Source: Sarcina sp. DSM 11001
Lineage (GTDB): Bacteria; Bacillota; Clostridia; Lachnospirales; Lachnospiraceae
Direction: 5' to 3'
Length of the DNA: 64,000 nt
NCBI RefSeq assembly: GCF_900101015.1
Contig: NZ_FNFZ01000012.1
Coordinates: 1 to 64,000, forward strand
Shown: in pieces, positions 1 through 64,000 of the stretch
Numbering within the stretch: position 1 is the stretch's first letter
Layout of the letters: the number at the start of each line of letters is the position of its first letter
The notes under the pieces: generated by a model
Told to the model about the DNA's origin: nothing
Database searches by the model: none
What the model saw: only the letters and a program-made list of their open reading frames with translations
Made by a program: the position numbers and the translations under genes

Positions 1-273
1 ATCCGGCGCGGGCGTAGGATGTTTGAGGGGAGCTGCCCTTAGTACGAGAGGACCGGGGTGGACGGGCCGCTGGTGTATCTGCTGCGCCGCCAGGCGCAAG
101 AGGCAGGGTAGCCAAGCCCGGCAGGGATAAACGCTGAAGGCATCTAAGCGTGAAGCCCCCCCCAAGATGAGACATCACAAGACCCCTTGAAGACTACGAG
201 GTGGATAGGCGCGAGGTGGAAGTGCGGCAACGCATGGAGCTGACGCGTACTAATAGGTCGGCTGCTTATCCTC
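1..273 (+). rRNA. 23S ribosomal RNA, 3' end (partial)
   Basis: The stretch contains the sarcin-ricin loop AGTACGAGAGGACC near base 40 and the conserved 3' terminal segment GAGCTGACGCGTACTAATAGG near 238-257. The 5' part lies outside the window. The end near 273 is inferred by comparison with the usual 23S terminus and may be off by a few bases. No 5S gene follows; the next gene is tRNA-Asn at 436. Confidence 0.97.
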
Positions 274-435
274 AGTTCTGGCACCGCCGCGAAGCGGAGG
301 ATGCCGGTCCTGCAGGCAGCAAGTGCTCGACAGTGAGATGTGCGCTTTTCTTATTCAGTTTTGAAGGTATGAAAACGGACACAGAACGTTTTCCATTGAA
401 AACATTTTCTGCGCGTTATGATTCGTATACTGTTA

Positions 436-509
436 TGCCTTGATAGCTCAATGGTAGAGCACGCGGCTGTTAACCGCGGTGTTGCAGGTTCGAGCCCTGC
501 TCGAGGCGG
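436..509 (+). tRNA. tRNA-Asn (GTT)
   Basis: A 74-nt cloverleaf: acceptor TGCCTTG pairs with CGAGGCG, the anticodon loop reads CTGTTAA, and the T arm contains GGTTCGAGCC. CCA is not encoded. It lies in the 23S distal region and is followed by a hairpin with a T tract. Confidence 0.95.
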
Positions 510-514
510 TTTGG

Positions 515-543
515 GCGGCAGAGAGTTTTTCCTGCCGCTTTTT
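515..543 (+). terminator. Rho-independent terminator after tRNA-Asn
   Basis: GCGGCAG (515-521) pairs with CTGCCGC (532-538) across a 10-nt loop, followed by TTTTT. This would end the rRNA-tRNA-Asn transcript, so the next three tRNAs need read-through or their own promoter. Confidence 0.65.
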
Positions 544-586
544 CGGTAATTATCCTTTCTTTGAGGATAGCATATATTTTTTATAA

Positions 587-658
587 GGCTCCGTGGTCAA
601 GCGGTTAAGACATCGCCCTTTCACGGCGGTAACACGGGTTCGATTCCCGTCGGAGTCA
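587..658 (+). tRNA. tRNA-Glu (TTC)
   Basis: Acceptor GGCTCCG pairs with CGGAGTC with one G-T wobble. The anticodon loop is CTTTCAC (TTC) and the T loop is GGTTCGATTCC. The discriminator is A658 and CCA is not encoded. Confidence 0.95.
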
Positions 659-714
659 CTTCCGGGAAAAGATCATTTTTGATTACTGCTTCAAGAGATT
701 ATTTCCTGATACAA

Positions 715-788
715 GGATCCTTAGCTCAGTTGGTTAGAGCAACCGGCTCATAACCGGTCGGTCCTGGGTTCGAGTCCCCGAGGATCCA
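715..788 (+). tRNA. tRNA with CAT anticodon (Met, or Ile2 read as LAU)
   Basis: Acceptor GGATCCT pairs with AGGATCC. The anticodon stem-loop reads CCGGCTCATAACCGG, anticodon CAT. It is not an initiator type, because the acceptor starts with a paired G1. The CTCATAA loop resembles both clostridial elongator Met and the lysidine-modified Ile2 tRNA; bases alone do not settle the identity. Modification by TilS would make it Ile. Confidence 0.9.
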
Positions 789-808
789 CTAGAGTCAGCT
801 CTGTTCAT

Positions 809-894
809 GCCGGCATGGCGGAATTGGCAGACGCGCGGGACTTAAAATCCCGTTCGACTTAAATCGAGTGTCGGTTCGACCCCGACTGCCGGCA
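809..894 (+). tRNA. tRNA-Leu (TAA)
   Basis: An 86-nt class II tRNA with a long variable arm. Acceptor GCCGGCA pairs with TGCCGGC. The anticodon loop is CTTAAAA (TAA) between CGGGA and TCCCG. CCA is not encoded. It is the last tRNA of the cluster. Confidence 0.95.
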
Positions 895-900
895 TCCTGA

Positions 901-930
901 AAGCGTTCGCTTAATGCGGACGCTTTTTCT
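901..930 (+). terminator. Terminator after tRNA cluster
   Basis: AAGCGTTCGC (901-910) pairs with GCGGACGCTT (916-925), with one wobble, across the loop TTAAT, followed by TTT. It lies directly behind tRNA-Leu. Confidence 0.8.
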
Positions 931-1025
931 GTGCGTAGCAATGAGCCATGCACGTCCGAGGAAGCAGAGGACTGCCGCGTGCTGGCATCCCGTATAATTG
1001 CATACAATCCAATACCTGCGCTTAC

Positions 1026-1054
1026 TTGACATACTATTTTATGTTTGTTATATT
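1026..1054 (+). promoter_or_regulatory. Sigma-A-type promoter for the NlpC/P60 gene
   Basis: Consensus TTGACA (1026-1031), a 17-bp spacer and TATATT (1049-1054), about 90 bp before the start codon at 1144. This is among the clearest promoters in the window. Confidence 0.7.
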
Positions 1055-1143
1055 ATGTCATAGATGTAATATATTTGTAACAAAAGACTAACAGTCCGTA
1101 AAAAAATAACAGTTATTTTTGTAATAAATATTCTGGAGGTTCA

Positions 1144-2694
1144 ATGGCTTCTAAAAAGATAAAACTTTTATCAGGATTATTATCATTTACAGCAATTGCT
1201 TCCATGACGGGGGCTCCTGTTCTGGCGAATGAGTTCCTTCAGAACCCTCTTTCAGGTTCTGAAACTCAGGATGAAAAAGAAGCCCGGAAGTCTTTGTCTA
1301 TTCTCGATGAGGACGCTGCTTCAGGTTCCATATCACAGTTTATTGAACAGGAAGATGCTGAAACACCAGCTGAAACTGTCGAGGAAGAGACGCAGAAAGA
1401 AGAGGACGGCGGACAGCAGCTGGTAGTTCTCAGTGACACGGAAGCGGCTGATGAGAATAACGTGTCGGATGAGCAGGATGCTCCTGAAGAGATTCCTTCT
1501 GCTCTTGATGCTGTAGTGGATAACTATAATCAGGCTGTGATGCCGGAGGTTTCCATTGTCTCTGGCAGAGACTCCGCAGTTACCGGCCTGCTCGGTATTG
1601 ACCTTGCCGCAGATCCTGTTTCTGCTGCCCAGAGTCTTGCCATAGTAGTCCAGAAACCTGAAGCAGCTGACAAAAAGCTTGTCATTGCTTCTCCCAATGT
1701 ATACCTGAACATTCACGAGTCGCCTTCTCTCGGCAGCGAGATCATTGGCAAAATGTACGGAAATGACGTCGCGATCGAGCTCCGCAGGGCAGATGACCGC
1801 TGGACCAGAGTCCGTTCCGGTGATATTGTCGGATATGTCATGAGCGATTACCTTGTTCAGGGCGATCAGGCGCAGGCACTGTCCGAAATTATCGGGAAAC
1901 AGGTCGCAACAGTCGACAAAGGCGATAAAAAGGAAGTCTATCAGGAAGCAAACGACACTTCCAAGGTAGTCACCATGGTCGAAGAAGGCGAACAGTATGA
2001 AGTTCTTCAGAATGAAGACGGATGGCTGGGAATTCTCACAGAAGACGGTGAGGGATATATTCCTTCTTCGGATGTAACACTCAGCATGGCTTATCCGGTC
2101 GCGGAATCTTCCCGGGATAAGAAAGACCGGATTTTAAATTCGAATGTCAAGGAGCGCGCGGATCATGAGTTGCGTAAGGCTGAGAAAGCTGATGCAGTAG
2201 CGGAGCTCGCCAGGACCAGAGCGGATCTGGCATCCGGTCAGGATGAAGAGACAGCGACAGCGGTCGTTCAGGTTGCGCTTAGAGCGGCTGATGCCGCGGC
2301 AGCCCAGGCCAATGTAGCGAAGGTCGCCGTGAGCCAGGCAGGTGAAGAATCCGGACAGGCAGTCATTGATTTTGCCCTTCAGTATGTCGGAAATCCTTAT
2401 GTATGGGGCGGCTCCAGCCTTACCCATGGCGCCGACTGTTCCGGTTTCGTTATGGCTGTTTACGGAAACTTCGGTTTCCGCCTTCCCCACTACGATGTTT
2501 CTGACAGAAGCGTAGGATCTCCGGTTTCATCGCTGGCAGATGCCCGTGCGGGAGACATTGTCTGTTACAATGGCCATGTGGCCCTTTATATGGGAGATGG
2601 AAGGATCGTGCATGCGCAGGATGAGCATCACGGGATCACCACTTCCAATGCCAACTTTATGCATATCGTCTGCATCCGCAGACTTTTCAACTGA
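1144..2694 (+). CDS. Secreted SH3-domain NlpC/P60 peptidoglycan hydrolase
   Basis: A 516-residue exported protein. A signal peptide covers roughly residues 1-29 (KKIK start, hydrophobic core, cut near VLANE). Residues 35-130 are acidic and low in complexity. Two SH3-like wall-binding segments follow at about 178-240 and 250-315. An Ala-rich helical stretch spans about 325-400, and the C-terminal NlpC/P60 domain about 403-516. The catalytic set is visible: Cys432 in GADCSGFV, His478 in NGHVALY and His490 in IVHAQ. By family it should cleave D-glutamyl to diamino-acid bonds in peptidoglycan stem peptides. The start is supported by GGAGG eight bases upstream and by a strong promoter. It is monocistronic, closed by the terminator at 2849. 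Confidence 0.9.
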   Translation: MASKKIKLLSGLLSFTAIASMTGAPVLANEFLQNPLSGSETQDEKEARKSLSILDEDAASGSISQFIEQEDAETPAETVEEETQKEEDGGQQLVVLSDTEAADENNVSDEQDAPEEIPSALDAVVDNYNQAVMPEVSIVSGRDSAVTGLLGIDLAADPVSAAQSLAIVVQKPEAADKKLVIASPNVYLNIHESPSLGSEIIGKMYGNDVAIELRRADDRWTRVRSGDIVGYVMSDYLVQGDQAQALSEIIGKQVATVDKGDKKEVYQEANDTSKVVTMVEEGEQYEVLQNEDGWLGILTEDGEGYIPSSDVTLSMAYPVAESSRDKKDRILNSNVKERADHELRKAEKADAVAELARTRADLASGQDEETATAVVQVALRAADAAAAQANVAKVAVSQAGEESGQAVIDFALQYVGNPYVWGGSSLTHGADCSGFVMAVYGNFGFRLPHYDVSDRSVGSPVSSLADARAGDIVCYNGHVALYMGDGRIVHAQDEHHGITTSNANFMHIVCIRRLFN

Positions 2695-2699
2695 TTTTA

Positions 2700-2850
2700 A
2701 AATGACCGCCGGAAGATACTGGTAAAAAATACAGGAGAAAGATAACCTGTAAATAATACCGGCGGTAGAATACCTGCGAAAGATTACTGGTGAAAGAATA
2801 CCGGTGCGAGAGTACCGGCGAAAGATAACTAGTGAAAGACTATTGTAGAA
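2700..2850 (+). repeat. Degenerate 14-15 bp tandem repeat in spacer
   Basis: About eight diverged copies of a unit like TACCGGTGAAAGA run from the stop codon to the terminator. Units differ by substitutions and 1-bp length changes. There is no reading frame of note. It resembles other spacer arrays in this window in style but not in sequence. Confidence 0.7.
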
Positions 2851-2881
2851 AGACAGGGATGAAATGTCCCTGTCTTTTTTT
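2849..2881 (+). terminator. Terminator of the NlpC/P60 gene
   Basis: AGACAGGGA (2851-2859) pairs perfectly with TCCCTGTCT (2867-2875) around a 7-nt loop, followed by a run of T. Confidence 0.9.
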
Positions 2882-2979
2882 GTACGGGAAAGCGGATGAA
2901 GTGAGTTCATAAATGGAAAATTATTTACAATTATTTTTAATTATGGGATACAAAAATTGTGCAAATTTTGCATGGGATA

Positions 2980-2988
2980 TGCTATAAT
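2980..2988 (+). promoter_or_regulatory. Extended -10 promoter for hpf
   Basis: TGC followed by the perfect hexamer TATAAT at 2983-2988. No good -35 lies at 17 bp (the nearest is TTGTGC with a 20-bp gap), which an extended -10 can tolerate. Confidence 0.55.
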
Positions 2989-3003
2989 GAGTTCGTGCAG
3001 AAA

Positions 3004-3026
3004 ATGCTGTCTTTTACAGACAGCAT
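3004..3026 (+). promoter_or_regulatory. Leader hairpin upstream of hpf
   Basis: ATGCTGTC (3004-3011) and GACAGCAT (3019-3026) form a perfect 8-bp stem with a 7-nt loop near the expected 5' end of an approximately 110-nt leader. There is no T tract, so it is not a terminator. It may stabilise the mRNA or be regulatory. Confidence 0.4.
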
Positions 3027-3108
3027 ATGTTCTGTATTCAGCTCATCCGCTGCAGGCTTATTTATGCGGTGGAAATAAAAGCAGGTTGCGCTGCGGAAAG
3101 AGGCATCT

Positions 3109-3636
3109 ATGAAATACACAATAGTCGGAAAAAATATGGAGGTCACGCAGTCCCTGAAGGATGCGGTCACCCAGAAGCTGGACAAGCTGGACAAGTTCTT
3201 TTCACCGGATACGGTCGTCCATGTCACACTTCAGGTGAACCGTGACAGACACAAGATCGAAGTTACGATCCCTGTTCGCGACAACATTATTCGTTCAGAG
3301 CAGGTCAGCAACGACATGTACGTGTCGATCGATCTCGTAGAGGAGGTAATTGAAAGACAGTTAAAGAAGTACAAGAGCAAACTGATCAAACGGCACCAGG
3401 AGGCGGCAGCGTTTAAACGCGACTATATTGAGCGCGATTATTATGACGATGAGGCCATCCGCATCGTTCGAAAGAAACAGTTTGAGATCAAACCCATGTA
3501 TCCCGAGGATGCATGCGTGCAGATGGAACTTTTGGGCCACTCTTTCTATGTATTTATTAACGCGGAGACCGAACAGATCGCTGTTGTTTATAAGAGAAAG
3601 GGAAATACTTACGGTATGATCGAGCCCGGAAACTGA
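3109..3636 (+). CDS. hpf: Ribosome hibernation promoting factor, long form
   Basis: A 175-residue protein starting MKYTIVGKNMEVTQ. Residues 1-100 form the S30AE/YfiA domain that sits in the 30S decoding region. A basic linker (about 85-110) and a C-terminal dimerisation domain (about 118-172, with the family hallmark DACVQMELLGHSFYVFIN) make this the long HPF of Gram-positives. That form joins two 70S ribosomes into inactive 100S dimers in stationary phase. Length and domain order match the family. AAAGAGG precedes the start. It has its own promoter and a leader of about 110 nt with a hairpin, which suggests growth-phase control at RNA level. Confidence 0.95.
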   Translation: MKYTIVGKNMEVTQSLKDAVTQKLDKLDKFFSPDTVVHVTLQVNRDRHKIEVTIPVRDNIIRSEQVSNDMYVSIDLVEEVIERQLKKYKSKLIKRHQEAAAFKRDYIERDYYDDEAIRIVRKKQFEIKPMYPEDACVQMELLGHSFYVFINAETEQIAVVYKRKGNTYGMIEPGN

Positions 3637-3694
3637 TGGAAATTTATAGGCTGAAGAAGGTTTTATAATATTTTTATAATATAAAGAATTCCTG

Positions 3695-3730
3695 GTAAGT
3701 ACTCATAATATAGTAAGTACTCATAATATA
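3695..3730 (+). repeat. Exact 18-bp tandem duplication
   Basis: GTAAGTACTCATAATATA occurs at 3695-3712 and again, without a gap, at 3713-3730, in an AT-rich spacer between hpf and hbd. The identical copies suggest a recent slippage event. Confidence 0.9.
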
Positions 3731-3897
3731 ATATATATTTTCATTTATTCTATTCAGATAGTAATCTGCAACGGATACTGCAGGTAAGGGCAGGAGATGT
3801 CACGGGGAGACGGAAACTGCGCGGCCCTGCCAGGTACCGCCTATGCGGTGAACTATAAAAGCTGAAACATCTGTTTGACAAAAAGGAGGATACGACC

Positions 3898-4776
3898 ATG
3901 AAAGTAGCAGTTATCGGCGCTGGTACGATGGGATCCGGCATTGCGCAGGCATTTGCGCAGTGTGACAAGGTAGAGAAAGTTTATCTCTGCGATATCAAAG
4001 TAGAATTTGCGCAGGGCGGCTTCAATAAGATCAAAGGCAATTTTGACAAGATGGTTGCCAAGGGAAAAATGGAGCAGGCTGCAGAGGATGCTATCCTTGC
4101 CAAATTTGAATGCGGACTCAACACCATCGCCGTGGATCCTGACCTCGTAGTTGAGGCAGCTCTCGAAGTGATGGAGCTTAAACAGAAGACATTTAAGGAA
4201 CTGCAGGATGAGATCGTCAAGAACCCTGACTGCATCTTCGCTTCCAATACCTCCTCCCTTTCCATTACTGAGATCGGCGCAGCTCTTTCCAAGCCCATCA
4301 TCGGCATGCATTTCTTCAATCCCGCTCCCGTGATGAAGCTTATCGAGGTTATTGCCGGCATCAATACTCCCGCAGAGTATGTTGACAAGGTTAACGAGAT
4401 CTCCAAAGATCTGGGCAAGATCCCGGTACAGGTCAATGAGGCTGCAGGCTTTGTCGTCAACAGGATCCTGATCCCTATGATCAACGAAGCAATCAATGTT
4501 AAATACACCGGCGTTTCTGATATCGCCGGCATCGACACAGCTATGAAGCTTGGCTGCAACCACCCCATGGGACCGCTTGAACTCGGTGATTTCATCGGCC
4601 TGGATATCTGCCTGGCAATCATGGATGTTATCTATGCTGACACTGGCGACAACAAGTATGCCGCCAGCCCGCTCCTTCGTAAGATGGTCCGCGGCAAAAG
4701 GCTCGGCGTCAAGACCGGCATCGGCTTCTATGACTATTCCAATGGCCCTAAGAACAAAGTCGCGACCGATAAATAA
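3898..4776 (+). CDS. hbd: 3-hydroxybutyryl-CoA dehydrogenase
   Basis: A 292-residue NAD(P)-dependent dehydrogenase that reduces acetoacetyl-CoA to 3-hydroxybutyryl-CoA in butyrate formation. The Rossmann motif GAGTMGSGIAQ is at residues 7-17. His138 in GMHFFNPAPVMKLIE is the catalytic base of the family, and EAAGFVVNRILIPM marks the start of the C-terminal helical domain. Length is typical. AAGGAGG lies 9 bases before the ATG. It is followed at 184 bp by etfB with its own promoter. The usual partners thiolase, crotonase and butyryl-CoA dehydrogenase are not in this window. High-frequency codons and a strong ribosome site suggest high expression. Confidence 0.95.
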   Translation: MKVAVIGAGTMGSGIAQAFAQCDKVEKVYLCDIKVEFAQGGFNKIKGNFDKMVAKGKMEQAAEDAILAKFECGLNTIAVDPDLVVEAALEVMELKQKTFKELQDEIVKNPDCIFASNTSSLSITEIGAALSKPIIGMHFFNPAPVMKLIEVIAGINTPAEYVDKVNEISKDLGKIPVQVNEAAGFVVNRILIPMINEAINVKYTGVSDIAGIDTAMKLGCNHPMGPLELGDFIGLDICLAIMDVIYADTGDNKYAASPLLRKMVRGKRLGVKTGIGFYDYSNGPKNKVATDK

Positions 4777-4892
4777 GAATATATTAGCAGTGTGATAGAC
4801 CGTCATGGACAAAACAGAAAAGCGGGAAGCTTGCTTTTTTGGACTGACGTAAAAGCGTATGAAAAATAATACACTGATTTCCCGAGTCTAAC

Positions 4893-4922
4893 TTGCGGTT
4901 TATTTGCAGTGCATGATATAGT
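4893..4922 (+). promoter_or_regulatory. Promoter for etfBA
   Basis: TTGCGG (4893-4898), an 18-bp spacer and TATAGT (4917-4922), about 38 bp before the etfB start. This suggests etfBA can be transcribed separately from hbd. Confidence 0.5.
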
Positions 4923-4959
4923 AGACTGTATGAAAGATTCACTTTAGAAGGAGGCATTT

Positions 4960-5763
4960 ATGAACATTCTGGTATGCGTAAAACAGGTTCCGGATACGAC
5001 AATGATTAAGATCGATCCGGTCAAGCACACCCTTATCCGCGAAGGTGTTCCGGCAATCCTGAATCCTTTCGACGGCTATGCTCTCGAGGCAGCTGCCCGT
5101 ATCAAGGATAAGAACCCCGGCACCAAGATCACCGTCGTGACCATGGGACCGCCTCAGGCTAAGGCTGTTCTGAAGGAGTGCATCGGTATCGCTGCAGATA
5201 AGGGTTATCTCGTAACAGGCCGTACTTTCGGCGGTTCTGACACTCTGGCTACTTCCTACATTCTCTCCCATGCGATTAAGAAAATCGAGGAGACAGAGGG
5301 CAAGTTCGATGCGATCTTCTGCGGCAAGCAGGCTATCGACGGCGACACCGCACAGGTCGGTCCCGAAATCGCTGAGTGGCTGGATCTTCCTCAGGTCACC
5401 TATGGACTTGAGTGCTTTGAGGACGGGGATGGCCTCAAGGTCAACAAGGAAATCGATGGCGGCTACGAAGTGATCGGTATCAAGTGCCCTTGCCTTGTTA
5501 CTTTCACAATGCCCAGCTTTGAGTGCCGTTATCCTACCATCAAGAGAAAACTGATGGCTAACAAGGCTAAGTTCGAAGAGCTCGGCGATGATTTTGATCC
5601 TACGATGGATGCAGCACACTATGGCCTGAACGGCTCCCCTACACATGTTAAAAGGTCCTTCACACCTCCTGTAAAAGAGGGCGGCATGAAGATCAAGGAA
5701 GAGACCGGCGAAGACTCCGCAAAAGTGCTTGCTAAGATTCTTGTGGATAAAGGCATTGTCTAA
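4960..5763 (+). CDS. etfB: Electron transfer flavoprotein beta subunit
   Basis: A 267-residue protein starting MNILVCVKQVPDTT, the standard EtfB N terminus, with the AMP-binding ETF fold and the family segment DGDTAQVGPEIAEWL. With EtfA it forms the FAD/AMP heterodimer that passes electrons to or from acyl-CoA dehydrogenases. In clostridia this can be the bifurcating Bcd-Etf complex that reduces ferredoxin. AGAAGGAGG is well placed before the ATG. etfA follows after 17 bp. No bcd gene lies beside it, so the partner dehydrogenase must be encoded elsewhere. Confidence 0.95.
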   Translation: MNILVCVKQVPDTTMIKIDPVKHTLIREGVPAILNPFDGYALEAAARIKDKNPGTKITVVTMGPPQAKAVLKECIGIAADKGYLVTGRTFGGSDTLATSYILSHAIKKIEETEGKFDAIFCGKQAIDGDTAQVGPEIAEWLDLPQVTYGLECFEDGDGLKVNKEIDGGYEVIGIKCPCLVTFTMPSFECRYPTIKRKLMANKAKFEELGDDFDPTMDAAHYGLNGSPTHVKRSFTPPVKEGGMKIKEETGEDSAKVLAKILVDKGIV

Positions 5764-5780
5764 TAGGAGGGGAATATAGA

Positions 5781-6785
5781 ATGGAAGCTAAGACAAAAGA
5801 TTTGTGGGTATTTATTGAAACAAATGAAGACGGCACACCCATGAGGGTCGGCCTTGAGCTTCTTAACCCCGGCCGTATGATGGCTGACAAGCAGGGCGGC
5901 AAGCTGGTTGGTATCGTTGTCGGTAACAACGTAGCTCCCACTGTTGAGCAGGCCGGTATCTACGGTGCTGACCAGGTCATCTATGTTGAAGGCCCTGAGT
6001 ACCAGCACTACACCACTGATGCCTATACAAAGGCTCTGTACTATCTGGTAGAGAAATATGGCCCCACCACCGTCATGATCGGTGCAACCAACAACGGCCG
6101 TGACCTTGGTCCCCGTCTCTCCTCTCGTCTGCAGACCGGTCTGACCGCAGACTGCACAAGCCTGGATATCGATGAAGAGACCGGCAACGTTGCATGGACT
6201 CGTCCTGCATTCGGTGGTAACCTGATGGCTACCATCATGTGCCCTGATCATCGCCCTCAGTGCGGTACTGTCCGTCCCGGCGTGTTCAAGAAACCTGCAG
6301 AGGGTGAGAACAAGGCTGAGGTTATCAAGGAAGAGTTCCACGTAGCTCCCGAAGATATCCGCACAACCCTGATCGAAGTCGTCAAGGAAGCAGCCGGCGA
6401 GCTGGTTGACCTTGAAGGCGCTGATATCATCGTTGCCGGCGGTCGTGGTGTCGGCGGACCCGAAGGCTTTGCTCCTCTTAAAGAGCTGGCTGATCTCCTG
6501 GGCGGCGTAGTTGGCGCTTCCCGTGCAGCTGTTGACGCAGGCTGGATCCCTCATGCTCACCAGGTTGGCCAGACCGGCAAGACCGTTGGTCCGAAGATCT
6601 ATGTCGCAGCTGGTATCTCTGGCGCTATCCAGCACGTCGCTGGTATGAGCAGCTCCAAGTATATCATCGCCATCAACAAGGACGAAGATGCCAGCATCTT
6701 CAACATTTCCGATTACGGCGTAGTTGGCGATCTGTTCGAGGTCGTTCCTGCTCTGACCGCTGAGATCAAGAAACTGAAAGCATAA
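5781..6785 (+). CDS. etfA: Electron transfer flavoprotein alpha subunit
   Basis: A 334-residue protein with an N-terminal ETF domain (about 1-200) and the C-terminal FAD-binding domain bearing the EtfA signature around residues 265-315, including GISGAIQHVAGM and a following conserved INKD. It partners EtfB, encoded 17 bp upstream in the same transcript. GGAGGGG precedes the start. The pair is closed by a very strong terminator at 6819. Codon use is strongly biased to preferred codons, as in hbd and etfB, in line with a central catabolic role. Confidence 0.95.
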   Translation: MEAKTKDLWVFIETNEDGTPMRVGLELLNPGRMMADKQGGKLVGIVVGNNVAPTVEQAGIYGADQVIYVEGPEYQHYTTDAYTKALYYLVEKYGPTTVMIGATNNGRDLGPRLSSRLQTGLTADCTSLDIDEETGNVAWTRPAFGGNLMATIMCPDHRPQCGTVRPGVFKKPAEGENKAEVIKEEFHVAPEDIRTTLIEVVKEAAGELVDLEGADIIVAGGRGVGGPEGFAPLKELADLLGGVVGASRAAVDAGWIPHAHQVGQTGKTVGPKIYVAAGISGAIQHVAGMSSSKYIIAINKDEDASIFNISDYGVVGDLFEVVPALTAEIKKLKA

Positions 6786-6818
6786 TCTTTCACTTTTCTG
6801 ATATCGAATTAATCCCGG

Positions 6819-6853
6819 GCCCCTCCGCACATTCGTGTGCGGAGGGGCTTGTT
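6819..6853 (+). terminator. Strong terminator after etfBA
   Basis: A perfect 13-bp GC-rich stem, GCCCCTCCGCACA with its complement, closed by a TTCG tetraloop and followed by a T-rich stretch. Confidence 0.95.
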
Positions 6854-6907
6854 GCTTGAAACACATTACTGTATTGCTAACTCTTCTGCAGTTCCCAAGA
6901 GGAAAAT

Positions 6908-7399
6908 ATGGCTAAAAAAGATAAGGGAGAGGTCAAGACAAATGCCATGCGGATCCTGGACCGCGCCGGCGTGAAATATGAGCATTTCTCCTATGAAAGT
7001 GATGAATTTATTGACGGGGCGGCTACGGCAGACAAGCTTGGCCTGCCTCATGACCTGGTTTATAAGACGCTTGTCACAGTCTCGCCTGATAAGCAGTATT
7101 TCGTATTTGTGATCCCGATCGACGCTGAACTTGATTTAAAAAAATGCGCAAAATCAGTTGGCGTAAAATCAGTTGCCATGATCCATCAGAAGGAGTTGTT
7201 CCCTCTGACGGGTTATGTGAGGGGAGGCTGTACATCGATTGGAATGAAAAAAAGCTTTGTGACCAGAGTGGATGAGAGCGCAAAAGACAGAGCAAAAATA
7301 TACATCAGCGGAGGAAAGATCGGCTGTCAGATCCTCCTCGCTCCCGGAGATCTCCTGAAGACAGCTTATAAAGCACAGTACGCTGCCCTGACAAGATGA
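6908..7399 (+). CDS. YbaK/EbsC-family aminoacyl-tRNA deacylase
   Basis: A 163-residue single-domain protein of the YbaK family, which hydrolyses mischarged Cys-tRNA(Pro) in trans. Family features are the N-terminal NAMRILDRAGV helix, VYKTLVTV, the conserved lysine region and the GGCTSIGMKK segment about two thirds along. Length matches stand-alone deacylases. The start follows GAGGAAAAT. It sits alone between the etfBA terminator and its own terminator at 7439. The exact tRNA substrate is inferred from the family only. Confidence 0.85.
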   Translation: MAKKDKGEVKTNAMRILDRAGVKYEHFSYESDEFIDGAATADKLGLPHDLVYKTLVTVSPDKQYFVFVIPIDAELDLKKCAKSVGVKSVAMIHQKELFPLTGYVRGGCTSIGMKKSFVTRVDESAKDRAKIYISGGKIGCQILLAPGDLLKTAYKAQYAALTR

Positions 7400-7438
7400 C
7401 CAAAACAGAAAAATAATAAAACAGAAAAATGTTAAAAA

Positions 7439-7473
7439 AAGAAAAGCACCTGCTCTACGCAGATGCTTTTTTT
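7439..7473 (+). terminator. Bidirectional terminator between ybaK-like gene and tRNA-Arg
   Basis: AAAGCA-CCTGC pairs with GCAGA-TGCTTT around a short loop. There is a T run on the plus strand and, because of the A run on the left side, also on the minus strand. It can serve the convergent tRNA-Arg. Confidence 0.8.
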
Positions 7474-7475
7474 CA

Positions 7476-7549
7476 TGTACGTGACAAGATTCGAACTCGC
7501 GACCTTCTGGTCCGTAGCCAGACGCTCTATCCAGCTGAGCTACACGTAC
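7476..7549 (-). tRNA. tRNA-Arg (ACG)
   Basis: Read on the minus strand, acceptor GTACGTG pairs with CACGTAC, the D arm is TAGCTCAGCTGGATAGAGC, and the anticodon loop has ACG in CTGGCTACGGACCAG. CCA is not encoded. Confidence 0.95.
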
Positions 7550-7714
7550 ATACCCGCTGTTCCTCAACAGCGAGTATTATTGTAGCGCTGGTTGGGACTT
7601 TTGTCAATAAGATTTTCAATCTTTTTTGACATTTTTCGAAGCCTTTTATCATTGTTGCTTTTTGACTATTTGTATGAAATTTATACTGGATATCCATTTT
7701 CTTTGATGTATAAT

Positions 7715-7907
7715 AGAAATGGTTCAAAACTATGGATGTCAGGCGCGACATTTTCAGAAAGGAAATTCTGATATTATGCATGCGTCTGCACGTCTGATAA
7801 AAGTTGATAAAGTCAGCCGCGCCCGTTCTGAGGACAGGGCATGCGGCCGGATCCCTTTTCAGGATACTTTTAAGCCGGAGCAGATTTTAATCTGCTCCGG
7901 TTTTTTT
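7715..7907 (+). ncRNA. Candidate structured small RNA with its own terminator
   Basis: A TATAAT at 7709-7714 is followed by about 190 nt without a convincing protein. It holds a CAGAA/TTCTG hairpin near 7755, a strong interrupted stem near 7817-7849 (GCCGCGCCC with GGGCATGCGGC), and a Rho-independent terminator at 7874-7907. No family was recognised: the SRP-RNA apical motif is absent and a 6S-type fold was not evident. It lies between tRNA-Arg and the kinase operon. It could also be a leader that attenuates the kinase operon. Confidence 0.4.
7874..7907 (+). terminator. Terminator of the candidate small RNA
   Basis: CCGGAGCAGA (7875-7884) pairs with TCTGCTCCGG (7891-7900) around a 6-nt loop, followed by TTTTTTT. 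Confidence 0.92.
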
Positions 7908-7923
7908 ATACCTTTCGGCTATG

Positions 7924-7961
7924 AAATAACGTGTGCCTGGGTAAATAACGTGTGCCTGGGT
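7924..7961 (+). repeat. Exact 19-bp tandem duplication
   Basis: AAATAACGTGTGCCTGGGT is present twice without a gap (7924-7942, 7943-7961), between the terminator and the kinase start. A further AACAGGC pair follows. Confidence 0.9.
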
Positions 7962-8042
7962 ACTGAACAGGCAATAAACAGGCGTATGCTTCAGGACTCG
8001 CGGACGGATCATGCAATAGCGGATTTATAAGGAGAGAGGAAT

Positions 8043-9842
8043 ATGCTGGAAACGGGATCACTTCTCGATGGGAAATATAGAATACTGAGCGAGATCGGCA
8101 GGGGCGGGATGAGTATTGTCTATCTTGCGATCAATGAAAGCGCGAATAAAACCTGGGCGGTGAAGGAAATCCGGAAGGATAAAAAGGACGACGGGTCATT
8201 TGCGGCCAAAAGACTTATTGCGGAAACAGAGATGCTCAAGAAACTGAGGCATACGAATCTTCCAGCTGTCGTCGATGTGATCGACCAGGAGGACACCCTG
8301 GTCATCGTCATGGATTACATTGAAGGGAACAGTCTTCAGGACCTGCTGGAGGACGAGGGTGCCCAGCCGCCGGAGAAGGTCATTGACTGGGCGGTCCAGC
8401 TGTGTGATGTCCTGGGATATCTGCATGGCAGATATCCTCCGATCATATACAGGGATCTGAAACCCTCCAATGTCATGCTTCGCCCGGATGGCCAGGTCAC
8501 ATTGATCGATTTCGGCACAGCGCGGGAATACAGCTATGCCGGGAATGAGGACACAACCTGGCTGGGAACCAGAGGCTATGCGGCTCCGGAGCAGTTCGGC
8601 GGAGGAGGACAGACAGACGGGAGGACCGATCTTTACAATCTGGGGGCCACCATGTTTCACCTTCTCACCGGTACAGCACCTGTAAACGGCGGAGCAGCAA
8701 TAGATTCTCTGGGAGATCATGTACCGGAACTGCGGGGAAGCGGACTGGAGAAAATCATAAGAAAATGCTGCCGGCAGGATCCGGAGGAACGTTTTCAGAC
8801 CAGCGAAGAACTCCGGTATGCTCTTTTACATGTACATGAAGAGGATGACAGGGCTGTCCGCAGGAGAAGCTGGCGGCGGAGAGTCTTTCTGGCATGCCTT
8901 ACTGCCGCCTTGCTATTCCTTTTGTCCGGAACAGGTTTCACGAAGGCTTATGCGGGAACACGGGAGGAAATGTACAGGAAGTGCATGCTGGATGCGGCAG
9001 AAGCGGACGGCTTCTGTGATACAGCGGAAGCCTGTAAAAAGGCAATGCGGATCAGTGCTTCAAACCCGGAAGCCTGGAAGTACCTGGCAGGAGCGCTTGA
9101 GGGACTGCCTGCCATAACAGAGGAGGATTATTGTTCGTTTATGCTCTGCATCCGCGATACAGACAGCGATGAAGGGCGGGCCCGAAAAGAAAACCTGCAG
9201 GTTTTTATGGAAACAGAACCTGATGAATACGGGAGGTTTCTGTACCGGACAGGGATGGCTTTATATTTCAAAAAGACATCAAACGGAGAGACTGTTTCCC
9301 GCGACTGCTTTCGCCAGGCTTTGGAGACAAAGGGACTGAGCCGGACTGAAAGATCGATCGCGTCGGTAATGTTTGCACTGGCGGATCTGCAGACAAAGCT
9401 GAGAGAGCAGGAAGCACAGGAGCTGGGGAACTCCCTGTATACCATCCGGGGATATGAGATCGATTCCGGATACAGGGAGTGCTGGGAGCGTTTTGATGAA
9501 CTTGCCGGTTACCTGGAGGATCTGGGGAAGGAGACTGGAAACGTAGGGTATCCCATCGCGGTCTGCGAACTGATCGCGGATGAATTAATCGGCAGCAATA
9601 TAGGAAGATATGCCAGAGACGGTGTCGATGAGAAAAAAATGAGGGCTCCCCTGGTCAAAGCAAAGCAGTTCATGGCCGGACTTGATCGATCAGGGCAGAC
9701 GGACAACATGCGGCGCCGCGTGAATGAAGTGAATGAAAAGATCGCACAGGCGGAAAAGAATGTAGGGTACAGATACTATTCCACAGTACCGAAGGAAGCA
9801 GCAGAAATGAAAAATACACAGGGGAAGGAGGGAGAAGAATGA
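8043..9842 (+). CDS. Membrane Ser/Thr protein kinase (PknB-like catalytic domain)
   Basis: A 599-residue Hanks-type kinase. The catalytic domain spans about residues 12-265: glycine loop GRGGMSIVY (19-27), ATP-anchoring Lys41 in AVKEI, catalytic Asp138 in YRDLKPSN (Tyr replaces the common His), Asp156 of DFGTA, and GTRGYAAPEQF in the activation segment. A basic stretch and one membrane helix (about 281-300) follow. The outer 300 residues look helical and TPR-like, with no PASTA repeats. AAGGAGAG precedes the ATG. The stop overlaps the next start by four bases (ATGA), so it is translationally coupled to the 2981-residue protein and probably acts on or with it. No phosphatase gene lies nearby. 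Confidence 0.9.
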   Translation: MLETGSLLDGKYRILSEIGRGGMSIVYLAINESANKTWAVKEIRKDKKDDGSFAAKRLIAETEMLKKLRHTNLPAVVDVIDQEDTLVIVMDYIEGNSLQDLLEDEGAQPPEKVIDWAVQLCDVLGYLHGRYPPIIYRDLKPSNVMLRPDGQVTLIDFGTAREYSYAGNEDTTWLGTRGYAAPEQFGGGGQTDGRTDLYNLGATMFHLLTGTAPVNGGAAIDSLGDHVPELRGSGLEKIIRKCCRQDPEERFQTSEELRYALLHVHEEDDRAVRRRSWRRRVFLACLTAALLFLLSGTGFTKAYAGTREEMYRKCMLDAAEADGFCDTAEACKKAMRISASNPEAWKYLAGALEGLPAITEEDYCSFMLCIRDTDSDEGRARKENLQVFMETEPDEYGRFLYRTGMALYFKKTSNGETVSRDCFRQALETKGLSRTERSIASVMFALADLQTKLREQEAQELGNSLYTIRGYEIDSGYRECWERFDELAGYLEDLGKETGNVGYPIAVCELIADELIGSNIGRYARDGVDEKKMRAPLVKAKQFMAGLDRSGQTDNMRRRVNEVNEKIAQAEKNVGYRYYSTVPKEAAEMKNTQGKEGEE

Positions 9843-12800
9843 GACTACTTGAAGATCCGCAGTTTTTGAAAACAGCAGCCGCCGTCTGTTACGGCGTGGC
9901 AGCTGTCTTTGCGGTACTGGCGATTATTCTCTTCTTTGTATTTGATATCCGGGGAATGATCAGGGCATACAGAGAGATCAGAGAGATCAGAAGAACCAGA
10001 AAGATCAGTGATAGTAGTAAGATCAGACAAAACAGTAAAGCCAGAAAGACCAGTGATGGAAGCAAGATCAGACAAAACAGTAAAACCAGAAAGATCAGTG
10101 ATAGAAGTGAGATCAGACAAAACAATAAAATAAGAAAAACCAGACAAAGCATTAAGGGCGGGCAAGACAGCGGTCAGAGACAAAAAGAGAGCACCGACAG
10201 GACTATGACAAACAAAAAGCCGGAAAAGAAAGTCAATATTATTCTGGCGGTGATCCTGGCAGCCGCACTGCTTCCTGCCTGGCCGCTTTCTTCTGCGGCG
10301 CATACGGTTCCCTGCACAGCAATCTCCAGCAGGGGATATGATGGAAAAACACTGTCAGCGTCAAAGGCAGGCCCCGGCCTTGCCTCCGAAAGAGGAAAAG
10401 AAGAAGCTTCTTCAGAAAGAACGAAAGCCGGTGGTACTTCAGAAAGAGTGAAGGCCGGTGGTACTTCCGAAAGAGTGAAGGCCGGGGATACTTCCGAAAG
10501 AACGAAAGCCGGTGGTACTTCCGAAAGACCGGAAGCAGAGGCTGCTTCCGAAACAGCAGAGACAGGTATCACTTCTGTAACAGCAGAGACAGGCACCACT
10601 TCCGAAATAGCAGAGGCAGGCACCACATCTGAGATAGCAGAAACAGGAGCTTCCTCCGAAAAGGCGGAAACAGGAGATTCTGATGAAAAAAGCAATCCTG
10701 ACAAAACGGAGGATTCTGGTAAAAAGAGTGAATCCGTAGAAAAAAGTGATTCTGGTGAAAAAAACAATTCTGACGAAAAAAGTAATTTTGATGAAAGGAG
10801 TGATTTCAGAGAAACCGGTAATGCATCTTTAGAAGCTGACAGAGATGAGAGCCCGGCAGAGAATGATTCAGGGAATCAGTCTGAGAATCCTGGAGAAAGT
10901 GCTGCATCGGAGACAGGGAGTACACCAGCGGGAGCAGGGAGCACCGCAGCAGAGACAGGAAGTACACCAGCGGGATCAGGGAGTACCCCAGCAGAGACAG
11001 GGAGTACATCAGCGGGAGCAGGGAGTACCACAGCAGAGGCAGGGAGTAGACCCGCGGGAGCAGGAAGTACCACAGCGGAGTCAGAGATTTCCGATGAAGA
11101 GATACCGGGGATAGAAGTTTCCATGCCGCAGCCGACGATAGTATCAGACTGGCCGACATGGCATCGGGCAGACAACTGTGCTGTTTCTGTGAGGATCAAG
11201 GGAAAAGGAATCAGCGGGTACAGAATCAGGATCGGAGATGCCGTGGAGGTCACTTCGGAGAATGTGAAGGAGACCTGGCTCAGGTCAGACGAAGAAGGGA
11301 TGACCATTACAGTCCCCTCAGCTGAAGTCTGCAAGAATCCTGACGGGACGATCAGGATCAGTGCACAGGCTGTCAATCAGTCAGGGGCACAGACGCATAT
11401 CCTGAATGTGGTCGGCAGATACATGACCGTGGAGCGGGATGAAGAAGGGATGATCACGGAGGCCTGTTTTGAACTGGATACGAAAAGTCCGGTGATGGGA
11501 AAGGTTCAGGCAGGACTCAGGGAGAGTGGATCTTCTGCATTGCGGGAACTGACAGAGGATGATCTTCGTTACAGGATGGACACTGACGCCTTTTATTTTG
11601 CGCAGGAAAGTGTAGTCCTTGTCTGCGGGATCGAAGAGGAAAATTTTGACAGCAGTCTCTTTTCTGCCAGATGTAAAAAAGACGAAAAGAATTATGAGAT
11701 CCCGGACGGCGGGGCCGGGAGCCCGGGGACTTTTTCCATTGCCATGGAGGACGAGGCCGAATATACAGAAATCACGATATGCGGGACAGATAAGGCCGGA
11801 AATCCGCTGCTGTCTGCATCCGGGAAAACGGATCCGGAGGCTGGTGTACAGGAGGAAGAGAACGGAACAGGGGGCGGCAGCCAGGAAGGAAACTCAACTG
11901 ATGCTGCCGGGACTCCTCTGTGTACGGCTTTTTCAGAGGCAGGAGAAGGGAAAATTTCCTTTTTGCATGGCTTTATTGTGGACCGCACTGCGCCGGAAAT
12001 CCTGATCGAACATGGGGCAGACAGAAACGGAAGAGCTTTTTTATACAGCGAAAAAGAGGGAGACCGGCTGTTGACGCTTTATACGAACTTTCAGGTTTCG
12101 ACAGAGGTTACGATCACGGACCGCTGCGGGGAAAACGCTTCTCTTCTCGATGGGGACGGTATCTCTGCCGTAGCTTACAGGGGAAGCCCGGACGGGACTG
12201 TGACAGGACTGGAGATTTTGGGAAACTGGTCTGACATCACTTCTGCCAGGACTTTTTCAGGAAGTTTCAGACCTGAGAACGGTGAGGAAGGACACTATTG
12301 GTTTGAAGTCTTTGCGACAGACCGGGCAGGGAACAGGCCGGTGGTCAGAGAAGTACTCAAAAAAGAGAGGATCACGGACTTCAGGGAAAGCACATATTCC
12401 TCAGGCGTAGAGACCACGGAAAACGGTTCTGCGGAAAACGGTTCTGTGGAGTCCACTTTTACTATAGTCTGTGACTGTACGCCGCCTGAGCTGTGCCTGA
12501 CCTGCCGCACCGATGCGGCCGCTTATCTGTACAGGAGCAGAATGAGAGGAACGCCGGAGAAGGAGGCCTATATGAACAGGTCTCTGACAGCCGAAGCGGA
12601 AGTTCTGCAGGAAGAAAATTATGACAGGAACCGGATCTGCTTTCTGTTGGATTTTAAAGAGGCTGATAAAATACCGGCTGGTCATATTCCTGATGCGGCA
12701 GAAGGAGCTGATGGGACGGAAGGAACCGATACAGCAGTAGAAGTTGGTACGTCAGAAGAAGTTGATGGGACGGAAGCAGCCGCTTTGTCAGGATCTGATT

Positions 12801-15800
12801 GTGAGAGGATCCCCATGGGTCAGGGGACCGGGCGGGCTTCCCGGACGATTGAAGCGGACGGCAGAGCAGTCTTTTCTCTGTTCGGGACGGACAAGGCGGG
12901 CAATCCTGCAGTAGTCACAGAGCAGTTTCTCGCGGAAACAGAGGACAGAAGCGGAAGCAATACGGAGGATGCAGGACCGTGGAAAGCATCAGGATGCGGG
13001 GATCATTACGATCCGCATCTGGCCTTTGTTGTGGATACAGTGGCTCCGGAAGCGGAGATCCTGTATGAGATCGGGAAAGAAGACGTATGGCTTTACAAGG
13101 AGACACTGGTAGAAACGGTGCCGGGGGCCGGAGGAGAGGAGGGCCCTTCCGTCTCTGCCTACGGCAGAGGAGATATCAGGCCGGCTGTGCGGATCAGGGA
13201 AGCCAACGACCTGGATGAGGAACGGATCCGGATCAGTGAGTTCCGGGCGAAAGTACCGGATGCCCTGACCGGTTCTTCCCGTGCGCTCAGGCCGGCATCA
13301 GTCCCTTCCAAAGAAGGATACAGAGAAGTTGAGGGTATCAAAAAGCTTTCCGGAGACAGCCTTTATCTGTTTTACGCGATCGTGGGAGAAGACAGGGCAG
13401 GAAATCCGGTCCGCGTCACAGAGAGGTTTTCTGATGAGAAAAAAGCAAAGAGCGGAAAACAGGGGGGATTCAAAGGAAACAAAGTGTTTTCCGGTTCTGC
13501 CGCGTCCGGCGGGAGGACGGGAGAGTCCGGAAGCCCTGAAAGTACGGAAGGGCAGAATGGAACAGGAAATTCCGGGAACACCGGGGATGACTGGTATATC
13601 TCCCGGCTGCTCTTGATCGTGGACAGAACCGCTCCGGAGGTTGAGCTCAGCTATGTACCCGAAAAAAGCGATCGTGAGATTTTTCTCTACAGGGAGAAAC
13701 TGACCGACAAAGGCCCGGAGGTCAGCTCCTATTTTAACGGAGAGATAAGGCCTTCAATAAGTGTGAAGGACCTCAATGAAATAGATCCGGACCGGTTGGA
13801 AATCTTTGAATATACAGGGACTCATCAATTGCCTGCAAAAGGGAAAAAGAAGACTTTGGGCAGGACGGGGACGGATACCGGGAAGACCGGCGTTGATCAG
13901 GTTCATATGGTTGAGGGACTCACCACTCTGAAAAAAGACGGCAGCATGGCTTATTTTGTCATCCGCGGGACGGACCGGGCAGGAAATCCGATCGTTGTTA
14001 CAAGAGATGCGATTGAGGGAAAAACAAAAATCCGGAAAATGGGACATGAGACAGGCTCTCTTGGCGCTTCTGCTTCAGCTGCGGAACGCAGGACTGACCC
14101 GCAGACCCGGTCCTATACCTCTCATTTCCTGTTTGTGATCGACCGGACTGCTCCCCGGGTCTCCCTGACATACAGGACAAAGGAAAAAGTGTATGTCTAT
14201 TCCCGGAAAAGATCTGTAAATGAGCATGAAAAGCTTTTGGGAAAACCTTCCGGGATTATTTCCGGAATTTCCGGAGTAACATCCGGGAAGAGGGAAGAGA
14301 CCAGCCTCTATGCATTTATATCCGGGACGGCTGACATCAGAGCTGAAGTGACGAACCGGAATGAACATATTGATCTGGCGCGGTTGTACTATGCAGTCGA
14401 AGGACCCGGAAGGGAGACTATACGGGAAAGGCCCTGGACCAGCGGCTCCTTAAACCCGGCTGTGACCTCTGTGCTGTTAAAAAGGGCGGAGACGGAGGGA
14501 GAGTATATCTGCGGGATCTGGGGAGAGGACAAGGCAGGAAATGCCATTGTCGTCACAGAATCTATTGACGGCAGGATCGTAAATCGGACAGCGGATCCTG
14601 CAAAAAATACTGTGAAGGATTCCGGAAACAATTTGAACTCCGGAAATAATACGACAAATGATAGGACACAGTTCACAAGGACTGCCTCGGACTGCGGGAA
14701 GGGCTATAGTCCCCTTTATACACTGGTCATAGACAGGACTGCGCCGCTGGTGACCTTAGAGTATTCCTTTTCTTCCACAGATACGGCTGCAGGTTCTTCT
14801 GCGGATTCTGCTGGAGGCGGGGGTAAGAAGACGGTCACTGCCTATGTCTATGATGAGAATGGCTATGATAACAGAAGCAGTAAAGAAAATAAAAACGGTA
14901 AGGAAAACAAGGATGGGCTTTCTGTTTATGTCAGCGGCAGGGCAGAGGTGACCCTGACTGTAGAGGAGGCCTACGGAGATCCGGAGAGGCTTTTTTATAC
15001 CAGGACTGTGGAAGAGGTCTCGGGAAGGGAGACGAGTTCCCGTCACACAATCGGGAGTTTTTTTGCTGACATTCCAACGGGAGTTTTTTTTGGAACAGAA
15101 AATAGTAGAACAGAAAACAGTAGAACTGAAAATTATAGAGCCGGAAACAAGGGGGCAGGAATATTCGGAGCAGGAGATATCGGAACAGGGAACGATAAAG
15201 TTGGAAAATCCGGAACATTCCGGCGGTCTTTCTGCATTGATTCCATAAGGAAGGACGGCAGATACAGCTATGGGGCACTGGGTACGGACTGCGCCGGGAA
15301 TCCGGCTGTCGTGGTTGAGAAGTTTGCTGCAGGAACCCGCCTTAACACAGATCATTCGGATAAAAGGGGAGGCGGCTCGGTGAAGAGTACGGGCAGAGGT
15401 AAGGAGTACGAGCCCTTTTATACGATCATCATAGATACGACGGCGCCGGAATATCGTTTTTCGATCAGTCTGCCTCCGGATCCGGAGGAGGCTTTTGACG
15501 GAGGAAACGGGAAGAGGATCACCTACTATGGTAGGAGGGCTCAAAAGATTCTTGCGGAATATACTGTCCGGGACCGTAATTTTGACGGGACGAGGATCCT
15601 CTCTGATTACAGCAGTCTGTCTGCCAGGAAAGGAAGTTCCAGAGTGGACGATCTGGAAGCTCTCTCGCCGGGCTGGACCGCGCCCAGGAGGGAACAGACC
15701 TCTCTCATAAAGGAAAAGAACTTGACGGCAGCGGTCTTTTCCATGCCTGTCGAAGTGTGCGGCATGAATGAGGGCATGTACCGGTTTGAGATCGCCGGCT

Positions 15801-18784
15801 GTGACAAGGCGGGTAATCTGCTGGTTCCTTCTCAGGAGCAGCGGAAGGCCGATGCCTCCGCGTCGCTGGAGGACCGGATTGCGAGGACTGCGGAGCACGG
15901 CAGGGGGGCCGGGCAGTACTGGTCTGAGAGGAAGGCTGTGGATGTCACGCCGCCGACTGGTGTGCTGAAGGTGCAGACGGGCAGGAAAGCGTCTGAGGCC
16001 TATTATGAGCTGAGGTTTGATGTGGACGGGGACGATCCCGTCCGGTGTGAGCCTTTTCGAAGCGAACGGGAGGCTTTTGTGACGGTTGAGTCCGATGACC
16101 AGTCCCCGACCAGGGTAAGTTTTTCTCTGCGTTCACAGGATGCGGCAAGGGACCGGGCCTACAGCGGACAGAATCCGATCCTGAGCTCAGGGACGGGTGC
16201 CTTTGGAAACGACAACTCTGCCCAGGCTGTTGTGCGCGGTGAGCAGGTCTTTCATATTGAGAACGTCATGATCCGGGACCGGGCGGGCAATGTGCGTGTC
16301 AACAGTCCGGGAAGTGCTTTCACCCTGGGAAAGAGCGCCGGTATCTATCTGGATGTGTCCGCTCCGGAGCTCTCCCGGATCGGGGATGCAGAAGCTCCTC
16401 AGGTCAAGATCATTGCGGACGGCAGCTTTACACGCCACGAGGCGGACGGGGAGAGGTATATCTACCGCCCGGAGGGCAGTACCCTGGACCTGAAGGTCTC
16501 CGTCACGGACCCGGGCGGGGCGGAAAGAAGCTCGGGGCTCGGCCGCGTGACGGTGAAGGTAACTGTCGGAGACAGGGATATCACGGATAAGGTCACCCTG
16601 AACAAGATCCCTTACACTTTCAGCGGGAGAAAGGGTGCCGGGATCTCTCCGGATTCACTTGTCTACTCCATCGAGGATGCCGGGATCAGGATTCCGGCGG
16701 GGGCTTTCGCCCAGTCCAATGATATCACTGTCCGGGTGGAGGCGCAGGACAACAGCGGCAACCGGTCGGACACAGGAGGCAGCGGCGGAGGACTGCTCAG
16801 GCTCGGGATCGACACGGTCGGTCCTAAGATTGAGGTCAATTATACCGATGACGTCCAGCCCCGCAACGAAAAATATTTTTCCGGCAGAAGAATTGTGCAG
16901 ATCGCTGTGATAGACCGGAATGTGAGCAGGGACAGGATCCATATCAGGACCAATCTCAGTGTGCCGGACTCCCTGCAGCCGCCCCACGAAAACAGATCCG
17001 GAGACGGAAACGGGGAAACCGGGAACGGGGACAGATGGACTATGTCCCTGGTCTATGACCGGGACGGGGAGTACACACTCAGTGTGGATGGCAGTGATGC
17101 TCTCGGAAACCCGGCAGCGGATATTGTCTGGAACGGTCCCTCTCCAAAGGATTTTGTGATCGACAGGACGAAACCGGTGCTCAGCCTTTTCCTCCTGAAT
17201 ACGGATGTGCGAAACGGGAAATACTACCGGGATGTCCAGACAGTCGGGATCAGGGTGAAGGAACACAATTTCAGGCAGGAGGATGTGCAGTATATTTCTT
17301 CTTCCGGGAGCCGGGGAAGGGACAGGAGGCCGGGAGATGTGGCAGCGCCTGTGTTTTCCTCATCAGAAGATACCCATACGGGAACTGTCTCGTACAAAGA
17401 GGACGGTTATTATACGGTCAGGGCCAGATACGTGGATCTTGCGGGAAATATTGCGGATGAGGCCTTTCTGGAGGAGTTTGTCGTGGACAGGACTGCGCCT
17501 GAACTTGTCCTCGAAAACATTCCATCAGAGGGAGATGTTTTTACGGGACCTGCCTTCTGCCCTGCCGCTTCTATTTTTGACACCTACCCGGATGTGAAAA
17601 ACAGTGTCTTTGAGGCACAGAAGGCGGGGACGCAGGTGCCGGTCCGCGGAATCTGTACGGACCAGAGGGACAATCTCTCCCTGAAGCTGCAGATGCCTGA
17701 GTTTACGGTCAGAAAAGCCTTTGACGGGGTCTACTATGTGACTGCCGCGGCACAGGATCTGGCCGGCAACCGCAGCAGAGAGCAGAGACTCCGGTTCAGC
17801 GTCAACAGATTCGGTTCTTCTTATGAAGCAGGAGATATTGCATATGGCAGAGGGAATGCTTACGGCAGTGACAACAGCCCTACCATGACCTATATCAGAC
17901 GCTATTTCAACAGGGAGACAAAGGACCCTCTTGTTATCCGCGAGATCAATCCCTCTCCGGTTGAGGAGTACTCTGTCACGATGCGCAAGGATTCTGTTCA
18001 GCGGGTGCTTCAGCCGGGCAGGGAATATAAGAGGACGGTGGAACTTGACGAGGAGGGAAAACACAGTTACCTCTACGAGATTGCCTGCCCGGTCTTTGAA
18101 AAGGAAGGAAACTATAGTTTTGTCATCAGTTCGAGGGACAGCGCGGGAAATGAAAATTCCACGGCCCAGGTGATGCAGGAGGAAGCTGCAGGCGGGAGGC
18201 TGTCTGTGGGACTCTTTCCGATCGCCTTCTGCATTGACCGCACACCGCCGGTCAACCGGATCACCGGTATCAGGTCAGATGTACAGTTTATTAGAGGAGA
18301 TGAACTGGAGATCAGTATTTTCCCGGAGGATGCCCAGACCGGTGTGGAGTCGGTGGAACTGCGGTTCTGGAAGAGTCCGTTTGCGGCAGGTACGGATGCT
18401 GCTCCGGAAAAAATCCTCAAATACCGGTATTACGGTGAAAAAGAAACACCGGACCCGGTTCATCCTGACCTCGGTCTGTATACAGGAGAAAAAGGGATCG
18501 AGATTCCAGTACATCTGGATGGATCCGACCAGTGGCAGATTCTGGAGATCATCACGACGGATCCGGCAGGAAACGAAAGCCGGGATTACCGGGCGGCCGG
18601 ATCCCGACAGGTGGACGGAAAAGAGATCCGCACGCAGGACTGCAGACGCAGGTTTCTGATCAGTTCAGATCCTTTTGTCCGCCTGAGGCCTTTCAGACTC
18701 CTTTTCCCTGTCATCGGCGCGGTAGCTGCCTTTGTGCTGATCCTGTTGCAGAGACAGACAGGATTTGTTCCACACAGGACATAG
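9839..18784 (+). CDS. Giant membrane-anchored Ig-like repeat protein (2981 aa)
   Basis: Not recognised as a named protein. Helix 1 is about residues 10-36. A strongly basic Ser/Thr loop follows (37-130), with a 15-residue repeat in three copies (RKISD-S-KIRQNSK type). Helix 2 is about 133-153. A low-complexity Ser/Thr/Glu region with 10-residue TSER-KAGG and ETGSTPAGAG repeats runs to about 430. Next comes a long series of Ig-like segments, each ending near D-AGNP and opening with a VDRTAPE-type junction (about 13 junctions, near 711, 875, 1063, 1260, 1433, 1630, 1864, 2034, 2171, 2324, 2439, 2548 and 2798). A last helix lies near 2955-2976, with a short basic tail and no LPXTG. The positive-inside rule puts loop 37-130 in the cytosol and residues 155-2950 outside. 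It is coupled to the kinase. It may be a surface stalk or a sensor; its function is unknown. Confidence 0.85.
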   Translation: MRLLEDPQFLKTAAAVCYGVAAVFAVLAIILFFVFDIRGMIRAYREIREIRRTRKISDSSKIRQNSKARKTSDGSKIRQNSKTRKISDRSEIRQNNKIRKTRQSIKGGQDSGQRQKESTDRTMTNKKPEKKVNIILAVILAAALLPAWPLSSAAHTVPCTAISSRGYDGKTLSASKAGPGLASERGKEEASSERTKAGGTSERVKAGGTSERVKAGDTSERTKAGGTSERPEAEAASETAETGITSVTAETGTTSEIAEAGTTSEIAETGASSEKAETGDSDEKSNPDKTEDSGKKSESVEKSDSGEKNNSDEKSNFDERSDFRETGNASLEADRDESPAENDSGNQSENPGESAASETGSTPAGAGSTAAETGSTPAGSGSTPAETGSTSAGAGSTTAEAGSRPAGAGSTTAESEISDEEIPGIEVSMPQPTIVSDWPTWHRADNCAVSVRIKGKGISGYRIRIGDAVEVTSENVKETWLRSDEEGMTITVPSAEVCKNPDGTIRISAQAVNQSGAQTHILNVVGRYMTVERDEEGMITEACFELDTKSPVMGKVQAGLRESGSSALRELTEDDLRYRMDTDAFYFAQESVVLVCGIEEENFDSSLFSARCKKDEKNYEIPDGGAGSPGTFSIAMEDEAEYTEITICGTDKAGNPLLSASGKTDPEAGVQEEENGTGGGSQEGNSTDAAGTPLCTAFSEAGEGKISFLHGFIVDRTAPEILIEHGADRNGRAFLYSEKEGDRLLTLYTNFQVSTEVTITDRCGENASLLDGDGISAVAYRGSPDGTVTGLEILGNWSDITSARTFSGSFRPENGEEGHYWFEVFATDRAGNRPVVREVLKKERITDFRESTYSSGVETTENGSAENGSVESTFTIVCDCTPPELCLTCRTDAAAYLYRSRMRGTPEKEAYMNRSLTAEAEVLQEENYDRNRICFLLDFKEADKIPAGHIPDAAEGADGTEGTDTAVEVGTSEEVDGTEAAALSGSDCERIPMGQGTGRASRTIEADGRAVFSLFGTDKAGNPAVVTEQFLAETEDRSGSNTEDAGPWKASGCGDHYDPHLAFVVDTVAPEAEILYEIGKEDVWLYKETLVETVPGAGGEEGPSVSAYGRGDIRPAVRIREANDLDEERIRISEFRAKVPDALTGSSRALRPASVPSKEGYREVEGIKKLSGDSLYLFYAIVGEDRAGNPVRVTERFSDEKKAKSGKQGGFKGNKVFSGSAASGGRTGESGSPESTEGQNGTGNSGNTGDDWYISRLLLIVDRTAPEVELSYVPEKSDREIFLYREKLTDKGPEVSSYFNGEIRPSISVKDLNEIDPDRLEIFEYTGTHQLPAKGKKKTLGRTGTDTGKTGVDQVHMVEGLTTLKKDGSMAYFVIRGTDRAGNPIVVTRDAIEGKTKIRKMGHETGSLGASASAAERRTDPQTRSYTSHFLFVIDRTAPRVSLTYRTKEKVYVYSRKRSVNEHEKLLGKPSGIISGISGVTSGKREETSLYAFISGTADIRAEVTNRNEHIDLARLYYAVEGPGRETIRERPWTSGSLNPAVTSVLLKRAETEGEYICGIWGEDKAGNAIVVTESIDGRIVNRTADPAKNTVKDSGNNLNSGNNTTNDRTQFTRTASDCGKGYSPLYTLVIDRTAPLVTLEYSFSSTDTAAGSSADSAGGGGKKTVTAYVYDENGYDNRSSKENKNGKENKDGLSVYVSGRAEVTLTVEEAYGDPERLFYTRTVEEVSGRETSSRHTIGSFFADIPTGVFFGTENSRTENSRTENYRAGNKGAGIFGAGDIGTGNDKVGKSGTFRRSFCIDSIRKDGRYSYGALGTDCAGNPAVVVEKFAAGTRLNTDHSDKRGGGSVKSTGRGKEYEPFYTIIIDTTAPEYRFSISLPPDPEEAFDGGNGKRITYYGRRAQKILAEYTVRDRNFDGTRILSDYSSLSARKGSSRVDDLEALSPGWTAPRREQTSLIKEKNLTAAVFSMPVEVCGMNEGMYRFEIAGCDKAGNLLVPSQEQRKADASASLEDRIARTAEHGRGAGQYWSERKAVDVTPPTGVLKVQTGRKASEAYYELRFDVDGDDPVRCEPFRSEREAFVTVESDDQSPTRVSFSLRSQDAARDRAYSGQNPILSSGTGAFGNDNSAQAVVRGEQVFHIENVMIRDRAGNVRVNSPGSAFTLGKSAGIYLDVSAPELSRIGDAEAPQVKIIADGSFTRHEADGERYIYRPEGSTLDLKVSVTDPGGAERSSGLGRVTVKVTVGDRDITDKVTLNKIPYTFSGRKGAGISPDSLVYSIEDAGIRIPAGAFAQSNDITVRVEAQDNSGNRSDTGGSGGGLLRLGIDTVGPKIEVNYTDDVQPRNEKYFSGRRIVQIAVIDRNVSRDRIHIRTNLSVPDSLQPPHENRSGDGNGETGNGDRWTMSLVYDRDGEYTLSVDGSDALGNPAADIVWNGPSPKDFVIDRTKPVLSLFLLNTDVRNGKYYRDVQTVGIRVKEHNFRQEDVQYISSSGSRGRDRRPGDVAAPVFSSSEDTHTGTVSYKEDGYYTVRARYVDLAGNIADEAFLEEFVVDRTAPELVLENIPSEGDVFTGPAFCPAASIFDTYPDVKNSVFEAQKAGTQVPVRGICTDQRDNLSLKLQMPEFTVRKAFDGVYYVTAAAQDLAGNRSREQRLRFSVNRFGSSYEAGDIAYGRGNAYGSDNSPTMTYIRRYFNRETKDPLVIREINPSPVEEYSVTMRKDSVQRVLQPGREYKRTVELDEEGKHSYLYEIACPVFEKEGNYSFVISSRDSAGNENSTAQVMQEEAAGGRLSVGLFPIAFCIDRTPPVNRITGIRSDVQFIRGDELEISIFPEDAQTGVESVELRFWKSPFAAGTDAAPEKILKYRYYGEKETPDPVHPDLGLYTGEKGIEIPVHLDGSDQWQILEIITTDPAGNESRDYRAAGSRQVDGKEIRTQDCRRRFLISSDPFVRLRPFRLLFPVIGAVAAFVLILLQRQTGFVPHRT

Positions 18785-18834
18785 CAGGTACATACGGACT
18801 GGATTTGCATTAGACAGGATTTGATCAGGATTGT

Positions 18835-18872
18835 AAGTCAGCAGTTGTCACTTGTTGATTAGGACTTTTTTG
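18835..18872 (+). terminator. Weak possible terminator after the giant gene
   Basis: AGTCAGCA pairs with TGTTGATT with two wobbles around a 9-nt loop, then AGGACTTTTTT. The stem is weak. No better candidate lies before the next gene. Confidence 0.3.
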
Positions 18873-19021
18873 CTGTTTAACATTTATTTGTCTTTTAAAA
18901 AACGTCTCCTTTATAAAGATGATGAGAAAAATTTCATCATTCGAGTCAACAGATGGAGCATAAATATACAGATGAAGATTTGATACTATTGTCAGCGAAA
19001 AAGATTTGACGCTTTTAATAA

Positions 19022-19037
19022 AATGTACGGTACCATT
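19022..19037 (+). promoter_or_regulatory. Imperfect palindrome before the LacI-type gene
   Basis: AATGTACGGTACCATT has matching outer arms AATG and CATT and a partly symmetric core. It lies 22 bp before the regulator start. LacI-family proteins often bind such sites and repress their own gene; that is inference here. Confidence 0.3.
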
Positions 19038-19059
19038 AACGGAAAGGGGATCACGAGAT

Positions 19060-20115
19060 ATGATCACACAAAAAGATATCTCCGCAGCCTGTGGACTTTC
19101 AGTGGCTACAGTCAGTAAAGCATTATGCGATTCTTCTGATATTGCCGACGAAACAAAGCTGAGAGTCAGGACTATGGCTGAAAAAATGGGATACGGAAAG
19201 GAAATGCCTGCCCGAAGGACCAGAATATCCTTCAGAATAGGAATTATGGTCAATGGAGAAGAGGGAACAGATTTTCAGCATGAACTTATTGATGAAGTAC
19301 AGAAACGCCTTCTTGAGAGAGGATATGATCTGGTGCTGTTCAGTTCTGCTGCAGGCGCAGGAGGAGACACAGGAAAACCCGGGCTGTTGTCCCGGGCAAA
19401 GGTTCTGGATCTGGATGGGATTTTTCTGTTCAATCTGGGACCGGAAGAGGACGTGTTCCATCCCGGAGAAGACAGGGACCTCTGGAATCTGATCAGGGGA
19501 GATATTCCTGTCATTGCTGTTGACAGCAAGGTCATTTCCTGCGAATGTATCCTGCCCTGCTACGAAGAGGGTGTGAGGGAGCTTCTCTGCTTTGCCAGAG
19601 GGAGAGGACACAGCAGGATTGCTTTCCTGTACGGAAAAAAAGAACAGGAGAAAGACAATACAGCTGGCTTTCTTCCCGGACAGAGCATCGAAGCAGCCGT
19701 GAGGGGGCTTCTTCCGAATGTTCCGGAAAGTTATATCTGCGGAATCGAAAAAGATAACGAGGAAGTGGCTTTCAATGCGACATTGCGCCTGCTTGAAGGA
19801 GAGGAAACAGTTCCGCCTACCTGTATCATTTTCGGGGGTGAGGAGATCCTGGAAGGAGGCCTGTCTGCGTTCCGGAGTCAGAATATCAGGATTCCGGAGG
19901 ATATCTCGGCAGCCGCCATGATCGTTTCCGGGGGCGGCAGATACAGGGAACAGGGAATCACCTATTGCAGCTGGTCCCCTTCCCAGATCGCAGAGGAAGC
20001 AGTCAGACGGATGATCGGCAGGATGAATCTGCCGGATGCTGCTTTTATCCGGCCCCATACCCGGTTTGTCAGGGGAGAATTGTATGAGGGCAGATCTATT
20101 TCCGCACTCTTCTGA
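19060..20115 (+). CDS. LacI-family transcriptional regulator
   Basis: About 351 residues from the chosen ATG. The N-terminal helix-turn-helix reads MITQKDISAACGLSVATVSK, the canonical LacI type. The hinge follows, then a periplasmic-binding-like effector domain (about 60-345) with IGIMVNGEEG, AVDSK and RIAFLYGKK. An upstream in-frame ATG at 19006 would add 18 residues ahead of the HTH. The start at 19060 is preferred because AAAGGGG lies 11 bases before it and the HTH then begins at residue 2, as is usual. It stands alone; the neighbouring genes are not a sugar-use operon, so its ligand and targets cannot be read from context. The region 18785-19059 holds only the weak hairpin and palindrome noted. 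Confidence 0.9.
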   Translation: MITQKDISAACGLSVATVSKALCDSSDIADETKLRVRTMAEKMGYGKEMPARRTRISFRIGIMVNGEEGTDFQHELIDEVQKRLLERGYDLVLFSSAAGAGGDTGKPGLLSRAKVLDLDGIFLFNLGPEEDVFHPGEDRDLWNLIRGDIPVIAVDSKVISCECILPCYEEGVRELLCFARGRGHSRIAFLYGKKEQEKDNTAGFLPGQSIEAAVRGLLPNVPESYICGIEKDNEEVAFNATLRLLEGEETVPPTCIIFGGEEILEGGLSAFRSQNIRIPEDISAAAMIVSGGGRYREQGITYCSWSPSQIAEEAVRRMIGRMNLPDAAFIRPHTRFVRGELYEGRSISALF

Positions 20116-20246
20116 TCAGTTCCGTTCGAGTGTGCACCCCCTCTGGGAACCAGTCAGGGCAAGGGCGTGTAATAAGAGGCACTGGGATACAGGAATAATC
20201 TTTTTAAGAAATCAGAATAGAACAAAAGAAGAACAAATATGATCTG

Positions 20247-20300
20247 AAAGAACAGGCACTGTGCTGGGAAAAATGCTGTACAGTGCCTGTTCTTTTTTCT
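20247..20300 (+). terminator. Terminator before the EPS locus
   Basis: A perfect 16-bp stem, AAAGAACAGGCACTGT (20247-20262) with its complement at 20280-20295, around a 17-nt loop, followed by TTT. It separates the regulator from the EPS genes. Confidence 0.9.
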
Positions 20301-20340
20301 TTTTGATCGGCCTTGCATCCGCAAAAAGGTTTTTTGTATG

Positions 20341-20370
20341 CTGACAGTTGAAATCATTCGAGTCTTTAAT
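20341..20370 (+). promoter_or_regulatory. Possible EPS-locus promoter
   Basis: CTGACA (20341-20346), an 18-bp spacer and TTTAAT (20365-20370), about 120 bp before the first EPS-locus gene and just behind a strong terminator. The match is modest. No better candidate was seen in the 370-bp gap 20116-20487. Confidence 0.35.
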
Positions 20371-20390
20371 TGTACATCATTTCATATACG

Positions 20391-20430
20391 ACAATATGCT
20401 TACAATAATATGCCTACAACAATATGCGCT
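20391..20430 (+). repeat. Triplicate 11-15 bp repeat in EPS leader
   Basis: ACAATATGCTT, ACAATAATATGCCT and ACAACAATATGCGCT lie head to tail. They may be binding sites or a degenerate slippage array. Confidence 0.55.
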
Positions 20431-20487
20431 AAAAAGTTGTTCTTCACGAGAGTTGAAAGGAGTGCGATAAAGTATGAAAACAGGAAC

Positions 20488-20790
20488 ATGAAACTTGAAC
20501 CGATGAGGGGAGACAAAAAGGATATTTGGTCATTTTTGTTTTTAAACCCCTGTGCTTTGTTGTGTGTTTTGTTGTTCACTGTTGTTATCTTCATGTATGA
20601 TTGCATTTCTATACACAGATATGATATATTATCTAGTTGGCAGGCCGGTCTATTGGTTTTTCTTGTTAATCTTTTATGTTTTTGTTCTTTAAATAAACTT
20701 CTGACATTTGAATGTTCGTTACCCTTTTTAGACGCAGTACCATTGTTATTAATACGAATTCGAAAAAGCAGATTATCAGGGGGTTACTGA
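20488..20790 (+). CDS. Small two-helix membrane protein of unknown function
   Basis: About 100 residues from the ATG at 20488 (an in-frame ATG at 20338 would add 50 residues of no clear character). Two hydrophobic segments lie near residues 15-36 and 48-68. No family was recognised. Its stop is immediately followed by the TTG start of the sugar transferase, so the two are co-translated. The region is markedly more AT-rich than the genes on either side. The ribosome site is weak (AGGA close to the ATG); a better one, AAAGGAG, serves an out-of-frame five-codon ATG at 20474. It could be an accessory subunit of the transferase or a broken N-terminal membrane domain. Confidence 0.55.
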   Translation: MKLEPMRGDKKDIWSFLFLNPCALLCVLLFTVVIFMYDCISIHRYDILSSWQAGLLVFLVNLLCFCSLNKLLTFECSLPFLDAVPLLLIRIRKSRLSGGY

Positions 20791-21420
20791 TTGTATAAGC
20801 GATATATAAAACGAGGACTGGACATCATTTTCTCTTTGTTATCCTTATTCTTTCTGTCTCCTGTTTATCTGATCACGGCGGCTGCCATCAGACTGGAGTC
20901 AGGAAGCCCTGTAATTTTCAGGCAGACGAGGCTGGGAAAGGACTGCAGGGAATTCTGCATGTATAAATTCCGTTCCATGGCAGTGGATTCTGAGCACACG
21001 GGATCCGGTGTTTACAGTGACCGCAATGACCCACGGGTAACAAGGGTTGGAAGGATCCTGCGAGCTACATCCATCGATGAGCTGCCGCAGGCTGTCAATA
21101 TTCTTAAGGGCGATATGAGCCTTGTCGGACCCCGTCCCCCTCTTACCTATCATCCCTGGCCGGTAAATAAGTATTCCAGGGAAGAATTGAGAATGTTTGA
21201 GGTCAGACCCGGGATCACCGGCTGGGCCCAGGTGCATGGCCGGAAGGATGTTGAGTGGCACAAGCGGATCAGGCTGAATGTCTGGTATGTTGATCATTGT
21301 TCCTTTTTGCTGGATCTGAAGATTTTAATCATGACAGTTTTTAAAGTCTTCACGAATGTTGATAATGAAAACAAGGGAGAGACTGTGAAATCAGATAGTA
21401 CGGAGAGACAGAACAGGTAA
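20791..21420 (+). CDS. Initiating sugar-phosphate transferase (polyprenyl-phosphate)
   Basis: A 209-residue member of the bacterial sugar transferase family (PglC/WcaJ catalytic core). It moves a sugar-1-phosphate from a UDP-sugar to undecaprenyl phosphate and so starts the EPS repeat unit. One re-entrant hydrophobic segment lies at about 11-33, followed by MYKFRSM, the DELPQ motif, MSLVGPRP and [10 protein letters not shown]. The start is TTG, chosen because AGGGGG lies about 7 bases upstream and the protein then begins with the family pattern [11 protein letters not shown]. The full-length type has extra N-terminal helices; this short form is normal. The C terminus carries about 20 polar residues. 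Confidence 0.92.
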
Positions 21421-21448
21421 ATGACAGCAAACAGGTTGAGGAATAGAG

Positions 21449-22315
21449 ATGTCTCTTAAGTTAATGTATATTACAAATCGACCGGAAGTGGCGGTTATTG
21501 CCGAACAATATGGCGTTGACCGGATTTTCGTAGATATGGAATATATAGGGAAGGCTGACCGCCAGAAGGGGAATGATTCCCTTATAAACTATCATACACT
21601 GGAAGACGTGAAGACTATACGGGCAGCAGTTAAGAAAGCCGGATTTCTGGTCCGGATCAATCCGATTCATGATCCCCTTGAGGATTATCCCGGGTCGGAG
21701 GAGGAAATCGAAGCCGTTATAGAGGCCGGGGCGGATATTGTCATGCTCCCATATTTTAAGACACTTGAAGAAGTGAAACGCTTCCTCAAAGCTGTAGACG
21801 GAAGAAAAAGAACAAGCCTGCTTTTGGAGACAAAGGAGGCGGCGGACATTCTGGACGATATCCTCCGAATCGATGGAATAGATGAGATCCATATTGGTCT
21901 GAACGATCTGTCGATGAGTATGGGCAAAACGTTTTTGTTTGAAGTCCTTACGGACGGGACTGTGGAAAAGCTTTGCAGGAAGTTGAAGGCTGCCGGAATG
22001 GTCTATGGATTCGGCGGGGTCGCCCGTCCTGGTCACGGTATTGTTCCTGCTGAAATGATCGTCAGGGAACACTACCGGCTCGGAAGCAGTATGGTGATCC
22101 TGAGCAGAGCTTTCTGTGATTTGAAGACAATAGGAAATGATCTGCAGACTGTCAGAGAGATTTTTGAACAGGGTGTTCCGGAGATCAGAGCCCTGGAAAA
22201 AGAATGTGAGGACTATCTGAAAAAAGAAGGTAAAGAACATAATCGGTATTTTGAGCTAAATCAGAAGGAACTTGCCGGGGCAGTTTGTTCAGCTGTGAAA
22301 ATAGTAGGTGTATAG
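21449..22315 (+). CDS. HpcH/HpaI-family aldolase
   Basis: A 288-residue TIM-barrel protein of the class II HpaI/2-dehydro-3-deoxy-aldarate aldolase family, which splits or forms pyruvate-aldehyde adducts with a divalent metal. Visible marks are FVDMEYIGK, VRINPIHD, GADIVMLPYFKTLEEV, the metal-binding Glu of LLLETKEA and HIGLNDLSMSMGK. It lies between the initiating transferase and the tyrosine kinase, with spacers of 28 and 146 bp. Members within polysaccharide loci are of uncertain role; it may supply a keto-acid or unusual sugar acid. The coding end (VKIVGV) is partly duplicated in the spacer behind it. Confidence 0.85.
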   Translation: MSLKLMYITNRPEVAVIAEQYGVDRIFVDMEYIGKADRQKGNDSLINYHTLEDVKTIRAAVKKAGFLVRINPIHDPLEDYPGSEEEIEAVIEAGADIVMLPYFKTLEEVKRFLKAVDGRKRTSLLLETKEAADILDDILRIDGIDEIHIGLNDLSMSMGKTFLFEVLTDGTVEKLCRKLKAAGMVYGFGGVARPGHGIVPAEMIVREHYRLGSSMVILSRAFCDLKTIGNDLQTVREIFEQGVPEIRALEKECEDYLKKEGKEHNRYFELNQKELAGAVCSAVKIVGV

Positions 22316-22405
22316 TTCTGCAGTAGTGGTTTTCCTTTCTTGCCAATATGGCGGACGTTAAGTGAAAACAGTAGGTATATAATTCTGCCGGAGTAGTGTT
22401 TGTTG
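22295..22405 (+). repeat. Degenerate 67-bp duplication across the aldolase stop
   Basis: GTGAAAATAGTAGGTGTATA at 22295 recurs as GTGAAAACAGTAGGTATATA at 22362, with similar sequence after each. The duplication includes the last codons of the aldolase gene. Confidence 0.65.
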
Positions 22406-22461
22406 TTGTCCATGGGGATCTGGCAGAACAGATTGTTCTATATGTTAAGGAATAAGACTCA

Positions 22462-24039
22462 ATGAAGAAAAAGGCAAATCAAATTGATCTTGTCAAGATG
22501 TTGTTTTTCATATTGAAGCACTTATGGCTCCTCGTTCTGTGTGCAGAGCTTGGGTTCGGCGCCTTCTATATGTATATGACACGGCGCATGCCGGAGACCT
22601 ATACCGCAACAGGTACGATGTATGTCAGCAGTTATAATCCTGAATATATTGACGATGAATATACGAGACCAGGGGACTTGAGCTCTGCTTCACAGCTGAT
22701 CAAAACGCTTCTGGTTGTAGTCAAGAGAGACTCTGTTATGAGCAAGGTGGCGGACCGGGTTTCGGAGACCCATCCCGGAATCGATGCCGGGATGGTCTCG
22801 TCAAGTCTTTCCATGGAATCTGTGTCCGAGACAGGCGTAGTAGCTGTTAAATCGACGACCCTCGAAGCTCAGTTGTCAGCTGATATCGCAAATGCTGTGA
22901 TGGAAATAGCACCAGAAGAGATCGTCCGTGTAGTCGGGGTCGGAAATGTAGATATTATGGATTATGCAGTAGTCCCGGTGCTGCCCAATGAAAAGAAGGC
23001 GGTTTTCAGTTCCTTGAAATACGGAGCTGCGGCCGGTGCGGCTTTTGCAGTAGTTTTACTTGCCCTGCTCTACATTTTGAATCAGAAGATCACAGATCTC
23101 CGAGAGTTGAAAGAAAACTATAAACTCCCGATCCTGGCTGAAATAAAACGTCTGGACAGCGCTAAAAAGGATCCGGAGGCTTTTCTTTTGACGAACCGGA
23201 GCCCCCTGGAGGTTTCGGAAAACTACGCCAAGCTCCGCATGAATCTGTTTTATACACTGGTCGATAAAGAGCAGAAGATCGTAGTCATTACCAGCTCTGT
23301 CTCCGGGGAGGGCAAGTCTACCATCTCCGCCAATCTTGCCATCTCCTGTGCGATGAGCGGGAATAAGGTAATACTGGTGGACAGTGATATGCGGCGGTCA
23401 AGCCAGAGCGAAATTTTCAAATATGAAACCGATAAAGAGGGTCTTTCAGATGTGCTGGCCGGCAGATGTCAGTGGCAGAATGTGATCATGAAAGATGTCG
23501 CACAGAAGGTTGACCTGCTGCCCGCGGGACATCTTCCGCCTAATCCGGCGGAGCTGCTGGAATCCGCCAGAATGCAGCAGCTGCTTCTGGAACTGAATGA
23601 TGCTTATGACCTGGTGCTGCTGGATATGCCCCCTGTCGATATTGTGGCAGATCCCCTGGCGGTGTCCGCTCATGTCGCAGGGTGTATCCTCATGGTCCGC
23701 CAACATTTCACCACTCATCAGGATTTGCGGAAGGCACTCAACGCCGCAGAGATGACAGACATGAATGTTCTGGGCTTCGTCTTTTACGGGGAGCACATGC
23801 ACGAGTCAGGATATTACAGCCGCAAGTATTACAGGAAATATTATAAAAATTACTACAGTAAAAGAACCACTCGGGGAAGCACTCTGGGAAGCAATCTGGA
23901 AACCGCCCGGGGGAGCACTCTGCAAACTAACCAGGGAAGTACTCAGGGAAGCAATCTGGAAACCACCCGGGGAAGCACTCATATAAACACTCAGGAAACA
24001 GAAAATGAATCTGCTGATCACCGGAGCGTGGACAAGTAA
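22462..24039 (+). CDS. Wzz-domain/tyrosine kinase fusion (CpsC-CpsD type)
   Basis: A 525-residue protein joining a chain-length regulator to a BY-type tyrosine kinase. The Wzz part has helices near 17-37 and 185-208 with an outer domain between. The cytosolic kinase has Walker A SGEGKS (281-286, Lys285), Walker A' VDSDMRR, and Walker B LLDMPPV near 388. A tyrosine cluster, YYSRKYYRKYYKNYYSK, near 450-466 is the usual autophosphorylation tail. After it come about 60 residues of low complexity built from a degenerate RGSTLGSNLET repeat. In many Gram-positives the two parts are separate genes; here they are fused. It should control chain length and export of the EPS. The 3' end overlaps the next gene by 35 bp. 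Confidence 0.92.
   Translation: MKKKANQIDLVKMLFFILKHLWLLVLCAELGFGAFYMYMTRRMPETYTATGTMYVSSYNPEYIDDEYTRPGDLSSASQLIKTLLVVVKRDSVMSKVADRVSETHPGIDAGMVSSSLSMESVSETGVVAVKSTTLEAQLSADIANAVMEIAPEEIVRVVGVGNVDIMDYAVVPVLPNEKKAVFSSLKYGAAAGAAFAVVLLALLYILNQKITDLRELKENYKLPILAEIKRLDSAKKDPEAFLLTNRSPLEVSENYAKLRMNLFYTLVDKEQKIVVITSSVSGEGKSTISANLAISCAMSGNKVILVDSDMRRSSQSEIFKYETDKEGLSDVLAGRCQWQNVIMKDVAQKVDLLPAGHLPPNPAELLESARMQQLLLELNDAYDLVLLDMPPVDIVADPLAVSAHVAGCILMVRQHFTTHQDLRKALNAAEMTDMNVLGFVFYGEHMHESGYYSRKYYRKYYKNYYSKRTTRGSTLGSNLETARGSTLQTNQGSTQGSNLETTRGSTHINTQETENESADHRSVDK
23868..23996 (+). repeat. In-frame degenerate repeat at the kinase C terminus
   Basis: GGGAAGCAATCTGGAAACC followed by a CCCGGGG and GCACTC stretch occurs twice with a 60-bp period, with further 24-bp sub-units. 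It encodes the Ser/Thr/Asn-rich tail behind the tyrosine cluster. Confidence 0.75.
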
Positions 24040-24994
24040 ATATATCGATGAGATCGAAGAAGAGGGGCACAAGGTCCTGTTTATGCAGCAGGAAAAAGAC
24101 AAGCTCCCCTGCGCGTATGACTGGCCGGAGGGGATCATCTGCAACGGACTCTTTCTTTATCATCCTCTGTCCCGATTCACAAATCTCCGCTATATCCAGC
24201 TGACCTCAGCCGGCTTAGACCGCGTTCCCATGCAGGATATTCTGAAGAGAAAAATCGAGATCCACAGCGCCAGAGGTGTCTACAGCGTCCCCATGGCAGA
24301 GTTCGCGGTCGCGGGAGTGCTGGATCTGTATAAAGACATGGACCGGTTTCGGGACCAGCAAAAAAATCATGCCTGGATCAAGAACCGCCAGGTCAGGGAA
24401 CTGGCGGGCAGCAGGGTCCTCATTGTCGGCTGCGGCAGCGTGGGCACTGAGTGCGCCAAAAGGTTCAAGGCCTTCGGCTGCAGGATCACCGGTGTGGACA
24501 GACTGGCCATTGAGGCAGGAAACGGCAGCACAATCAAAGACAGGAATCATGATCGGATCAAAGATTGGAACGATGTCGGGAACCTCGGCGAGAGGTTTGA
24601 AAAGATCTATGACCAGATCCGGCCGCCGGAAGCCCTGGACGAGGAACTGCCTGCCTCTGATATCGTCATTTTGTCCCTTCCCCTGACGGACGAGACTCAG
24701 GGAATGATCGACGAGAGAAGACTAAGCCTGATTAAAGGGATTCTCGTCAACATCTCCCGGGGGGGCCTCTTGGACCGGCGGGCGCTGGAAAAATGGGAGG
24801 GTGCTGCCGTGCTGGATGTCTTTGAGGAGGAACCTCTGCCGCCGGAGAGCCCCCTATGGGAAAAAGAGAATATGATCATCACGCCTCATAACAGTTTTGT
24901 CGGGGACGGAAATGCAGAGAGGCTTAAGGCACTGATTATGGGAAATATGCGGAAGGTCTGCAATCTGCCGGGGCTGCAGGAAGCAGGGCGTTGA
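24005..24994 (+). CDS. D-isomer-specific 2-hydroxyacid dehydrogenase
   Basis: A 329-residue NAD-dependent dehydrogenase. The Rossmann core begins SRVLIVGCGSVGTECAKRF near residue 138. The catalytic Arg is in NISRGGLLDRRAL, the acidic partner in LDVFEEEPLPPESPLW, and the proton donor His in ITPHNSF. It should interconvert a 2-keto acid and its D-2-hydroxy acid. Its ATG lies inside the previous gene in another frame (35-bp overlap), so the two are coupled. Such enzymes are unusual in EPS loci. With the HpaI-type aldolase upstream, a pathway from pyruvate or a keto-sugar acid to a hydroxy-acid substituent is possible but unproven. Confidence 0.85.
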   Translation: MNLLITGAWTSKYIDEIEEEGHKVLFMQQEKDKLPCAYDWPEGIICNGLFLYHPLSRFTNLRYIQLTSAGLDRVPMQDILKRKIEIHSARGVYSVPMAEFAVAGVLDLYKDMDRFRDQQKNHAWIKNRQVRELAGSRVLIVGCGSVGTECAKRFKAFGCRITGVDRLAIEAGNGSTIKDRNHDRIKDWNDVGNLGERFEKIYDQIRPPEALDEELPASDIVILSLPLTDETQGMIDERRLSLIKGILVNISRGGLLDRRALEKWEGAAVLDVFEEEPLPPESPLWEKENMIITPHNSFVGDGNAERLKALIMGNMRKVCNLPGLQEAGR

Positions 24995-24998
24995 CAGA

Positions 24999-26132
24999 TT
25001 GGTAATGAAGAATAAAACAGGATCTGAAATGAAATTCATTTTATTATCTCCCAAAAACAGGACAGCCTATAATTTTCGCGGGGATTTTATAAAAGAACTG
25101 GTATCAAAAGGATACGAAGTTGTTGTTACAGGACCTGATCACACAGATGTAGAAAAAATAGAGGCTCTCGGCGCGCGCTTTGCAGTCATTCCATTGGACA
25201 AAAACGGCACGAGTATTTTCGGAGATCTGAGATACTTCCGTTTGCTCACAAGCTTCCTCAGAGCTGAAAAACCGGATGCAGTCATGGGCTATACGGTGAA
25301 GCCGGTCGTATACGGATCGATCGCAGCAAAAAGAGCAGGTGTACAGAATGTCACTGCGCTTATTACAGGGGCCGGTTATACCTTTATTTCTACAAGTCCG
25401 AAGGCCAGAATACTCGGGATGATCGTCCGCAGGCTTTATCGGGTCGGTCTGGGGAAGGCGGACCATGTCATATTCCAGAACAGGGACGACATGCAGGAGT
25501 TTTGCCAGAGAAAACTGGTGGATCCCGGAAAATGTTCGTTTGTCAATGGATCCGGTATTAACCTGGACTATTACAGGACGGTTCCGTTACCTGAAAATCC
25601 TGCCTTTTTCATGCTGTCCAGACTGTTGAAGAGCAAAGGAGTCAGAGAATATCTGGAGGCGGCAGAAAGAGTAAAAGAAAAATATCCTTCAATACAGTTT
25701 TATCTTCTGGGAAACTATGAAAATTCGATGCAGGATGCAGTGGAAAAAGAGTATGTTGAAGGATTTATACGCAGAGGCCTTGTCCGGCGATTTTCGGAAA
25801 CCGGTGACGTAAGACCTTTTTACAGGATGTGCAGTGTCTATGTCCTTCCCTCCTACCGGGAAGGGACGCCGAGAACAGTGCTGGAGGCCATGGCAATGGG
25901 CAGACCGATCATTACGACGGATACCCAGGGGTGCCGCGAAACAGTCAGAGAGGGCGTAAACGGTTTCCTTGTTCCTGCCCGAAACAGCGACAGTGTGGCA
26001 GAAAAAATGATCTGGTTTATTGAGCATCCCCATCAGATCGCCGCCATGGGAGCAGAAAGCCGCAGATATGCGGAAGAGAAATTTGATGTCAACAGAATAA
26101 ATGAAGAAATGCTGCGGATCATGCAGATTTAA
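24999..26132 (+). CDS. Glycosyltransferase family 4
   Basis: A 377-residue GT-B transferase. The N-terminal acceptor domain has NFRGDFIKELVSKGYEVVV and GYTVKPVVYG. The C-terminal nucleotide-sugar domain has FFMLSRLLKSKGVREYLEA and the EX7E-type motif in SYREGTPRTVLEAMAMGRPII. It resembles CapM/WbnH-type enzymes that add the second sugar to the lipid-linked intermediate. The start is TTG at 24999 (AGGG 10 bases upstream) or ATG at 25005. It follows the dehydrogenase by 4 bp. Confidence 0.9.
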   Translation: MVMKNKTGSEMKFILLSPKNRTAYNFRGDFIKELVSKGYEVVVTGPDHTDVEKIEALGARFAVIPLDKNGTSIFGDLRYFRLLTSFLRAEKPDAVMGYTVKPVVYGSIAAKRAGVQNVTALITGAGYTFISTSPKARILGMIVRRLYRVGLGKADHVIFQNRDDMQEFCQRKLVDPGKCSFVNGSGINLDYYRTVPLPENPAFFMLSRLLKSKGVREYLEAAERVKEKYPSIQFYLLGNYENSMQDAVEKEYVEGFIRRGLVRRFSETGDVRPFYRMCSVYVLPSYREGTPRTVLEAMAMGRPIITTDTQGCRETVREGVNGFLVPARNSDSVAEKMIWFIEHPHQIAAMGAESRRYAEEKFDVNRINEEMLRIMQI

Positions 26133-26268
26133 AAGGAACTGAAGGCTGATATGAGAAAACGGGACCGGTCATCCATTCAACAGCCTGCCTGTTTGACATA
26201 GCAGGTGACCCGTAACATCCACATTCTCAGAAAAGATGACGCAATAGAAATTGATCATGGAGACAAAT

Positions 26269-27303
26269 ATGCTTAGGCAATTGAAGGACATGATGAGGAA
26301 ATGGAAAGACAGCAGTGATCTGGGAGAGAAGGTTTTTAATACCATCAGGAGCGCTGTGCTCTCCTTTTCCGGCTTTGTTCCGGACGAACCCTATGCCAGA
26401 ATGTTTTATAAAATCTATACCGGGAAAGATCTGAATCTGGAAGACCCGGTCTATTTTAATGAGAAACTCTGGTGGCTCAAACTTCACAATCGTAATCCTC
26501 TGTTGACAACATGCTCGGATAAGCATCTTGTAAGAGAGTATGTCAGAGAATGCGGATTATCGGACATACTGATCCCACAGGTAGAGGTCCTAAAAAATGC
26601 CGAAGAAATAGATTTTTCCAGATACAATTATCCGGTAATGTTTAAATGCAATAAAGACTCCGGAGGACATGTCCTGTATGATCCCGATTCCCGCGGAAGC
26701 TTCGATGAAAAGGCTGCCAGAACAAAACTGAAAAAGGCACTTGCTGAAAAATATTATCTGATCTCCCGTGAATGGAACTACAAGAATATCAGTCCCCGCA
26801 TTGTAGTTGAGAAAGTGATCAAAGACAAGGAAGGCAATCTTCCCGGGGACTACCGGTTCTTCTGTTTTGATGGGATACCAAGACTGCTGATGATGGATTT
26901 CGGAGTCTTGACGGATCAGGGGAGACACAAATTTGCATATCCAAGAAATATTTATGATATGGACTTCAACCTTCTGCCTGTAAGGATCGGCCGGGATAAT
27001 TACAGGGGGAAAGTGGAAAAACCCGAAAACCTGGATCGGATGATCCAGATCGCGGCCAGGCTGTCGCAGCCATTCCCTGTAGTAAGGGTGGATCTGTATA
27101 ATGTAGACGGAGTGATTTATTTTGGTGAAATGACCTTTTATCATGGCGGCTGCTGCCAGGAGATCACTCCTGAAGAGTGGGATCTGAAAATGGGCAGCTG
27201 GATAGATTTAACAAGCAAAAAGATAGTATTGAATTCTGAAGAGCATTGCGCGAAGCAGATAAGGTGGAGAATACAGAGAAGTGGAAAAAGCCGAAAACGT
27301 TGA
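26269..27303 (+). CDS. TupA-like ATP-grasp protein
   Basis: About 344 residues. It matches the TupA-like ATP-grasp family found in capsule and teichuronopeptide loci: FNEKLWWLKLHNRNPL, CSDKHLVREYV, VMFKCNKDSGGH (nucleotide-binding lysine region), RIVVEKVI, GDYRFFCFDG and VRVDLYNVDGVIYFGEMTFYHGGC near the end. Family members are thought to ligate an amino-acid or peptide group to uronic acids, or to act in polymer modification; the substrate is not evident here. The ATG at 26269 is chosen for GGAG 7 bases upstream; starts at 26257 (ATG) or 26251 (TTG) are possible. The 118-bp gap before it shows nothing notable. Confidence 0.85.
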   Translation: MLRQLKDMMRKWKDSSDLGEKVFNTIRSAVLSFSGFVPDEPYARMFYKIYTGKDLNLEDPVYFNEKLWWLKLHNRNPLLTTCSDKHLVREYVRECGLSDILIPQVEVLKNAEEIDFSRYNYPVMFKCNKDSGGHVLYDPDSRGSFDEKAARTKLKKALAEKYYLISREWNYKNISPRIVVEKVIKDKEGNLPGDYRFFCFDGIPRLLMMDFGVLTDQGRHKFAYPRNIYDMDFNLLPVRIGRDNYRGKVEKPENLDRMIQIAARLSQPFPVVRVDLYNVDGVIYFGEMTFYHGGCCQEITPEEWDLKMGSWIDLTSKKIVLNSEEHCAKQIRWRIQRSGKSRKR

Positions 27304-28156
27304 AGATGCGGGAAAAGTGGAAAATGCCGGAATAATGGAAAATGAAAAGATTTCAGTCATAATGGGAATCTATAACTGCGCTGAGTATTTACCTGCGGCT
27401 GTTGAATCTATTCTGGCGCAGACCTATACAAACTGGGAATTGATCCTCTGTGACGATGCGTCCACGGATAAGACCTATGAGATTGCTGAAAAATACAAAG
27501 ACAAATACCCGGACAGGATCATTCTCCTGCGAAACAAAAAGAACAGAAAACTTGCCTTCTCCCTCAACAGATGCCTGAAGCATGCGACGGGGAAATATGT
27601 GGCCCGTATGGACGGGGATGACATGTGCCGGCCTGACCGCTTTGAGAAGCAGGTCGGTTTTCTCAGAAGGCATCGGGAGTACGATCTGGTCGGCTCTGCA
27701 ATGCAGAGGTTTGATTCAAATGGACCGGGCTATATCAATTACTCTGTAGATCATCCGGACTACTACACTTTAAGAAACAGGAATCCTTTTCACCATGCCA
27801 CTATCCTCACTTATAAGTATGTGTATGACAAGGTAAAAGGGTATACGGTCGCTCCCAGAACGGAGAGAGGACAGGACATAGACCTGTGGTTTAAGTTTTA
27901 TCATGAAGGATTCAAGGGCTATAACCTGCGGGAACCCTTATATCTGGTCAGGGAAGACAGAAGTGCGGTCAGACGGCGCTCTGCTCAGGTCAGGGTCAAC
28001 GCCTTCAAAACAAAAATGATTGGTTTTCGTCTGTTAAATTATCCCCGGCACTGGATCCTTGTATCAGGCGGGGTTTCCTTTCTCAAATGTCTTGTACCCT
28101 ATCCGGCCATGGACTTATACAGGCAGGTTCAGAGGAAACTAAGCAGACTCCAATAA
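27281..28156 (+). CDS. Glycosyltransferase family 2
   Basis: A 291-residue GT-A enzyme: ISVIMGIYNCAEYLPAAVES at about 25-45, CDDASTDKT, KNRKLAFSLN and the metal-binding ARMDGDDMCRPDR. The GTG start at 27281 has AAGGTGGAG 10 bases upstream and overlaps the ATP-grasp gene by 23 bp. The first 18 residues are a short in-frame repeat (VEKA/VENAG type), so an ATG at 27335 could be the older start. It is predicted to add one sugar to the growing EPS unit in the cytosol; donor and acceptor are unknown. Confidence 0.9.
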   Translation: MEKAENVEDAGKVENAGIMENEKISVIMGIYNCAEYLPAAVESILAQTYTNWELILCDDASTDKTYEIAEKYKDKYPDRIILLRNKKNRKLAFSLNRCLKHATGKYVARMDGDDMCRPDRFEKQVGFLRRHREYDLVGSAMQRFDSNGPGYINYSVDHPDYYTLRNRNPFHHATILTYKYVYDKVKGYTVAPRTERGQDIDLWFKFYHEGFKGYNLREPLYLVREDRSAVRRRSAQVRVNAFKTKMIGFRLLNYPRHWILVSGGVSFLKCLVPYPAMDLYRQVQRKLSRLQ

Positions 28157-28201
28157 AGGCAGGAGTCTTGCTGTGCACAGGAAAATGTGTGGGGCAGAGA
28201 A

Positions 28202-29302
28202 ATGACAGTCTATTTGATTACTTTCCTGATCTCGGTTCTTTTCAGTTATATGGCGGAGGGACAGTATGAATCAGAGGATTCATTGAGTGATAAATATGTT
28301 GTAAAAGAAAAATATGTCGTAAATACTGAAAGACATACCGGTTACTTTTTTTTCCTGACAGGATGCGTATTGATCCTTGTTGCGGGCTTGAGGTACAGAG
28401 TCGGAACAGATTACGGTTTTTATTATTCCCGCTATCCTCGTTTAATTAATAACCTGCCTCATTCGATCCTCGCTCTGGATGAACCGGGGTTTGGGTTACT
28501 GGCATGGATCGTCACACGGTTTGTTAATGATGGGGGCGCAGTGATCCTCGTGTCCTCGCTTGTCACACTAGCCCTGCCATTAATGGTTATCTACCGCAAT
28601 ACTAAGAAACTGGCTCTTGCGACAGCGTTGTTCATAGTGACGGGATTCTGGCATGGGAGTTTCAATGGGGTAAGACAGTATCTGGCTGCAGCGGTCCTAT
28701 TCAGCGGGTATAGCTTTTTGAAAGAAAGACAGTTTCGTCAATATTGTCTGGTAGTGTTTGCGGCTTTTTTATTCCACCGGTCTGCCATTATCATGCTGCC
28801 TGTATATTTCATTGTACATAGAAAAATTAATCAGATAAATCTTTGTTTAATAGCCGCGGCATTGGCACTGATCAATGTTTATTCCAGGTTTTTCCTTCCC
28901 ATAGCCGGGTGGATCATGGAGAAACAGTATTCCCGGGATAGTGGTTATGTGACACAGCAGGTCAATATACTTCGCATTGCTGTCGAATGTATTCCTTTAA
29001 TCATATTTTTGATCATGTACTGGGGAGAGGAATTATCGGAATCAGAGACCTTCTCCCTGAATCTCTTAATTATTCATGTGTCTTTGCGGGTACTGACAAT
29101 GAACAGCGCCCTGCTGTACAGGTCAGGGATTTATACGACTCTGTTCGCAGCCATGGCCATCATAAACCTGCAGGACGGTTTAACGGATGGGAACAGGAAA
29201 ATAATTGTAAACGTAATTACTGCCCTCTACTTCTGCCTGTGGTGGTATGATTTGAGCGCATCGAGTAGTTTAAACAGCTTTCACTGGATTTGGGAAAGAT
29301 GA
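28202..29302 (+). CDS. EpsG-family polysaccharide polymerase
   Basis: About 366 residues with roughly ten membrane helices. EpsG marks are visible: GLRYRVGTDYGFYYSRY after the first loops, GFWHGSFNGVRQYLAAAVLFSG and FLFHRSAIIMLPVYF. EpsG proteins join lipid-linked repeat units outside the membrane. The ATG at 28202 is chosen over the GTG at 28187 because the hydrophobic N terminus then begins at once and GGGGCAGAG lies just upstream. Its stop overlaps the next start (ATGA). Confidence 0.88.
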   Translation: MTVYLITFLISVLFSYMAEGQYESEDSLSDKYVVKEKYVVNTERHTGYFFFLTGCVLILVAGLRYRVGTDYGFYYSRYPRLINNLPHSILALDEPGFGLLAWIVTRFVNDGGAVILVSSLVTLALPLMVIYRNTKKLALATALFIVTGFWHGSFNGVRQYLAAAVLFSGYSFLKERQFRQYCLVVFAAFLFHRSAIIMLPVYFIVHRKINQINLCLIAAALALINVYSRFFLPIAGWIMEKQYSRDSGYVTQQVNILRIAVECIPLIIFLIMYWGEELSESETFSLNLLIIHVSLRVLTMNSALLYRSGIYTTLFAAMAIINLQDGLTDGNRKIIVNVITALYFCLWWYDLSASSSLNSFHWIWER

Positions 29303-30315
29303 ATTTTATTACAAAAGGGAGCGGCCCTCTTTATTATAATTTTGTTTTTCTCTTCGCGGGATACGATTACCATGCTGCCATGCTGGGTAAGGAACTGCTT
29401 ACACATCCTCTTGTAAGAATATACAAGTATGCTTTTAAAGGAAACCGGCTGGAGGAGTTCCTTTTTCATTTACATACGGCTTACAGCATTAATGAGAAAT
29501 TCGAAATCCCATTTAAATCCATCTGGTTTAAGCGCATGTATGAGCAGGACTTCTCCAATGACCTGCCCATATGTTTCGTATATGTAAGCCCTAATATGGT
29601 CCGTTATGAGGGGGGATTTATTGATTATGTCCGTAAACAGAATCCTGATAACCGGATTGTGATGCTGCACTGGGACCTGATCTCCAAAAAAGTAAAATAT
29701 GAGTACGACATTATAAAACGCAAAGTAGATCTGGCCATCACCTATGACAGTGAAGAAGCGAAAAAGTACGGGATACACTATTTTCGGGAGACAGTATATT
29801 CAAAGCTGGTAAAAGAACCTGAAAGCCCGGAAATAAAATGGGATGTCTATTTTTTGGGAGCAGCAAAGGACCGTCTGGATAAGCTCTATGAAATCTATGC
29901 GTTTTTGAAGGGAAATAACTTGAAATGCAAGTTCCTGATCGCTGATGTGCCGGCTGAAAAACGTATTTCCGGGGAGGAAATTGAATATATTGACAGCATC
30001 ACTTATAAAAAAAATCTTCATTATGTTATCGAATCAAAATGTATTTTGGAAGTCGTACAGGGAAATTCCAGTGATATAACTACACGGGCAAAAGAAGCGA
30101 TGGCTTATGGGAAGCGATTGATCACAGACTGCCGAAGTGATCTGCGGTCCTGTTTCCATGAAGGACAGCTGATCTGTTTCTCAGAAGTGTCTCAGATTGA
30201 TCCGGACCTGATAAGGGCTGACTACCCGACAGGGGGATATCCGCCCTTATTGGATATGAATCCCTTAAAACGTCTTTATGATATACAGGAGCAGTTGGAG
30301 AAGCTGAATGGATAA
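29299..30315 (+). CDS. Putative glycosyltransferase, family not identified
   Basis: About 338 residues, soluble, mixed alpha/beta. It lacks the GT2 start motif. Two Rossmann-like halves are suggested: RIVMLHWDLISKKVKYEYDIIKRKVDLAITYDSEEAKKYGI in the first, and WDVYFLGAAKDRLDKLYEIYAFL plus VVQGNSSDITTRAKEAMAYGKRLITD in the second, the latter like the donor-binding end of GT-B enzymes. This pattern matches unassigned transferases common in Firmicutes capsule loci. The ATG at 29299 overlaps the EpsG stop by four bases. Role is inferred from context and fold-like features only. Confidence 0.65.
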   Translation: MNFITKGSGPLYYNFVFLFAGYDYHAAMLGKELLTHPLVRIYKYAFKGNRLEEFLFHLHTAYSINEKFEIPFKSIWFKRMYEQDFSNDLPICFVYVSPNMVRYEGGFIDYVRKQNPDNRIVMLHWDLISKKVKYEYDIIKRKVDLAITYDSEEAKKYGIHYFRETVYSKLVKEPESPEIKWDVYFLGAAKDRLDKLYEIYAFLKGNNLKCKFLIADVPAEKRISGEEIEYIDSITYKKNLHYVIESKCILEVVQGNSSDITTRAKEAMAYGKRLITDCRSDLRSCFHEGQLICFSEVSQIDPDLIRADYPTGGYPPLLDMNPLKRLYDIQEQLEKLNG

Positions 30316-31291
30316 TCCTCTGATCAGTATTATAATTCCGGTCTATAATGCAGGAGAGCATTTGAAAAAATGCCTGGATTCGGTTATTCATCAGACCTGG
30401 CGGAATCTGGAAATACTGTTGATCGATGACGGTTCGACAGACGGAAGCGGTGATTTATGCGATGAATATGCCGCAGGGGATAAGAGGATCACTTGCCTCC
30501 ATCAGGTCAACAGCGGAGTTTCAAAGGCTCGTAACGCGGGAATCAGGCTGGCGAAAGGAGATTATTATCATTTCCTCGACGGTGATGATTACATAGAAGA
30601 GGACACCTGCGAATATCTCCTGCACCTGATCCGGGCCCATGGATGTGAAGTGATAAACTTCGAATATTATATAACCTATCCGGATAAAGAGGATGTTCAT
30701 TGTCTGCGGGGGGATCAATACGGCTTATTTCAGACGGCTGAAGCTCACCGCATCACCCTCACAGGGGAACCTTTTGTGTGGAATAAACTGTTTTCCAGAG
30801 ATGTCATAAAAGGGGAAAACGAATCTGACCCTGTTTTCTTCAGGGAAGATCTTTCGCGGGGAGAGGACTCTTTTTTCGCTCATCAGGTCATCGAGAGAGC
30901 AAAAACTGTCTGGTTTGATAAACGCCCCCTATACCATTACGTTCAGAGCAAAAACAGTGCGGTGAGGGGAGAATTCCGTGCATCTCAGCTGAGTGCATTG
31001 AAATTATACGGGGCATATCAGCAGTTATATCAGATCGATTATCCTGAGCTTTATCCGATCTTCCTGAAAAAAATGGGCCACCTTCTGATCAGCATTTATT
31101 TTGATATGTGGAGTGATCAAAGAGACTATGGCCGGGAACAGGAGGAAGTGTATAAATACTTTACAAAATATGGACTCCAAAAGATCTGCCCCGGTCAACT
31201 GTCACTAAAAGATAAATTTAAGTTTTCCTTGTTTTCCTTGTCACCCGGTTTATTCTGCAGGCTGCATACATTTCTGCATAAAAGAAAATAG
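30308..31291 (+). CDS. Glycosyltransferase family 2
   Basis: A 327-residue GT-A enzyme: ISIIIPVYNAGEHLKKCLDS, LIDDGSTDGSGDLCDEY, NSGVSKARNAGI and FLDGDDYIEEDTCEYL are the standard nucleotide and metal sites. The segment EPFVWNKLFSRDVI and a paired HQVI helix mark the CpsI/EpsJ-like subgroup. It overlaps the previous gene by 8 bp and leads the pyruvyltransferase fusion by 9 bp, so it is in the same transcript. Confidence 0.92.
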   Translation: MDNPLISIIIPVYNAGEHLKKCLDSVIHQTWRNLEILLIDDGSTDGSGDLCDEYAAGDKRITCLHQVNSGVSKARNAGIRLAKGDYYHFLDGDDYIEEDTCEYLLHLIRAHGCEVINFEYYITYPDKEDVHCLRGDQYGLFQTAEAHRITLTGEPFVWNKLFSRDVIKGENESDPVFFREDLSRGEDSFFAHQVIERAKTVWFDKRPLYHYVQSKNSAVRGEFRASQLSALKLYGAYQQLYQIDYPELYPIFLKKMGHLLISIYFDMWSDQRDYGREQEEVYKYFTKYGLQKICPGQLSLKDKFKFSLFSLSPGLFCRLHTFLHKRK

Positions 31292-31300
31292 GGGGATCGG

Positions 31301-33751
31301 ATGAGAGCTGCTATTGTTACATTATATGCGGATAACTATGGCAATAAACTGCAGAACTATGCGCTTCAAACCATCATGGGGTCCCTGGGGTACGAAACGA
31401 ACACGATCCTGATCGAGAATGGACACAGATTTCACAGGATAGAAACGATGGGAGATTATCTTTCCAGGTTATCTCCCTGTTATTTGAAAAAGGCAGCGTC
31501 TTCGAGATTTAAAAACAAGTATCTTTATAAAAATCAGAGAGACGGCATCATTAAATCGATGCAGTTAAGTAATTCGGATTTTCATATCCGATTACGCAAT
31601 AAATTGCTCAATAAGAGAAGAGAGGCATTCAGATTATTTTCCAAACAGCATTTACATCTGGAAAGCAGAGTATTAAAGCCGGGAGATTATCAATATGCTG
31701 ATGAATATGATGTCTATATCTGCGGTTCGGATCAAATATGGAATCCGACCTATAAAAGCTTTTCGTCACCGTTCTTTTTGAGCTTTGTTCCTGAATATAA
31801 ACGTGTCGCATATGCGCCGAGCTTTGGATTAAGTACGTTACCGGAAGAATTAAAGCCCTTATACCGCAGATGGTTAAATGGAATTCCTTATTTATCAGTG
31901 AGAGAGGAGGAGGGCGCCCGGCTTATCCGGGATCTGACAGGAAAGCGTGTTCCGGTTTTGCCTGATCCCGCTTTATGTCTGTCCGCCTCGGAATGGGAGG
32001 CGATAGAAAAAAAGCCTTCACTTAAAAAGACTTTACTTAAAGAAGCTTTACCCCGGAATCCTTTACAAAAAGAGCCTTTACAGGGGGAGAAAGCTTATAT
32101 TCTCACATATTTTCTGGGGAACGAGACAGATTTATATCGGAGGTTTATTGAGAAATATGCCATACAAACCGGTGCAGAGATCATTAATCTAAATGATATT
32201 CGAGAACCGGATCATTATGCGGCAGGTCCTGCAGAATTTGTCTGGCTGGTCCACCATGCAAAGGCGGTGTTCACCGATTCTTATCACGGTATAATTTTCT
32301 CCCTTATTTTTCATACCCCCTTTGTAGTGTTTAAACGAATAGAATCCGGCGGCGAGGGGATGAATTCCAGGATCGACACTTTGCTTAAGATTTCAGGAAT
32401 GGAAAACAGGAGGTTTGAGACACTGTCTTTGGAAAGCATAGGCTCAGTTGATTTTAAAGATGCTGACGCCGCTGTTCAAAAGAAGGTTCGAGAAGCCAGA
32501 CTCTTTCTTATGCATGCTCTGAGAAAAATGAATGACGAAGCGTCCGAGGCAAATCTCGAAAAAACAAAGGTTTCAGAAACGGTCCGCCCGGATCGGTCAG
32601 ACTGCAGCGGATGCTCCGCCTGTTCACAGATTTGCCCGGTCGAATGCATCCGGATGGAAAATGACGCAGAGGGATTCCTGTATCCGGTAATTGACGGGAG
32701 TAAATGCATAAACTGTGACCGGTGCAGGGACATTTGCGTGAGGGCACAGAGTCCTTTGACGGAAAGTAATGCGGCGTCAGAGAAGTCCTATTTAGCTTAC
32801 TCCAGAGATGATGATATCCGTCGCGGCAGTTCTTCCGGCGGATTGTTCAGCATGATCGCGGAAACAGTTCTGTCAAAAGGAGGACTGGTCTGCGGCGCCG
32901 GTTTTGACCGCGATTTTAAGGTCCGGCATATGTTCGTTTCCGCCCTTGCTGATCTTCCCGGGCTTCGGGGATCCAAATACGTACAGAGTGAGACGGGAAA
33001 CAGCTATAAGAGGATCAGGGAGGAGCTTGAACGGGGGAGGCTGATTCTTTTCAGCGGCACACCCTGCCAGGTGGATGGACTGCTCGCCTGTCTGGGAAAA
33101 GAATACGAAAATTTATATACCCAGGACATTCTCTGCCATGGAGTCCCTTCGCCTGCCGTGTGGAAGGAATATCTGTCGATGAGAAGCGGAGGAGAGCCTG
33201 TGAAGGACGTCTCCTTCCGCGACAAAACATACGGGTGGCACTATTTTTCCATGAAAATAGAAACAGACAAAAGAAAGTATGTCAGGAGACTTGATGAGGA
33301 TACCTATCTCCGGCTTTTTTTAGACGATGTGATCTTAAGACCTTCCTGCTATGCCTGCCGTCATAAAAACATTCATCATAAAGCGGACTTTACTTTGGGA
33401 GACTGCTGGGGAAAAACAGACGGCCTGAAGGACGATGACCGGGGAATATCCCTGCTTTTCGTCAACTCGGACAAGGGACAAAAGCTGATCGGGGAATTGG
33501 AAAATGATGTGCTGTTTTATGAGATACCGTTTGAAGATGCAGTCCTTAAACAGAAGGTGATGACAGAATCTGTACCCTACAATCAGGACCGGGAACTGTT
33601 TTTTGCGATGGCGGAAGAGATGGGGATTCGAAAAGTACTTGAAAAATGGTATAGTCCGGATCCGGTATCCTTTCTGAAAACCCGAAAGGGGTATGCGAAA
33701 TATGTGATCGCCAGAGGATTGAAAAAAATCAGAGCAAAAAAAAGCAGCTGA
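31301..33751 (+). CDS. Polysaccharide pyruvyltransferase / FrhB-type iron-sulfur fusion
   Basis: An 816-residue two-part protein. Residues 1 to about 405 match the polysaccharide pyruvyltransferase family (CGSDQIWNPTY, VAYAPSFGLSTLPEE, VLPDPALCLS, FTDSYHGIIFSLIF), which forms ketal pyruvate from PEP on sugars. Residues 425-816 match the F420 hydrogenase/dehydrogenase beta-subunit family. That part opens with two 4Fe-4S clusters (CSGCSACSQICP and CINCDRCRDIC), then SSSGGLFSMIAE, FSGTPCQVDGLLA and DILCHGVPSPAVW. The halves also occur as neighbouring genes in gut EPS loci. A 15-nt repeat in five copies (about 32010-32085) expands residues 237-262 of the first half. The reaction of the FrhB half is unknown. 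Confidence 0.9.
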   Translation: MRAAIVTLYADNYGNKLQNYALQTIMGSLGYETNTILIENGHRFHRIETMGDYLSRLSPCYLKKAASSRFKNKYLYKNQRDGIIKSMQLSNSDFHIRLRNKLLNKRREAFRLFSKQHLHLESRVLKPGDYQYADEYDVYICGSDQIWNPTYKSFSSPFFLSFVPEYKRVAYAPSFGLSTLPEELKPLYRRWLNGIPYLSVREEEGARLIRDLTGKRVPVLPDPALCLSASEWEAIEKKPSLKKTLLKEALPRNPLQKEPLQGEKAYILTYFLGNETDLYRRFIEKYAIQTGAEIINLNDIREPDHYAAGPAEFVWLVHHAKAVFTDSYHGIIFSLIFHTPFVVFKRIESGGEGMNSRIDTLLKISGMENRRFETLSLESIGSVDFKDADAAVQKKVREARLFLMHALRKMNDEASEANLEKTKVSETVRPDRSDCSGCSACSQICPVECIRMENDAEGFLYPVIDGSKCINCDRCRDICVRAQSPLTESNAASEKSYLAYSRDDDIRRGSSSGGLFSMIAETVLSKGGLVCGAGFDRDFKVRHMFVSALADLPGLRGSKYVQSETGNSYKRIREELERGRLILFSGTPCQVDGLLACLGKEYENLYTQDILCHGVPSPAVWKEYLSMRSGGEPVKDVSFRDKTYGWHYFSMKIETDKRKYVRRLDEDTYLRLFLDDVILRPSCYACRHKNIHHKADFTLGDCWGKTDGLKDDDRGISLLFVNSDKGQKLIGELENDVLFYEIPFEDAVLKQKVMTESVPYNQDRELFFAMAEEMGIRKVLEKWYSPDPVSFLKTRKGYAKYVIARGLKKIRAKKSS

Positions 33752-33786
33752 TTCAAGACTCGCGAACAAGTCCTGAAAGAAGGTAT

Positions 33787-33847
33787 CATAGAGGATACAT
33801 CATAGAGGATACATAGAAGAAATACAGAAGAAATACAAAGGAAGTAC
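33787..33847 (+). repeat. Tandem repeats ending at a ribosome site
   Basis: CATAGAGGATACAT is exactly doubled (33787-33814), then AGAAGAAATAC is exactly doubled, and a third variant, AAAGGAAGTAC, supplies the ribosome site of the epimerase gene at 33852. Confidence 0.85.
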
Positions 33848-33851
33848 ATCA

Positions 33852-34826
33852 ATGAGCTACAACAATATTGTCTTCGAAAAGGATACATTATTTCTCGTTA
33901 CGGGAGGAGCAGGTTTTATCGGATCGAACCTTTGCGAGGCAATTCTGAATCTCGGATATAAAGTGCGGTGTCTGGACGATCTCAGTACCGGCAGTCAGGC
34001 CAATGTTGATCTGTTCATAAATCATCCGGATTATAGTTTTATCAAGGGTGACATAAAAGACCTGAATACATGTCTTGAGGCCTGTGAAGGGGTGGATTAC
34101 GTTCTGAATCAGGCAGCATGGGGCAGCGTCCCGAGATCTTTAAAGATGCCCTTGTATTACTGCGCGAATAATATTGTGGGGACCTTAAATATGCTGGAGG
34201 CTGCCCGGCAGAAGAAGGTGAAAAAATTTGTATACGCGTCCAGCAGCTCTGTTTATGGAGACGGAGCGGAGCTTCCTAAAAAAGAGGGAAGGGAAGGAAA
34301 CCTTCTTTCTCCCTATGCTGTGACAAAAAGGACGATCGAGGAGTGGGCAAAGCAGTATACTATGCATTATGGTCTTGATACCTATGGCCTCCGGTATTTT
34401 AATGTGTTCGGCCGACGCCAGAATCCTGATGGAGCCTATGCTGCGGTCATTCCCAAATTCATTACGCAGCTCCTGCACGGTGAGATTCCCACGATCAACG
34501 GCGACGGAAAGCAGAGCCGTGATTTTACCTATATTGAGAATGTCATCGAGGCGAATCTAAAGGCATGTACCGCACCCTCTTCTGCTGCCGGACAGGTCTT
34601 TAATATTGCTAGCGGCACACGGGAATACTTAATAGATATCTATTATGGGCTGACTTCCGCCCTGGGGGTCGAAGTTCAGCCGGTCTTCAGGCCGGACCGT
34701 CCCGGAGATATTAAACACTCAAATGCTGACATAAGCAGGGCGCGGGAAATGCTCGGCTATGATCCGGACTGGTCCTTTGAACAGGGAATAAAAGAGGCAA
34801 TTAACTGGTACAAAAACAATCTTTGA
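33852..34826 (+). CDS. UDP-sugar 4-epimerase (WbpP/TviC-like SDR)
   Basis: A 324-residue extended SDR. NAD motif [11 protein letters not shown] near residue 17, the Ser of YASSSSVYGDG, and the YAVTKRT YxxxK pair. The longer N-terminal lead and the segment LNQAAWGSVPRSLKMPL fit the group that epimerises N-acetylated UDP-hexoses or hexuronates (UDP-GlcNAc or its uronic acid). NVFGRRQNPDGAYAAVIPKF and GDGKQSRDFTYIENV are characteristic. It provides a donor sugar, probably a GalNAc-type, for the transferases nearby. The ribosome site AAAGGAA belongs to the repeat array just upstream. Confidence 0.9.
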   Translation: MSYNNIVFEKDTLFLVTGGAGFIGSNLCEAILNLGYKVRCLDDLSTGSQANVDLFINHPDYSFIKGDIKDLNTCLEACEGVDYVLNQAAWGSVPRSLKMPLYYCANNIVGTLNMLEAARQKKVKKFVYASSSSVYGDGAELPKKEGREGNLLSPYAVTKRTIEEWAKQYTMHYGLDTYGLRYFNVFGRRQNPDGAYAAVIPKFITQLLHGEIPTINGDGKQSRDFTYIENVIEANLKACTAPSSAAGQVFNIASGTREYLIDIYYGLTSALGVEVQPVFRPDRPGDIKHSNADISRAREMLGYDPDWSFEQGIKEAINWYKNNL

Positions 34827-34860
34827 AGGCCGGTATTGATTTGAAAAGCGGGGGACTGCC

Positions 34861-35847
34861 ATGGGTAAAGAGGATTCGCTGGTGAGTATGATCACTTACT
34901 GCTTCAATGGCGAGCGGTTTGTACATAAATACTTTGAGGCTGTTCTTGCACAGGATTACAGGAATATAGAGCTGATCTTCTTTAACAACGGGTCCACTGA
35001 CCGGACAGGTGAGATTGCGGAAGAGTACAAACCAAAACTGGAAGCGAAGGGATATGAGGTCCATATCATCCACTACAGGGAAAACCAGTCTACATGCCAG
35101 CTGAAACAGGACGCCTTTCACATGATGAAGGGGGATTATTTCTTCGGGTGTGACAGTGATGATCTCATTGATCCTGATTATGTGTCGACAATGGCAGGTT
35201 ATCTACAGAGACATCCCGAAAAGGGAATCGTATATTGCCAGTTGAGGGTCGTGGAAGAGGAAACAGGTATCCTTATGTCCATAGACAGAATGATCCCGAG
35301 ATACAGGGACAGGGAGGCCTTTATTGATATCCTGAACGGCGTCAATATCAATTTTACTGCAATTTCCTATATGATGAGCCGGAAACACTTTGAGAAGGTG
35401 AATCCTGAAAAGAAGATCTACATTTCCAGGTATGGAGAGAACTATCAGATCCAGATACCTTTTCTCTATAACAATTTACAGGGTTATATCGAAAGACCGC
35501 TTGGTCAGTATACGGTCAGAAAAGACAGCTATACAGGAACTCTGACTACAGAAAAGAAAGTCACCGCCCTTAAGGGACAGGAAAAAAGTGTTCTTTTCAC
35601 ATTGAGACAGATCAATGCGGAAAAGAAATATTATCGGTTATTTATCGCGAGGATCAGGCGTGATCGTTTTTATACAGCCCTTCACGGAAAAGACAGACGG
35701 ACTGCGGAAGAGTGCTGGCAGGAGTATTGCAGAGTAAAAAAACCGACGAAAAAGGACATATTGGCATGGGCGCTTTACTGCATGGGACTCTACAGAACAG
35801 TCTGGAAAATAAAAAGGAGAAAGAAGAGGTTAAATAAGCCAGGATGA
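34861..35847 (+). CDS. Glycosyltransferase family 2
   Basis: A 328-residue GT-A enzyme: VSMITYCFNGERFVHKYFEA, FFNNGSTDRTGEIAEEY and the metal site FGCDSDDLIDPDYV. It differs from the other GT2 proteins here in the long C-terminal half with YISRYGENYQIQIPFLYNN and a strongly basic tail (residues 315-328). The start follows GGGGGACTGCC. Its stop overlaps rfbF by four bases (ATGA), coupling it to the dideoxysugar genes. It could be the transferase for the CDP-linked sugar, an inference from position. Confidence 0.88.
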   Translation: MGKEDSLVSMITYCFNGERFVHKYFEAVLAQDYRNIELIFFNNGSTDRTGEIAEEYKPKLEAKGYEVHIIHYRENQSTCQLKQDAFHMMKGDYFFGCDSDDLIDPDYVSTMAGYLQRHPEKGIVYCQLRVVEEETGILMSIDRMIPRYRDREAFIDILNGVNINFTAISYMMSRKHFEKVNPEKKIYISRYGENYQIQIPFLYNNLQGYIERPLGQYTVRKDSYTGTLTTEKKVTALKGQEKSVLFTLRQINAEKKYYRLFIARIRRDRFYTALHGKDRRTAEECWQEYCRVKKPTKKDILAWALYCMGLYRTVWKIKRRKKRLNKPG

Positions 35848-36623
35848 AAGTTGTTATTCTTGCCGGTGGTTATGGGACACGCTTTTCCGAACAATCGCAA
35901 TATAAGCCAAAGCCCTTGATCGAGATCGGCGGCATGCCCATTTTGTGGCACATTTTGAAGGGCTATTCTCATTATGGCTTTAATGATTTTATCATCTGCG
36001 CAGGTTACAAACAGTACGCGGTCAAGCAGTGGTTCGCAAACTATTTCCTGTACACAAGTGATATCACCTTTGACATGAAACATGGAAACAAGATGATCAT
36101 CCACAATCAGCGCACTGAGCCATGGACAGTGACTGTGGTCGATACAGGCTTAAATACCATGACCGGCGGGAGGATCAAAAGAGTACAACCCTACATAGGA
36201 AATGAGACCTTCATGCTCACTTATGGAGACGGCGTCTGTGATGTAAATATATCCAATGTGCTTGCCTTTCATAAATCCCATGGGAGACTGGCGACACTCA
36301 CTTCGGTGATCCTCGAGCAGCAGAAAGGTGTGCTTGATATAGGCGGAGACAACGCTGTACATTCTTTTCGTGAAAAAAATATAAATGACGGCGCCCCGAT
36401 CAATGCGGGGTTCATGGTTCTGGAGCCGGAAATATTTGACTATATAGAGGGGGATGACACTGTTTTTGAGAGGGATTCTCTGATGAAGCTGGCGGACCAG
36501 GGACAGCTCATGAGCTATTCCCACAAAGGCTTCTGGCAGTGCATGGACAATAAACGGGAATACGATCTTCTGGAGAAATTGTGGCAGACGGGGCATGCGC
36601 CCTGGAAGGTATGGGATAATTGA
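35844..36623 (+). CDS. rfbF: Glucose-1-phosphate cytidylyltransferase
   Basis: A 259-residue nucleotidyltransferase: LAGGYGTRFSEQSQYKPKPL near residue 6 is the family signature, with MLTYGDGVCDVNI (metal-binding Asp) and INAGFMVLEPEIF further on. It makes CDP-glucose from glucose-1-phosphate and CTP, the first step to CDP-3,6-dideoxyhexoses. Length matches RfbF/DdhA. rfbG follows at 26 bp and rfbH after that, giving the standard order of the pathway. Confidence 0.95.
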   Translation: MKVVILAGGYGTRFSEQSQYKPKPLIEIGGMPILWHILKGYSHYGFNDFIICAGYKQYAVKQWFANYFLYTSDITFDMKHGNKMIIHNQRTEPWTVTVVDTGLNTMTGGRIKRVQPYIGNETFMLTYGDGVCDVNISNVLAFHKSHGRLATLTSVILEQQKGVLDIGGDNAVHSFREKNINDGAPINAGFMVLEPEIFDYIEGDDTVFERDSLMKLADQGQLMSYSHKGFWQCMDNKREYDLLEKLWQTGHAPWKVWDN

Positions 36624-36651
36624 TGGATTTAAAAAAGATGGATTAAAAAAT
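36622..36651 (+). repeat. Two-copy 15-bp repeat before rfbG
   Basis: GATGGATTTAAAAAA is followed at once by GATGGATTAAAAAAT, the second running into the rfbG ATG at 36650. Confidence 0.6.
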
Positions 36652-37729
36652 GGGTTTTAAAATGATGGACTTAAGCTTTTTTAAATCAAAAAAAGTTCTG
36701 GTGACAGGGCACACAGGGTTTAAAGGCTCCTGGCTGTGCAGAATACTTATGAATGCGGGAGCTTCTGTCACTGGATACAGTCTGGAGCCGGCCGGGGAAC
36801 CTAATCTGTTTTCTTTAGCCGGACTGGAGCAGGGCATCCGCAGTGAGATCGGGGATGTAAGGGATTACCGCCGTCTGGCAGGGCTCTTTAAAGAGATAAG
36901 GCCTGAGATCGTATTTCACCTGGCAGCCCAGCCGATCGTAAGAGAAGGTTATTTAAATCCTAGATTTACCTATGAAACGAATGTAATGGGTACTGTCAAT
37001 TTGCTGGAATGCGTCCGGAAGGCAGATTCGGTGAAAAGCCTGGTCAATGTGACTACCGACAAGGTCTATAAAAATAATGAACAGAGCCGGGGCTATCGGG
37101 AGGAGGAGCCTCTGGATGGGTTTGATCCCTATTCCAACAGCAAATCCTGTTCCGAACTTGTGACCCATAGCTATGTGAACAGTTTTTTTCAGGGGGAAAA
37201 CTCCCCGGCTGTCTCTACAGCCAGAGCCGGAAATGTTATAGGAGGAGGAGACTTTGGGAAAGACCGGATCATTCCGGACTGTATCCGAGCAGTAGCAGGC
37301 GGACAGGTGATCGCTGTAAGGAACCCGTCTTCAATACGGCCCTATCAGCATGTACTGGACTGCCTCTCCGCTTATCTGATGATCGCTCAAAGGCAGTATG
37401 AAGACAAATCCAGTGCAGGCTTTTATAATGTCGGCCCTGATGATTCTAACTGTATTACCACGGGAGACCTGGTAAAAAAGTTTTGTTCATGCTGGGGCAA
37501 AGACGCCTCCTGGAAACATTGCCCTGAACAGGATGCCCCGCACGAGACCGTATGTCTGAAACTGGACTGTAGTAAGATCCGGTCGGCCTTTGGATGGAAG
37601 CCAAAACTGTCGATAGATCAATCTCTGGATCTGGTCTGCCGGTTCGGTAAGGTATGGCTGGAGGGGGGAGACCTCCCGGCGGAAATGGACAGAGAGATCC
37701 GGAATTATTTTGAGAATACAGACTTTTGA
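36650..37729 (+). CDS. rfbG: CDP-glucose 4,6-dehydratase
   Basis: A 359-residue SDR. VLVTGHTGFKGSWLCRIL near residue 17 is the RfbG form of the NAD motif (HTGFKGSW rather than GAGFIGS). VFHLAAQPIVREGY, NVTTDKVYKN and DPYSNSKSCSE (YxxxK) complete the active site. It converts CDP-glucose to CDP-4-keto-6-deoxyglucose. ATG 36650 is used; a second ATG 12 bases on (MMDLSFF) is also possible. A 155-bp spacer full of short repeats separates it from rfbH. Confidence 0.95.
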   Translation: MGFKMMDLSFFKSKKVLVTGHTGFKGSWLCRILMNAGASVTGYSLEPAGEPNLFSLAGLEQGIRSEIGDVRDYRRLAGLFKEIRPEIVFHLAAQPIVREGYLNPRFTYETNVMGTVNLLECVRKADSVKSLVNVTTDKVYKNNEQSRGYREEEPLDGFDPYSNSKSCSELVTHSYVNSFFQGENSPAVSTARAGNVIGGGDFGKDRIIPDCIRAVAGGQVIAVRNPSSIRPYQHVLDCLSAYLMIAQRQYEDKSSAGFYNVGPDDSNCITTGDLVKKFCSCWGKDASWKHCPEQDAPHETVCLKLDCSKIRSAFGWKPKLSIDQSLDLVCRFGKVWLEGGDLPAEMDREIRNYFENTDF

Positions 37730-37769
37730 AACGGCAGACTTTTGAAGAAACAGATACTTGAAGATATGG

Positions 37770-37884
37770 ATTTTTAAAGGGAAAGAGTCTTAAAGGGAAA
37801 GATCCTTGAAGGGAAAGATTCTTGAAGGGAAAGATTCTTAAAGAGAAAGATCCTTAAAGAGCCAGTTTTTTAAAGGGACAGATC
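37770..37884 (+). repeat. 16-bp purine-rich tandem array ending in the rfbH ribosome site
   Basis: About seven diverged copies of AAAGGGAAAGATTCTT. The last unit reads AAAGGGACAGATC and is followed by the rfbH ATG, so it acts as the ribosome site. Each unit looks like a spare Shine-Dalgarno. Confidence 0.85.
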
Positions 37885-39231
37885 ATGTGGAGAAATGAAG
37901 CGGAGGCCAGAGCTCAGATCAAGGACCTGGTAGCTCAGTATTATCATGATTTTAAGGAGAGGAAGGCTCCTTTTTGTAAAGGCGACCGGATTGCCTATGC
38001 GTCGCGGGTTTACGATGAGAAGGAAATGCAGGCTCTTACGGATGCGATGCTTGATTTCTGGCTGACGACAGGACGTTTTTCCGGGCAGTTTGAGAAAGAA
38101 TTTGCCTCATGGATCGGGGTTAAGTATGTTCATCTGACCAATTCCGGCTCTTCGGCAAATCTGCTGGCCTTTATGGCGCTGACAGCCCCGGAGCTGGGGG
38201 AGCGCAGGATAAAAAGGAATGATGAAGTGATCACTGTCGCCTGCGGTTTTCCCACAACGATCTCCCCGATCCTTCAATATGGCGCCGTTCCGGTATTCGT
38301 GGATGTGACCATCCCGCAGTATAATATTGATGTGGGAAGGCTGGAAGATGCCCTGTCTTCAAAGACGAAGGCGGTGATGCTGGCGCATACGCTGGGCAAT
38401 CCCTTTGATCTGCGCAGGGTAAAAGCCTTCTGCCAGGCGCACGGCCTGTGGCTGATCGAAGATAATTGCGATGCTCTGGGGTCAAAATATACGATCGGTC
38501 AGGAAACCCGCTGTACAGGTGCATGGGGGGATATCGGGACCAGCAGCTTTTATCCTCCCCACCATATGACAATGGGGGAGGGAGGAGCGGTTTACACGAA
38601 TGATCCTCTCCTGAGCCGCCTGATCCTTTCTTACCGCGACTGGGGGCGTGACTGCATCTGCCCATCGGGACATGACAATTTCTGCGGGCACAGGTACGAC
38701 GGACAATATGGTGAACTTACCAAAGGATATGACCATAAGTATGTCTACAGCCACCTGGGCTATAACCTTAAAATAACAGATCTGCAGGCCGCGATCGGAT
38801 GTGAACAGCTGAAGAAGCTCCCGTCCTTTACCAAAAGACGTATTGCTAACTGGAACCGACTGCACAGAGCCCTGGAGGGGGCTCAGGATCTGCTGATCCT
38901 GCCGGAGCCGGCAGAAAACAGTGAGCCAAGCTGGTTCGGTTTTTTGATCACACTCAGGGATGGCCTGGACAGAGAAAAAGTGGTCAGGTACATCGAAGAC
39001 CATAATATTCAGACGAGAATGCTGTTCAGCGGGAATATCATCCGGCATCCCGGATTTGATTCGATCCGGGACAGCCGGGCCTATCGTGTCGCGGGAGACC
39101 TCCGCTGCACAGACAGGATCATGGAGAGATCCTTCTGGGTGGGCGTCTATCCCGGAATGACGGATGAAATGATTGATCACATGGCAGAGATCATCCTTGA
39201 AGCTTTACAGAAGTCCTGTGGGAATCGATGA
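37885..39231 (+). CDS. rfbH: CDP-4-keto-6-deoxyglucose 3-dehydrase (E1)
   Basis: A 448-residue PMP-dependent, iron-sulfur member of the DegT aminotransferase fold. The usual PLP lysine is replaced by His (SFYPPHHMTMGEGG, His226/His227), the hallmark of E1, and Cys residues for the 2Fe-2S cluster appear in RDCICPSGHDNFCGH. It removes the C3 hydroxyl to give CDP-4-keto-3,6-dideoxyglucose. E1 normally needs an electron-donating reductase (E3, DdhD); no DdhD-like gene is in this window. Its stop overlaps the next start (ATGA). Confidence 0.95.
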   Translation: MWRNEAEARAQIKDLVAQYYHDFKERKAPFCKGDRIAYASRVYDEKEMQALTDAMLDFWLTTGRFSGQFEKEFASWIGVKYVHLTNSGSSANLLAFMALTAPELGERRIKRNDEVITVACGFPTTISPILQYGAVPVFVDVTIPQYNIDVGRLEDALSSKTKAVMLAHTLGNPFDLRRVKAFCQAHGLWLIEDNCDALGSKYTIGQETRCTGAWGDIGTSSFYPPHHMTMGEGGAVYTNDPLLSRLILSYRDWGRDCICPSGHDNFCGHRYDGQYGELTKGYDHKYVYSHLGYNLKITDLQAAIGCEQLKKLPSFTKRRIANWNRLHRALEGAQDLLILPEPAENSEPSWFGFLITLRDGLDREKVVRYIEDHNIQTRMLFSGNIIRHPGFDSIRDSRAYRVAGDLRCTDRIMERSFWVGVYPGMTDEMIDHMAEIILEALQKSCGNR

Positions 39232-40118
39232 AAATGTTATATATGGATACAAGAGAGGACATGCCCTACAGACCGACGAAACCGACGACCGTAGAAGAAT
39301 TAAAGCTGTGTGCCGCGAGAATAAGACTTCAGCTGCTGGAACTATGTACGAAGGAAGTGATCCACATAGGGGGAGACCTTTCGATCGCTGATGTCATGAC
39401 TGTATTGTGGCTCTATCAGATGAAATATGATCCCTCAAATCCAAAATGGGAGAAAAGAGACCGCTTTGTCCTGTCGAAAGGCCATGCGTCAGCGGTCACA
39501 AGCTTTGCCCAGGCTATGCGGGGGTGCTTTCCGGCTGAAGCCGTCATTCGCGACTATGCAAAGGATGGAAAGAGCTTTTCCATGCATTCCTGTGCCCTGA
39601 ATAACCGTTTTGTCGAGGCTTCAACGGGAAGCCTGGGACACGGATTTCCCATTGCCTGCGGCATGGCGGCCGGGCTCAGACTGAAAAAAAACGACACAAG
39701 CCGGGTGTATGTCCTTATGGGGGACGGAGAACAGGCGGAGGGGTCTGTCTGGGAAGCGGCCATGAATGCGGCTCACTATAAGCTGGGGAATCTGGCGGCC
39801 ATTATTGACTGCAATGGCTTTGAAGCGGACGGCCGGATCGATGAACTGACGGCGATCAATGACCTCGGGGATAAATACAGAGCTTTCGGATGGAATGTGT
39901 GTGAATTTGACGGTAATGATATCGGAGAGATCAAATACCGGTTTGACAGGCTTCCTCCTCCCCGTTCAGAGAAACCGACTGCCCTGATCTGCCGAACGGT
40001 GAAAGGAAAAGGCGTTCCCTTCATGGAAAACGAGCCGAAATGGCATGCCGGGAAGATCACACCGGAACAATTCAAAGAATGTGAAGATCTTTTGCTCAGG
40101 GAGTGGAGAAAGCCATGA
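39228..40118 (+). CDS. Transketolase-like protein, N-terminal (TPP-binding) subunit
   Basis: A 296-residue split transketolase alpha part: HIGGDLSIADVMTVLW, DRFVLSKGHASAV, TGSLGHGFPIACGMA, and the TPP-binding motif GDGEQAEGSVWEAAMNAAHYKLGN. It overlaps rfbH by 4 bp and the C-terminal partner by 16 bp, so it is translated with the dideoxysugar genes. Instead of pentose-phosphate work it probably transfers a two-carbon ketol unit to CDP-4-keto-3,6-dideoxyglucose or a related keto-sugar. TPP-dependent branching at this step is known for yersiniose, though by a different enzyme (YerE). Confidence 0.9.
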   Translation: MKMLYMDTREDMPYRPTKPTTVEELKLCAARIRLQLLELCTKEVIHIGGDLSIADVMTVLWLYQMKYDPSNPKWEKRDRFVLSKGHASAVTSFAQAMRGCFPAEAVIRDYAKDGKSFSMHSCALNNRFVEASTGSLGHGFPIACGMAAGLRLKKNDTSRVYVLMGDGEQAEGSVWEAAMNAAHYKLGNLAAIIDCNGFEADGRIDELTAINDLGDKYRAFGWNVCEFDGNDIGEIKYRFDRLPPPRSEKPTALICRTVKGKGVPFMENEPKWHAGKITPEQFKECEDLLLREWRKP

Positions 40119-41071
40119 CACCGGGTTTTGATGTGGAAAAAAAGTATTCTCTGAGGGATACGATCGGGCAGTATGTGAAAAAGCTGGGCGGGGAAAACGA
40201 AAAGGTCCTTGTGGTAAATGCGGATCTGATGGGGACCTGCCGAAACCGGTCTTTTGTTGAGGCGTTTCCGGAAAGAGCCTTTAACGTCGGCATCGCGGAA
40301 CAGAACCTGGTCAGTTTTTCGGCGGGCCTGGCCCATGAGGGCTTTATCCCTTTTGCCTTTACCATGGCGCCCTTTATGAGTATGAGGGCTTGTGAGCAGT
40401 GCAGGACGGACGTCGCTTATCCGGGATTGAACGTCCGGCTTGTAGCTGCCTATGCCGGTGTATCAGGGGGAATATCGGGTCCCACCCACTGGGGGATCGA
40501 AGACTGCGGAATAATGTGCAGCATGCCCAATATGACAGTGATCGAAGTCAGTGATCCGGTTCAGGCAGAACAGGTGCTGTCAGCCAGCTTGTCTTACGAA
40601 GGCCCGATCTATATTCGGAACGGGATAGTCCCGACCTTCCGGATCCACGGAGACGACTACCAGTACAGAATCGGAAGAGCAGACGTCATTGTTGACGGAG
40701 ATGACGGCGCCATCATCTGTTCAGGAACGGTAGTTCAGTATGCAGTACTGGCTTCTCTTGAGATACGGAAAACCTGTAAAAAACAGGTCAGAGTGATCGA
40801 TATGCACACCATCAAACCCATCGACAGACGAGCGGTCATAGAAGCTGCCGGCACCGGTACAGTTCTTGTGGTCCAGGATCATAATGTGATCGGAGGACTC
40901 GGTTCGCAGGTGGCCAGGGTCATTGCGGAGAGCGGTCTGTCCGCCAGGTTTGCGATCGCAGGGATACCGGACACCTTTGCTGTTATGGCTCATGCGGATT
41001 ACCTGTATGCCGAATATGGAATGGACGCAGCCGGGATAAAAGGGAAAATACTTGAGATGATGGAGCATTAA
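40103..41071 (+). CDS. Transketolase-like protein, C-terminal (pyrimidine-binding) subunit
   Basis: A 322-residue partner of the preceding gene: SLRDTIGQYVKKLG, FNVGIAEQNLVSFSAGLAHEGFIPFAFTMAPFM (catalytic Glu and the TPP pyrimidine site), AYAGVSGGISGPTHWGIEDC, and a C-terminal domain with VRVIDMHTIKPID and QDHNVIGGLGSQVARV. It should form an alpha2beta2 enzyme with the N-terminal subunit. Start codon ATG at 40103; GGGAGTGGAG lies just upstream. The next SDR gene begins directly at its stop. Confidence 0.9.
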   Translation: MEKAMTPGFDVEKKYSLRDTIGQYVKKLGGENEKVLVVNADLMGTCRNRSFVEAFPERAFNVGIAEQNLVSFSAGLAHEGFIPFAFTMAPFMSMRACEQCRTDVAYPGLNVRLVAAYAGVSGGISGPTHWGIEDCGIMCSMPNMTVIEVSDPVQAEQVLSASLSYEGPIYIRNGIVPTFRIHGDDYQYRIGRADVIVDGDDGAIICSGTVVQYAVLASLEIRKTCKKQVRVIDMHTIKPIDRRAVIEAAGTGTVLVVQDHNVIGGLGSQVARVIAESGLSARFAIAGIPDTFAVMAHADYLYAEYGMDAAGIKGKILEMMEH

Positions 41072-41983
41072 ATGAAAAGAGCTGTTGTTACAGGTGCTAC
41101 AGGGACGATCGGCACAGCCCTGATCGATGAGCTGATCAGAAATGACATGGAAGTCGTCGTGATCTGTAATCCTGATTCTGAACGTAATGACAGGATACCG
41201 GAGGATGAACATATAAGGAAACTGTATTGTCCTCTGTGCCGGTTAAAATCTCTGGAAAACACCACCGGGAAGGAATATGACGTCTTTTATCATCTTGCCT
41301 GGCAGGGGACAGGCGGTCCTTTCCGCAATGATATCTACTTACAGTACAGAAATGTGCAGTATTCGCTCGATGCTGTCGGCGCAGCGAAAAGGTTTGGCTG
41401 CCGCACATTTATCGGAGCCGGGTCTCAGGCGGAATACGGAAGATTTAATGGAAAACTGAAACCGGAGACCCCGGCCTTCCCTGAGACAGGCTATGGGATC
41501 GGAAAACTGTCCGCCGGCCTGATGACCAGAGAATACGCGCATCAGGCAGGCCTGCGTCATATCTGGGTGAGGGTCCTGAGTGTGTATGGGCCCAATGACA
41601 GCAGTCAGACAATGATCATGTCTGTTATTAAAAGTATTCGGGAAGGAAAAACGCCGGAGCTGACAAAGGGAGAACAGATGTGGGATTATCTGTACAGCGG
41701 TGATGCGGCGAGGGCCTTTTTCCTGTTAGGAGAAAGAGGCAGGGACGGAAAGACCTATGTGCTCGGAAGCGGGAAGGCGGAACCTGTAAAGAATTACGTC
41801 AGCATGATCAGAGACAGGATGGATCCCTCAGCGCCGCTTGGCTTTGGAAAAGTCCCCTATGGAGACAGGCAGGTGATGTACCTGTGCGCGGATATCAGCG
41901 ACATAAGTGCGGATACGGGATGGAGGCCATCGACCCCGTTTCATGAGGGGATTCAGACTGTCATAAAGCATTTCTGCACATAA
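41072..41983 (+). CDS. NAD(P)-dependent SDR reductase/epimerase of the dideoxysugar set
   Basis: A 303-residue extended SDR: VVTGATGTIGTALIDELI at the start, a YHLAWQGTGG segment, IGAGSQAEYG and the ETGYGIGKLSAG YxxxK motif. It resembles reductases acting on CDP-4-keto sugars, such as abequose synthase RfbJ and YerF. It begins immediately after the transketolase C subunit (stop TAA then ATG). It likely reduces the keto group of the C2-extended product or of the 4-keto dideoxysugar. The exact product cannot be read from sequence. Confidence 0.85.
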   Translation: MKRAVVTGATGTIGTALIDELIRNDMEVVVICNPDSERNDRIPEDEHIRKLYCPLCRLKSLENTTGKEYDVFYHLAWQGTGGPFRNDIYLQYRNVQYSLDAVGAAKRFGCRTFIGAGSQAEYGRFNGKLKPETPAFPETGYGIGKLSAGLMTREYAHQAGLRHIWVRVLSVYGPNDSSQTMIMSVIKSIREGKTPELTKGEQMWDYLYSGDAARAFFLLGERGRDGKTYVLGSGKAEPVKNYVSMIRDRMDPSAPLGFGKVPYGDRQVMYLCADISDISADTGWRPSTPFHEGIQTVIKHFCT

Positions 41984-42065
41984 CTTAACATGACTCAGCT
42001 TCGTGATCCTGCACATGATCCGGCTATATGATCTTAGCGGCCTCTAAAGAGAAAGCGGGCGGTAA

Positions 42066-43073
42066 ATGTTGAACAGCAATAAGGAACAGGATGATCTGGT
42101 CAGTATCATTGTCCCTGTCTACAATGTTGAAAGCAGGGTGGAGCTTTGCCTCAGATCACTGCTGGCACAGACCTACAGGAATATTGAGATCATCATAATG
42201 GATGACGACTCGACAGACAACTCTCTGTCCCTGTGTGAACAGGCGGCAAAACTGGACAGCAGGATCATTGTCAGACATAAGGAACACGGCGGTCTGGGGG
42301 CTGCAAGAAATGCCGGCCTTGAAATTGCCGGAGGAGACCTGATCTGTTTTTGCGACAGTGACGATTACGTCGACAGACAGTGGGTCGAGGTGCTCCGCAG
42401 GGGGATGGAGCCGGAAACAGAACTGGCAATATGCGGCTTCACCCGTGTGTATGATGACACTTATTCTTATAAGGGCCCCGAACCGGCGATCGATTACTAT
42501 ACTCCCGGAGATCTGTGGCTTTTATTCCGCCGCGGATTAGTGACGACAGCGTGGAATAAGCTGTATAGAAAAAGTCTCATCGAGAAATACAGACTCAGGT
42601 TTAACCATGAAAAATCAGGGGAGGACCTGCCCTTTAATCTGGACTATATCGCTGTAATGAATGGGAAAATCGCGGTTACCGGGGCAGGGCTTTATGCCTA
42701 TTATCAGAATCCGAAGAGCATTACAAATTCTTACATACCTCAGATGTGGAGAGCCAGTTGTATCAGAATGGACCGCCTTAAAACTGCCACAGAGCGCCTG
42801 GGACTGGATTTTCATAAGGTTGAAGACGAGTATTATTTCCTATATGCCGATTTACTGGAAAGAAATCTGAAAAATGCATATAAGAAAAAAACAGGCGGAC
42901 CGGATATAGTCAGAGAAATAGATTCAATCATCAAAGACGAAAAAACAAAAAAGATCATAAAAAGAGTTCCGGAAGCGAAAAAGACAAAAATCATAAGACT
43001 GATCGAAAAGACCGGCTGTTCAACTGTTTCCGGTATTCTGGTGTACTTATATTACAAATACAGGACAAGATGA
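42066..43073 (+). CDS. Glycosyltransferase family 2
   Basis: A 335-residue GT-A enzyme: VSIIVPVYNVESRVELCLRS, IMDDDSTDNSLSLCEQ, HGGLGAARNAGLEIAGGDL and FCDSDDYVDRQW. Segment TTAWNKLYRKSLIEKY and GEDLPFNLDY place it with EpsJ-like enzymes. The C-terminal 60 residues are lysine-rich. Ribosome site: AAAGCGGGCGG before the ATG. It follows the dideoxysugar genes after an 82-bp gap. Confidence 0.92.
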   Translation: MLNSNKEQDDLVSIIVPVYNVESRVELCLRSLLAQTYRNIEIIIMDDDSTDNSLSLCEQAAKLDSRIIVRHKEHGGLGAARNAGLEIAGGDLICFCDSDDYVDRQWVEVLRRGMEPETELAICGFTRVYDDTYSYKGPEPAIDYYTPGDLWLLFRRGLVTTAWNKLYRKSLIEKYRLRFNHEKSGEDLPFNLDYIAVMNGKIAVTGAGLYAYYQNPKSITNSYIPQMWRASCIRMDRLKTATERLGLDFHKVEDEYYFLYADLLERNLKNAYKKKTGGPDIVREIDSIIKDEKTKKIIKRVPEAKKTKIIRLIEKTGCSTVSGILVYLYYKYRTR

Positions 43074-43177
43074 CACAGAGAGAAAGAAACAGGGTGTTCC
43101 GCAAAGACGGGACAATAGCAGAGCCGGTGGACCTCGATCTTTATAGAACCGATGTGCCGCCTTACTGGATCTCATAA
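43070..43177 (+). CDS. Possible 35-residue ORF coupled to the GT2 gene
   Basis: ATG at 43070 overlaps the previous stop by four bases (ATGA) and opens 35 codons ending at 43177. The peptide is polar, begins MTQRERNRVF and ends DVPPYWIS. No family was recognised. It may be a true small protein, or the leftover start of a deleted gene. Confidence 0.3.
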   Translation: MTQRERNRVFRKDGTIAEPVDLDLYRTDVPPYWIS

Positions 43178-43197
43178 CTGAATGGGAGCCATTTGCC

Positions 43198-44010
43198 ATG
43201 ATTCCTAAAATCATACATTACTGTTGGTTTGGACGCAGTGAAAAGCCTGACCTGGTAAAAAAGTGCATAAACAGCTGGAGAGCGTACTGCCCCGAATATA
43301 AAATTATTGAGTGGAACGAGGATAACTATGATTTTTCCACTGCTCCGGCCTTTGTTCATAAGGCTTTAAAGGAAGAAAAGTGGGCATTCGTATCTGACTA
43401 TGTGCGATTGAAAGTAGTTTATGAATATGGCGGAGTGTATCTGGACACGGATGTAGAGCTCATCAGGCCGCTGGATCCCCTCCTGAAGAATAAGATTTAC
43501 TTCGGTGTCCAGTATGATTTTCATCCCGCTACCGGACTGGGATTCGGTTCCGAGAAAGGTATTCCTTTTTTAAAAGAACTGATGAGTACCTATGAAAACT
43601 GCCGCTTTTCCTCTCAGGACAGTCTGGATATGATCCCTTGCCCAGACCGTGATATAGAGGTTTTTCTTGCTCATGGCTTTATCGTGGACGATAGGGAGCA
43701 GACTCTTGACGGTTATATACATATTTATCCCACGGATTACTTCTGCCCGGTCTCCTTTTATTCATCCAAAAAAAACTTTACTCCCAATACAATTTCGATT
43801 CACTGGTATGCTGCAAGCTGGCATCCGGTTTATGGGAAGAAGGGACGTCTGTACAGATTAGTCAGAAAAAAGATTTGTATTGCCGCTGATTATATCCTGC
43901 ATATTCCAAACCGCATCGGGATGACGGTGTTGGGTATGGAACGATATGAACATCTCAAAAAAAAAGCTAAAAAGAAGAATATGAGTCCGGGATCAGACAA
44001 AGCATTATGA
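43198..44010 (+). CDS. Glycosyltransferase family 32 (DXD sugar-binding)
   Basis: A 270-residue enzyme with the GT32/OCH1-like pattern: IPKIIHYCWFGRSEKPDLV, SWRAYCPEYKIIEWNEDNYD, WAFVSDYVRLKVVYEYGGVYLDTDVELIRPLD (the DXD metal site), and IHWYAASW near residue 205. It moves a hexose from a nucleotide sugar to the EPS unit. The last 50 residues are helical and very lysine-rich. It sits between a GT2 gene and the exporter genes. Confidence 0.92.
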   Translation: MIPKIIHYCWFGRSEKPDLVKKCINSWRAYCPEYKIIEWNEDNYDFSTAPAFVHKALKEEKWAFVSDYVRLKVVYEYGGVYLDTDVELIRPLDPLLKNKIYFGVQYDFHPATGLGFGSEKGIPFLKELMSTYENCRFSSQDSLDMIPCPDRDIEVFLAHGFIVDDREQTLDGYIHIYPTDYFCPVSFYSSKKNFTPNTISIHWYAASWHPVYGKKGRLYRLVRKKICIAADYILHIPNRIGMTVLGMERYEHLKKKAKKKNMSPGSDKAL

Positions 44011-44058
44011 GCGGGCAGCAGGTCTGCCGCAGGATCCTTTCAGCCAGGGGGGGAGCAA

Positions 44059-44895
44059 ATGGAAGACTTTGATGTTGTAATTGTATCTAAAAAAGGATGG
44101 CTCGATGTTGATTTTAAAGAGCTTTGGAGATACAGGGACCTGATTTTATTGTTTGTAAAAAGGAATTTTATTTCACTGTACAAACAGACGATACTGGGAC
44201 CGGCGTGGGCAATTATCCAGCCGCTTCTTACAACAGTCATTTTTACAGTTGTTTTCGGATCGATGGCGGGTCTGTCGGCAGACGGAGTTCCTTCTTTTTT
44301 GTTTTATATGAGCGGGACGATTCTATGGACGTATTTTTCAAACTGCCTGACAAAGACGGCGAGTACTTTTACCGCGAATGCCAGAATTCTGGGAAAGGTC
44401 TATTTTCCAAGACTGGTCATGCCTATTTCCACGGTTTTAACCAATCTCATCTCGCTCGCTATTCAGTTTGCCATGTTTCTCTGTTTTCTGGCTTATTACG
44501 TGATCAGAGGAGAGGTTCGTCCAAGCGGCTATGTGCTGCTGCTCCCCCTGCTTGTGCTGCAGACAGCTCTGCTTTCCCTGGGGAGCGGGATCATTGTATC
44601 AGCTTTGACAACGAAATACAGAGATCTGCAGATGCTGGTCAGCTTCGGAGTTCAGCTCTGGATGTACGGGACACCGGTCGCCTATGACATCAGGATCATC
44701 CCCGCCAAGTATATGAGGTTCTATATGCTGAATCCGATGACGCCGATTATTAATGTATTTAGAAAAGCCCTGTTGGGAATAGGCCGGTTTCAGCCGGGAT
44801 ACTATTTGTGCGGATGGGTCGTTACGATCTTCATTACCTTTATCGGAATCGTTCTGTTTAACCATGTCGAAAAAACTTTTATGGACACGGTATAA
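44059..44895 (+). CDS. wzm: ABC-2-type polysaccharide exporter, membrane subunit (Wzm)
   Basis: A 278-residue inner-membrane protein with about six helices. The N-terminal amphipathic part LWRYRDLILLFVKRNFISLYKQTILGPAWAIIQPLL is typical for TagG/KpsM/Wzm permeases, as is YRDLQMLVSFGVQLWMYGTPVAY. With the ATPase encoded 9 bp downstream it would export a completed lipid-linked glycan. AGGGGGGGAG precedes the ATG. Its presence beside an EpsG-type polymerase and a Wzz-like protein mixes two export schemes. Confidence 0.93.
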   Translation: MEDFDVVIVSKKGWLDVDFKELWRYRDLILLFVKRNFISLYKQTILGPAWAIIQPLLTTVIFTVVFGSMAGLSADGVPSFLFYMSGTILWTYFSNCLTKTASTFTANARILGKVYFPRLVMPISTVLTNLISLAIQFAMFLCFLAYYVIRGEVRPSGYVLLLPLLVLQTALLSLGSGIIVSALTTKYRDLQMLVSFGVQLWMYGTPVAYDIRIIPAKYMRFYMLNPMTPIINVFRKALLGIGRFQPGYYLCGWVVTIFITFIGIVLFNHVEKTFMDTV

Positions 44896-44904
44896 GGCAT
44901 TTGT

Positions 44905-46188
44905 ATGAATAAAACTGTGATAAGAATCGAGCATGTTTCGAAAGAATATCGCCTGGGCGCGATCGGAGGAGGTACTCTGAAAGGCGATCTTCAGACCTGG
45001 ATGGCAAGAATGCGCGGCAGGGAAGATCCGAATTCAAAGATTGGATCGACCAGGAACGCAGGGGCCGGCGAGCGCTTCCTCGCATTGGATGATGTCAGCT
45101 TTGAAGTCCAAAAGGGGGAAGCCCTGGGGATCATCGGTCATAATGGAGCGGGAAAATCAACCCTGCTTAAACTTCTGTGCAGAGTGACCGCTCCTTCGAA
45201 AGGTAAACTGTCTTATAACGGGCGTATTGCCTCTATGCTGGAGGTGGGAACAGGGTTTCATAGTGAGCTCACCGGCCGGGAGAATGTCTACATGAACGGC
45301 GCTATCCTCGGGATGACAAAGCAGGAGATCAGCCGTAAATTTGATGAGATCGTCCGGTTTGCCGAAATGGAACAGTTTATCGATACACCGGTAAAGAGGT
45401 ATTCCTCGGGCATGTATGTAAAGCTCGCATTTGCCGTTGCGGCTCATCTCGACAGCGAGATCATGATCATGGATGAAGTACTGGCTGTCGGTGATGTCAC
45501 TTTTCAGAAAAAATGCCTGAGACGGATGCGGGCGGCCGCGACAGAGGAAGGAAGAACGGTTCTGTACGTCAGCCACAATATGAACACGATCCGCGAACTC
45601 TGTGACAGGTGCATTGTCATGGATCACGGGAAGATTATTTATGACGGGGATGTTGAAAAGGCGATCGGGATCTATATCGGAGCCAATGATTATTTCAGAA
45701 CCAATTATGAATATACTTCATCCTCCCATTCCAGGGGAGGAAGAAAACAGGCTCTGATCGAATCGATCAGGTTTGAAGACGGTTTTACAGGCCAATGTAC
45801 CGCATCCCGGGAAGTGAGGCTGACCCTGGGAGGAAGAGCTGTGGATAAACTGCAGAATCTGCGCTTTCACTTTGAGATCGAAGCGCCTAATGGCAACAGG
45901 ATTGGTACCATGTTCACGGACAAAGAGATTTCCGTGAATAAGGGAGAATCGTTTACTGTTCCCATGAGCCTCGATCTTTCAGGGCTTGCGCCGGACCGCT
46001 ATATATTCCACGCAGTCGCGGAAACTTTGGAGTCCTATGAGACCTATGCGTGGCAGGACTCAGTCAGCCATGCCTTTACCCTGGAGATCCTCGCGGATCC
46101 CGATTCCCGGAAGATGGGCATATGGGCCACGAGAAGCTGGGGGAATGTGAAGCTGAAGGATATCAGGATCAGAGCGGATGATGTGTAA
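44905..46188 (+). CDS. wzt: Polysaccharide exporter ATPase with carbohydrate-binding C domain (Wzt)
   Basis: A 427-residue protein. The ABC domain (about 1-250) has Walker A GHNGAGKST, signature RYSSGMYVKLAFAVA, Walker B EIMIMDEVLAVGD and the switch His in LYVSHNMNTI. The C-terminal beta-rich domain (about 265-427) matches Wzt_C, which in O-antigen exporters binds the chain end before export. There is a 30-residue insertion near 30-50 ahead of Walker A. It pairs with the permease gene 9 bp upstream. Confidence 0.93.
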   Translation: MNKTVIRIEHVSKEYRLGAIGGGTLKGDLQTWMARMRGREDPNSKIGSTRNAGAGERFLALDDVSFEVQKGEALGIIGHNGAGKSTLLKLLCRVTAPSKGKLSYNGRIASMLEVGTGFHSELTGRENVYMNGAILGMTKQEISRKFDEIVRFAEMEQFIDTPVKRYSSGMYVKLAFAVAAHLDSEIMIMDEVLAVGDVTFQKKCLRRMRAAATEEGRTVLYVSHNMNTIRELCDRCIVMDHGKIIYDGDVEKAIGIYIGANDYFRTNYEYTSSSHSRGGRKQALIESIRFEDGFTGQCTASREVRLTLGGRAVDKLQNLRFHFEIEAPNGNRIGTMFTDKEISVNKGESFTVPMSLDLSGLAPDRYIFHAVAETLESYETYAWQDSVSHAFTLEILADPDSRKMGIWATRSWGNVKLKDIRIRADDV

Positions 46189-46247
46189 GTCATCCTCGCA
46201 TATCCATTTAGAAAAGTAAATGATTAAACCCGAGGAAGGGGGATGTT

Positions 46248-47288
46248 TTGTATTTTGAGAAAAAAATCAGCATTGTCATGCCGGTCTACAATACATCCGT
46301 CCTTTTCCTGAAAGAAGCCGTAAGCAGTATCCTTGGTCAGTCCTTTGATGAATTTGAATTTATCATCATTGATGACGGATCCGCTGCCCCCGTCAGAGAC
46401 TATCTGGATTCTCTGGAAGATCCCCGCATAAGGATCATACGCAATGAAAAAAATCTGGGCATTACAAAATCCCTGAATACAGGCTTCAGAACCGCAAAGG
46501 GAAAATACATTGCAAGGATGGACAGCGATGATATCAGTCTGCCCGGCCGGCTGCAAAAACAGTATACTTTCATGGAGCGCCATCCTGATGTGATCATATG
46601 CGGGACGGAGACAGAAGCAATTGGTTCTGCTGAGGGAAAACAGGGCAACCTGTCCGGTAAATACAGAATTGAAGATACGGAAGAGTACAGGATTAAAATG
46701 CTCTTCGAAAATCCCGGTCCCTTCCACCCCACGGCCTTTTTCCGGCATGAAAAACTGCTTGAACATGGCATTCTGTATGATGAGAGTCTTTACTATGCTC
46801 AGGACTACGGGATGTGGGAGACGATCAGTCATTATGGGAATGTGGCTGTTCTTGAGGATGTATTGTTTCTCAGGAGGAAACATGAAAACCAGATTTCCAC
46901 TGCGCACAGGGCACGCCAGATTCAATGCGATAAAATGACCCAGAGGAAACTCCTTTCAGAATTGCTGGGAAGTGTAACGGAAGAGGAGATGGACCTGCAT
47001 TATGTTCACTCCACAGGGGCCTTTCGCGATGCGAAGATCACACCTGAAGTTGTGCAATGGTATGAACGTATCCTTAAGGCCAATGACCGGAGCCGCATCT
47101 ACAACAAACGAAAACTGAAAAAAAGGATCCTGATTATTGAAAGAAGACTCGTAGAGCAGTCTTTTACCAAAGAGATGTCAAAGCTGGATAAGCTGCGGCT
47201 TGTCTTCAAATATCTGCCTTTCCCGTATGCAGTCAGAGAAACGAAAGAAATAGCTTTACTGAAATTCAGGAGTCTCATTTCCGACTGA
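46248..47288 (+). CDS. Glycosyltransferase family 2
   Basis: A 346-residue GT-A enzyme: ISIVMPVYNTSVLFLKEAVS, IIDDGSAAPVRDYL, NLGITKSLNTGFRTAKGKYIARMDSDDISLPGR. The start is TTG at 46248: GGAAGGGGG ends 5 bases upstream, and an ATG at 46243 is in another frame that stops after a few codons. It is the last transferase of the locus. The C-terminal 80 residues are basic and helical. Confidence 0.92.
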   Translation: MYFEKKISIVMPVYNTSVLFLKEAVSSILGQSFDEFEFIIIDDGSAAPVRDYLDSLEDPRIRIIRNEKNLGITKSLNTGFRTAKGKYIARMDSDDISLPGRLQKQYTFMERHPDVIICGTETEAIGSAEGKQGNLSGKYRIEDTEEYRIKMLFENPGPFHPTAFFRHEKLLEHGILYDESLYYAQDYGMWETISHYGNVAVLEDVLFLRRKHENQISTAHRARQIQCDKMTQRKLLSELLGSVTEEEMDLHYVHSTGAFRDAKITPEVVQWYERILKANDRSRIYNKRKLKKRILIIERRLVEQSFTKEMSKLDKLRLVFKYLPFPYAVRETKEIALLKFRSLISD

Positions 47289-47289
47289 C

Positions 47290-47385
47290 AGGCTGAGCTG
47301 TTTACGAAAAACATTTACGGAAAAAGCCGTGTGCGAAAAAAACTGCGTGTGAATAAAGCTGTTTATAAAAAACTGTGTACGAAAG
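47290..47385 (+). repeat. Degenerate 16-18 bp array before the phosphoesterase
   Basis: Diverged copies of a unit like TGTGTACGAAAAAACTG run from the GT2 stop to the phosphoesterase ATG; the last reads GTGTACGAAAG and provides the only purine-rich site before the start. Confidence 0.65.
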
Positions 47386-48489
47386 ATGAAGAGTGATAAA
47401 AAAACTGCTCATAAATCTGCTGAAAGCACATCTATTCAGCGACGTTTCTCTGTTGTGAAAAGAGCAGTACTCTTTTCAGTGTTGATCGCAGCGATCCTGG
47501 TACTGATGCTGATCCGCGGCCAGATGCTCGTCGTACGAACCTGTTTTGTACCCGTTCATCCGGAAGACATGCCTTCCACTGGATTCAGGATCGCAGCCCT
47601 GGCCGACCTGCATGGCCGGATGATCGGAGAGAATCAGGGTAAAATAGTCGGCAGAGTCCGGGAGATCAGGCCGGATCTGATCGTCTGTCTCGGGGATATG
47701 GTGGACAGATCGAGGGCGGAGGAATCGAAGACAGCGTATACTGCTCTCGTAAAACTACTCACGGCTATAGCACCGGTATATTATGTGGACGGAAATCATG
47801 AACTGGATATCCGGGACAGCGATCCGGAGATCTATGCCCGGTTGAATGCGGAACTGAAGGAGGCAGGAGCTGTACATCTTCAAAATGAGATCGTACGATT
47901 TATGATCGATGACGAAGACATTCGGCCTGAAGGCATGGAGCCTGAAAGCATGGAGCCTGAAAGCATGGAGCCTGAAAGCATGGAGCCTGAAGCTGCCGCG
48001 GTTGGAAAAGCATTGGACAAAGGCGCCTCAGACCGGAAAGGGTCCGTTGTCAATCTCTGCGGCATTACCACACACTACTACTGGGGGGAGGCGGAATATG
48101 CCCTTGTCGACCACCTGCGTCAGATGGATGGTGTAAATATACTGCTCTGCCATTATCCGGAATCTGTTCTGTGGTATGATGCCTTTGAAGGGGGAGGGCT
48201 GGATGCCGCCCTCTGCGGACATACTCACGGAGGATTGATCCGCCTGCCTTTTGTCGGCGGTGTGTTCTCGCCGGAGCAGGGCTGGTGGCCCCGGTATGAT
48301 CAGGGAGCTTATCCGGTTTACACGGATACAGACAAAAGAAATTACGGCGGAGGTGTAGGCTCCCAATACCTGGGAACTATGATCATTTCCGGAGGACTTG
48401 CCGGGGAACATGGGGTTCCCAGGATAAACAATCCAAAAGAAATATCCGTAGTGGAGATCAGCGGGATTATCGGATCCCCGGGGGAGTAA
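47386..48489 (+). CDS. Membrane-anchored metallophosphoesterase
   Basis: A 367-residue protein with one N-terminal helix (about 27-43) and an outer calcineurin-like domain: ADLHGRM (D-x-H), CLGDMVDRS, DGNHELD, LLCHYPES and CGHTHGGLIRLPF supply all metal-binding positions. It resembles YkuE/YaeI-type enzymes. A 15-nt unit (CCTGAAAGCATGGAG) is repeated in frame, giving a PESME repeat near residues 186-203 between the third and fourth motifs, which should be a surface loop. Its substrate is unknown; lying after the EPS genes, it may act on lipid or envelope phosphates. Confidence 0.88.
   Translation: MKSDKKTAHKSAESTSIQRRFSVVKRAVLFSVLIAAILVLMLIRGQMLVVRTCFVPVHPEDMPSTGFRIAALADLHGRMIGENQGKIVGRVREIRPDLIVCLGDMVDRSRAEESKTAYTALVKLLTAIAPVYYVDGNHELDIRDSDPEIYARLNAELKEAGAVHLQNEIVRFMIDDEDIRPEGMEPESMEPESMEPESMEPEAAAVGKALDKGASDRKGSVVNLCGITTHYYWGEAEYALVDHLRQMDGVNILLCHYPESVLWYDAFEGGGLDAALCGHTHGGLIRLPFVGGVFSPEQGWWPRYDQGAYPVYTDTDKRNYGGGVGSQYLGTMIISGGLAGEHGVPRINNPKEISVVEISGIIGSPGE
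47928..47991 (+). repeat. Nearly exact 15-bp in-frame repeat, four copies
   Basis: CCTGAAAGCATGGAG is repeated head to tail; the first copy has one changed codon (GGC for AGC) and the rest are identical. This indicates recent expansion. Confidence 0.92.
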
Positions 48490-48525
48490 ATAAAAGTAAA
48501 AGTAAATAAAAGTAAATAAGAAATG
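48487..48525 (+). repeat. AAAGTAAATA short repeats
   Basis: Several copies of AAGTAAATAA-type units directly after the phosphoesterase stop. The 467-bp gap 48490-48956 also holds a candidate promoter, an inverted repeat and an 18-bp array, annotated separately. Confidence 0.6.
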
Positions 48526-48693
48526 TTGCCTGAAACTCAGCTCGATAATACAATATATTGTTACGATGTCATTACATGCCGCAGTGGATTACACTGGCTG
48601 TCACTACTTCAGACTGCGGAGGATAATTATTTCGGTAAACCAGGAAAAATGGACAGGATGTAATACACCAACTGTTTTTTTATCAAGACTTCA

Positions 48694-48721
48694 TTGTTTT
48701 TTAACACGCAGGGGTTATAAG
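48694..48721 (+). promoter_or_regulatory. Possible promoter before the SGNH-like gene
   Basis: TTGTTT (48694-48699), a 16-bp spacer and TATAAG (48716-48721), just before a perfect inverted repeat. The match is moderate. Confidence 0.35.
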
Positions 48722-48747
48722 TATTGTTATAGTGTTTGTAACAATAC
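48721..48747 (+). promoter_or_regulatory. Perfect 9-bp inverted repeat
   Basis: GTATTGTTA (48721-48729) and TAACAATAC (48739-48747) are perfect complements with a 9-bp gap, at the expected transcription start. It could be an operator or an RNA hairpin; no T tract follows. Confidence 0.6.
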
Positions 48748-48822
48748 GGAGCAATAAGCCGTGTTGTGTAATGGGTCTTGTCGAAAAGGAAGGTGCTTTC
48801 CTTACTGTTTGTCTGAAAGACA

Positions 48823-48948
48823 TTGTTAAATCAGAAGATATTGCTAAATCAGAAAACATTGCCGGATCAGAAGATATTGCCAGATTAGAAGTCATTGCCG
48901 GATCAGAAGATATTGCCGGATCAGGAGATACTGTCAGACCAGGAGATA
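48823..48948 (+). repeat. 18-bp tandem array, seven units
   Basis: Seven head-to-tail copies of TTGCCGGATCAGAAGATA with 0-6 changes each. The last two contain AGGAGATA and end 8 bp before the ATG at 48957. An open frame runs through the array because 18 is a multiple of three, but the array looks like spacer. Confidence 0.9.
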
Positions 48949-48956
48949 AGGATAAA

Positions 48957-50153
48957 ATGAACATCAGAAAATTAGTACTGCCTGTATTGGCATGGATCAT
49001 TTGCATAGTGGGGGCTTACAAACTTTATACTCTTGTCCGGGCAGATCAGGCCGCGCAGGAGGAGAGATATGCGGTTCTCCAGATGCAGGCGGCTGCCAGT
49101 GAAGAGACTGAAGTCGAGAAACTGGAAAAACAAACGGATATTTACGACAAATTGTACTCACAGATCGATGTGAATGATTTTATCTGCTGGGGGGACAGCG
49201 CGATGGCGGGAAACGGCTCCCGCTCTCTCCCGAATGTCTTGAAAAAGGTGATAGAAGATAATCTCTTTTCATCCCTCAAAAAAAGCTTCAGCCGGGTGCT
49301 GGATACAGATGAATATACGACACCCTCTGTGAAGGTAAACAATATGGGGGTCACCGGTGAGGGAATGCGTCAGATCCTGGTGCGTGCAGGGGTAAATATC
49401 ATGGAGACCGGCGAGTCGATCACGATTCCATGGGGAACTGAACCAGTTACTGTCAGGTTTATGGATGATGAAGCATGGGACAGGCTGGATCCCAAAAAGA
49501 ACCCGGACGAGCAGCTGAAGTTTGCGAGACAGAAGACTGTCGATTTCGGCAAGGTTTACATTGACGGGATCCGGGGATCTCTGGTTACGACAGATAACTG
49601 GTTCGATTCCGGCCATCCTCAGTATGCTTTCGTCAGAAAAGAAGAGGGGGACAGCACTTATGTGCGGTCAGGGACAGAGATCGAGATCGAAACCGCGACC
49701 AGGTATCTCGGCGATACACCTGTTTTCTTCTTCGAAAACGATTCCGGCCGCTCCATTGACGGATTCGTGACCGATATCGAAAAACTGGTGAACCGTTACG
49801 CCATTGACGAAGTCCCTGAGACTGACCCATCAGAGGAAACGTCACAGGAAGAGGAAAAAGAAAACAGCCCGGATGATGAAAATGCAGAAGAAAGCGACGC
49901 CTCCGCAGAACCTGCTTACGACCGCCCCTTCGTGGTGATCTGTACTGCGCTGGAGGATTCTGACCTGGATAAGGCTCTGAGAAGGCGGTTCGGCACCCGC
50001 TATATTCGAAACGATGACTATGCCAGCGAGATGACGGAACGCAATTACAAAAAGCTCGCCCAGGAAGTCTTTGACAACCTCGATTCCCAGGGGTGCTTTA
50101 CTGAGGTTCAGGCACAGATCCTCATGGCTGTCCAGGAGGCAGAGGGGCTTTGA
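48957..50153 (+). CDS. Membrane-anchored SGNH/GDSL-like protein
   Basis: About 398 residues from the chosen ATG, which has AGGAGATAAGGA just upstream. An in-frame ATG at 48732 would add 75 residues encoded mostly by an 18-bp tandem array and is not preferred. One helix lies at about 6-24. The outer domain has block I WGDSAMAGNGS and block II VNNMGVTGEG of SGNH hydrolases, then a beta-rich insertion of about 100 residues (ITIPWGTEPVTVRF through the ENDSG segment), an acidic linker, and a C-terminal FVVICTALEDSD strand. The final DxxH of the catalytic set is not evident, so activity is uncertain. Members may act as O-acetyl esterases or transferases on wall glycans. Confidence 0.7.
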   Translation: MNIRKLVLPVLAWIICIVGAYKLYTLVRADQAAQEERYAVLQMQAAASEETEVEKLEKQTDIYDKLYSQIDVNDFICWGDSAMAGNGSRSLPNVLKKVIEDNLFSSLKKSFSRVLDTDEYTTPSVKVNNMGVTGEGMRQILVRAGVNIMETGESITIPWGTEPVTVRFMDDEAWDRLDPKKNPDEQLKFARQKTVDFGKVYIDGIRGSLVTTDNWFDSGHPQYAFVRKEEGDSTYVRSGTEIEIETATRYLGDTPVFFFENDSGRSIDGFVTDIEKLVNRYAIDEVPETDPSEETSQEEEKENSPDDENAEESDASAEPAYDRPFVVICTALEDSDLDKALRRRFGTRYIRNDDYASEMTERNYKKLAQEVFDNLDSQGCFTEVQAQILMAVQEAEGL

Positions 50154-50170
50154 TATACTGGCCTGTGACG

Positions 50171-50206
50171 TCAGGTATTTAATATAACATCAGGTATTTA
50201 ATATAA
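50171..50206 (+). repeat. Exact 17-bp direct repeat, 19-bp period
   Basis: TCAGGTATTTAATATAA at 50171-50187 and 50190-50206, in the AT-rich spacer before the LCP gene. Confidence 0.9.
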
Positions 50207-50330
50207 TAACCGTATGCAATATCAATGGTATATGATTACATGGAGTTCATGGAATTGTACGCAATATCTGATTTATCAGCATTTTTATTAGTTTTCTCAG
50301 ATTATTCAAATAGGGTATATTAAGTTTTTT

Positions 50331-51815
50331 ATGGAACGCACATTGGAATTTTTAAAAAAATGGAAGGAACCTGTTTTCCAGGCCCTTATATCTATTGTTC
50401 TGCTGGCCCTGATGTTTTCATGCGGAATGATTCCCCTTAAATATATGGGAATCGCAGTGCTGATCGCACTGTTACTGCTGGCTCTGACTTTTCTGGCTGT
50501 GAGAAGCAGGAATACTGCTGTCAGGTCTGTCGGGATCATACTGGCTGTCCTCACCTGTCTTGTGTGTGTTATTGGCGCTTTGCTGATTCAGCATGTTATG
50601 AATAAGCTGAATCAGATGGCGGGGGCGGAAACACAGATCGAGAATATCGTTGTCATGGTAAACGACACTGATTGTGCGCTCGCAATAGCGGATACCCCCG
50701 GCTATTCATTTGGTGTCTTTGAAGGAGCGGATTCTGAACTGATCGATCAGATGATCGACGATGTTCAGCAGTTGAACGGAGATGGAGAGATACAGAAGCG
50801 GGTCTTCGATTCGCCCCTTACTCTGGCTGAAGCCCTGCTCGATGGAGATGTCGACGCGGCGATCTGTAACAAAGCCTATCTGTCTCTTTTAGAGGACTCT
50901 GTCCCTGACTATTCCAAACAGGCAAAGATCATCTACGAGAAGGAATATGAGACAGACCCTGACCGGTGGGAACGGATGTCTGCCCTGGATGAAGATCAGA
51001 CCGGGAACGGAGAGTCTATGGATGAGACATCGGAAAATGCTTCCCTCACAGACCACTCCTTTAGTGTCCTGATCAGCGGAATTGATGTTGACGGACCGAT
51101 CACCGCCACCAGCCGGAGCGATGTCAATATTATTATGACAGTCAACCCGATGAAGCAGAGGATCCTGCTGACTTCAACCCCCAGGGATTACTATGTCCAT
51201 ATTCCCTATGTTTCCGGAGAAGAACTGGACAAGCTGACCCATGCAGGTATCTATGGTGTAAAAACATCGATGAAAACACTGGAGAACCTGTACGGAGTGG
51301 GAATCTCTGATTACATCAGGATCAATTTTGATTCCCTGATCCAGCTGGTGGATGTGCTGGGAGGCGTGGATGTGAAGTCAGAGGTGGAGTTCAGTTCCGG
51401 CTCCTACCATTTTGTCAAAGGAATGAATCACCTGAACGGAGACCAGGCGCTGGTCTTTTCCCGCGTGAGACACGCGTTTGCCGACGGAGACATCCAGCGC
51501 GGAAAAAACCAGATGAACGTCCTGACAGCGATTCTGAACAAACTGCAGTCCCGCGCGCTTTTGAAAAACCCGGCAGATGTCCTGGATGTGATCAGTCAGA
51601 GCATGCAGACCAGCTTTTCGACTTCCCAGATCACAAAAACGATCGCCTGGCAGCTGGAAAACAGGCACAGATGGGAAATCAAGAGACAATCAGTCACTGG
51701 ATCCTCTGATTCACAGGAGACCTTTTCCATGCCCGGGACAGAACTTTCTGTGATCTGGCCGGATGAAGACAGCGTCAGGGAGGCAGCCGGAAAGATCAGG
51801 GATGAATTAAAGTGA
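50331..51815 (+). CDS. LytR-CpsA-Psr (LCP) family glycopolymer ligase
   Basis: A 494-residue protein with three N-terminal helices (about 18-34, 40-56, 66-88). An outer segment of about 130 residues (95-225) carries SPLTLAEALLDGDVDAAICN, which looks like a periplasmic-binding-type fold. The LCP domain (about 240-400) has the catalytic arginine and aspartate sites: LISGIDVDG, SRSDVNIIMTVNP, LLTSTPRDYYV, YGVGISDYIRINFDSLIQLVDVLGGVDV, and FSRVRHAFADGDIQRGKNQMNVL. LCP enzymes attach polymers from undecaprenyl carriers to peptidoglycan. Its place after the EPS locus suggests it anchors that EPS. Confidence 0.92.
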   Translation: MERTLEFLKKWKEPVFQALISIVLLALMFSCGMIPLKYMGIAVLIALLLLALTFLAVRSRNTAVRSVGIILAVLTCLVCVIGALLIQHVMNKLNQMAGAETQIENIVVMVNDTDCALAIADTPGYSFGVFEGADSELIDQMIDDVQQLNGDGEIQKRVFDSPLTLAEALLDGDVDAAICNKAYLSLLEDSVPDYSKQAKIIYEKEYETDPDRWERMSALDEDQTGNGESMDETSENASLTDHSFSVLISGIDVDGPITATSRSDVNIIMTVNPMKQRILLTSTPRDYYVHIPYVSGEELDKLTHAGIYGVKTSMKTLENLYGVGISDYIRINFDSLIQLVDVLGGVDVKSEVEFSSGSYHFVKGMNHLNGDQALVFSRVRHAFADGDIQRGKNQMNVLTAILNKLQSRALLKNPADVLDVISQSMQTSFSTSQITKTIAWQLENRHRWEIKRQSVTGSSDSQETFSMPGTELSVIWPDEDSVREAAGKIRDELK

Positions 51816-51898
51816 CAGCAGGACATTGTCCTGTCATAGACGTATCATCTGCAGATTTTGTAAATATAAAGTAAATATTAAGTTAAGAGGCAATCGAT

Positions 51899-53905
51899 TT
51901 GATTAAAAATAAAACAAATCCAACGGATACAGAACTGAAGGTTCCTGCAGAGACCGGAGAAGAGACAGCAAATGCTGAATCTGGAACCGGAGAGCAGACA
52001 ACAGCTGAAGGATCTGGATCGGGAGAGCAGACGATAGTTGCAGGATCTGAAGCCCCCGAATCTGAAGCTCCTGAAGCCGGATCTTTGACAGATGAATCTC
52101 CGACAGATGATTCTGTCTCAGCTGCCCCTTCCGAGGTTCCTGAAGGCAGTCCTTCTGGAGCCGGGATTCCTGAAAGTAATCCATCTGAGGCTGAAGCTTC
52201 AGACGGTGCCCCTTCTGAAGCCGGGACACTGGAGAGCAGCCAATCCGATGCTGCTGCCCCGGAAAACGAGAGTAGCTCTTCAGAGACCACTCCATCAGAA
52301 ACACCAGCCCCTGAAAATACCTCTCCGGAAGCTGAGACACCGGAGAGCAGCCCTTCCGGCGTTTCTGCCACGGAAAACGAGAGCAGTCCTTCTCAGGTCC
52401 AGACTCCCGGATCTGAAATCCCTGCGGTGGAAGACCCCGAAGAGAAGAAAAAAAAGAAAAAGAAAAGACGTTCTCTGCTGGCTTTCTGGCTGTCTTTCCT
52501 GATCCTGGCCGGGGCTCTCGGCGGGATCTACTATTATGGCTATCAGTATTGCCAGACGCATTTCATGCCGGGGACGACAATCAACGGGTACGACTGCAGT
52601 GATATGACTGTGGATGAGGCGCAGAGATGGTTTGATATCGCGGCAAAGAATTATGTCATGAACATCCGCTTCCGCGGGGGAGCGACGGAGACGCTGAGTG
52701 CTGAAGACATGGGTTTCTCCTATCAGCCCGACGGCAGCATCGACGTCCTTCTGCAGAATCAGGATGAAACTTTCTGGCCCAAGTATTATCTGGAGGAGAA
52801 TCATTATACGATAACGCCGACGGGCACTTATGATCCCGACGTTCTCGAGGCTTCGCTCCGGGCTCTTCCCGAACTGCAGGAAGAGAATATGATCCTCCCT
52901 GAGGACGCCTATATTCAGTTCCGGGACGGCACGGAAGATACAGACGGCGAATTTGTGATCGTTCCGGATGTCAAGGGCAGTACGATCGATCTGGATCAGC
53001 TCGCCGCAGGTGTCGGCGACGCGGCTGCCCGCTATGAGGAGATGGTCGATGCGGAGGAGATCCCGTATGCCTACAAGACGGCCGGCACCCAGGCGGATGA
53101 CGCGAAGCTGGTAGCCCGCTGTATGGACCTCAACGATATGGTCGGCGCCAGCCTCACCTACGTGATGCCTGACAAAGAAGAGATCAGGCTCAATTCGGAT
53201 ATTCTGAAAGACTGGCTGGTCAAGGATAAAAAGGGAAGGCTCGTCAAGGACGAAGAGATCTGGAAGGAAAAGATCAGTGATTTCGTCCAGACCCTTGCGG
53301 ACAATGGAAATACAGTCGGAATGAAGAGGCACTTCAATGCGACGCTTCAGGGTCCGATCGTGGTCGAAGGCGGCTTCTATGGATACGCGGTCGACCAGGA
53401 AGCTGAGAGAAACCGGCTTGCAAAGGATCTCGAAAACTGTGTAAAGGATACCCGCACCCCGATTTATTGGAACTTACCCTATAATGAGGAGACTGAATAT
53501 GACGGCATAGGCACGACCTACATCGAGGCTGACCTGAGCGCCCAGCACGTCTGGTGTTATATACAGGGCAGGCTCGTCATGGACTGCGACTGCGTAAGCG
53601 GGACGATGAACGACGGTCACGCCACACTCGCCGGTGTCCACGGGATCATGTTTAAGAAAAGAAACGCTCTGCTTCAGGGGCTCATGCCGAACAGCAGTAC
53701 AGAATACGAGTATGAGACGGAAGTCAAATACTGGATGCCTTTTTATACAGATGTCGGCTTCCATGATGCCTGGTGGCGCGCTGACTTCGGAGGAGATATC
53801 TACCTCAAGGACGGTTCGCACGGATGCATCAACCTGCCTCCGGAGGCTGCGGAAGAACTTTTTTCCTATTGTGATGAAAATATGCCGGTTGTAGTTTATT
53901 ATTAA
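51899..53905 (+). CDS. Membrane-anchored L,D-transpeptidase (YkuD)
   Basis: A 668-residue protein. Residues 1-180 are acidic, Ser/Pro/Glu-rich degenerate repeats without a signal. A KKKKKKKRR stop sequence and one helix (about 190-212) put this tail in the cytosol. Outside are two peptidoglycan-binding-type segments (about 225-500) and a C-terminal YkuD domain (about 535-668) with the catalytic GSHGCINLPPEAAEEL (His641, Cys643). It crosslinks stem peptides 3-3 or attaches proteins. The start is TTG at 51899 with AAGAGG 8 bases upstream. The long cytosolic tail is unusual for the family. Confidence 0.92.
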   Translation: MIKNKTNPTDTELKVPAETGEETANAESGTGEQTTAEGSGSGEQTIVAGSEAPESEAPEAGSLTDESPTDDSVSAAPSEVPEGSPSGAGIPESNPSEAEASDGAPSEAGTLESSQSDAAAPENESSSSETTPSETPAPENTSPEAETPESSPSGVSATENESSPSQVQTPGSEIPAVEDPEEKKKKKKKRRSLLAFWLSFLILAGALGGIYYYGYQYCQTHFMPGTTINGYDCSDMTVDEAQRWFDIAAKNYVMNIRFRGGATETLSAEDMGFSYQPDGSIDVLLQNQDETFWPKYYLEENHYTITPTGTYDPDVLEASLRALPELQEENMILPEDAYIQFRDGTEDTDGEFVIVPDVKGSTIDLDQLAAGVGDAAARYEEMVDAEEIPYAYKTAGTQADDAKLVARCMDLNDMVGASLTYVMPDKEEIRLNSDILKDWLVKDKKGRLVKDEEIWKEKISDFVQTLADNGNTVGMKRHFNATLQGPIVVEGGFYGYAVDQEAERNRLAKDLENCVKDTRTPIYWNLPYNEETEYDGIGTTYIEADLSAQHVWCYIQGRLVMDCDCVSGTMNDGHATLAGVHGIMFKKRNALLQGLMPNSSTEYEYETEVKYWMPFYTDVGFHDAWWRADFGGDIYLKDGSHGCINLPPEAAEELFSYCDENMPVVVYY

Positions 53906-54092
53906 AGGTAATAAGTGGCTGGGTGCTGAGATCTAGTGTGACGGCACACTAAAGGAACCCCGGAAAAAGCCTTCGGCATATTTCCCGGCATCCGTTATAA
54001 GACCCCTGCGGATTCCACGTTTGATTTCACGTTTGTGAGACGCAGCAAGGTCGCACGATCGATAATCAAAACCATCATAAGGAGGAGGCGGC

Positions 54093-54701
54093 ATGGCACA
54101 GATCAGGGAGATCATCAGGCAGACACAGAATAAGTTTCTGAACATGTTTGAATTCAGGGGGAAAAATAAAGTCGGACATGATTTCCGCTACTTTGTTGCC
54201 TCCCGCGCGGAATCAGACAGTGATCTGAAGGCGGTCAGCGGTGAGAATCATCCGGACGGTGTCATCATGTATGCACTGTATGGAGAAAAAAAGGACCGGG
54301 TCGTCCTGATCCGTCAATACCGGTTCCCCCTCGGAGGTTTCATTTATGAATTTCCTGCCGGCCTGGTTGAAAAGGGAGAGGACTACAGGGAATGCGCGGT
54401 CCGGGAAATGCACGAGGAGACAGGACTTACCTTTACCCCCGTTCAGGCGGATCCCATGTTTGAGGAGGCCCGTTTCACGACAGCCGGTCTGACTGATGAA
54501 TCCTGCTCCATGGTCTACGGCTACGCAGAGGGAGAGCCCAGCCGCAAATATCTTGAGGAAGGCGAGGAGATCCAGATCGTCCTTGCCGACAGGGAGGAGA
54601 TCCGCCGCATTCTCAAGGAGGAACGCGTTGCCCTGATGTGCGCCTACCAGCTTATGCATTTTCTGGCAGATGAAGAACCCTTTGCTTTTTTGAACATATA
54701 A
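54093..54701 (+). CDS. Nudix hydrolase, ADP-ribose pyrophosphatase type
   Basis: A 202-residue Nudix protein. The Nudix box begins GLVEKGEDYRECAVREMHEE, residues about 90-112, and the segment IYEFPAG before it is typical of NudF/ADP-ribose pyrophosphatases. The substrate by family is ADP-ribose or related nucleotide sugars. AAGGAGGAGG is well placed before the ATG. The 187-bp spacer upstream holds a small hairpin (AGTGTG-ACGG-CACACT at 53935-53950) but no clear promoter. Confidence 0.9.
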   Translation: MAQIREIIRQTQNKFLNMFEFRGKNKVGHDFRYFVASRAESDSDLKAVSGENHPDGVIMYALYGEKKDRVVLIRQYRFPLGGFIYEFPAGLVEKGEDYRECAVREMHEETGLTFTPVQADPMFEEARFTTAGLTDESCSMVYGYAEGEPSRKYLEEGEEIQIVLADREEIRRILKEERVALMCAYQLMHFLADEEPFAFLNI

Positions 54702-54711
54702 GCCCCGGACC

Positions 54712-54785
54712 TGGGGGTTATAAGGCCTTTAAGATTATATGGCCTTTTAAAACTTTTTAAGATTATCAGCCTTTTAAAAATTGAA
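54712..54785 (+). repeat. Degenerate spacer repeat between the Nudix genes
   Basis: Variants of ATATGGCCTTTTAAGATT recur about three times between the first Nudix stop and the second gene. Confidence 0.5.
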
Positions 54786-54828
54786 CGGAGACGTACTTTT
54801 GCTGACGGTTTGTAAGAAAGGTTTGTAA

Positions 54829-55551
54829 GTGGGTATTCAAGAAAAAGAGCACGAAACAGAGATAGCAGAAAACAGCAAAACAGAGGACAAGGGGGCTGTG
54901 GGAACTGTTTCTGCCTCTTCCCTCAGGGACTGGATCACAGAAGGCCATAAAAATCAGATCAGGAATCTGCCCAGAGGGAGTGCGGCTGTTTTGATCCCGA
55001 TCCTGATCAGGGACGGGGCTTATCATGTTCTGTATGAAGTACGTGCAGCAAAGCTCCATACTCAGCCCGGTGAGATCTGTTTTCCCGGCGGGAGGATCGA
55101 ACCCGGAGAGCTTCCTCTGGAAGCTGCCGTGCGCGAAGCGACGGAGGAACTGCTCATCCAAAGGGACCAGATCGAGATCGTCGGAGAACTGGAAAAGACC
55201 ACCGGCCCTGGTATGATTGCTTTTTATTCCTTTATCGGTGTTTTGAACGATTATGAAGGAACATGGTCCGAGGACGAGGTCGAACGCGTCTTCACTATTC
55301 CCCTGGAATGGATCCTGGAGCATGATCCCGATATCTATAAAATATCCCTTGAACGCCATTTCCCGGACGATTTCCCTAATGAATATGTTCCAGGGGGGCC
55401 GGATTACCATTGGAGAAACCAGTACCACACAGTTCCTTTTTATCCGGACGCTGTCCCCAGAAAGGGAGATGAACCCGTTCTCTGGGGTATGACCGCCCGC
55501 GTGACCTATGCGCTGGCTGGACTCCTCCGGGAGGGACGAGTAAAGCTTTAA
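54829..55551 (+). CDS. Nudix hydrolase, CoA pyrophosphatase type (NudL/YeaB-like)
   Basis: A 240-residue protein. The box sequence begins FPGGRIEPGELPLEAAVREA, residues about 86-110, and is preceded by TQPGEICFPGG, the pattern of CoA pyrophosphatases (LHTQPGEICFPGG corresponds to the UPF0035 motif). It should split CoA or acyl-CoA to 3',5'-ADP and phosphopantetheine. The start is GTG at 54829, with AAAGG 7-10 bases before. The first 28 residues are polar and poorly conserved in appearance. It is unrelated in detail to the Nudix gene upstream. Confidence 0.85.
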   Translation: MGIQEKEHETEIAENSKTEDKGAVGTVSASSLRDWITEGHKNQIRNLPRGSAAVLIPILIRDGAYHVLYEVRAAKLHTQPGEICFPGGRIEPGELPLEAAVREATEELLIQRDQIEIVGELEKTTGPGMIAFYSFIGVLNDYEGTWSEDEVERVFTIPLEWILEHDPDIYKISLERHFPDDFPNEYVPGGPDYHWRNQYHTVPFYPDAVPRKGDEPVLWGMTARVTYALAGLLREGRVKL

Positions 55552-55554
55552 AGA

Positions 55555-55735
55555 GAAAAACCGGAATGATCCGGGAAAATCAAGATATCGGAAAGAAAAA
55601 CCGGAATGATCCGGTAAAACGGGATATCGGAAAGAAAAACCGGAATGGTCCGGGGAAAATCGAGATATCGGAAAGAAAAACCGGAATGGTCCTGCAAATC
55701 GGGATATCGGAAAGAAAAACGGAAAACCGTAAAGA
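55555..55735 (+). repeat. 39-41 bp tandem array with hairpin units
   Basis: Four full copies plus a partial (units start at 55555, 55595, 55634, 55675, 55714). Each has GAAAAACCGGAATGATCCGG, in which CCGGA and TCCGG can pair, then a GATATC palindrome. It lies between convergent genes. Unit lengths vary by 1-2 bp and there are no unique spacers, so it is not CRISPR. Confidence 0.92.
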
Positions 55736-55761
55736 GAGCTTGGAAAAGAGTAATAAAAAAC

Positions 55762-55813
55762 GCCCTGCGCGGCTCAAAGGGAGACGCACAGGGCGATGAC
55801 TTGTTTTTTCCTA
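55762..55813 (+). terminator. Possible terminator at the convergent junction
   Basis: CGCCCTG (55762-55768) pairs with CAGGGCG near 55789-55795, with inner CGCG/CGC pairing. TTGTTTTTTCC follows. Confidence 0.55.
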
Positions 55814-55867
55814 TGTATACGTATGACACGTATGATACGTAAGATTCCGTTTTTTATGCGGGCTCCT

Positions 55868-55950
55868 GATCAGTTCAGTGCGGACTAGTTCAATGGACCA
55901 GTTCAGCACGGACCAGTTCAGCACGGACCAGTTCAGTCACGATCAGTTCA
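55868..55950 (+). repeat. 15-bp tandem array overlapping a gene end
   Basis: About six copies of CAGTTCAGCACGGAC-type units; two are identical. The array runs into the stop codon of the minus-strand GH114-like gene and includes its final codons. Confidence 0.85.
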
Positions 55951-56809
55951 GTGCAACATTCGTGGCAATGTAGTAAGAATAGCCGTGGTTTTTGCAGTAC
56001 CTTGCGATTGTCTGGCGCATAGCTGTCCCTCTTGCATATTCAAGCAGGGCGATGGAATAGCCTGCAGCTTTGACTCTCTTGAGGTAAGCTTCATAGTACT
56101 TGCGGTCGGAAGCGAGCTGGATGGCAAATTTGTTTCCGTTGTAATTGGTGATCCTTGTCAGGACTTCTTCCTGCATGACTCCATCGAAGCAGCCCTTTTT
56201 GCCGTTCTTGATGCAGTGGGTTACGAATACGTCGCCGCCGTTGATGATGACTGGCAGTCCTTTATTTTTGCATCTTCTGAGAGTGTAGACGAGGCCGTTA
56301 AAGATGCCGGCGCGGGGGTATACATAGAAAACATCCGTATTGTCGACCCAGAGTCCGTCGACACCCTTTTTCTTGAAGTTTGCAACCAGACTGTTCACTA
56401 CGAAATCCTGCCATTCCTTTTTAGAGGTATCGATCCAGCGCTCATTTTTCCAGTTTGTATAACCACCGATCGTGTATTTCTTGAAACGATTGTAGTAAGA
56501 GCGGTAGGTGGCGATGGAACCGATGCTCAGATAGGTGTAGACCTTGCGTCCGCCTGATTTTAGCTTTTTGATTTCGGCAGCGGTATATTTCTCTGCATCG
56601 ATGACGATGGACTTGTAGTTTTTGACGCGGGAAGTATTGCCGTGCAGATTTACACCGATGAAAACACCCCAGGTTGTGGTCGAGGCTGCGTCAGCCGGTA
56701 CAGAGGTGACAGGCATTATCACAGTAAGGCAGATCGCCGCGGAGAGAAGAAGAGAAAGAAAGCGCTTCTTCATCGTAGTGGTCCGAGTTGTTTTGTTGGT
56801 TTTACTCAA
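55943..56809 (-). CDS. Secreted GH114-like glycoside hydrolase (endo-alpha-1,4-polygalactosaminidase family)
   Basis: A 288-residue exported protein. Signal peptide about residues 1-42 (MKKR then a hydrophobic run, cut near ADAAST). The mature part is a TIM barrel of the GH114/DUF297 type: VYTYLSIGSIATYRSYYNRF, RWIDTSKKEWQDFV, GVDGLWVDNTDVFYVYP (acidic pair), PVIINGGDVFV and VMQEEVLTRI. Family members cut galactosamine-rich polymers; here it may trim the cell's own EPS. The TTG start is supported by AAAGGAGGG 5 bases upstream on the minus strand. It is the only convergent gene in this part apart from the cytidylyltransferase. Confidence 0.82.
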   Translation of the reverse strand: MSKTNKTTRTTTMKKRFLSLLLSAAICLTVIMPVTSVPADAASTTTWGVFIGVNLHGNTSRVKNYKSIVIDAEKYTAAEIKKLKSGGRKVYTYLSIGSIATYRSYYNRFKKYTIGGYTNWKNERWIDTSKKEWQDFVVNSLVANFKKKGVDGLWVDNTDVFYVYPRAGIFNGLVYTLRRCKNKGLPVIINGGDVFVTHCIKNGKKGCFDGVMQEEVLTRITNYNGNKFAIQLASDRKYYEAYLKRVKAAGYSIALLEYARGTAMRQTIARYCKNHGYSYYIATNVALN

Positions 56810-56972
56810 AATAACCCTCCTTTATTTTGGGACTAGATGTTTACGCAGTCGTTTTTCAGATCAGAGGATCCGGTTCTTTCCAGTTCGTAATTCCGGTAAA
56901 GATCCTTTGGGAATCTCCGGTCCTTCGGGACTGCGCAGTGTTCGTTATTCCGTTCTATGGTATTGGAAACAT

Positions 56973-56981
56973 ATTGTAACA
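56973..56981 (-). promoter_or_regulatory. Extended -10 for the GH114-like gene
   Basis: On the minus strand TGT followed by TACAAT, about 160 bp before the TTG start. No clear -35 was seen. The divergent gap 56810-57091 shows nothing else definite. Confidence 0.3.
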
Positions 56982-57091
56982 TCATTTTTATTTTTTGTAT
57001 AGTATTTCATTTTTATGCACTGAAAGCGACATATTCACATAAAAGTTACATTTCAGCGGTTTTTACGGACTGACAGGGGCAGAGTTATATT

Positions 57092-58180
57092 ATGGTCTGG
57101 AAAAAGATTTTGTTCATTTTTAACCCGGTATCAGGGCGGTCACAGATAAAAAACAACCTGATGGAGATCCTTGAGATCCTGTCCGGCGCGGACTTCAAGG
57201 TCGTCTGTTATGCGACGAAAGCATCCGGAGACGCAAGACGGATCGTGCGCGAACGGGAAGACGACTATCTGTACATTGTCTGCGCGGGAGGCGACGGTAC
57301 CCTGGATGAGGTGGTCAGCGGGATGATGGAGAGCCGGGACAAGCCCTTTGTCCCGATCGGGTATATTCCTGCAGGAACGACGAATGATTTCGCCACAAAC
57401 CTGCATATACCTTCGGATATGAGAATGGCCGCAGAGGTTATTGCCCACGGGAAAACCTTCCGCTGTGACCTCGGACGGTTTAATAAAAAAGATTATTTTA
57501 CATATGTGGCAGCATTCGGAGTCTTTACGGGGACTTCCTATCAGACCCCGCAGGAACTCAAAAATCAGCTGGGGCATTTTGCCTATATCCTGCAGGGCGT
57601 GTCTGAACTGGGGAAAATGCGCGCCTACCATATGCATGTGAAGGCGATTGAGGCGAAGGAAGCTGAGAACGGAAAAAACAGTCCATATGATATAAGTACA
57701 TATGATGTATTTGAAGAAGACGGCAGAAAGGATGCGGACTATACAAAGGACGTGGGCAGTCTACAGAACGTACGGGCAGCAGGCAGAGCCGGCAGCCGCA
57801 AAAAGGCTAAGGAGGGAATCATCGATATCGAGGATGATTTTGCCTTTGGGATGATCACAAATTCCCGCTCAATCGGGGGAATCCCGAATATCACCGGACC
57901 CGACGTTGATCTGCAGGATGGACTTTTTGAGGTGACACTGATCCGTTTGCCCAGAAACCCGCTGGAGATGAGTGAGATCGTGATGGCCCTTGGAAATACG
58001 GAGATCCGCACGGAGATGGTCACGACTTTCAAGACCTCCCGCATCACGTTCTCCTGCGAGGAAAAAATCGACTGGACCCGCGATGGAGAGTACGCAGGAG
58101 GACATAAAAGAGTCACTCTGGAAAATATCCCCGGCCAGCTCAGGATCCTGGTGCCGGAAAAAGACGGAGATTTTTATTGA
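57092..58180 (+). CDS. Diacylglycerol kinase-family lipid kinase
   Basis: A 362-residue member of the DagK/YegS family. ILFIFNPVSGRSQIKNNL at the start, CAGGDGTLDEVVSG (nucleotide loop, residues about 69-82), IGYIPAGTTNDFATNL and SIGGIPNITGPDVDLQDGLFEV are the four family blocks. It phosphorylates a lipid such as diacylglycerol or undecaprenol, linking it to recycling of lipid from polymer synthesis. A charged insertion of about 60 residues (195-255) splits the C-terminal beta domain. GGGGCAGAG precedes the ATG. Confidence 0.9.
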   Translation: MVWKKILFIFNPVSGRSQIKNNLMEILEILSGADFKVVCYATKASGDARRIVREREDDYLYIVCAGGDGTLDEVVSGMMESRDKPFVPIGYIPAGTTNDFATNLHIPSDMRMAAEVIAHGKTFRCDLGRFNKKDYFTYVAAFGVFTGTSYQTPQELKNQLGHFAYILQGVSELGKMRAYHMHVKAIEAKEAENGKNSPYDISTYDVFEEDGRKDADYTKDVGSLQNVRAAGRAGSRKKAKEGIIDIEDDFAFGMITNSRSIGGIPNITGPDVDLQDGLFEVTLIRLPRNPLEMSEIVMALGNTEIRTEMVTTFKTSRITFSCEEKIDWTRDGEYAGGHKRVTLENIPGQLRILVPEKDGDFY

Positions 58181-58185
58181 GGTAA

Positions 58186-58276
58186 TGGGCAGCAGCCAGA
58201 TTGAAGGAATGGGCAGCTGCCGGATTGAAGGAATGAGCGGCGGCCGGATTGAGGGAATAAGCAGCGGCCGGAATGA
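58186..58276 (+). repeat. 24-bp tandem array between convergent genes
   Basis: Four copies of a unit like GGGCAGCTGCCGGATTGAAGG with the last truncated. It fills the gap between the lipid kinase stop (58180) and the minus-strand gene stop (58277). Confidence 0.85.
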
Positions 58277-59092
58277 TTACCGCAGCTGGTCGTTCTCTCT
58301 GGCGTCTGCCACAGCCCTGAACATAAAGAAGTCCTCCGGCGTGGTGATCTTGACATTGTCCGCGCCGCAGTCGACGATCGAAAGGGGGCGGCCGTAGTGG
58401 TGCATGAGCGTACAGGTGTCGATCATGTTTGTCAGCCCTTCGCTGATCGCCCGCTCCTGAAGGTCCAGGATCTCATTCAGCCGGCAGCCCTGGGGCGCCT
58501 TGGCGATCCTGGAACGGTTCCTGTTTACGACCTCTTCGACCTGCTGAGTCTGGTCATTGACGAGAACGACTGTTTCCTTGGCGGGCCCGCTGCTGATACT
58601 GGTGCCATTCTTCTCGACACAGCGAAGGTTTGCCGTGATGAGATCTTCGTCGATCAGGGGACGGACACCGTCGTGGATCAGCACTGTGTGTGCTTCCCGC
58701 CCGTAGACTCTCGCCGCTTCCTTCAGCCCGTTATAGATGGACATCTGCCCCGTCTCACCGCCGGGGACGATGGAGACGATCTTTTCGAGGCGGTAGGTAT
58801 ATTTCAGCTCCTCCATATAGGGGATCCAGTCTTTGATGCAGACGACGATGATCCCGTCGATCTCCGGATGGCGGTTGAATATTTCCACGGTATGGACAAT
58901 GATGGGCTTGCCGTGCACAAAAAGAAACTGTTTGGGGCGGTCTTTGGCGTGCATTCTCTGTCCGGATCCGCCCGCAAAGATCACGGCTAGATTTTTAATC
59001 GCTTTATTTTTATCATCAGAAACATTTTTATTATCAGAAGTCTTATTATTAGAAATATTAGAAATCTTCTTATAATCAGAATTGGTATTCAT
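58277..59092 (-). CDS. IspD/TarI-type cytidylyltransferase
   Basis: A 271-residue CTP transferase: AVIFAGGSGQRMHAKDRPKQ (the nucleotide motif), GKPIIVHTVEIFNRHPEIDG, IHDGVRPLIDEDLI, AKAPQGCRLNEIL and DNVKITTPEDFFMFRAV. The PKQFLFVHGKPIIVHTVE form and the ending resemble TarI (ribitol-5-phosphate) as much as IspD (methylerythritol-phosphate); sequence alone does not decide. The first 33 residues are Asn/Ser/Asp/Lys-rich and come from an 15-18 bp in-frame repeat. GGAG lies 6 bases before the ATG. The 326-bp gap 59093-59418 upstream shows only a weak TTGTGA-18-TACGAT on the plus strand near 59279. Confidence 0.85.
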   Translation of the reverse strand: MNTNSDYKKISNISNNKTSDNKNVSDDKNKAIKNLAVIFAGGSGQRMHAKDRPKQFLFVHGKPIIVHTVEIFNRHPEIDGIIVVCIKDWIPYMEELKYTYRLEKIVSIVPGGETGQMSIYNGLKEAARVYGREAHTVLIHDGVRPLIDEDLITANLRCVEKNGTSISSGPAKETVVLVNDQTQQVEEVVNRNRSRIAKAPQGCRLNEILDLQERAISEGLTNMIDTCTLMHHYGRPLSIVDCGADNVKITTPEDFFMFRAVADARENDQLR

Positions 59093-59418
59093 AAAAAACT
59101 CCGCTGCGAATATGTCTGTCAGAAGTATTATCAGAGAAACAGATCAGGGAAAACAGACTGTCGGTTTTCCACGGCTTGACGGCAGATTACGATGATAATC
59201 ACGAGATTTACTTGATGATATGATGATGAATATCAGTATGCTGCCGATTGGTTTTATCCTGATTCATCATACACCAAATTGTGATTCGGGTAAACAATCC
59301 GGTACGATAATAGCCCGGTAATGGTTATTGTAATGATTGCCTGGACCGGAACAGCTCTGTAATTGCTGAACCGGAACAGTTATGAAAAAAGGATTGAAAA
59401 AGGATTAAGAAATAAACA

Positions 59419-62400
59419 ATGAATAGATTTATGAGACTGGTCCGGGGGATACCCGGACAGGGAGTGCCTGCATCCGGTGAGGCTGCCGCTGTTCAAGATG
59501 ATCATCATGATGAGCAGGGCACCGACTCCACACACGATGAATATAAAAAGGTGACCCGTTTTTTCTCCGTTTATTTTGTAGTCATAACGCTCATCCTTCT
59601 GTGGAATCTTTTCCATTGTACCACAACCTCCTGGGTTACCCGGGATGCAGTCAGTCTGTCAGAAACAGTTAAGTCAGGAACAGTTGAATCAGGAAATGAC
59701 TGGTCAGAAACAGGAGAACCGGGAACAGGAGAGCCGGAAACAGGAGAGTCAGAAACTGGCGGGGCGGGAACTGTCCAGTCAGAAACGGAGAAAGAGACGA
59801 TTGAATTGCTCGACGGGCAGTCTCTGATCCTCCACACTGTGGATCAGGACGAGGAAATAGTCAGCAGCGAAGCTGGTGGAAATGCTGTCCTTCGCGGAGC
59901 GGCTCTTCTGGGCTACGAGAACAGGAATGCCCTTCGGTTTACGGACGAATCAGTACAGGCGGAAGTCATCCGCGCAGAGACAGGAGAGGTGCTGGGTACA
60001 GCAGACCTCCTTCTGAGGAATCAGACGCCCTATCCTGCGGACGAGATGATGATGTATTTCACTTTTTCCACACCTGTTGCCGGGACAGCCGGAGAGGAAT
60101 TGGAACTCAGATTTTCTGCAGAAGGACTGCCCAGAAACGGGATTTTTTTCACCGGCCTTACAGAAGAGGACCTTTCGGGACAGGATTCCTCAGGACAGGA
60201 TGGTTTAGAGCAGGATTCCTCAGGACAGGACGCTTCAGGACAGAGTTCTTCAGGAGAGGGTTCTTCAGAGCAGGATCTTTCAGGTAATGCCTTTTCCGGG
60301 CAGGACAAAGTGGTTCGGGCAAGGCTTTTTTATGAAAAGAAGATCTGGTCGCCGTTTACGTCGCTCCTGTATTTCCTGGCGGAGGCGGCTCTGGCTGTTT
60401 TCTGCCTGAAACTCTATCGAAAAAAACGGTTTCCTTTCTGTGCGGACAGCAGAAGCTCCGACGGGATTATCCGGGGAAATACCCGTACAAGGTTCCGTGA
60501 CCTGGTTCCCCTTATCGTCATCCTGATCGTTTTTCTGTTTTCCATGGCTTTTTCCTATATCCATGCAGTCAGGAAAGCGGTACACTCTGTTTCCGCAGAA
60601 ATGCTGACCAGCCAGCTGATGCAGCAGTACACTACGATCCCGAAGCTGGAGGAGGAAGAGGAGACTGTCAGGATCCGCCCCGGTCAGAGGGTCCGCCAGA
60701 TAATTATCCCCGGACAGGATCAGCTTTCGGGACTCGGAATCAGGATCCAGAATAAGGAGGGCATGGAAGAGACCCTTCTGAACTGGAGTCTCTATGATGA
60801 GACCGGGACGAATCTGCTGCGCAGCGGAAGCGGCAGGATCGGCAGATTGAAAAAAATAAGTTCCATCCTTCCCAAAGAGAACATGTCTGAGATTTTCCGG
60901 ACAGAGACTGAGCGATATCTGGAACTTCCTCTGGACGCACCAGCTCCGGAAACAACGGGCAGGCATTTTGTGTTTGAGCTCTCTGTCCCTGAGGAATCAG
61001 AGGATTCCGTCAGAGTCTACGCCAGAAAAATGACCAACGGTTCCGTATTCAGAAGCTCAGGACAGGATGTTTCACTGGAAAACGAGGATGCCGAGGATGG
61101 CCAGGACGGGATAGATTCCCTGTCAGGTTTTGAAATGAATTCAGAAGCAGATTCTGAAATAAATTCAGAAGCAGATTCTGCAACAGATTCTGAAATCCTG
61201 CCTCTTGAAATCTGCACAATGGGAATTTACAGGAATAACGGGTTCATGAAGGCTCTCTTTGTGAGACTCAGTTTTGCCATGTGCCTGCTTCTGATTCTCC
61301 TGTTTTTCGCCGCGAAAGTACTGCGCGGCAGGCCGGAGCTCCTTTATCTTGCCTGTGCGGTCAGTATGGGACTGGTGTTCAGCTTTATGACTCCTCCCTG
61401 GACGATCTCCGATGAGAGGACTCATGTTGATACGGTTTACATGGTCTCCAATTCGCTTCTGGGGATCACAGATACACCGGGGCCTGAAAAAATGTACAAG
61501 CGGGCCTGTGATATCGACATGTCGATGAACTACACGATGCCAATCACTACTGCCAGATACCGGGCAGTGGAAAGCGGTCTCTTCGCTCCCGCCTCTTCTG
61601 TACATTTTGCGGGAGAGAGCAGTACCAGCAGCGGGAACGGTCTTGAGCTCACTGCCTGTTTTGCTGAGACATCCCTGGCGAATGTTTCCATCCTTTGTTA
61701 TCTGCCGTCCGCAGTCGGCTTTACCATTGCCAGACTGCTGGGGAGAGACATGATCACTATGTTCATGGCGGCGAGATGGGTGAATGTGCTTGTCTGTTCC
61801 CTGATCATCAGTTTTGCTGTGAAACGGATTCCCTATGGCGGAGCCTGCCTGGCAGCCATTGCGTTGTTCCCTAAAACTCTTCAGCAAATCGCCTCCTGTT
61901 CCTATGACGGAGTCGTCATCGCGGGAACCTTTTTGTTCATCGCCTACTGTATTGCGGCAGCTTATGACAGACGGTTCAGCATAATGGATCTGCTTGTCCT
62001 CTTCCTGTCGGGCTTTTTTGTCGCTTCCTCCAAGGGCGGTACTTATGTGCCTCTGCTGGGGATCGCCCTGATGATCCCCTTTACCGCAAAGAAGCTGCAC
62101 AGAGAGAATATTGAACTGCAGTCGGTATGGAAAGGCATTACCGCAGCCCTCCTGGGCAGCTGCGCTGTACTCTTTTTCGGAAAATTCGTAGGCCTTGTTT
62201 TTGGCATGCTTATGCGCCAGTCCGGCACAGCAGTTTATGGGGCTGGAGCTTCTGAGAGAACGCTATATTCACTTTCAGACCTCATCAGTTCTCCTGGCAA
62301 GCTGATCGACCTGTTTTTGAATACTGTAAACGTCCGGGGTGACGGCCTGATCAGTGAAATGGTCGGCAAAAATCTCTGCCAGAGATGGTACCTGGTCTTT

Positions 62401-62793
62401 GCCTTCCTGTTTCTGGCCTTTCTCGGGATACTTCATGAGAGAAAAAGCGGGGACGGGATTGAAAGAGAGACTGTGTCAGACCAGAAGTCTCAGCACACTC
62501 TCCCCTGCTATATCAACATGGGTGGGAGGGTCTGGCTCCTCTTCCTGGCGGCTTCGAGTACGGCACTTGTCTTTTTGTCCATGCTCGTCGCTTTTACGAC
62601 AAAAGGAGCTGCTTATATTGAGGGCATCCAGGGAAGGTATCTCCTGCCGATCATACCTCTGGTGTATCTTGCGGCGGAAAACAGAGTGCTGAGCAGGGAA
62701 GGAATCAGGGACGATCATATTCTCTACGCGGAAGCATGTCTGCTCGCCCTGACCTTCAGCCAGATTCTTCTGTATTACTTTGGAGGAATCTGA
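59419..62793 (+). CDS. Very large DUF2142-like integral membrane protein
   Basis: 1124 residues. Helix near 47-65, an outer region of about 240 residues with two in-frame Ser/Gly/Glu repeat arrays (about 85-120 and 250-290), a second helix near 310-330, a third near 360-385, another outer domain of about 210 residues, then some ten helices from about 610 on. The motif MTPPWTISDERTHVDTVYMV and, near the end, GIQGRYLLPIIPLVYLA fit the DUF2142 family of GT-C-like proteins. These are thought to be lipid-linked sugar transferases in polysaccharide loci. The two outer domains and repeats are extra. ATG 59419 has a poor ribosome site; a GTG at 59551 just before the first helix is another option. Confidence 0.75.
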   Translation: MNRFMRLVRGIPGQGVPASGEAAAVQDDHHDEQGTDSTHDEYKKVTRFFSVYFVVITLILLWNLFHCTTTSWVTRDAVSLSETVKSGTVESGNDWSETGEPGTGEPETGESETGGAGTVQSETEKETIELLDGQSLILHTVDQDEEIVSSEAGGNAVLRGAALLGYENRNALRFTDESVQAEVIRAETGEVLGTADLLLRNQTPYPADEMMMYFTFSTPVAGTAGEELELRFSAEGLPRNGIFFTGLTEEDLSGQDSSGQDGLEQDSSGQDASGQSSSGEGSSEQDLSGNAFSGQDKVVRARLFYEKKIWSPFTSLLYFLAEAALAVFCLKLYRKKRFPFCADSRSSDGIIRGNTRTRFRDLVPLIVILIVFLFSMAFSYIHAVRKAVHSVSAEMLTSQLMQQYTTIPKLEEEEETVRIRPGQRVRQIIIPGQDQLSGLGIRIQNKEGMEETLLNWSLYDETGTNLLRSGSGRIGRLKKISSILPKENMSEIFRTETERYLELPLDAPAPETTGRHFVFELSVPEESEDSVRVYARKMTNGSVFRSSGQDVSLENEDAEDGQDGIDSLSGFEMNSEADSEINSEADSATDSEILPLEICTMGIYRNNGFMKALFVRLSFAMCLLLILLFFAAKVLRGRPELLYLACAVSMGLVFSFMTPPWTISDERTHVDTVYMVSNSLLGITDTPGPEKMYKRACDIDMSMNYTMPITTARYRAVESGLFAPASSVHFAGESSTSSGNGLELTACFAETSLANVSILCYLPSAVGFTIARLLGRDMITMFMAARWVNVLVCSLIISFAVKRIPYGGACLAAIALFPKTLQQIASCSYDGVVIAGTFLFIAYCIAAAYDRRFSIMDLLVLFLSGFFVASSKGGTYVPLLGIALMIPFTAKKLHRENIELQSVWKGITAALLGSCAVLFFGKFVGLVFGMLMRQSGTAVYGAGASERTLYSLSDLISSPGKLIDLFLNTVNVRGDGLISEMVGKNLCQRWYLVFAFLFLAFLGILHERKSGDGIERETVSDQKSQHTLPCYINMGGRVWLLFLAASSTALVFLSMLVAFTTKGAAYIEGIQGRYLLPIIPLVYLAAENRVLSREGIRDDHILYAEACLLALTFSQILLYYFGGI

Positions 62794-62821
62794 TCCTGGA
62801 CTCGAAGCCGCTTTATATTTA

Positions 62822-62986
62822 CGGAATCTGTTTTATCTGCTGGAAGCAATGGTATTATTGCTTAACCTGATTTTGCTTAAAGCTGCTTTATTGTTGCGGA
62901 ATCTGTTTTATCTGCTGAGAGCAGTGGTATTATTGCTCAACCTGATTTTGCTCAAAGCTGTATTATTTTTGCAGAATCTGATATAC
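62822..62986 (+). repeat. 75-bp tandem repeat, just over two copies
   Basis: A unit starting CGGAATCTGTTTTATCTGCT at 62822 recurs at 62897 with few changes; a third copy begins at 62972 and breaks off. It lies between the DUF2142-like gene and rfbB. Confidence 0.9.
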
Positions 62987-63062
62987 TGCACAGAGAAAAG
63001 GTGCCTTCAAAAATATTGAAAAAGGTGCCCTTAAATTTAAAAAATCATGGGGTATAGAGAAT

Positions 63063-64000
63063 ATGACGATCATCGTGACCGGCGGAGCCGGATTTATCGG
63101 AAGCAACTTTGTTTTTTATGAGCTAAAAAACCATCCGGAGGACCGCATTGTCTGCATCGACAAGCTGACCTACGCCGGAAACCTCTCGACACTGGCTCCT
63201 GTCATGGAGAAACCGAATTTCCGCTTTGTGCGGATGGACATCTGTGACCGTGAAGGAATCTATAAGCTGTTTGAAGAGGAAAAACCTGACATTGTCGTTA
63301 ATTTCGCGGCGGAATCCCATGTGGACCGTTCGATTGAGGACCCGGAGATCTTTCTGCGGACCAATATTATCGGGACATCTGTCCTGATGGATGCCTGCCG
63401 CAAATACGGGATCACCCGCTATCATCAGGTCTCTACAGATGAAGTGTATGGAGATCTGCCGATCGACCGGCCCGATCTGTTTTTCACAGAGGAGACGCCG
63501 ATTCACACCAGCAGTCCCTACAGCAGTTCCAAGGCTTCTGCGGACCTGCTTGTGCTGGCCTATCACCGGACCTACGGGCTGCCGGTCTCCATCAGCCGCT
63601 GCTCCAATAACTATGGTCCCTATCATTTCCCGGAGAAGCTCATTCCTCTGATGGTCATCAACGCCCTGCACGACAAGCCCCTGCCGGTTTACGGCGAGGG
63701 ACTCAATGTCCGCGACTGGCTCTATGTCGAGGATCATTGCAAGGCGATCGACCTCGTCATGAGGAAGGGCCGTGTCGGTGAGGTCTACAACATCGGCGGT
63801 CACAATGAGATGAAAAATATCGATATCGTCAGACTGATCTGCAAGGAGCTGGGCAAACCGGAGAGCCTGATCACCTATGTGACGGACCGCAAAGGACACG
63901 ACCTGCGCTATGCCATTGACCCGACCAAGATCCACAATGAACTCGGCTGGCTCCCGGAAACCATGTTCAAGGATGGAATCAAAAAGACTATCCGCTGGTA
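63063..64000 (+). CDS. rfbB: dTDP-glucose 4,6-dehydratase (partial, runs off the window)
   Basis: 312 codons without a stop at the window edge. [19 protein letters not shown] at the start, [39 protein letters not shown] and [13 protein letters not shown] (YxxxK) identify RmlB/RfbB, which makes dTDP-4-keto-6-deoxyglucose, the precursor of dTDP-rhamnose. GGGG about 14 bases before and AGAGAAT nearer the ATG give a modest ribosome site. The usual neighbours rmlA, rmlC and rmlD are probably beyond the window or elsewhere. About 30 residues should be missing at the C terminus. Confidence 0.95.

Follow-up and report, generated by a model that had tools for sequence, protein, structure and literature searches.

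A split transketolase, apparently in place of a YerE-like enzyme, in a Sarcina CDP-sugar cluster suggests a branched octose not yet described

In a surface-sugar gene cluster of Sarcina sp. DSM 11001, the two halves of a transketolase (TkN and TkC) are encoded between rfbFGH and an SDR gene, where they seem to replace the YerE-like enzyme of several related clusters. By sequence comparison, the likely product of this arrangement is a branched sugar of eight carbons that has not been described before. The window, that is, the whole stretch of DNA analysed, comprises 64,000 nt (contig NZ_FNFZ01000012.1, positions 1 to 64,000, forward strand). In the route that we propose, RfbF, RfbG and RfbH, together with an E3-type reductase, would provide CDP-4-keto-3,6-dideoxyglucose. 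TkN/TkC would draw a two-carbon ketol, carried as dihydroxyethyl-ThDP, from a donor that is a ketose or resembles hydroxypyruvate, and would attach it to the C4 ketone of this nucleotide sugar, giving a 4-C-hydroxyacetyl branch, whose side-chain ketone would be reduced by the SDR to leave a 1,2-dihydroxyethyl branch. One of the cluster's glycosyltransferases would then pass the C8 branched sugar into an exported polysaccharide. Taken as a whole, from ketol transfer through side-chain reduction to the branched sugar in the polymer, we regard this route as probable. The first-pass annotation had suggested a transketolase-type C2 extension of CDP-4-keto-3,6-dideoxyglucose, distinct from the YerE route and leading to a branched or longer-chain sugar. 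The extension finds support in the recurrence of the gene order, in the transketolase and SDR clades and in the residues lost and retained; as to its product, branching at C4 with formation of a tertiary alcohol, as for YerE, is favoured over chain lengthening by analogy only.

Gene order and the route to the keto sugar

The order rfbF-rfbG-rfbH-tkN-tkC-SDR occupies 35844-41983. All six ORFs lie on the + strand where the first-pass annotation had placed them, with its overlaps and abutment. RfbF, RfbG and RfbH score above the curated cut-offs of their NCBIfam models, the transketolase halves and the SDR above those of their Pfam models (Table 1). The word "fused" in the title of that annotation does not hold, as the genes are separate ORFs: rfbH and tkN overlap by 4 bp, tkN and tkC by 16 bp if the latter starts at GTG 40103, and tkC abuts the SDR gene. 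A more likely tkC start than the GTG is the in-frame ATG at 40115, which is preceded by GGAG; with this start the tkN/tkC overlap would be 4 bp (ATGA) as well. Alignment of RfbH with its Salmonella counterpart reveals the same His at the position of the PLP-lysine (PPHHMTMGEGG) and the same C-x-C and third Cys. The rfbFGH route to CDP-4-keto-3,6-dideoxyglucose is thus represented by three equivalogs above cut-off, with the His and Cys residues of RfbH present. Of the neighbouring ORFs, that at 46248-47288 shows a weak likeness (49 bits) to a glycosyltransferase nearby.

Table 1. Genes of the six-gene segment and of its surroundings in the window
Feature	Coordinates	Strand	Evidence
rfbF, glucose-1-phosphate cytidylyltransferase	35844..36623	+	TIGR02623 371 bits, cut-off 300
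rfbG, CDP-glucose 4,6-dehydratase	36650..37729	+	TIGR02622 420 bits, cut-off 278
rfbH (E1), CDP-4-keto-6-deoxyglucose 3-dehydrase	37885..39231	+	NF011936 691 bits, cut-off 423
tkN, N-terminal (ThDP-binding) half of split transketolase	39228..40118	+	PF00456 133 bits
tkC, C-terminal half of split transketolase	40103..41071 (GTG)	+	PF02779 98 bits, PF02780 76 bits
Extended SDR, proposed side-chain ketone reductase	41072..41983	+	PF01370 127 bits
Context: capsule-type glycosyltransferase, ABC-2 permease and Wzt-like ATPase exporter, glycosyltransferase-like ORF	43198..47288	+	PF04488/PF05704, PF01061, PF00005+PF14524
Context: glycosyltransferases, TupA-like ATP-grasp, EpsG, pyruvyl transferase fusion, galE-like epimerase	24999..35847	+	–

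Class and active site of the transketolase pair

Transketolase_N, Transket_pyr and Transketolase_C are all matched above their Pfam cut-offs by TkN/TkC. With the best NCBIfam transketolase model TkN scores 226 bits and TkC 197 bits, neither half reaching the full-length cut-off of 488. The best solved relatives are 6yak for TkN and 6yaj for TkC, the split transketolase of Carboxydothermus, which, unlike the window pair, retains the H, E-D and R motifs. The split was considered as the novelty and this was rejected: the host genome holds two further transketolase pairs, both split as well, so that a split transketolase is unremarkable in itself. Viral contigs, scanned once with a TkC pattern, gave no match.

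Alignment with E. coli TktA (whose numbering is used throughout) shows identity at H26, H66, H100, D155, N185, H261, E411 and H473; R358 is also retained. TkC presents Y, S and I where TktA has H461, D469 and R520, T at the S385 position, and M434. Both of the other transketolase pairs of the genome retain H461, D469 and R520. These three residues are kept together in 45 of the 84 TkC compared and R520 in 75 of the 84, while the combination of M434, Y461, S/A469 and I/V/T520 is found in exactly seven. The loss of the residues that bind sugar phosphate, with those for the ketol donor kept (H100 and H473, understood in transketolases to hold the C1 hydroxyl of the donor), supports a putative role in two-carbon branching; the lost phosphate ligands bear on donor binding too. 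These changes, and the two ordinary pairs elsewhere in the genome, lower the probability that the pair is confined to pentose phosphates. The same pattern is seen in L125, a locus whose transketolase is sister to the clade of the window pair (83/99) and whose surroundings include an aldo-keto reductase, an IclR-type regulator and an FGGY sugar kinase; the pattern alone is thus no proof of a nucleotide-sugar acceptor.

Some of the altered positions have been targeted by engineering. According to one study (PMC5073344), D469T and R520Q open the E. coli site to bulky non-phosphorylated aldehydes. The TktA variant S385Y/D469T/R520Q described there resembles the window enzyme in that 469 and 520 (and 385) are changed and its site is opened to bulky non-phosphorylated acceptors; it differs in having been engineered for aromatic aldehydes, the window enzyme having T/S/I plus Y461 and M434.

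A transketolase-like pair might also perform the YerE reaction itself, carrying acetyl from pyruvate to C4 to yield yersiniose or a close isomer. Its position in the YerE slot, next to an SDR type that YerE-like clusters also have (see below), would fit this, as would the good match of TkC to the DXS model (148 bits, compared with 197 for the best transketolase model). However, H100 and H473 are retained, and at the H100 position, where the window enzyme has His, Phe is present in E. coli Dxs, which uses pyruvate. TkN scores 29 bits against E1_dh, which is not its best match, and 133 against Transketolase_N, and the clade to which the pair belongs sits among split transketolases in the tree. 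We consider the YerE reaction unlikely for this pair, and ketol transfer remains the preferred reading.

Recurrence of the gene order

The first-pass annotation had proposed a search for the same gene order. The complete order rfbF-rfbG-rfbH-tkN-tkC-SDR was found in an uncultured Erysipelotrichaceae (L122) and an uncultured Treponema (L123), and a partial one in a member of the same family as the window (L202), where an incomplete rfbH near the contig end is followed by tkN-tkC-SDR, with rfbF-rfbH-rfbG ~4 kb further on. Recurrence in another family and in another phylum places the gene order beyond chance. The transketolase pairs of the window and of these three loci form a clade with those of L124 and L126 (support 99/100), and all six members lie in nucleotide-sugar clusters, those of L124 and L126 being of other types. 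The L124 cluster encodes a GDP-mannose 4,6-dehydratase above its cut-off and a Cys-rich protein with the PLP-Lys-to-His change, whose best NCBIfam match is RfbH at 266 bits, under the cut-off of 423.

The transketolases next closest to the clade (L125, L127-L129) are found in catabolic-looking settings, with MFS transporters, zinc-type alcohol dehydrogenases, FGGY kinases and an aldo-keto reductase. This would suit an enzyme of ordinary carbohydrate metabolism whose acceptor is an aldehyde or whose substrate is a sugar phosphate, and which lies beside rfbH by chance, but the transketolase stands beside rfbH again in further genomes of two phyla and belongs to a clade of its own; we hold a chance neighbour to be very improbable. 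A first sign against a dedicated lineage had come from the phylum sample, in which the nearest TkC relatives (G156, G235, G342 (48%), G190, G220 (44%)) had no adjoining rfb genes within the 6-16 kb viewed. It was overturned by the contig scan, which gave closer relatives, some of them beside rfb.

Two other loci were compared. In a Desulfobaculum plasmid cluster (L099) a transketolase pair lies directly 3' of rfbH, in the position held by a YerE-like gene in the colinear L034; as this pair is a separate long-branch lineage among several broken-looking genes, we count it as weak support. The second transketolase-like pair of L034 (TK2) was dropped as an analogue, its N half being without catalytic His (N, Q, Q).

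The SDR, the YerE position and other branching enzymes

The window SDR reaches no NCBIfam equivalog cut-off. Phylogeny places it in a clade of nine (100/100), of which four are linked to transketolases, four to YerE-like genes in rfb clusters and one to neither, with the transketolase- and YerE-linked members interleaved. Its closest relatives, in L104 (48% identical) and L109 (45%), both belong to rfb clusters with a YerE-like gene. Separately, the transketolase-linked SDR of L114 has the YerE-linked one of L110 as its sister (100/99), and the next glycosyltransferase is 61% identical between transketolase-linked L122 and YerE-linked L035. The search for a YerE-like (acetolactate-synthase-type ThDP) gene covered the window and bases 64001-123999 of the contig (126910 long) and gave none, only a 43-bit partial match. 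The shared SDR clade and the absence of a YerE-like gene from the 124 of 127 kb read suggest that the transketolase takes the YerE slot, the function of the reductases in YerE-like clusters being itself presumed.

Other observations speak against this reading. L103 has an SDR of this clade with no YerE-like or transketolase gene across the 59 kb viewed, L102 has a YerE-like piece ~10 kb from its SDR, and the SDRs that follow the transketolases of L124 and L126 fall outside the clade. The transketolase label alone is not clustered in the SDR tree (5 changes, a number equalled or undercut by 80 of 500 shuffles); the long-branch SDRs of L115, L124 and L126 were included in the tree and left out of the two-label count.

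The SDR could also be an ordinary 4-ketoreductase yielding a plain 3,6-dideoxyhexose of the paratose or abequose type, with the transketolase serving sugar phosphates or an unrelated sugar of the cluster. RfbH clusters without a ThDP enzyme are common (12 of the 25 RfbH loci viewed have neither a YerE-like gene nor a transketolase, a count that excludes L095-L097, viewed only to 1.5 kb), and the window SDR is distantly akin to CDP-paratose synthase (24% over 206 aa). But this synthase, the one named reference in the paratose/abequose comparison, falls into a group (100/97) with three SDRs from clusters that lack a ThDP enzyme, apart from the clade of the window SDR. The two other transketolase pairs of the genome have H461, D469 and R520; the window enzyme lacks these residues, and still its relatives accompany rfbFGH in distant taxa. 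A plain dideoxyhexose is, in our estimate, quite unlikely, and the branched sugar is the product that we prefer.

Among the closest known systems, the YerE route (yersiniose A; also ErwE and the caryophyllose and gastriose enzymes) has in common with ours the proposed acceptor, the use of a ThDP enzyme to branch C4 and an SDR clade shared by YerE-like clusters and the window. The difference lies in the catalyst, an acetolactate-synthase-type decarboxylase in YerE and a split transketolase here, and in the group transferred, acyl from an alpha-keto acid there and, as we expect, a C2 ketol here. For miharamycin and amipurimycin of Streptomyces, a split-gene transketolase has been suggested as the enzyme that attaches hydroxyacetyl to a keto sugar; according to a 2025 review, split transketolases for ketosugar branching are proposals in Streptomyces, with none characterised in vitro (PMC12247030). 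Compared by description rather than by sequence, those systems make streptomycete secondary metabolites, unlike the rfb-type CDP sugar and surface polymer proposed for the Bacillota host. The alpha-keto acid dehydrogenase type 2 enzymes of aldgamycin, kosinostatin, paulomycin and avilamycin also make ThDP-dependent C2 branches, in some cases with later side-chain ketoreduction, as by Pau7 (PMC4753412). These are E1-type and use pyruvate (PMC12247030), unlike the window pair, a transketolase by its Pfam scores.

We lean towards the wider view that these enzymes form a transketolase subfamily dedicated to placing a two-carbon ketol on 4-keto sugars bound to a nucleotide, for the most part CDP- and perhaps also GDP-4-keto-3,6-dideoxyhexoses. 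It would have spread between Bacillota and Spirochaetota, with transketolase and YerE-like enzymes exchanging places at least twice, and its products would be undescribed 4-C-(1,2-dihydroxyethyl) octoses of surface polymers. If the reading is true, a transketolase would naturally use a ketone acceptor, a nucleotide 4-keto sugar, for which the review notes that experimental evidence is still needed (PMC12247030). Positions that engineers altered to open the transketolase site would then also have been altered in nature, making these enzymes natural candidates for the synthesis of chiral tertiary alcohols that bear a hydroxyketone arm. A new branched octose would be predicted in bacterial surface polymers, and the swapping of two unrelated ThDP enzymes at one pathway slot would be a way in which surface-sugar pathways diversify.

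The six-gene set and its setting

Six separate open reading frames lie on the + strand of the window at the positions that the first-pass annotation had assigned to rfbF, rfbG, rfbH, the two halves of a split transketolase (tkN and tkC) and an SDR reductase. None of them is fused to a neighbor, although fusion had been suggested. The reported 4-bp overlap of rfbH with tkN is present, and the reported 16-bp overlap of tkN with tkC holds for a GTG start at 40103 but shrinks to 4 bp with the alternative ATG start at 40115, which is preceded by GGAG; tkC and the SDR gene abut. RfbF, RfbG and RfbH each pass curated NCBIfam cut-offs, and both transketolase halves and the SDR pass those of Pfam. Scored against NCBIfam, each half alone falls below the full-length transketolase cut-offs, and the SDR stays below every equivalog cut-off. 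The window RfbH has His where the PLP lysine would stand and shares with Salmonella RfbH both the Cys-x-Cys and the third Cys; on these features a genuine 3-dehydrase is expected.

The six genes sit within a surface-polysaccharide locus, with flanking genes for glycosyltransferases, EpsG, a pyruvyl transferase fusion, a capsule-type glycosyltransferase and an ABC exporter with a Wzt-type C-terminus. The pyruvyl transferase fusion might act as an electron carrier within the cluster.

Coordinates of the gene set and of other features in the window and in the compared loci
Feature	Sequence	Positions	Observation
rfbF	window	35844-36623	
rfbG	window	36650-37729	
rfbH	window	37885-39231	
tkN	window	39228-40118	
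tkC	window	40103-41071	
SDR	window	41072-41983	
Pyruvyl transferase fusion	window	31301-33751	Single 816-aa ORF: polysaccharide pyruvyl transferase domain plus 4Fe-4S and FrhB/FdhB-like half
Ser/Thr protein kinase gene and large ORF	window	8043-18784	4-bp overlap of the kinase gene with a 2981-aa ORF matching bacterial Ig-like domains
rRNA and tRNA genes	window	1-894	3' end of 23S rRNA gene, then four tRNA genes
Metallophosphoesterase ORF	window	47386-48489	Contains repeated PESME units in an in-frame run
Nucleotide-sugar cluster	L126	6590-14957	
Transketolase pair	L125	9069-10933	
TK2 pair	L034	3673-4470 and 2798-3676	Second transketolase-like pair adjoining a short SDR, in an rfb cluster with an aldolase-like gene; N half without catalytic His (N, Q, Q at H26, H66, H100)
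TK2 pair	L099	17452-18956	Second transketolase-like pair adjoining a short SDR, in an rfb cluster with an aldolase-like gene
Plasmid cluster	L099 (Desulfobaculum bizertense)	9138-20416	Colinear with L034, a transketolase pair in place of the L034 YerE-like gene; rfbF and several other genes look broken

Transketolase residues and the proposed reaction

Transketolase_N matches fall in three places of the host genome, the window and two further loci, both of which also encode split enzymes. H461, D469 and R520 (E. coli TktA numbering) are kept in these two and replaced by Tyr, Ser and Ile in the window pair, which argues that the latter is probably not the housekeeping enzyme. The residues were compared in 84 TkC proteins, comprising the best 80 loci (more exist) from a scan of genome contigs with the window TkC, the window itself, L202 (a locus of genome G703, from the same family) and the host's two others. 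All three residues are kept in 45 of the 84 and R520 in 75. The combination of M434, Y461, S/A469 and I/V/T520 occurs in exactly seven: the window, L202, L122, L123, L124, L126 and L125. The TkC of L129 comes close (F434, Y461, S469, K520).

In transketolases H461 and R520 bind the substrate phosphate, and H100 and H473 hold the C1 hydroxyl of the ketol donor. H26, H66, H100, H261, E411 and H473 are kept in all seven enzymes; E. coli Dxs, a pyruvate user, has Phe at the H100 position. As excerpted, a study of engineered transketolase reports that D469T makes room for bulky acceptors, that R520Q widens the funnel and that a triple variant works on aromatic aldehydes (PMC5073344). The natural changes seen here point the same way, to a bulky acceptor bound without the usual phosphate grip. 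Against taking the pattern by itself as the mark of a nucleotide-sugar acceptor, it also occurs away from rfb genes, in L125.

In the proposed reaction, dihydroxyethyl-ThDP would most likely attack the C4 ketone of CDP-4-keto-3,6-dideoxyglucose to give a 4-C-hydroxyacetyl tertiary alcohol, whose side-chain ketone the SDR would then reduce to a 1,2-dihydroxyethyl branch. Loss of D469 fits an acceptor without a hydroxyl at C3, adjacent to the ketone. A non-phosphorylated donor is plausible, as two phosphate ligands are lost, but R358 is kept.

Recurrence of the gene set and transketolase lineages

A family search found TkC at E values up to 1e-75 in two of 299 genomes, the host's own and G703. 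In G703 an incomplete rfbH close to the contig end precedes tkN-tkC-SDR, and rfbF-rfbH-rfbG follows about 4 kb on. Among the best 80 loci of the wider scan, the order rfbF-rfbG-rfbH-tkN-tkC-SDR recurs in an uncultured Erysipelotrichaceae (L122) and in an uncultured Treponema (L123), which belongs to a different phylum. Two close transketolase relatives, L124 and L126, lie in other nucleotide-sugar clusters. The first contains a GDP-mannose 4,6-dehydratase that passes its cut-off, together with an RfbH-like protein that scores 266 bits, short of the 423-bit cut-off, and has a Cys cluster and His in the PLP-lysine position; the second contains rfbF, a 41% rfbG relative, a C-methyltransferase-domain protein, the transketolase pair and a YerE-like enzyme, and no rfbH was found in the stretch viewed. 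The only relative of rfbF, rfbG or rfbH above 150 bits in L124 is its RfbH-like protein, and apart from L122, L123 and L126 the other loci among the best 80 have none.

In a tree of 45 transketolase pairs, the four rfbFGH-linked pairs (window, L122, L123 and L202) form a single clade with L124 and L126 (support 99/100). Its sister is L125 (83/99), near which an aldo-keto reductase, an IclR-type regulator and an FGGY kinase are encoded, possibly reflecting catabolic use of non-phosphorylated substrates. Two rfb-linked transketolases fall outside this clade: that of L114 (genome G235; order rfbF-SDR-tkN-tkC-rfbG-rfbH), which groups with TK2 of L034 (100/99), and TK1 of the Desulfobaculum plasmid locus L099, a long branch whose place is unsure. 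Since these lineages are separate, a transketolase has probably joined rfbFGH more than once.

A transketolase probably in the YerE slot

We viewed 25 RfbH loci (the window, L034-L037 and L101-L120), drawn from two sets of 61 and 398 sampled genomes, with about 9 kb on each side where contigs allowed. Here "YerE-like", denoting the acetolactate-synthase-type ThDP branching enzyme of the yersiniose route, is defined by resemblance to two ORFs; for one of these, an L035 ORF, the best solved matches are 8rph (394 bits) and 5ahk (243 bits), which we take to be the PpYerE and JanthE structures. "YerE-like" and "branch reductase" are thus labels by similarity and position. A YerE-like gene or piece is present in 11 loci, a transketolase in three (window, L114 and L034, the last with both), and neither in 12.

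The best relatives of the window SDR (48% in L104, 45% in L109) both belong to rfb clusters with YerE-like genes. In the SDR tree, where CDP-paratose synthase is the only named sugar reductase, the window SDR falls in a clade (100/100) of four transketolase-linked, four YerE-linked and one unlinked member, the first two kinds interleaved; for one YerE-linked row, L102, the YerE-like piece lies about 10 kb off. The SDRs of L114 and of YerE-linked L110 are sisters (100/99), and three SDRs from RfbH clusters without a ThDP enzyme form a group with the Salmonella CDP-paratose synthase (100/97). The label "neither" requires four changes on this tree (shuffled mean 8.7; as low in 0 of 500), and ThDP enzyme versus none likewise four with three long rows left out (mean 7.7; 2 of 500). 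YerE alone requires five (29 of 500) and transketolase alone five (80 of 500); the latter is not clustered, as expected if transketolase swaps with YerE. The next glycosyltransferase is common to transketolase-linked L122 and YerE-linked L035 (61% identity), and bases 1-123999 of the 126910-base window contig hold no YerE-like gene except a 43-bit partial match. Together, the SDR relatives and clades, the shared glycosyltransferase and the lack of a YerE-like gene in that part of the contig suggest that, within the same pathway, one ThDP branching enzyme has been exchanged for a different one. Against this reading count the rarity of transketolase beside RfbH (3/25), the SDRs beside the L124 and L126 transketolases, which are of other kinds, and L103, which has an SDR of the same kind yet no YerE-like or transketolase gene in the 59 kb viewed.

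The excerpted text of PMC12247030 assigns YerE-like enzymes, among which PpYerE and JanthE have structures, to branched sugars of lipopolysaccharides, and pyruvate-type dehydrogenase-like branching enzymes to secondary metabolites. For transketolases it gives proposals only (miharamycin, amipurimycin and 13 split-gene enzymes), all from streptomycetes and none characterised in vitro. In paulomycin the side-chain ketoreduction is performed by an aldo-keto reductase, and the corresponding yersiniose step was uncharacterised as of 2016, according to the part of PMC4753412 covered. A full-text literature search, which covers few subscription papers, returned no description of a transketolase branching route with rfbH or CDP sugars in titles or abstract openings.

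The recurrence of the gene order, the transketolase and SDR clades and the residue changes support, at the level of sequence, the transketolase-type route distinct from YerE put forward in the first-pass annotation: a sugar-branching pathway that depends on ThDP and in which a transketolase fills the slot of YerE. Such a pathway would have ThDP sugar branching in common with YerE-type pathways and would differ from them in the transketolase that occupies this slot.
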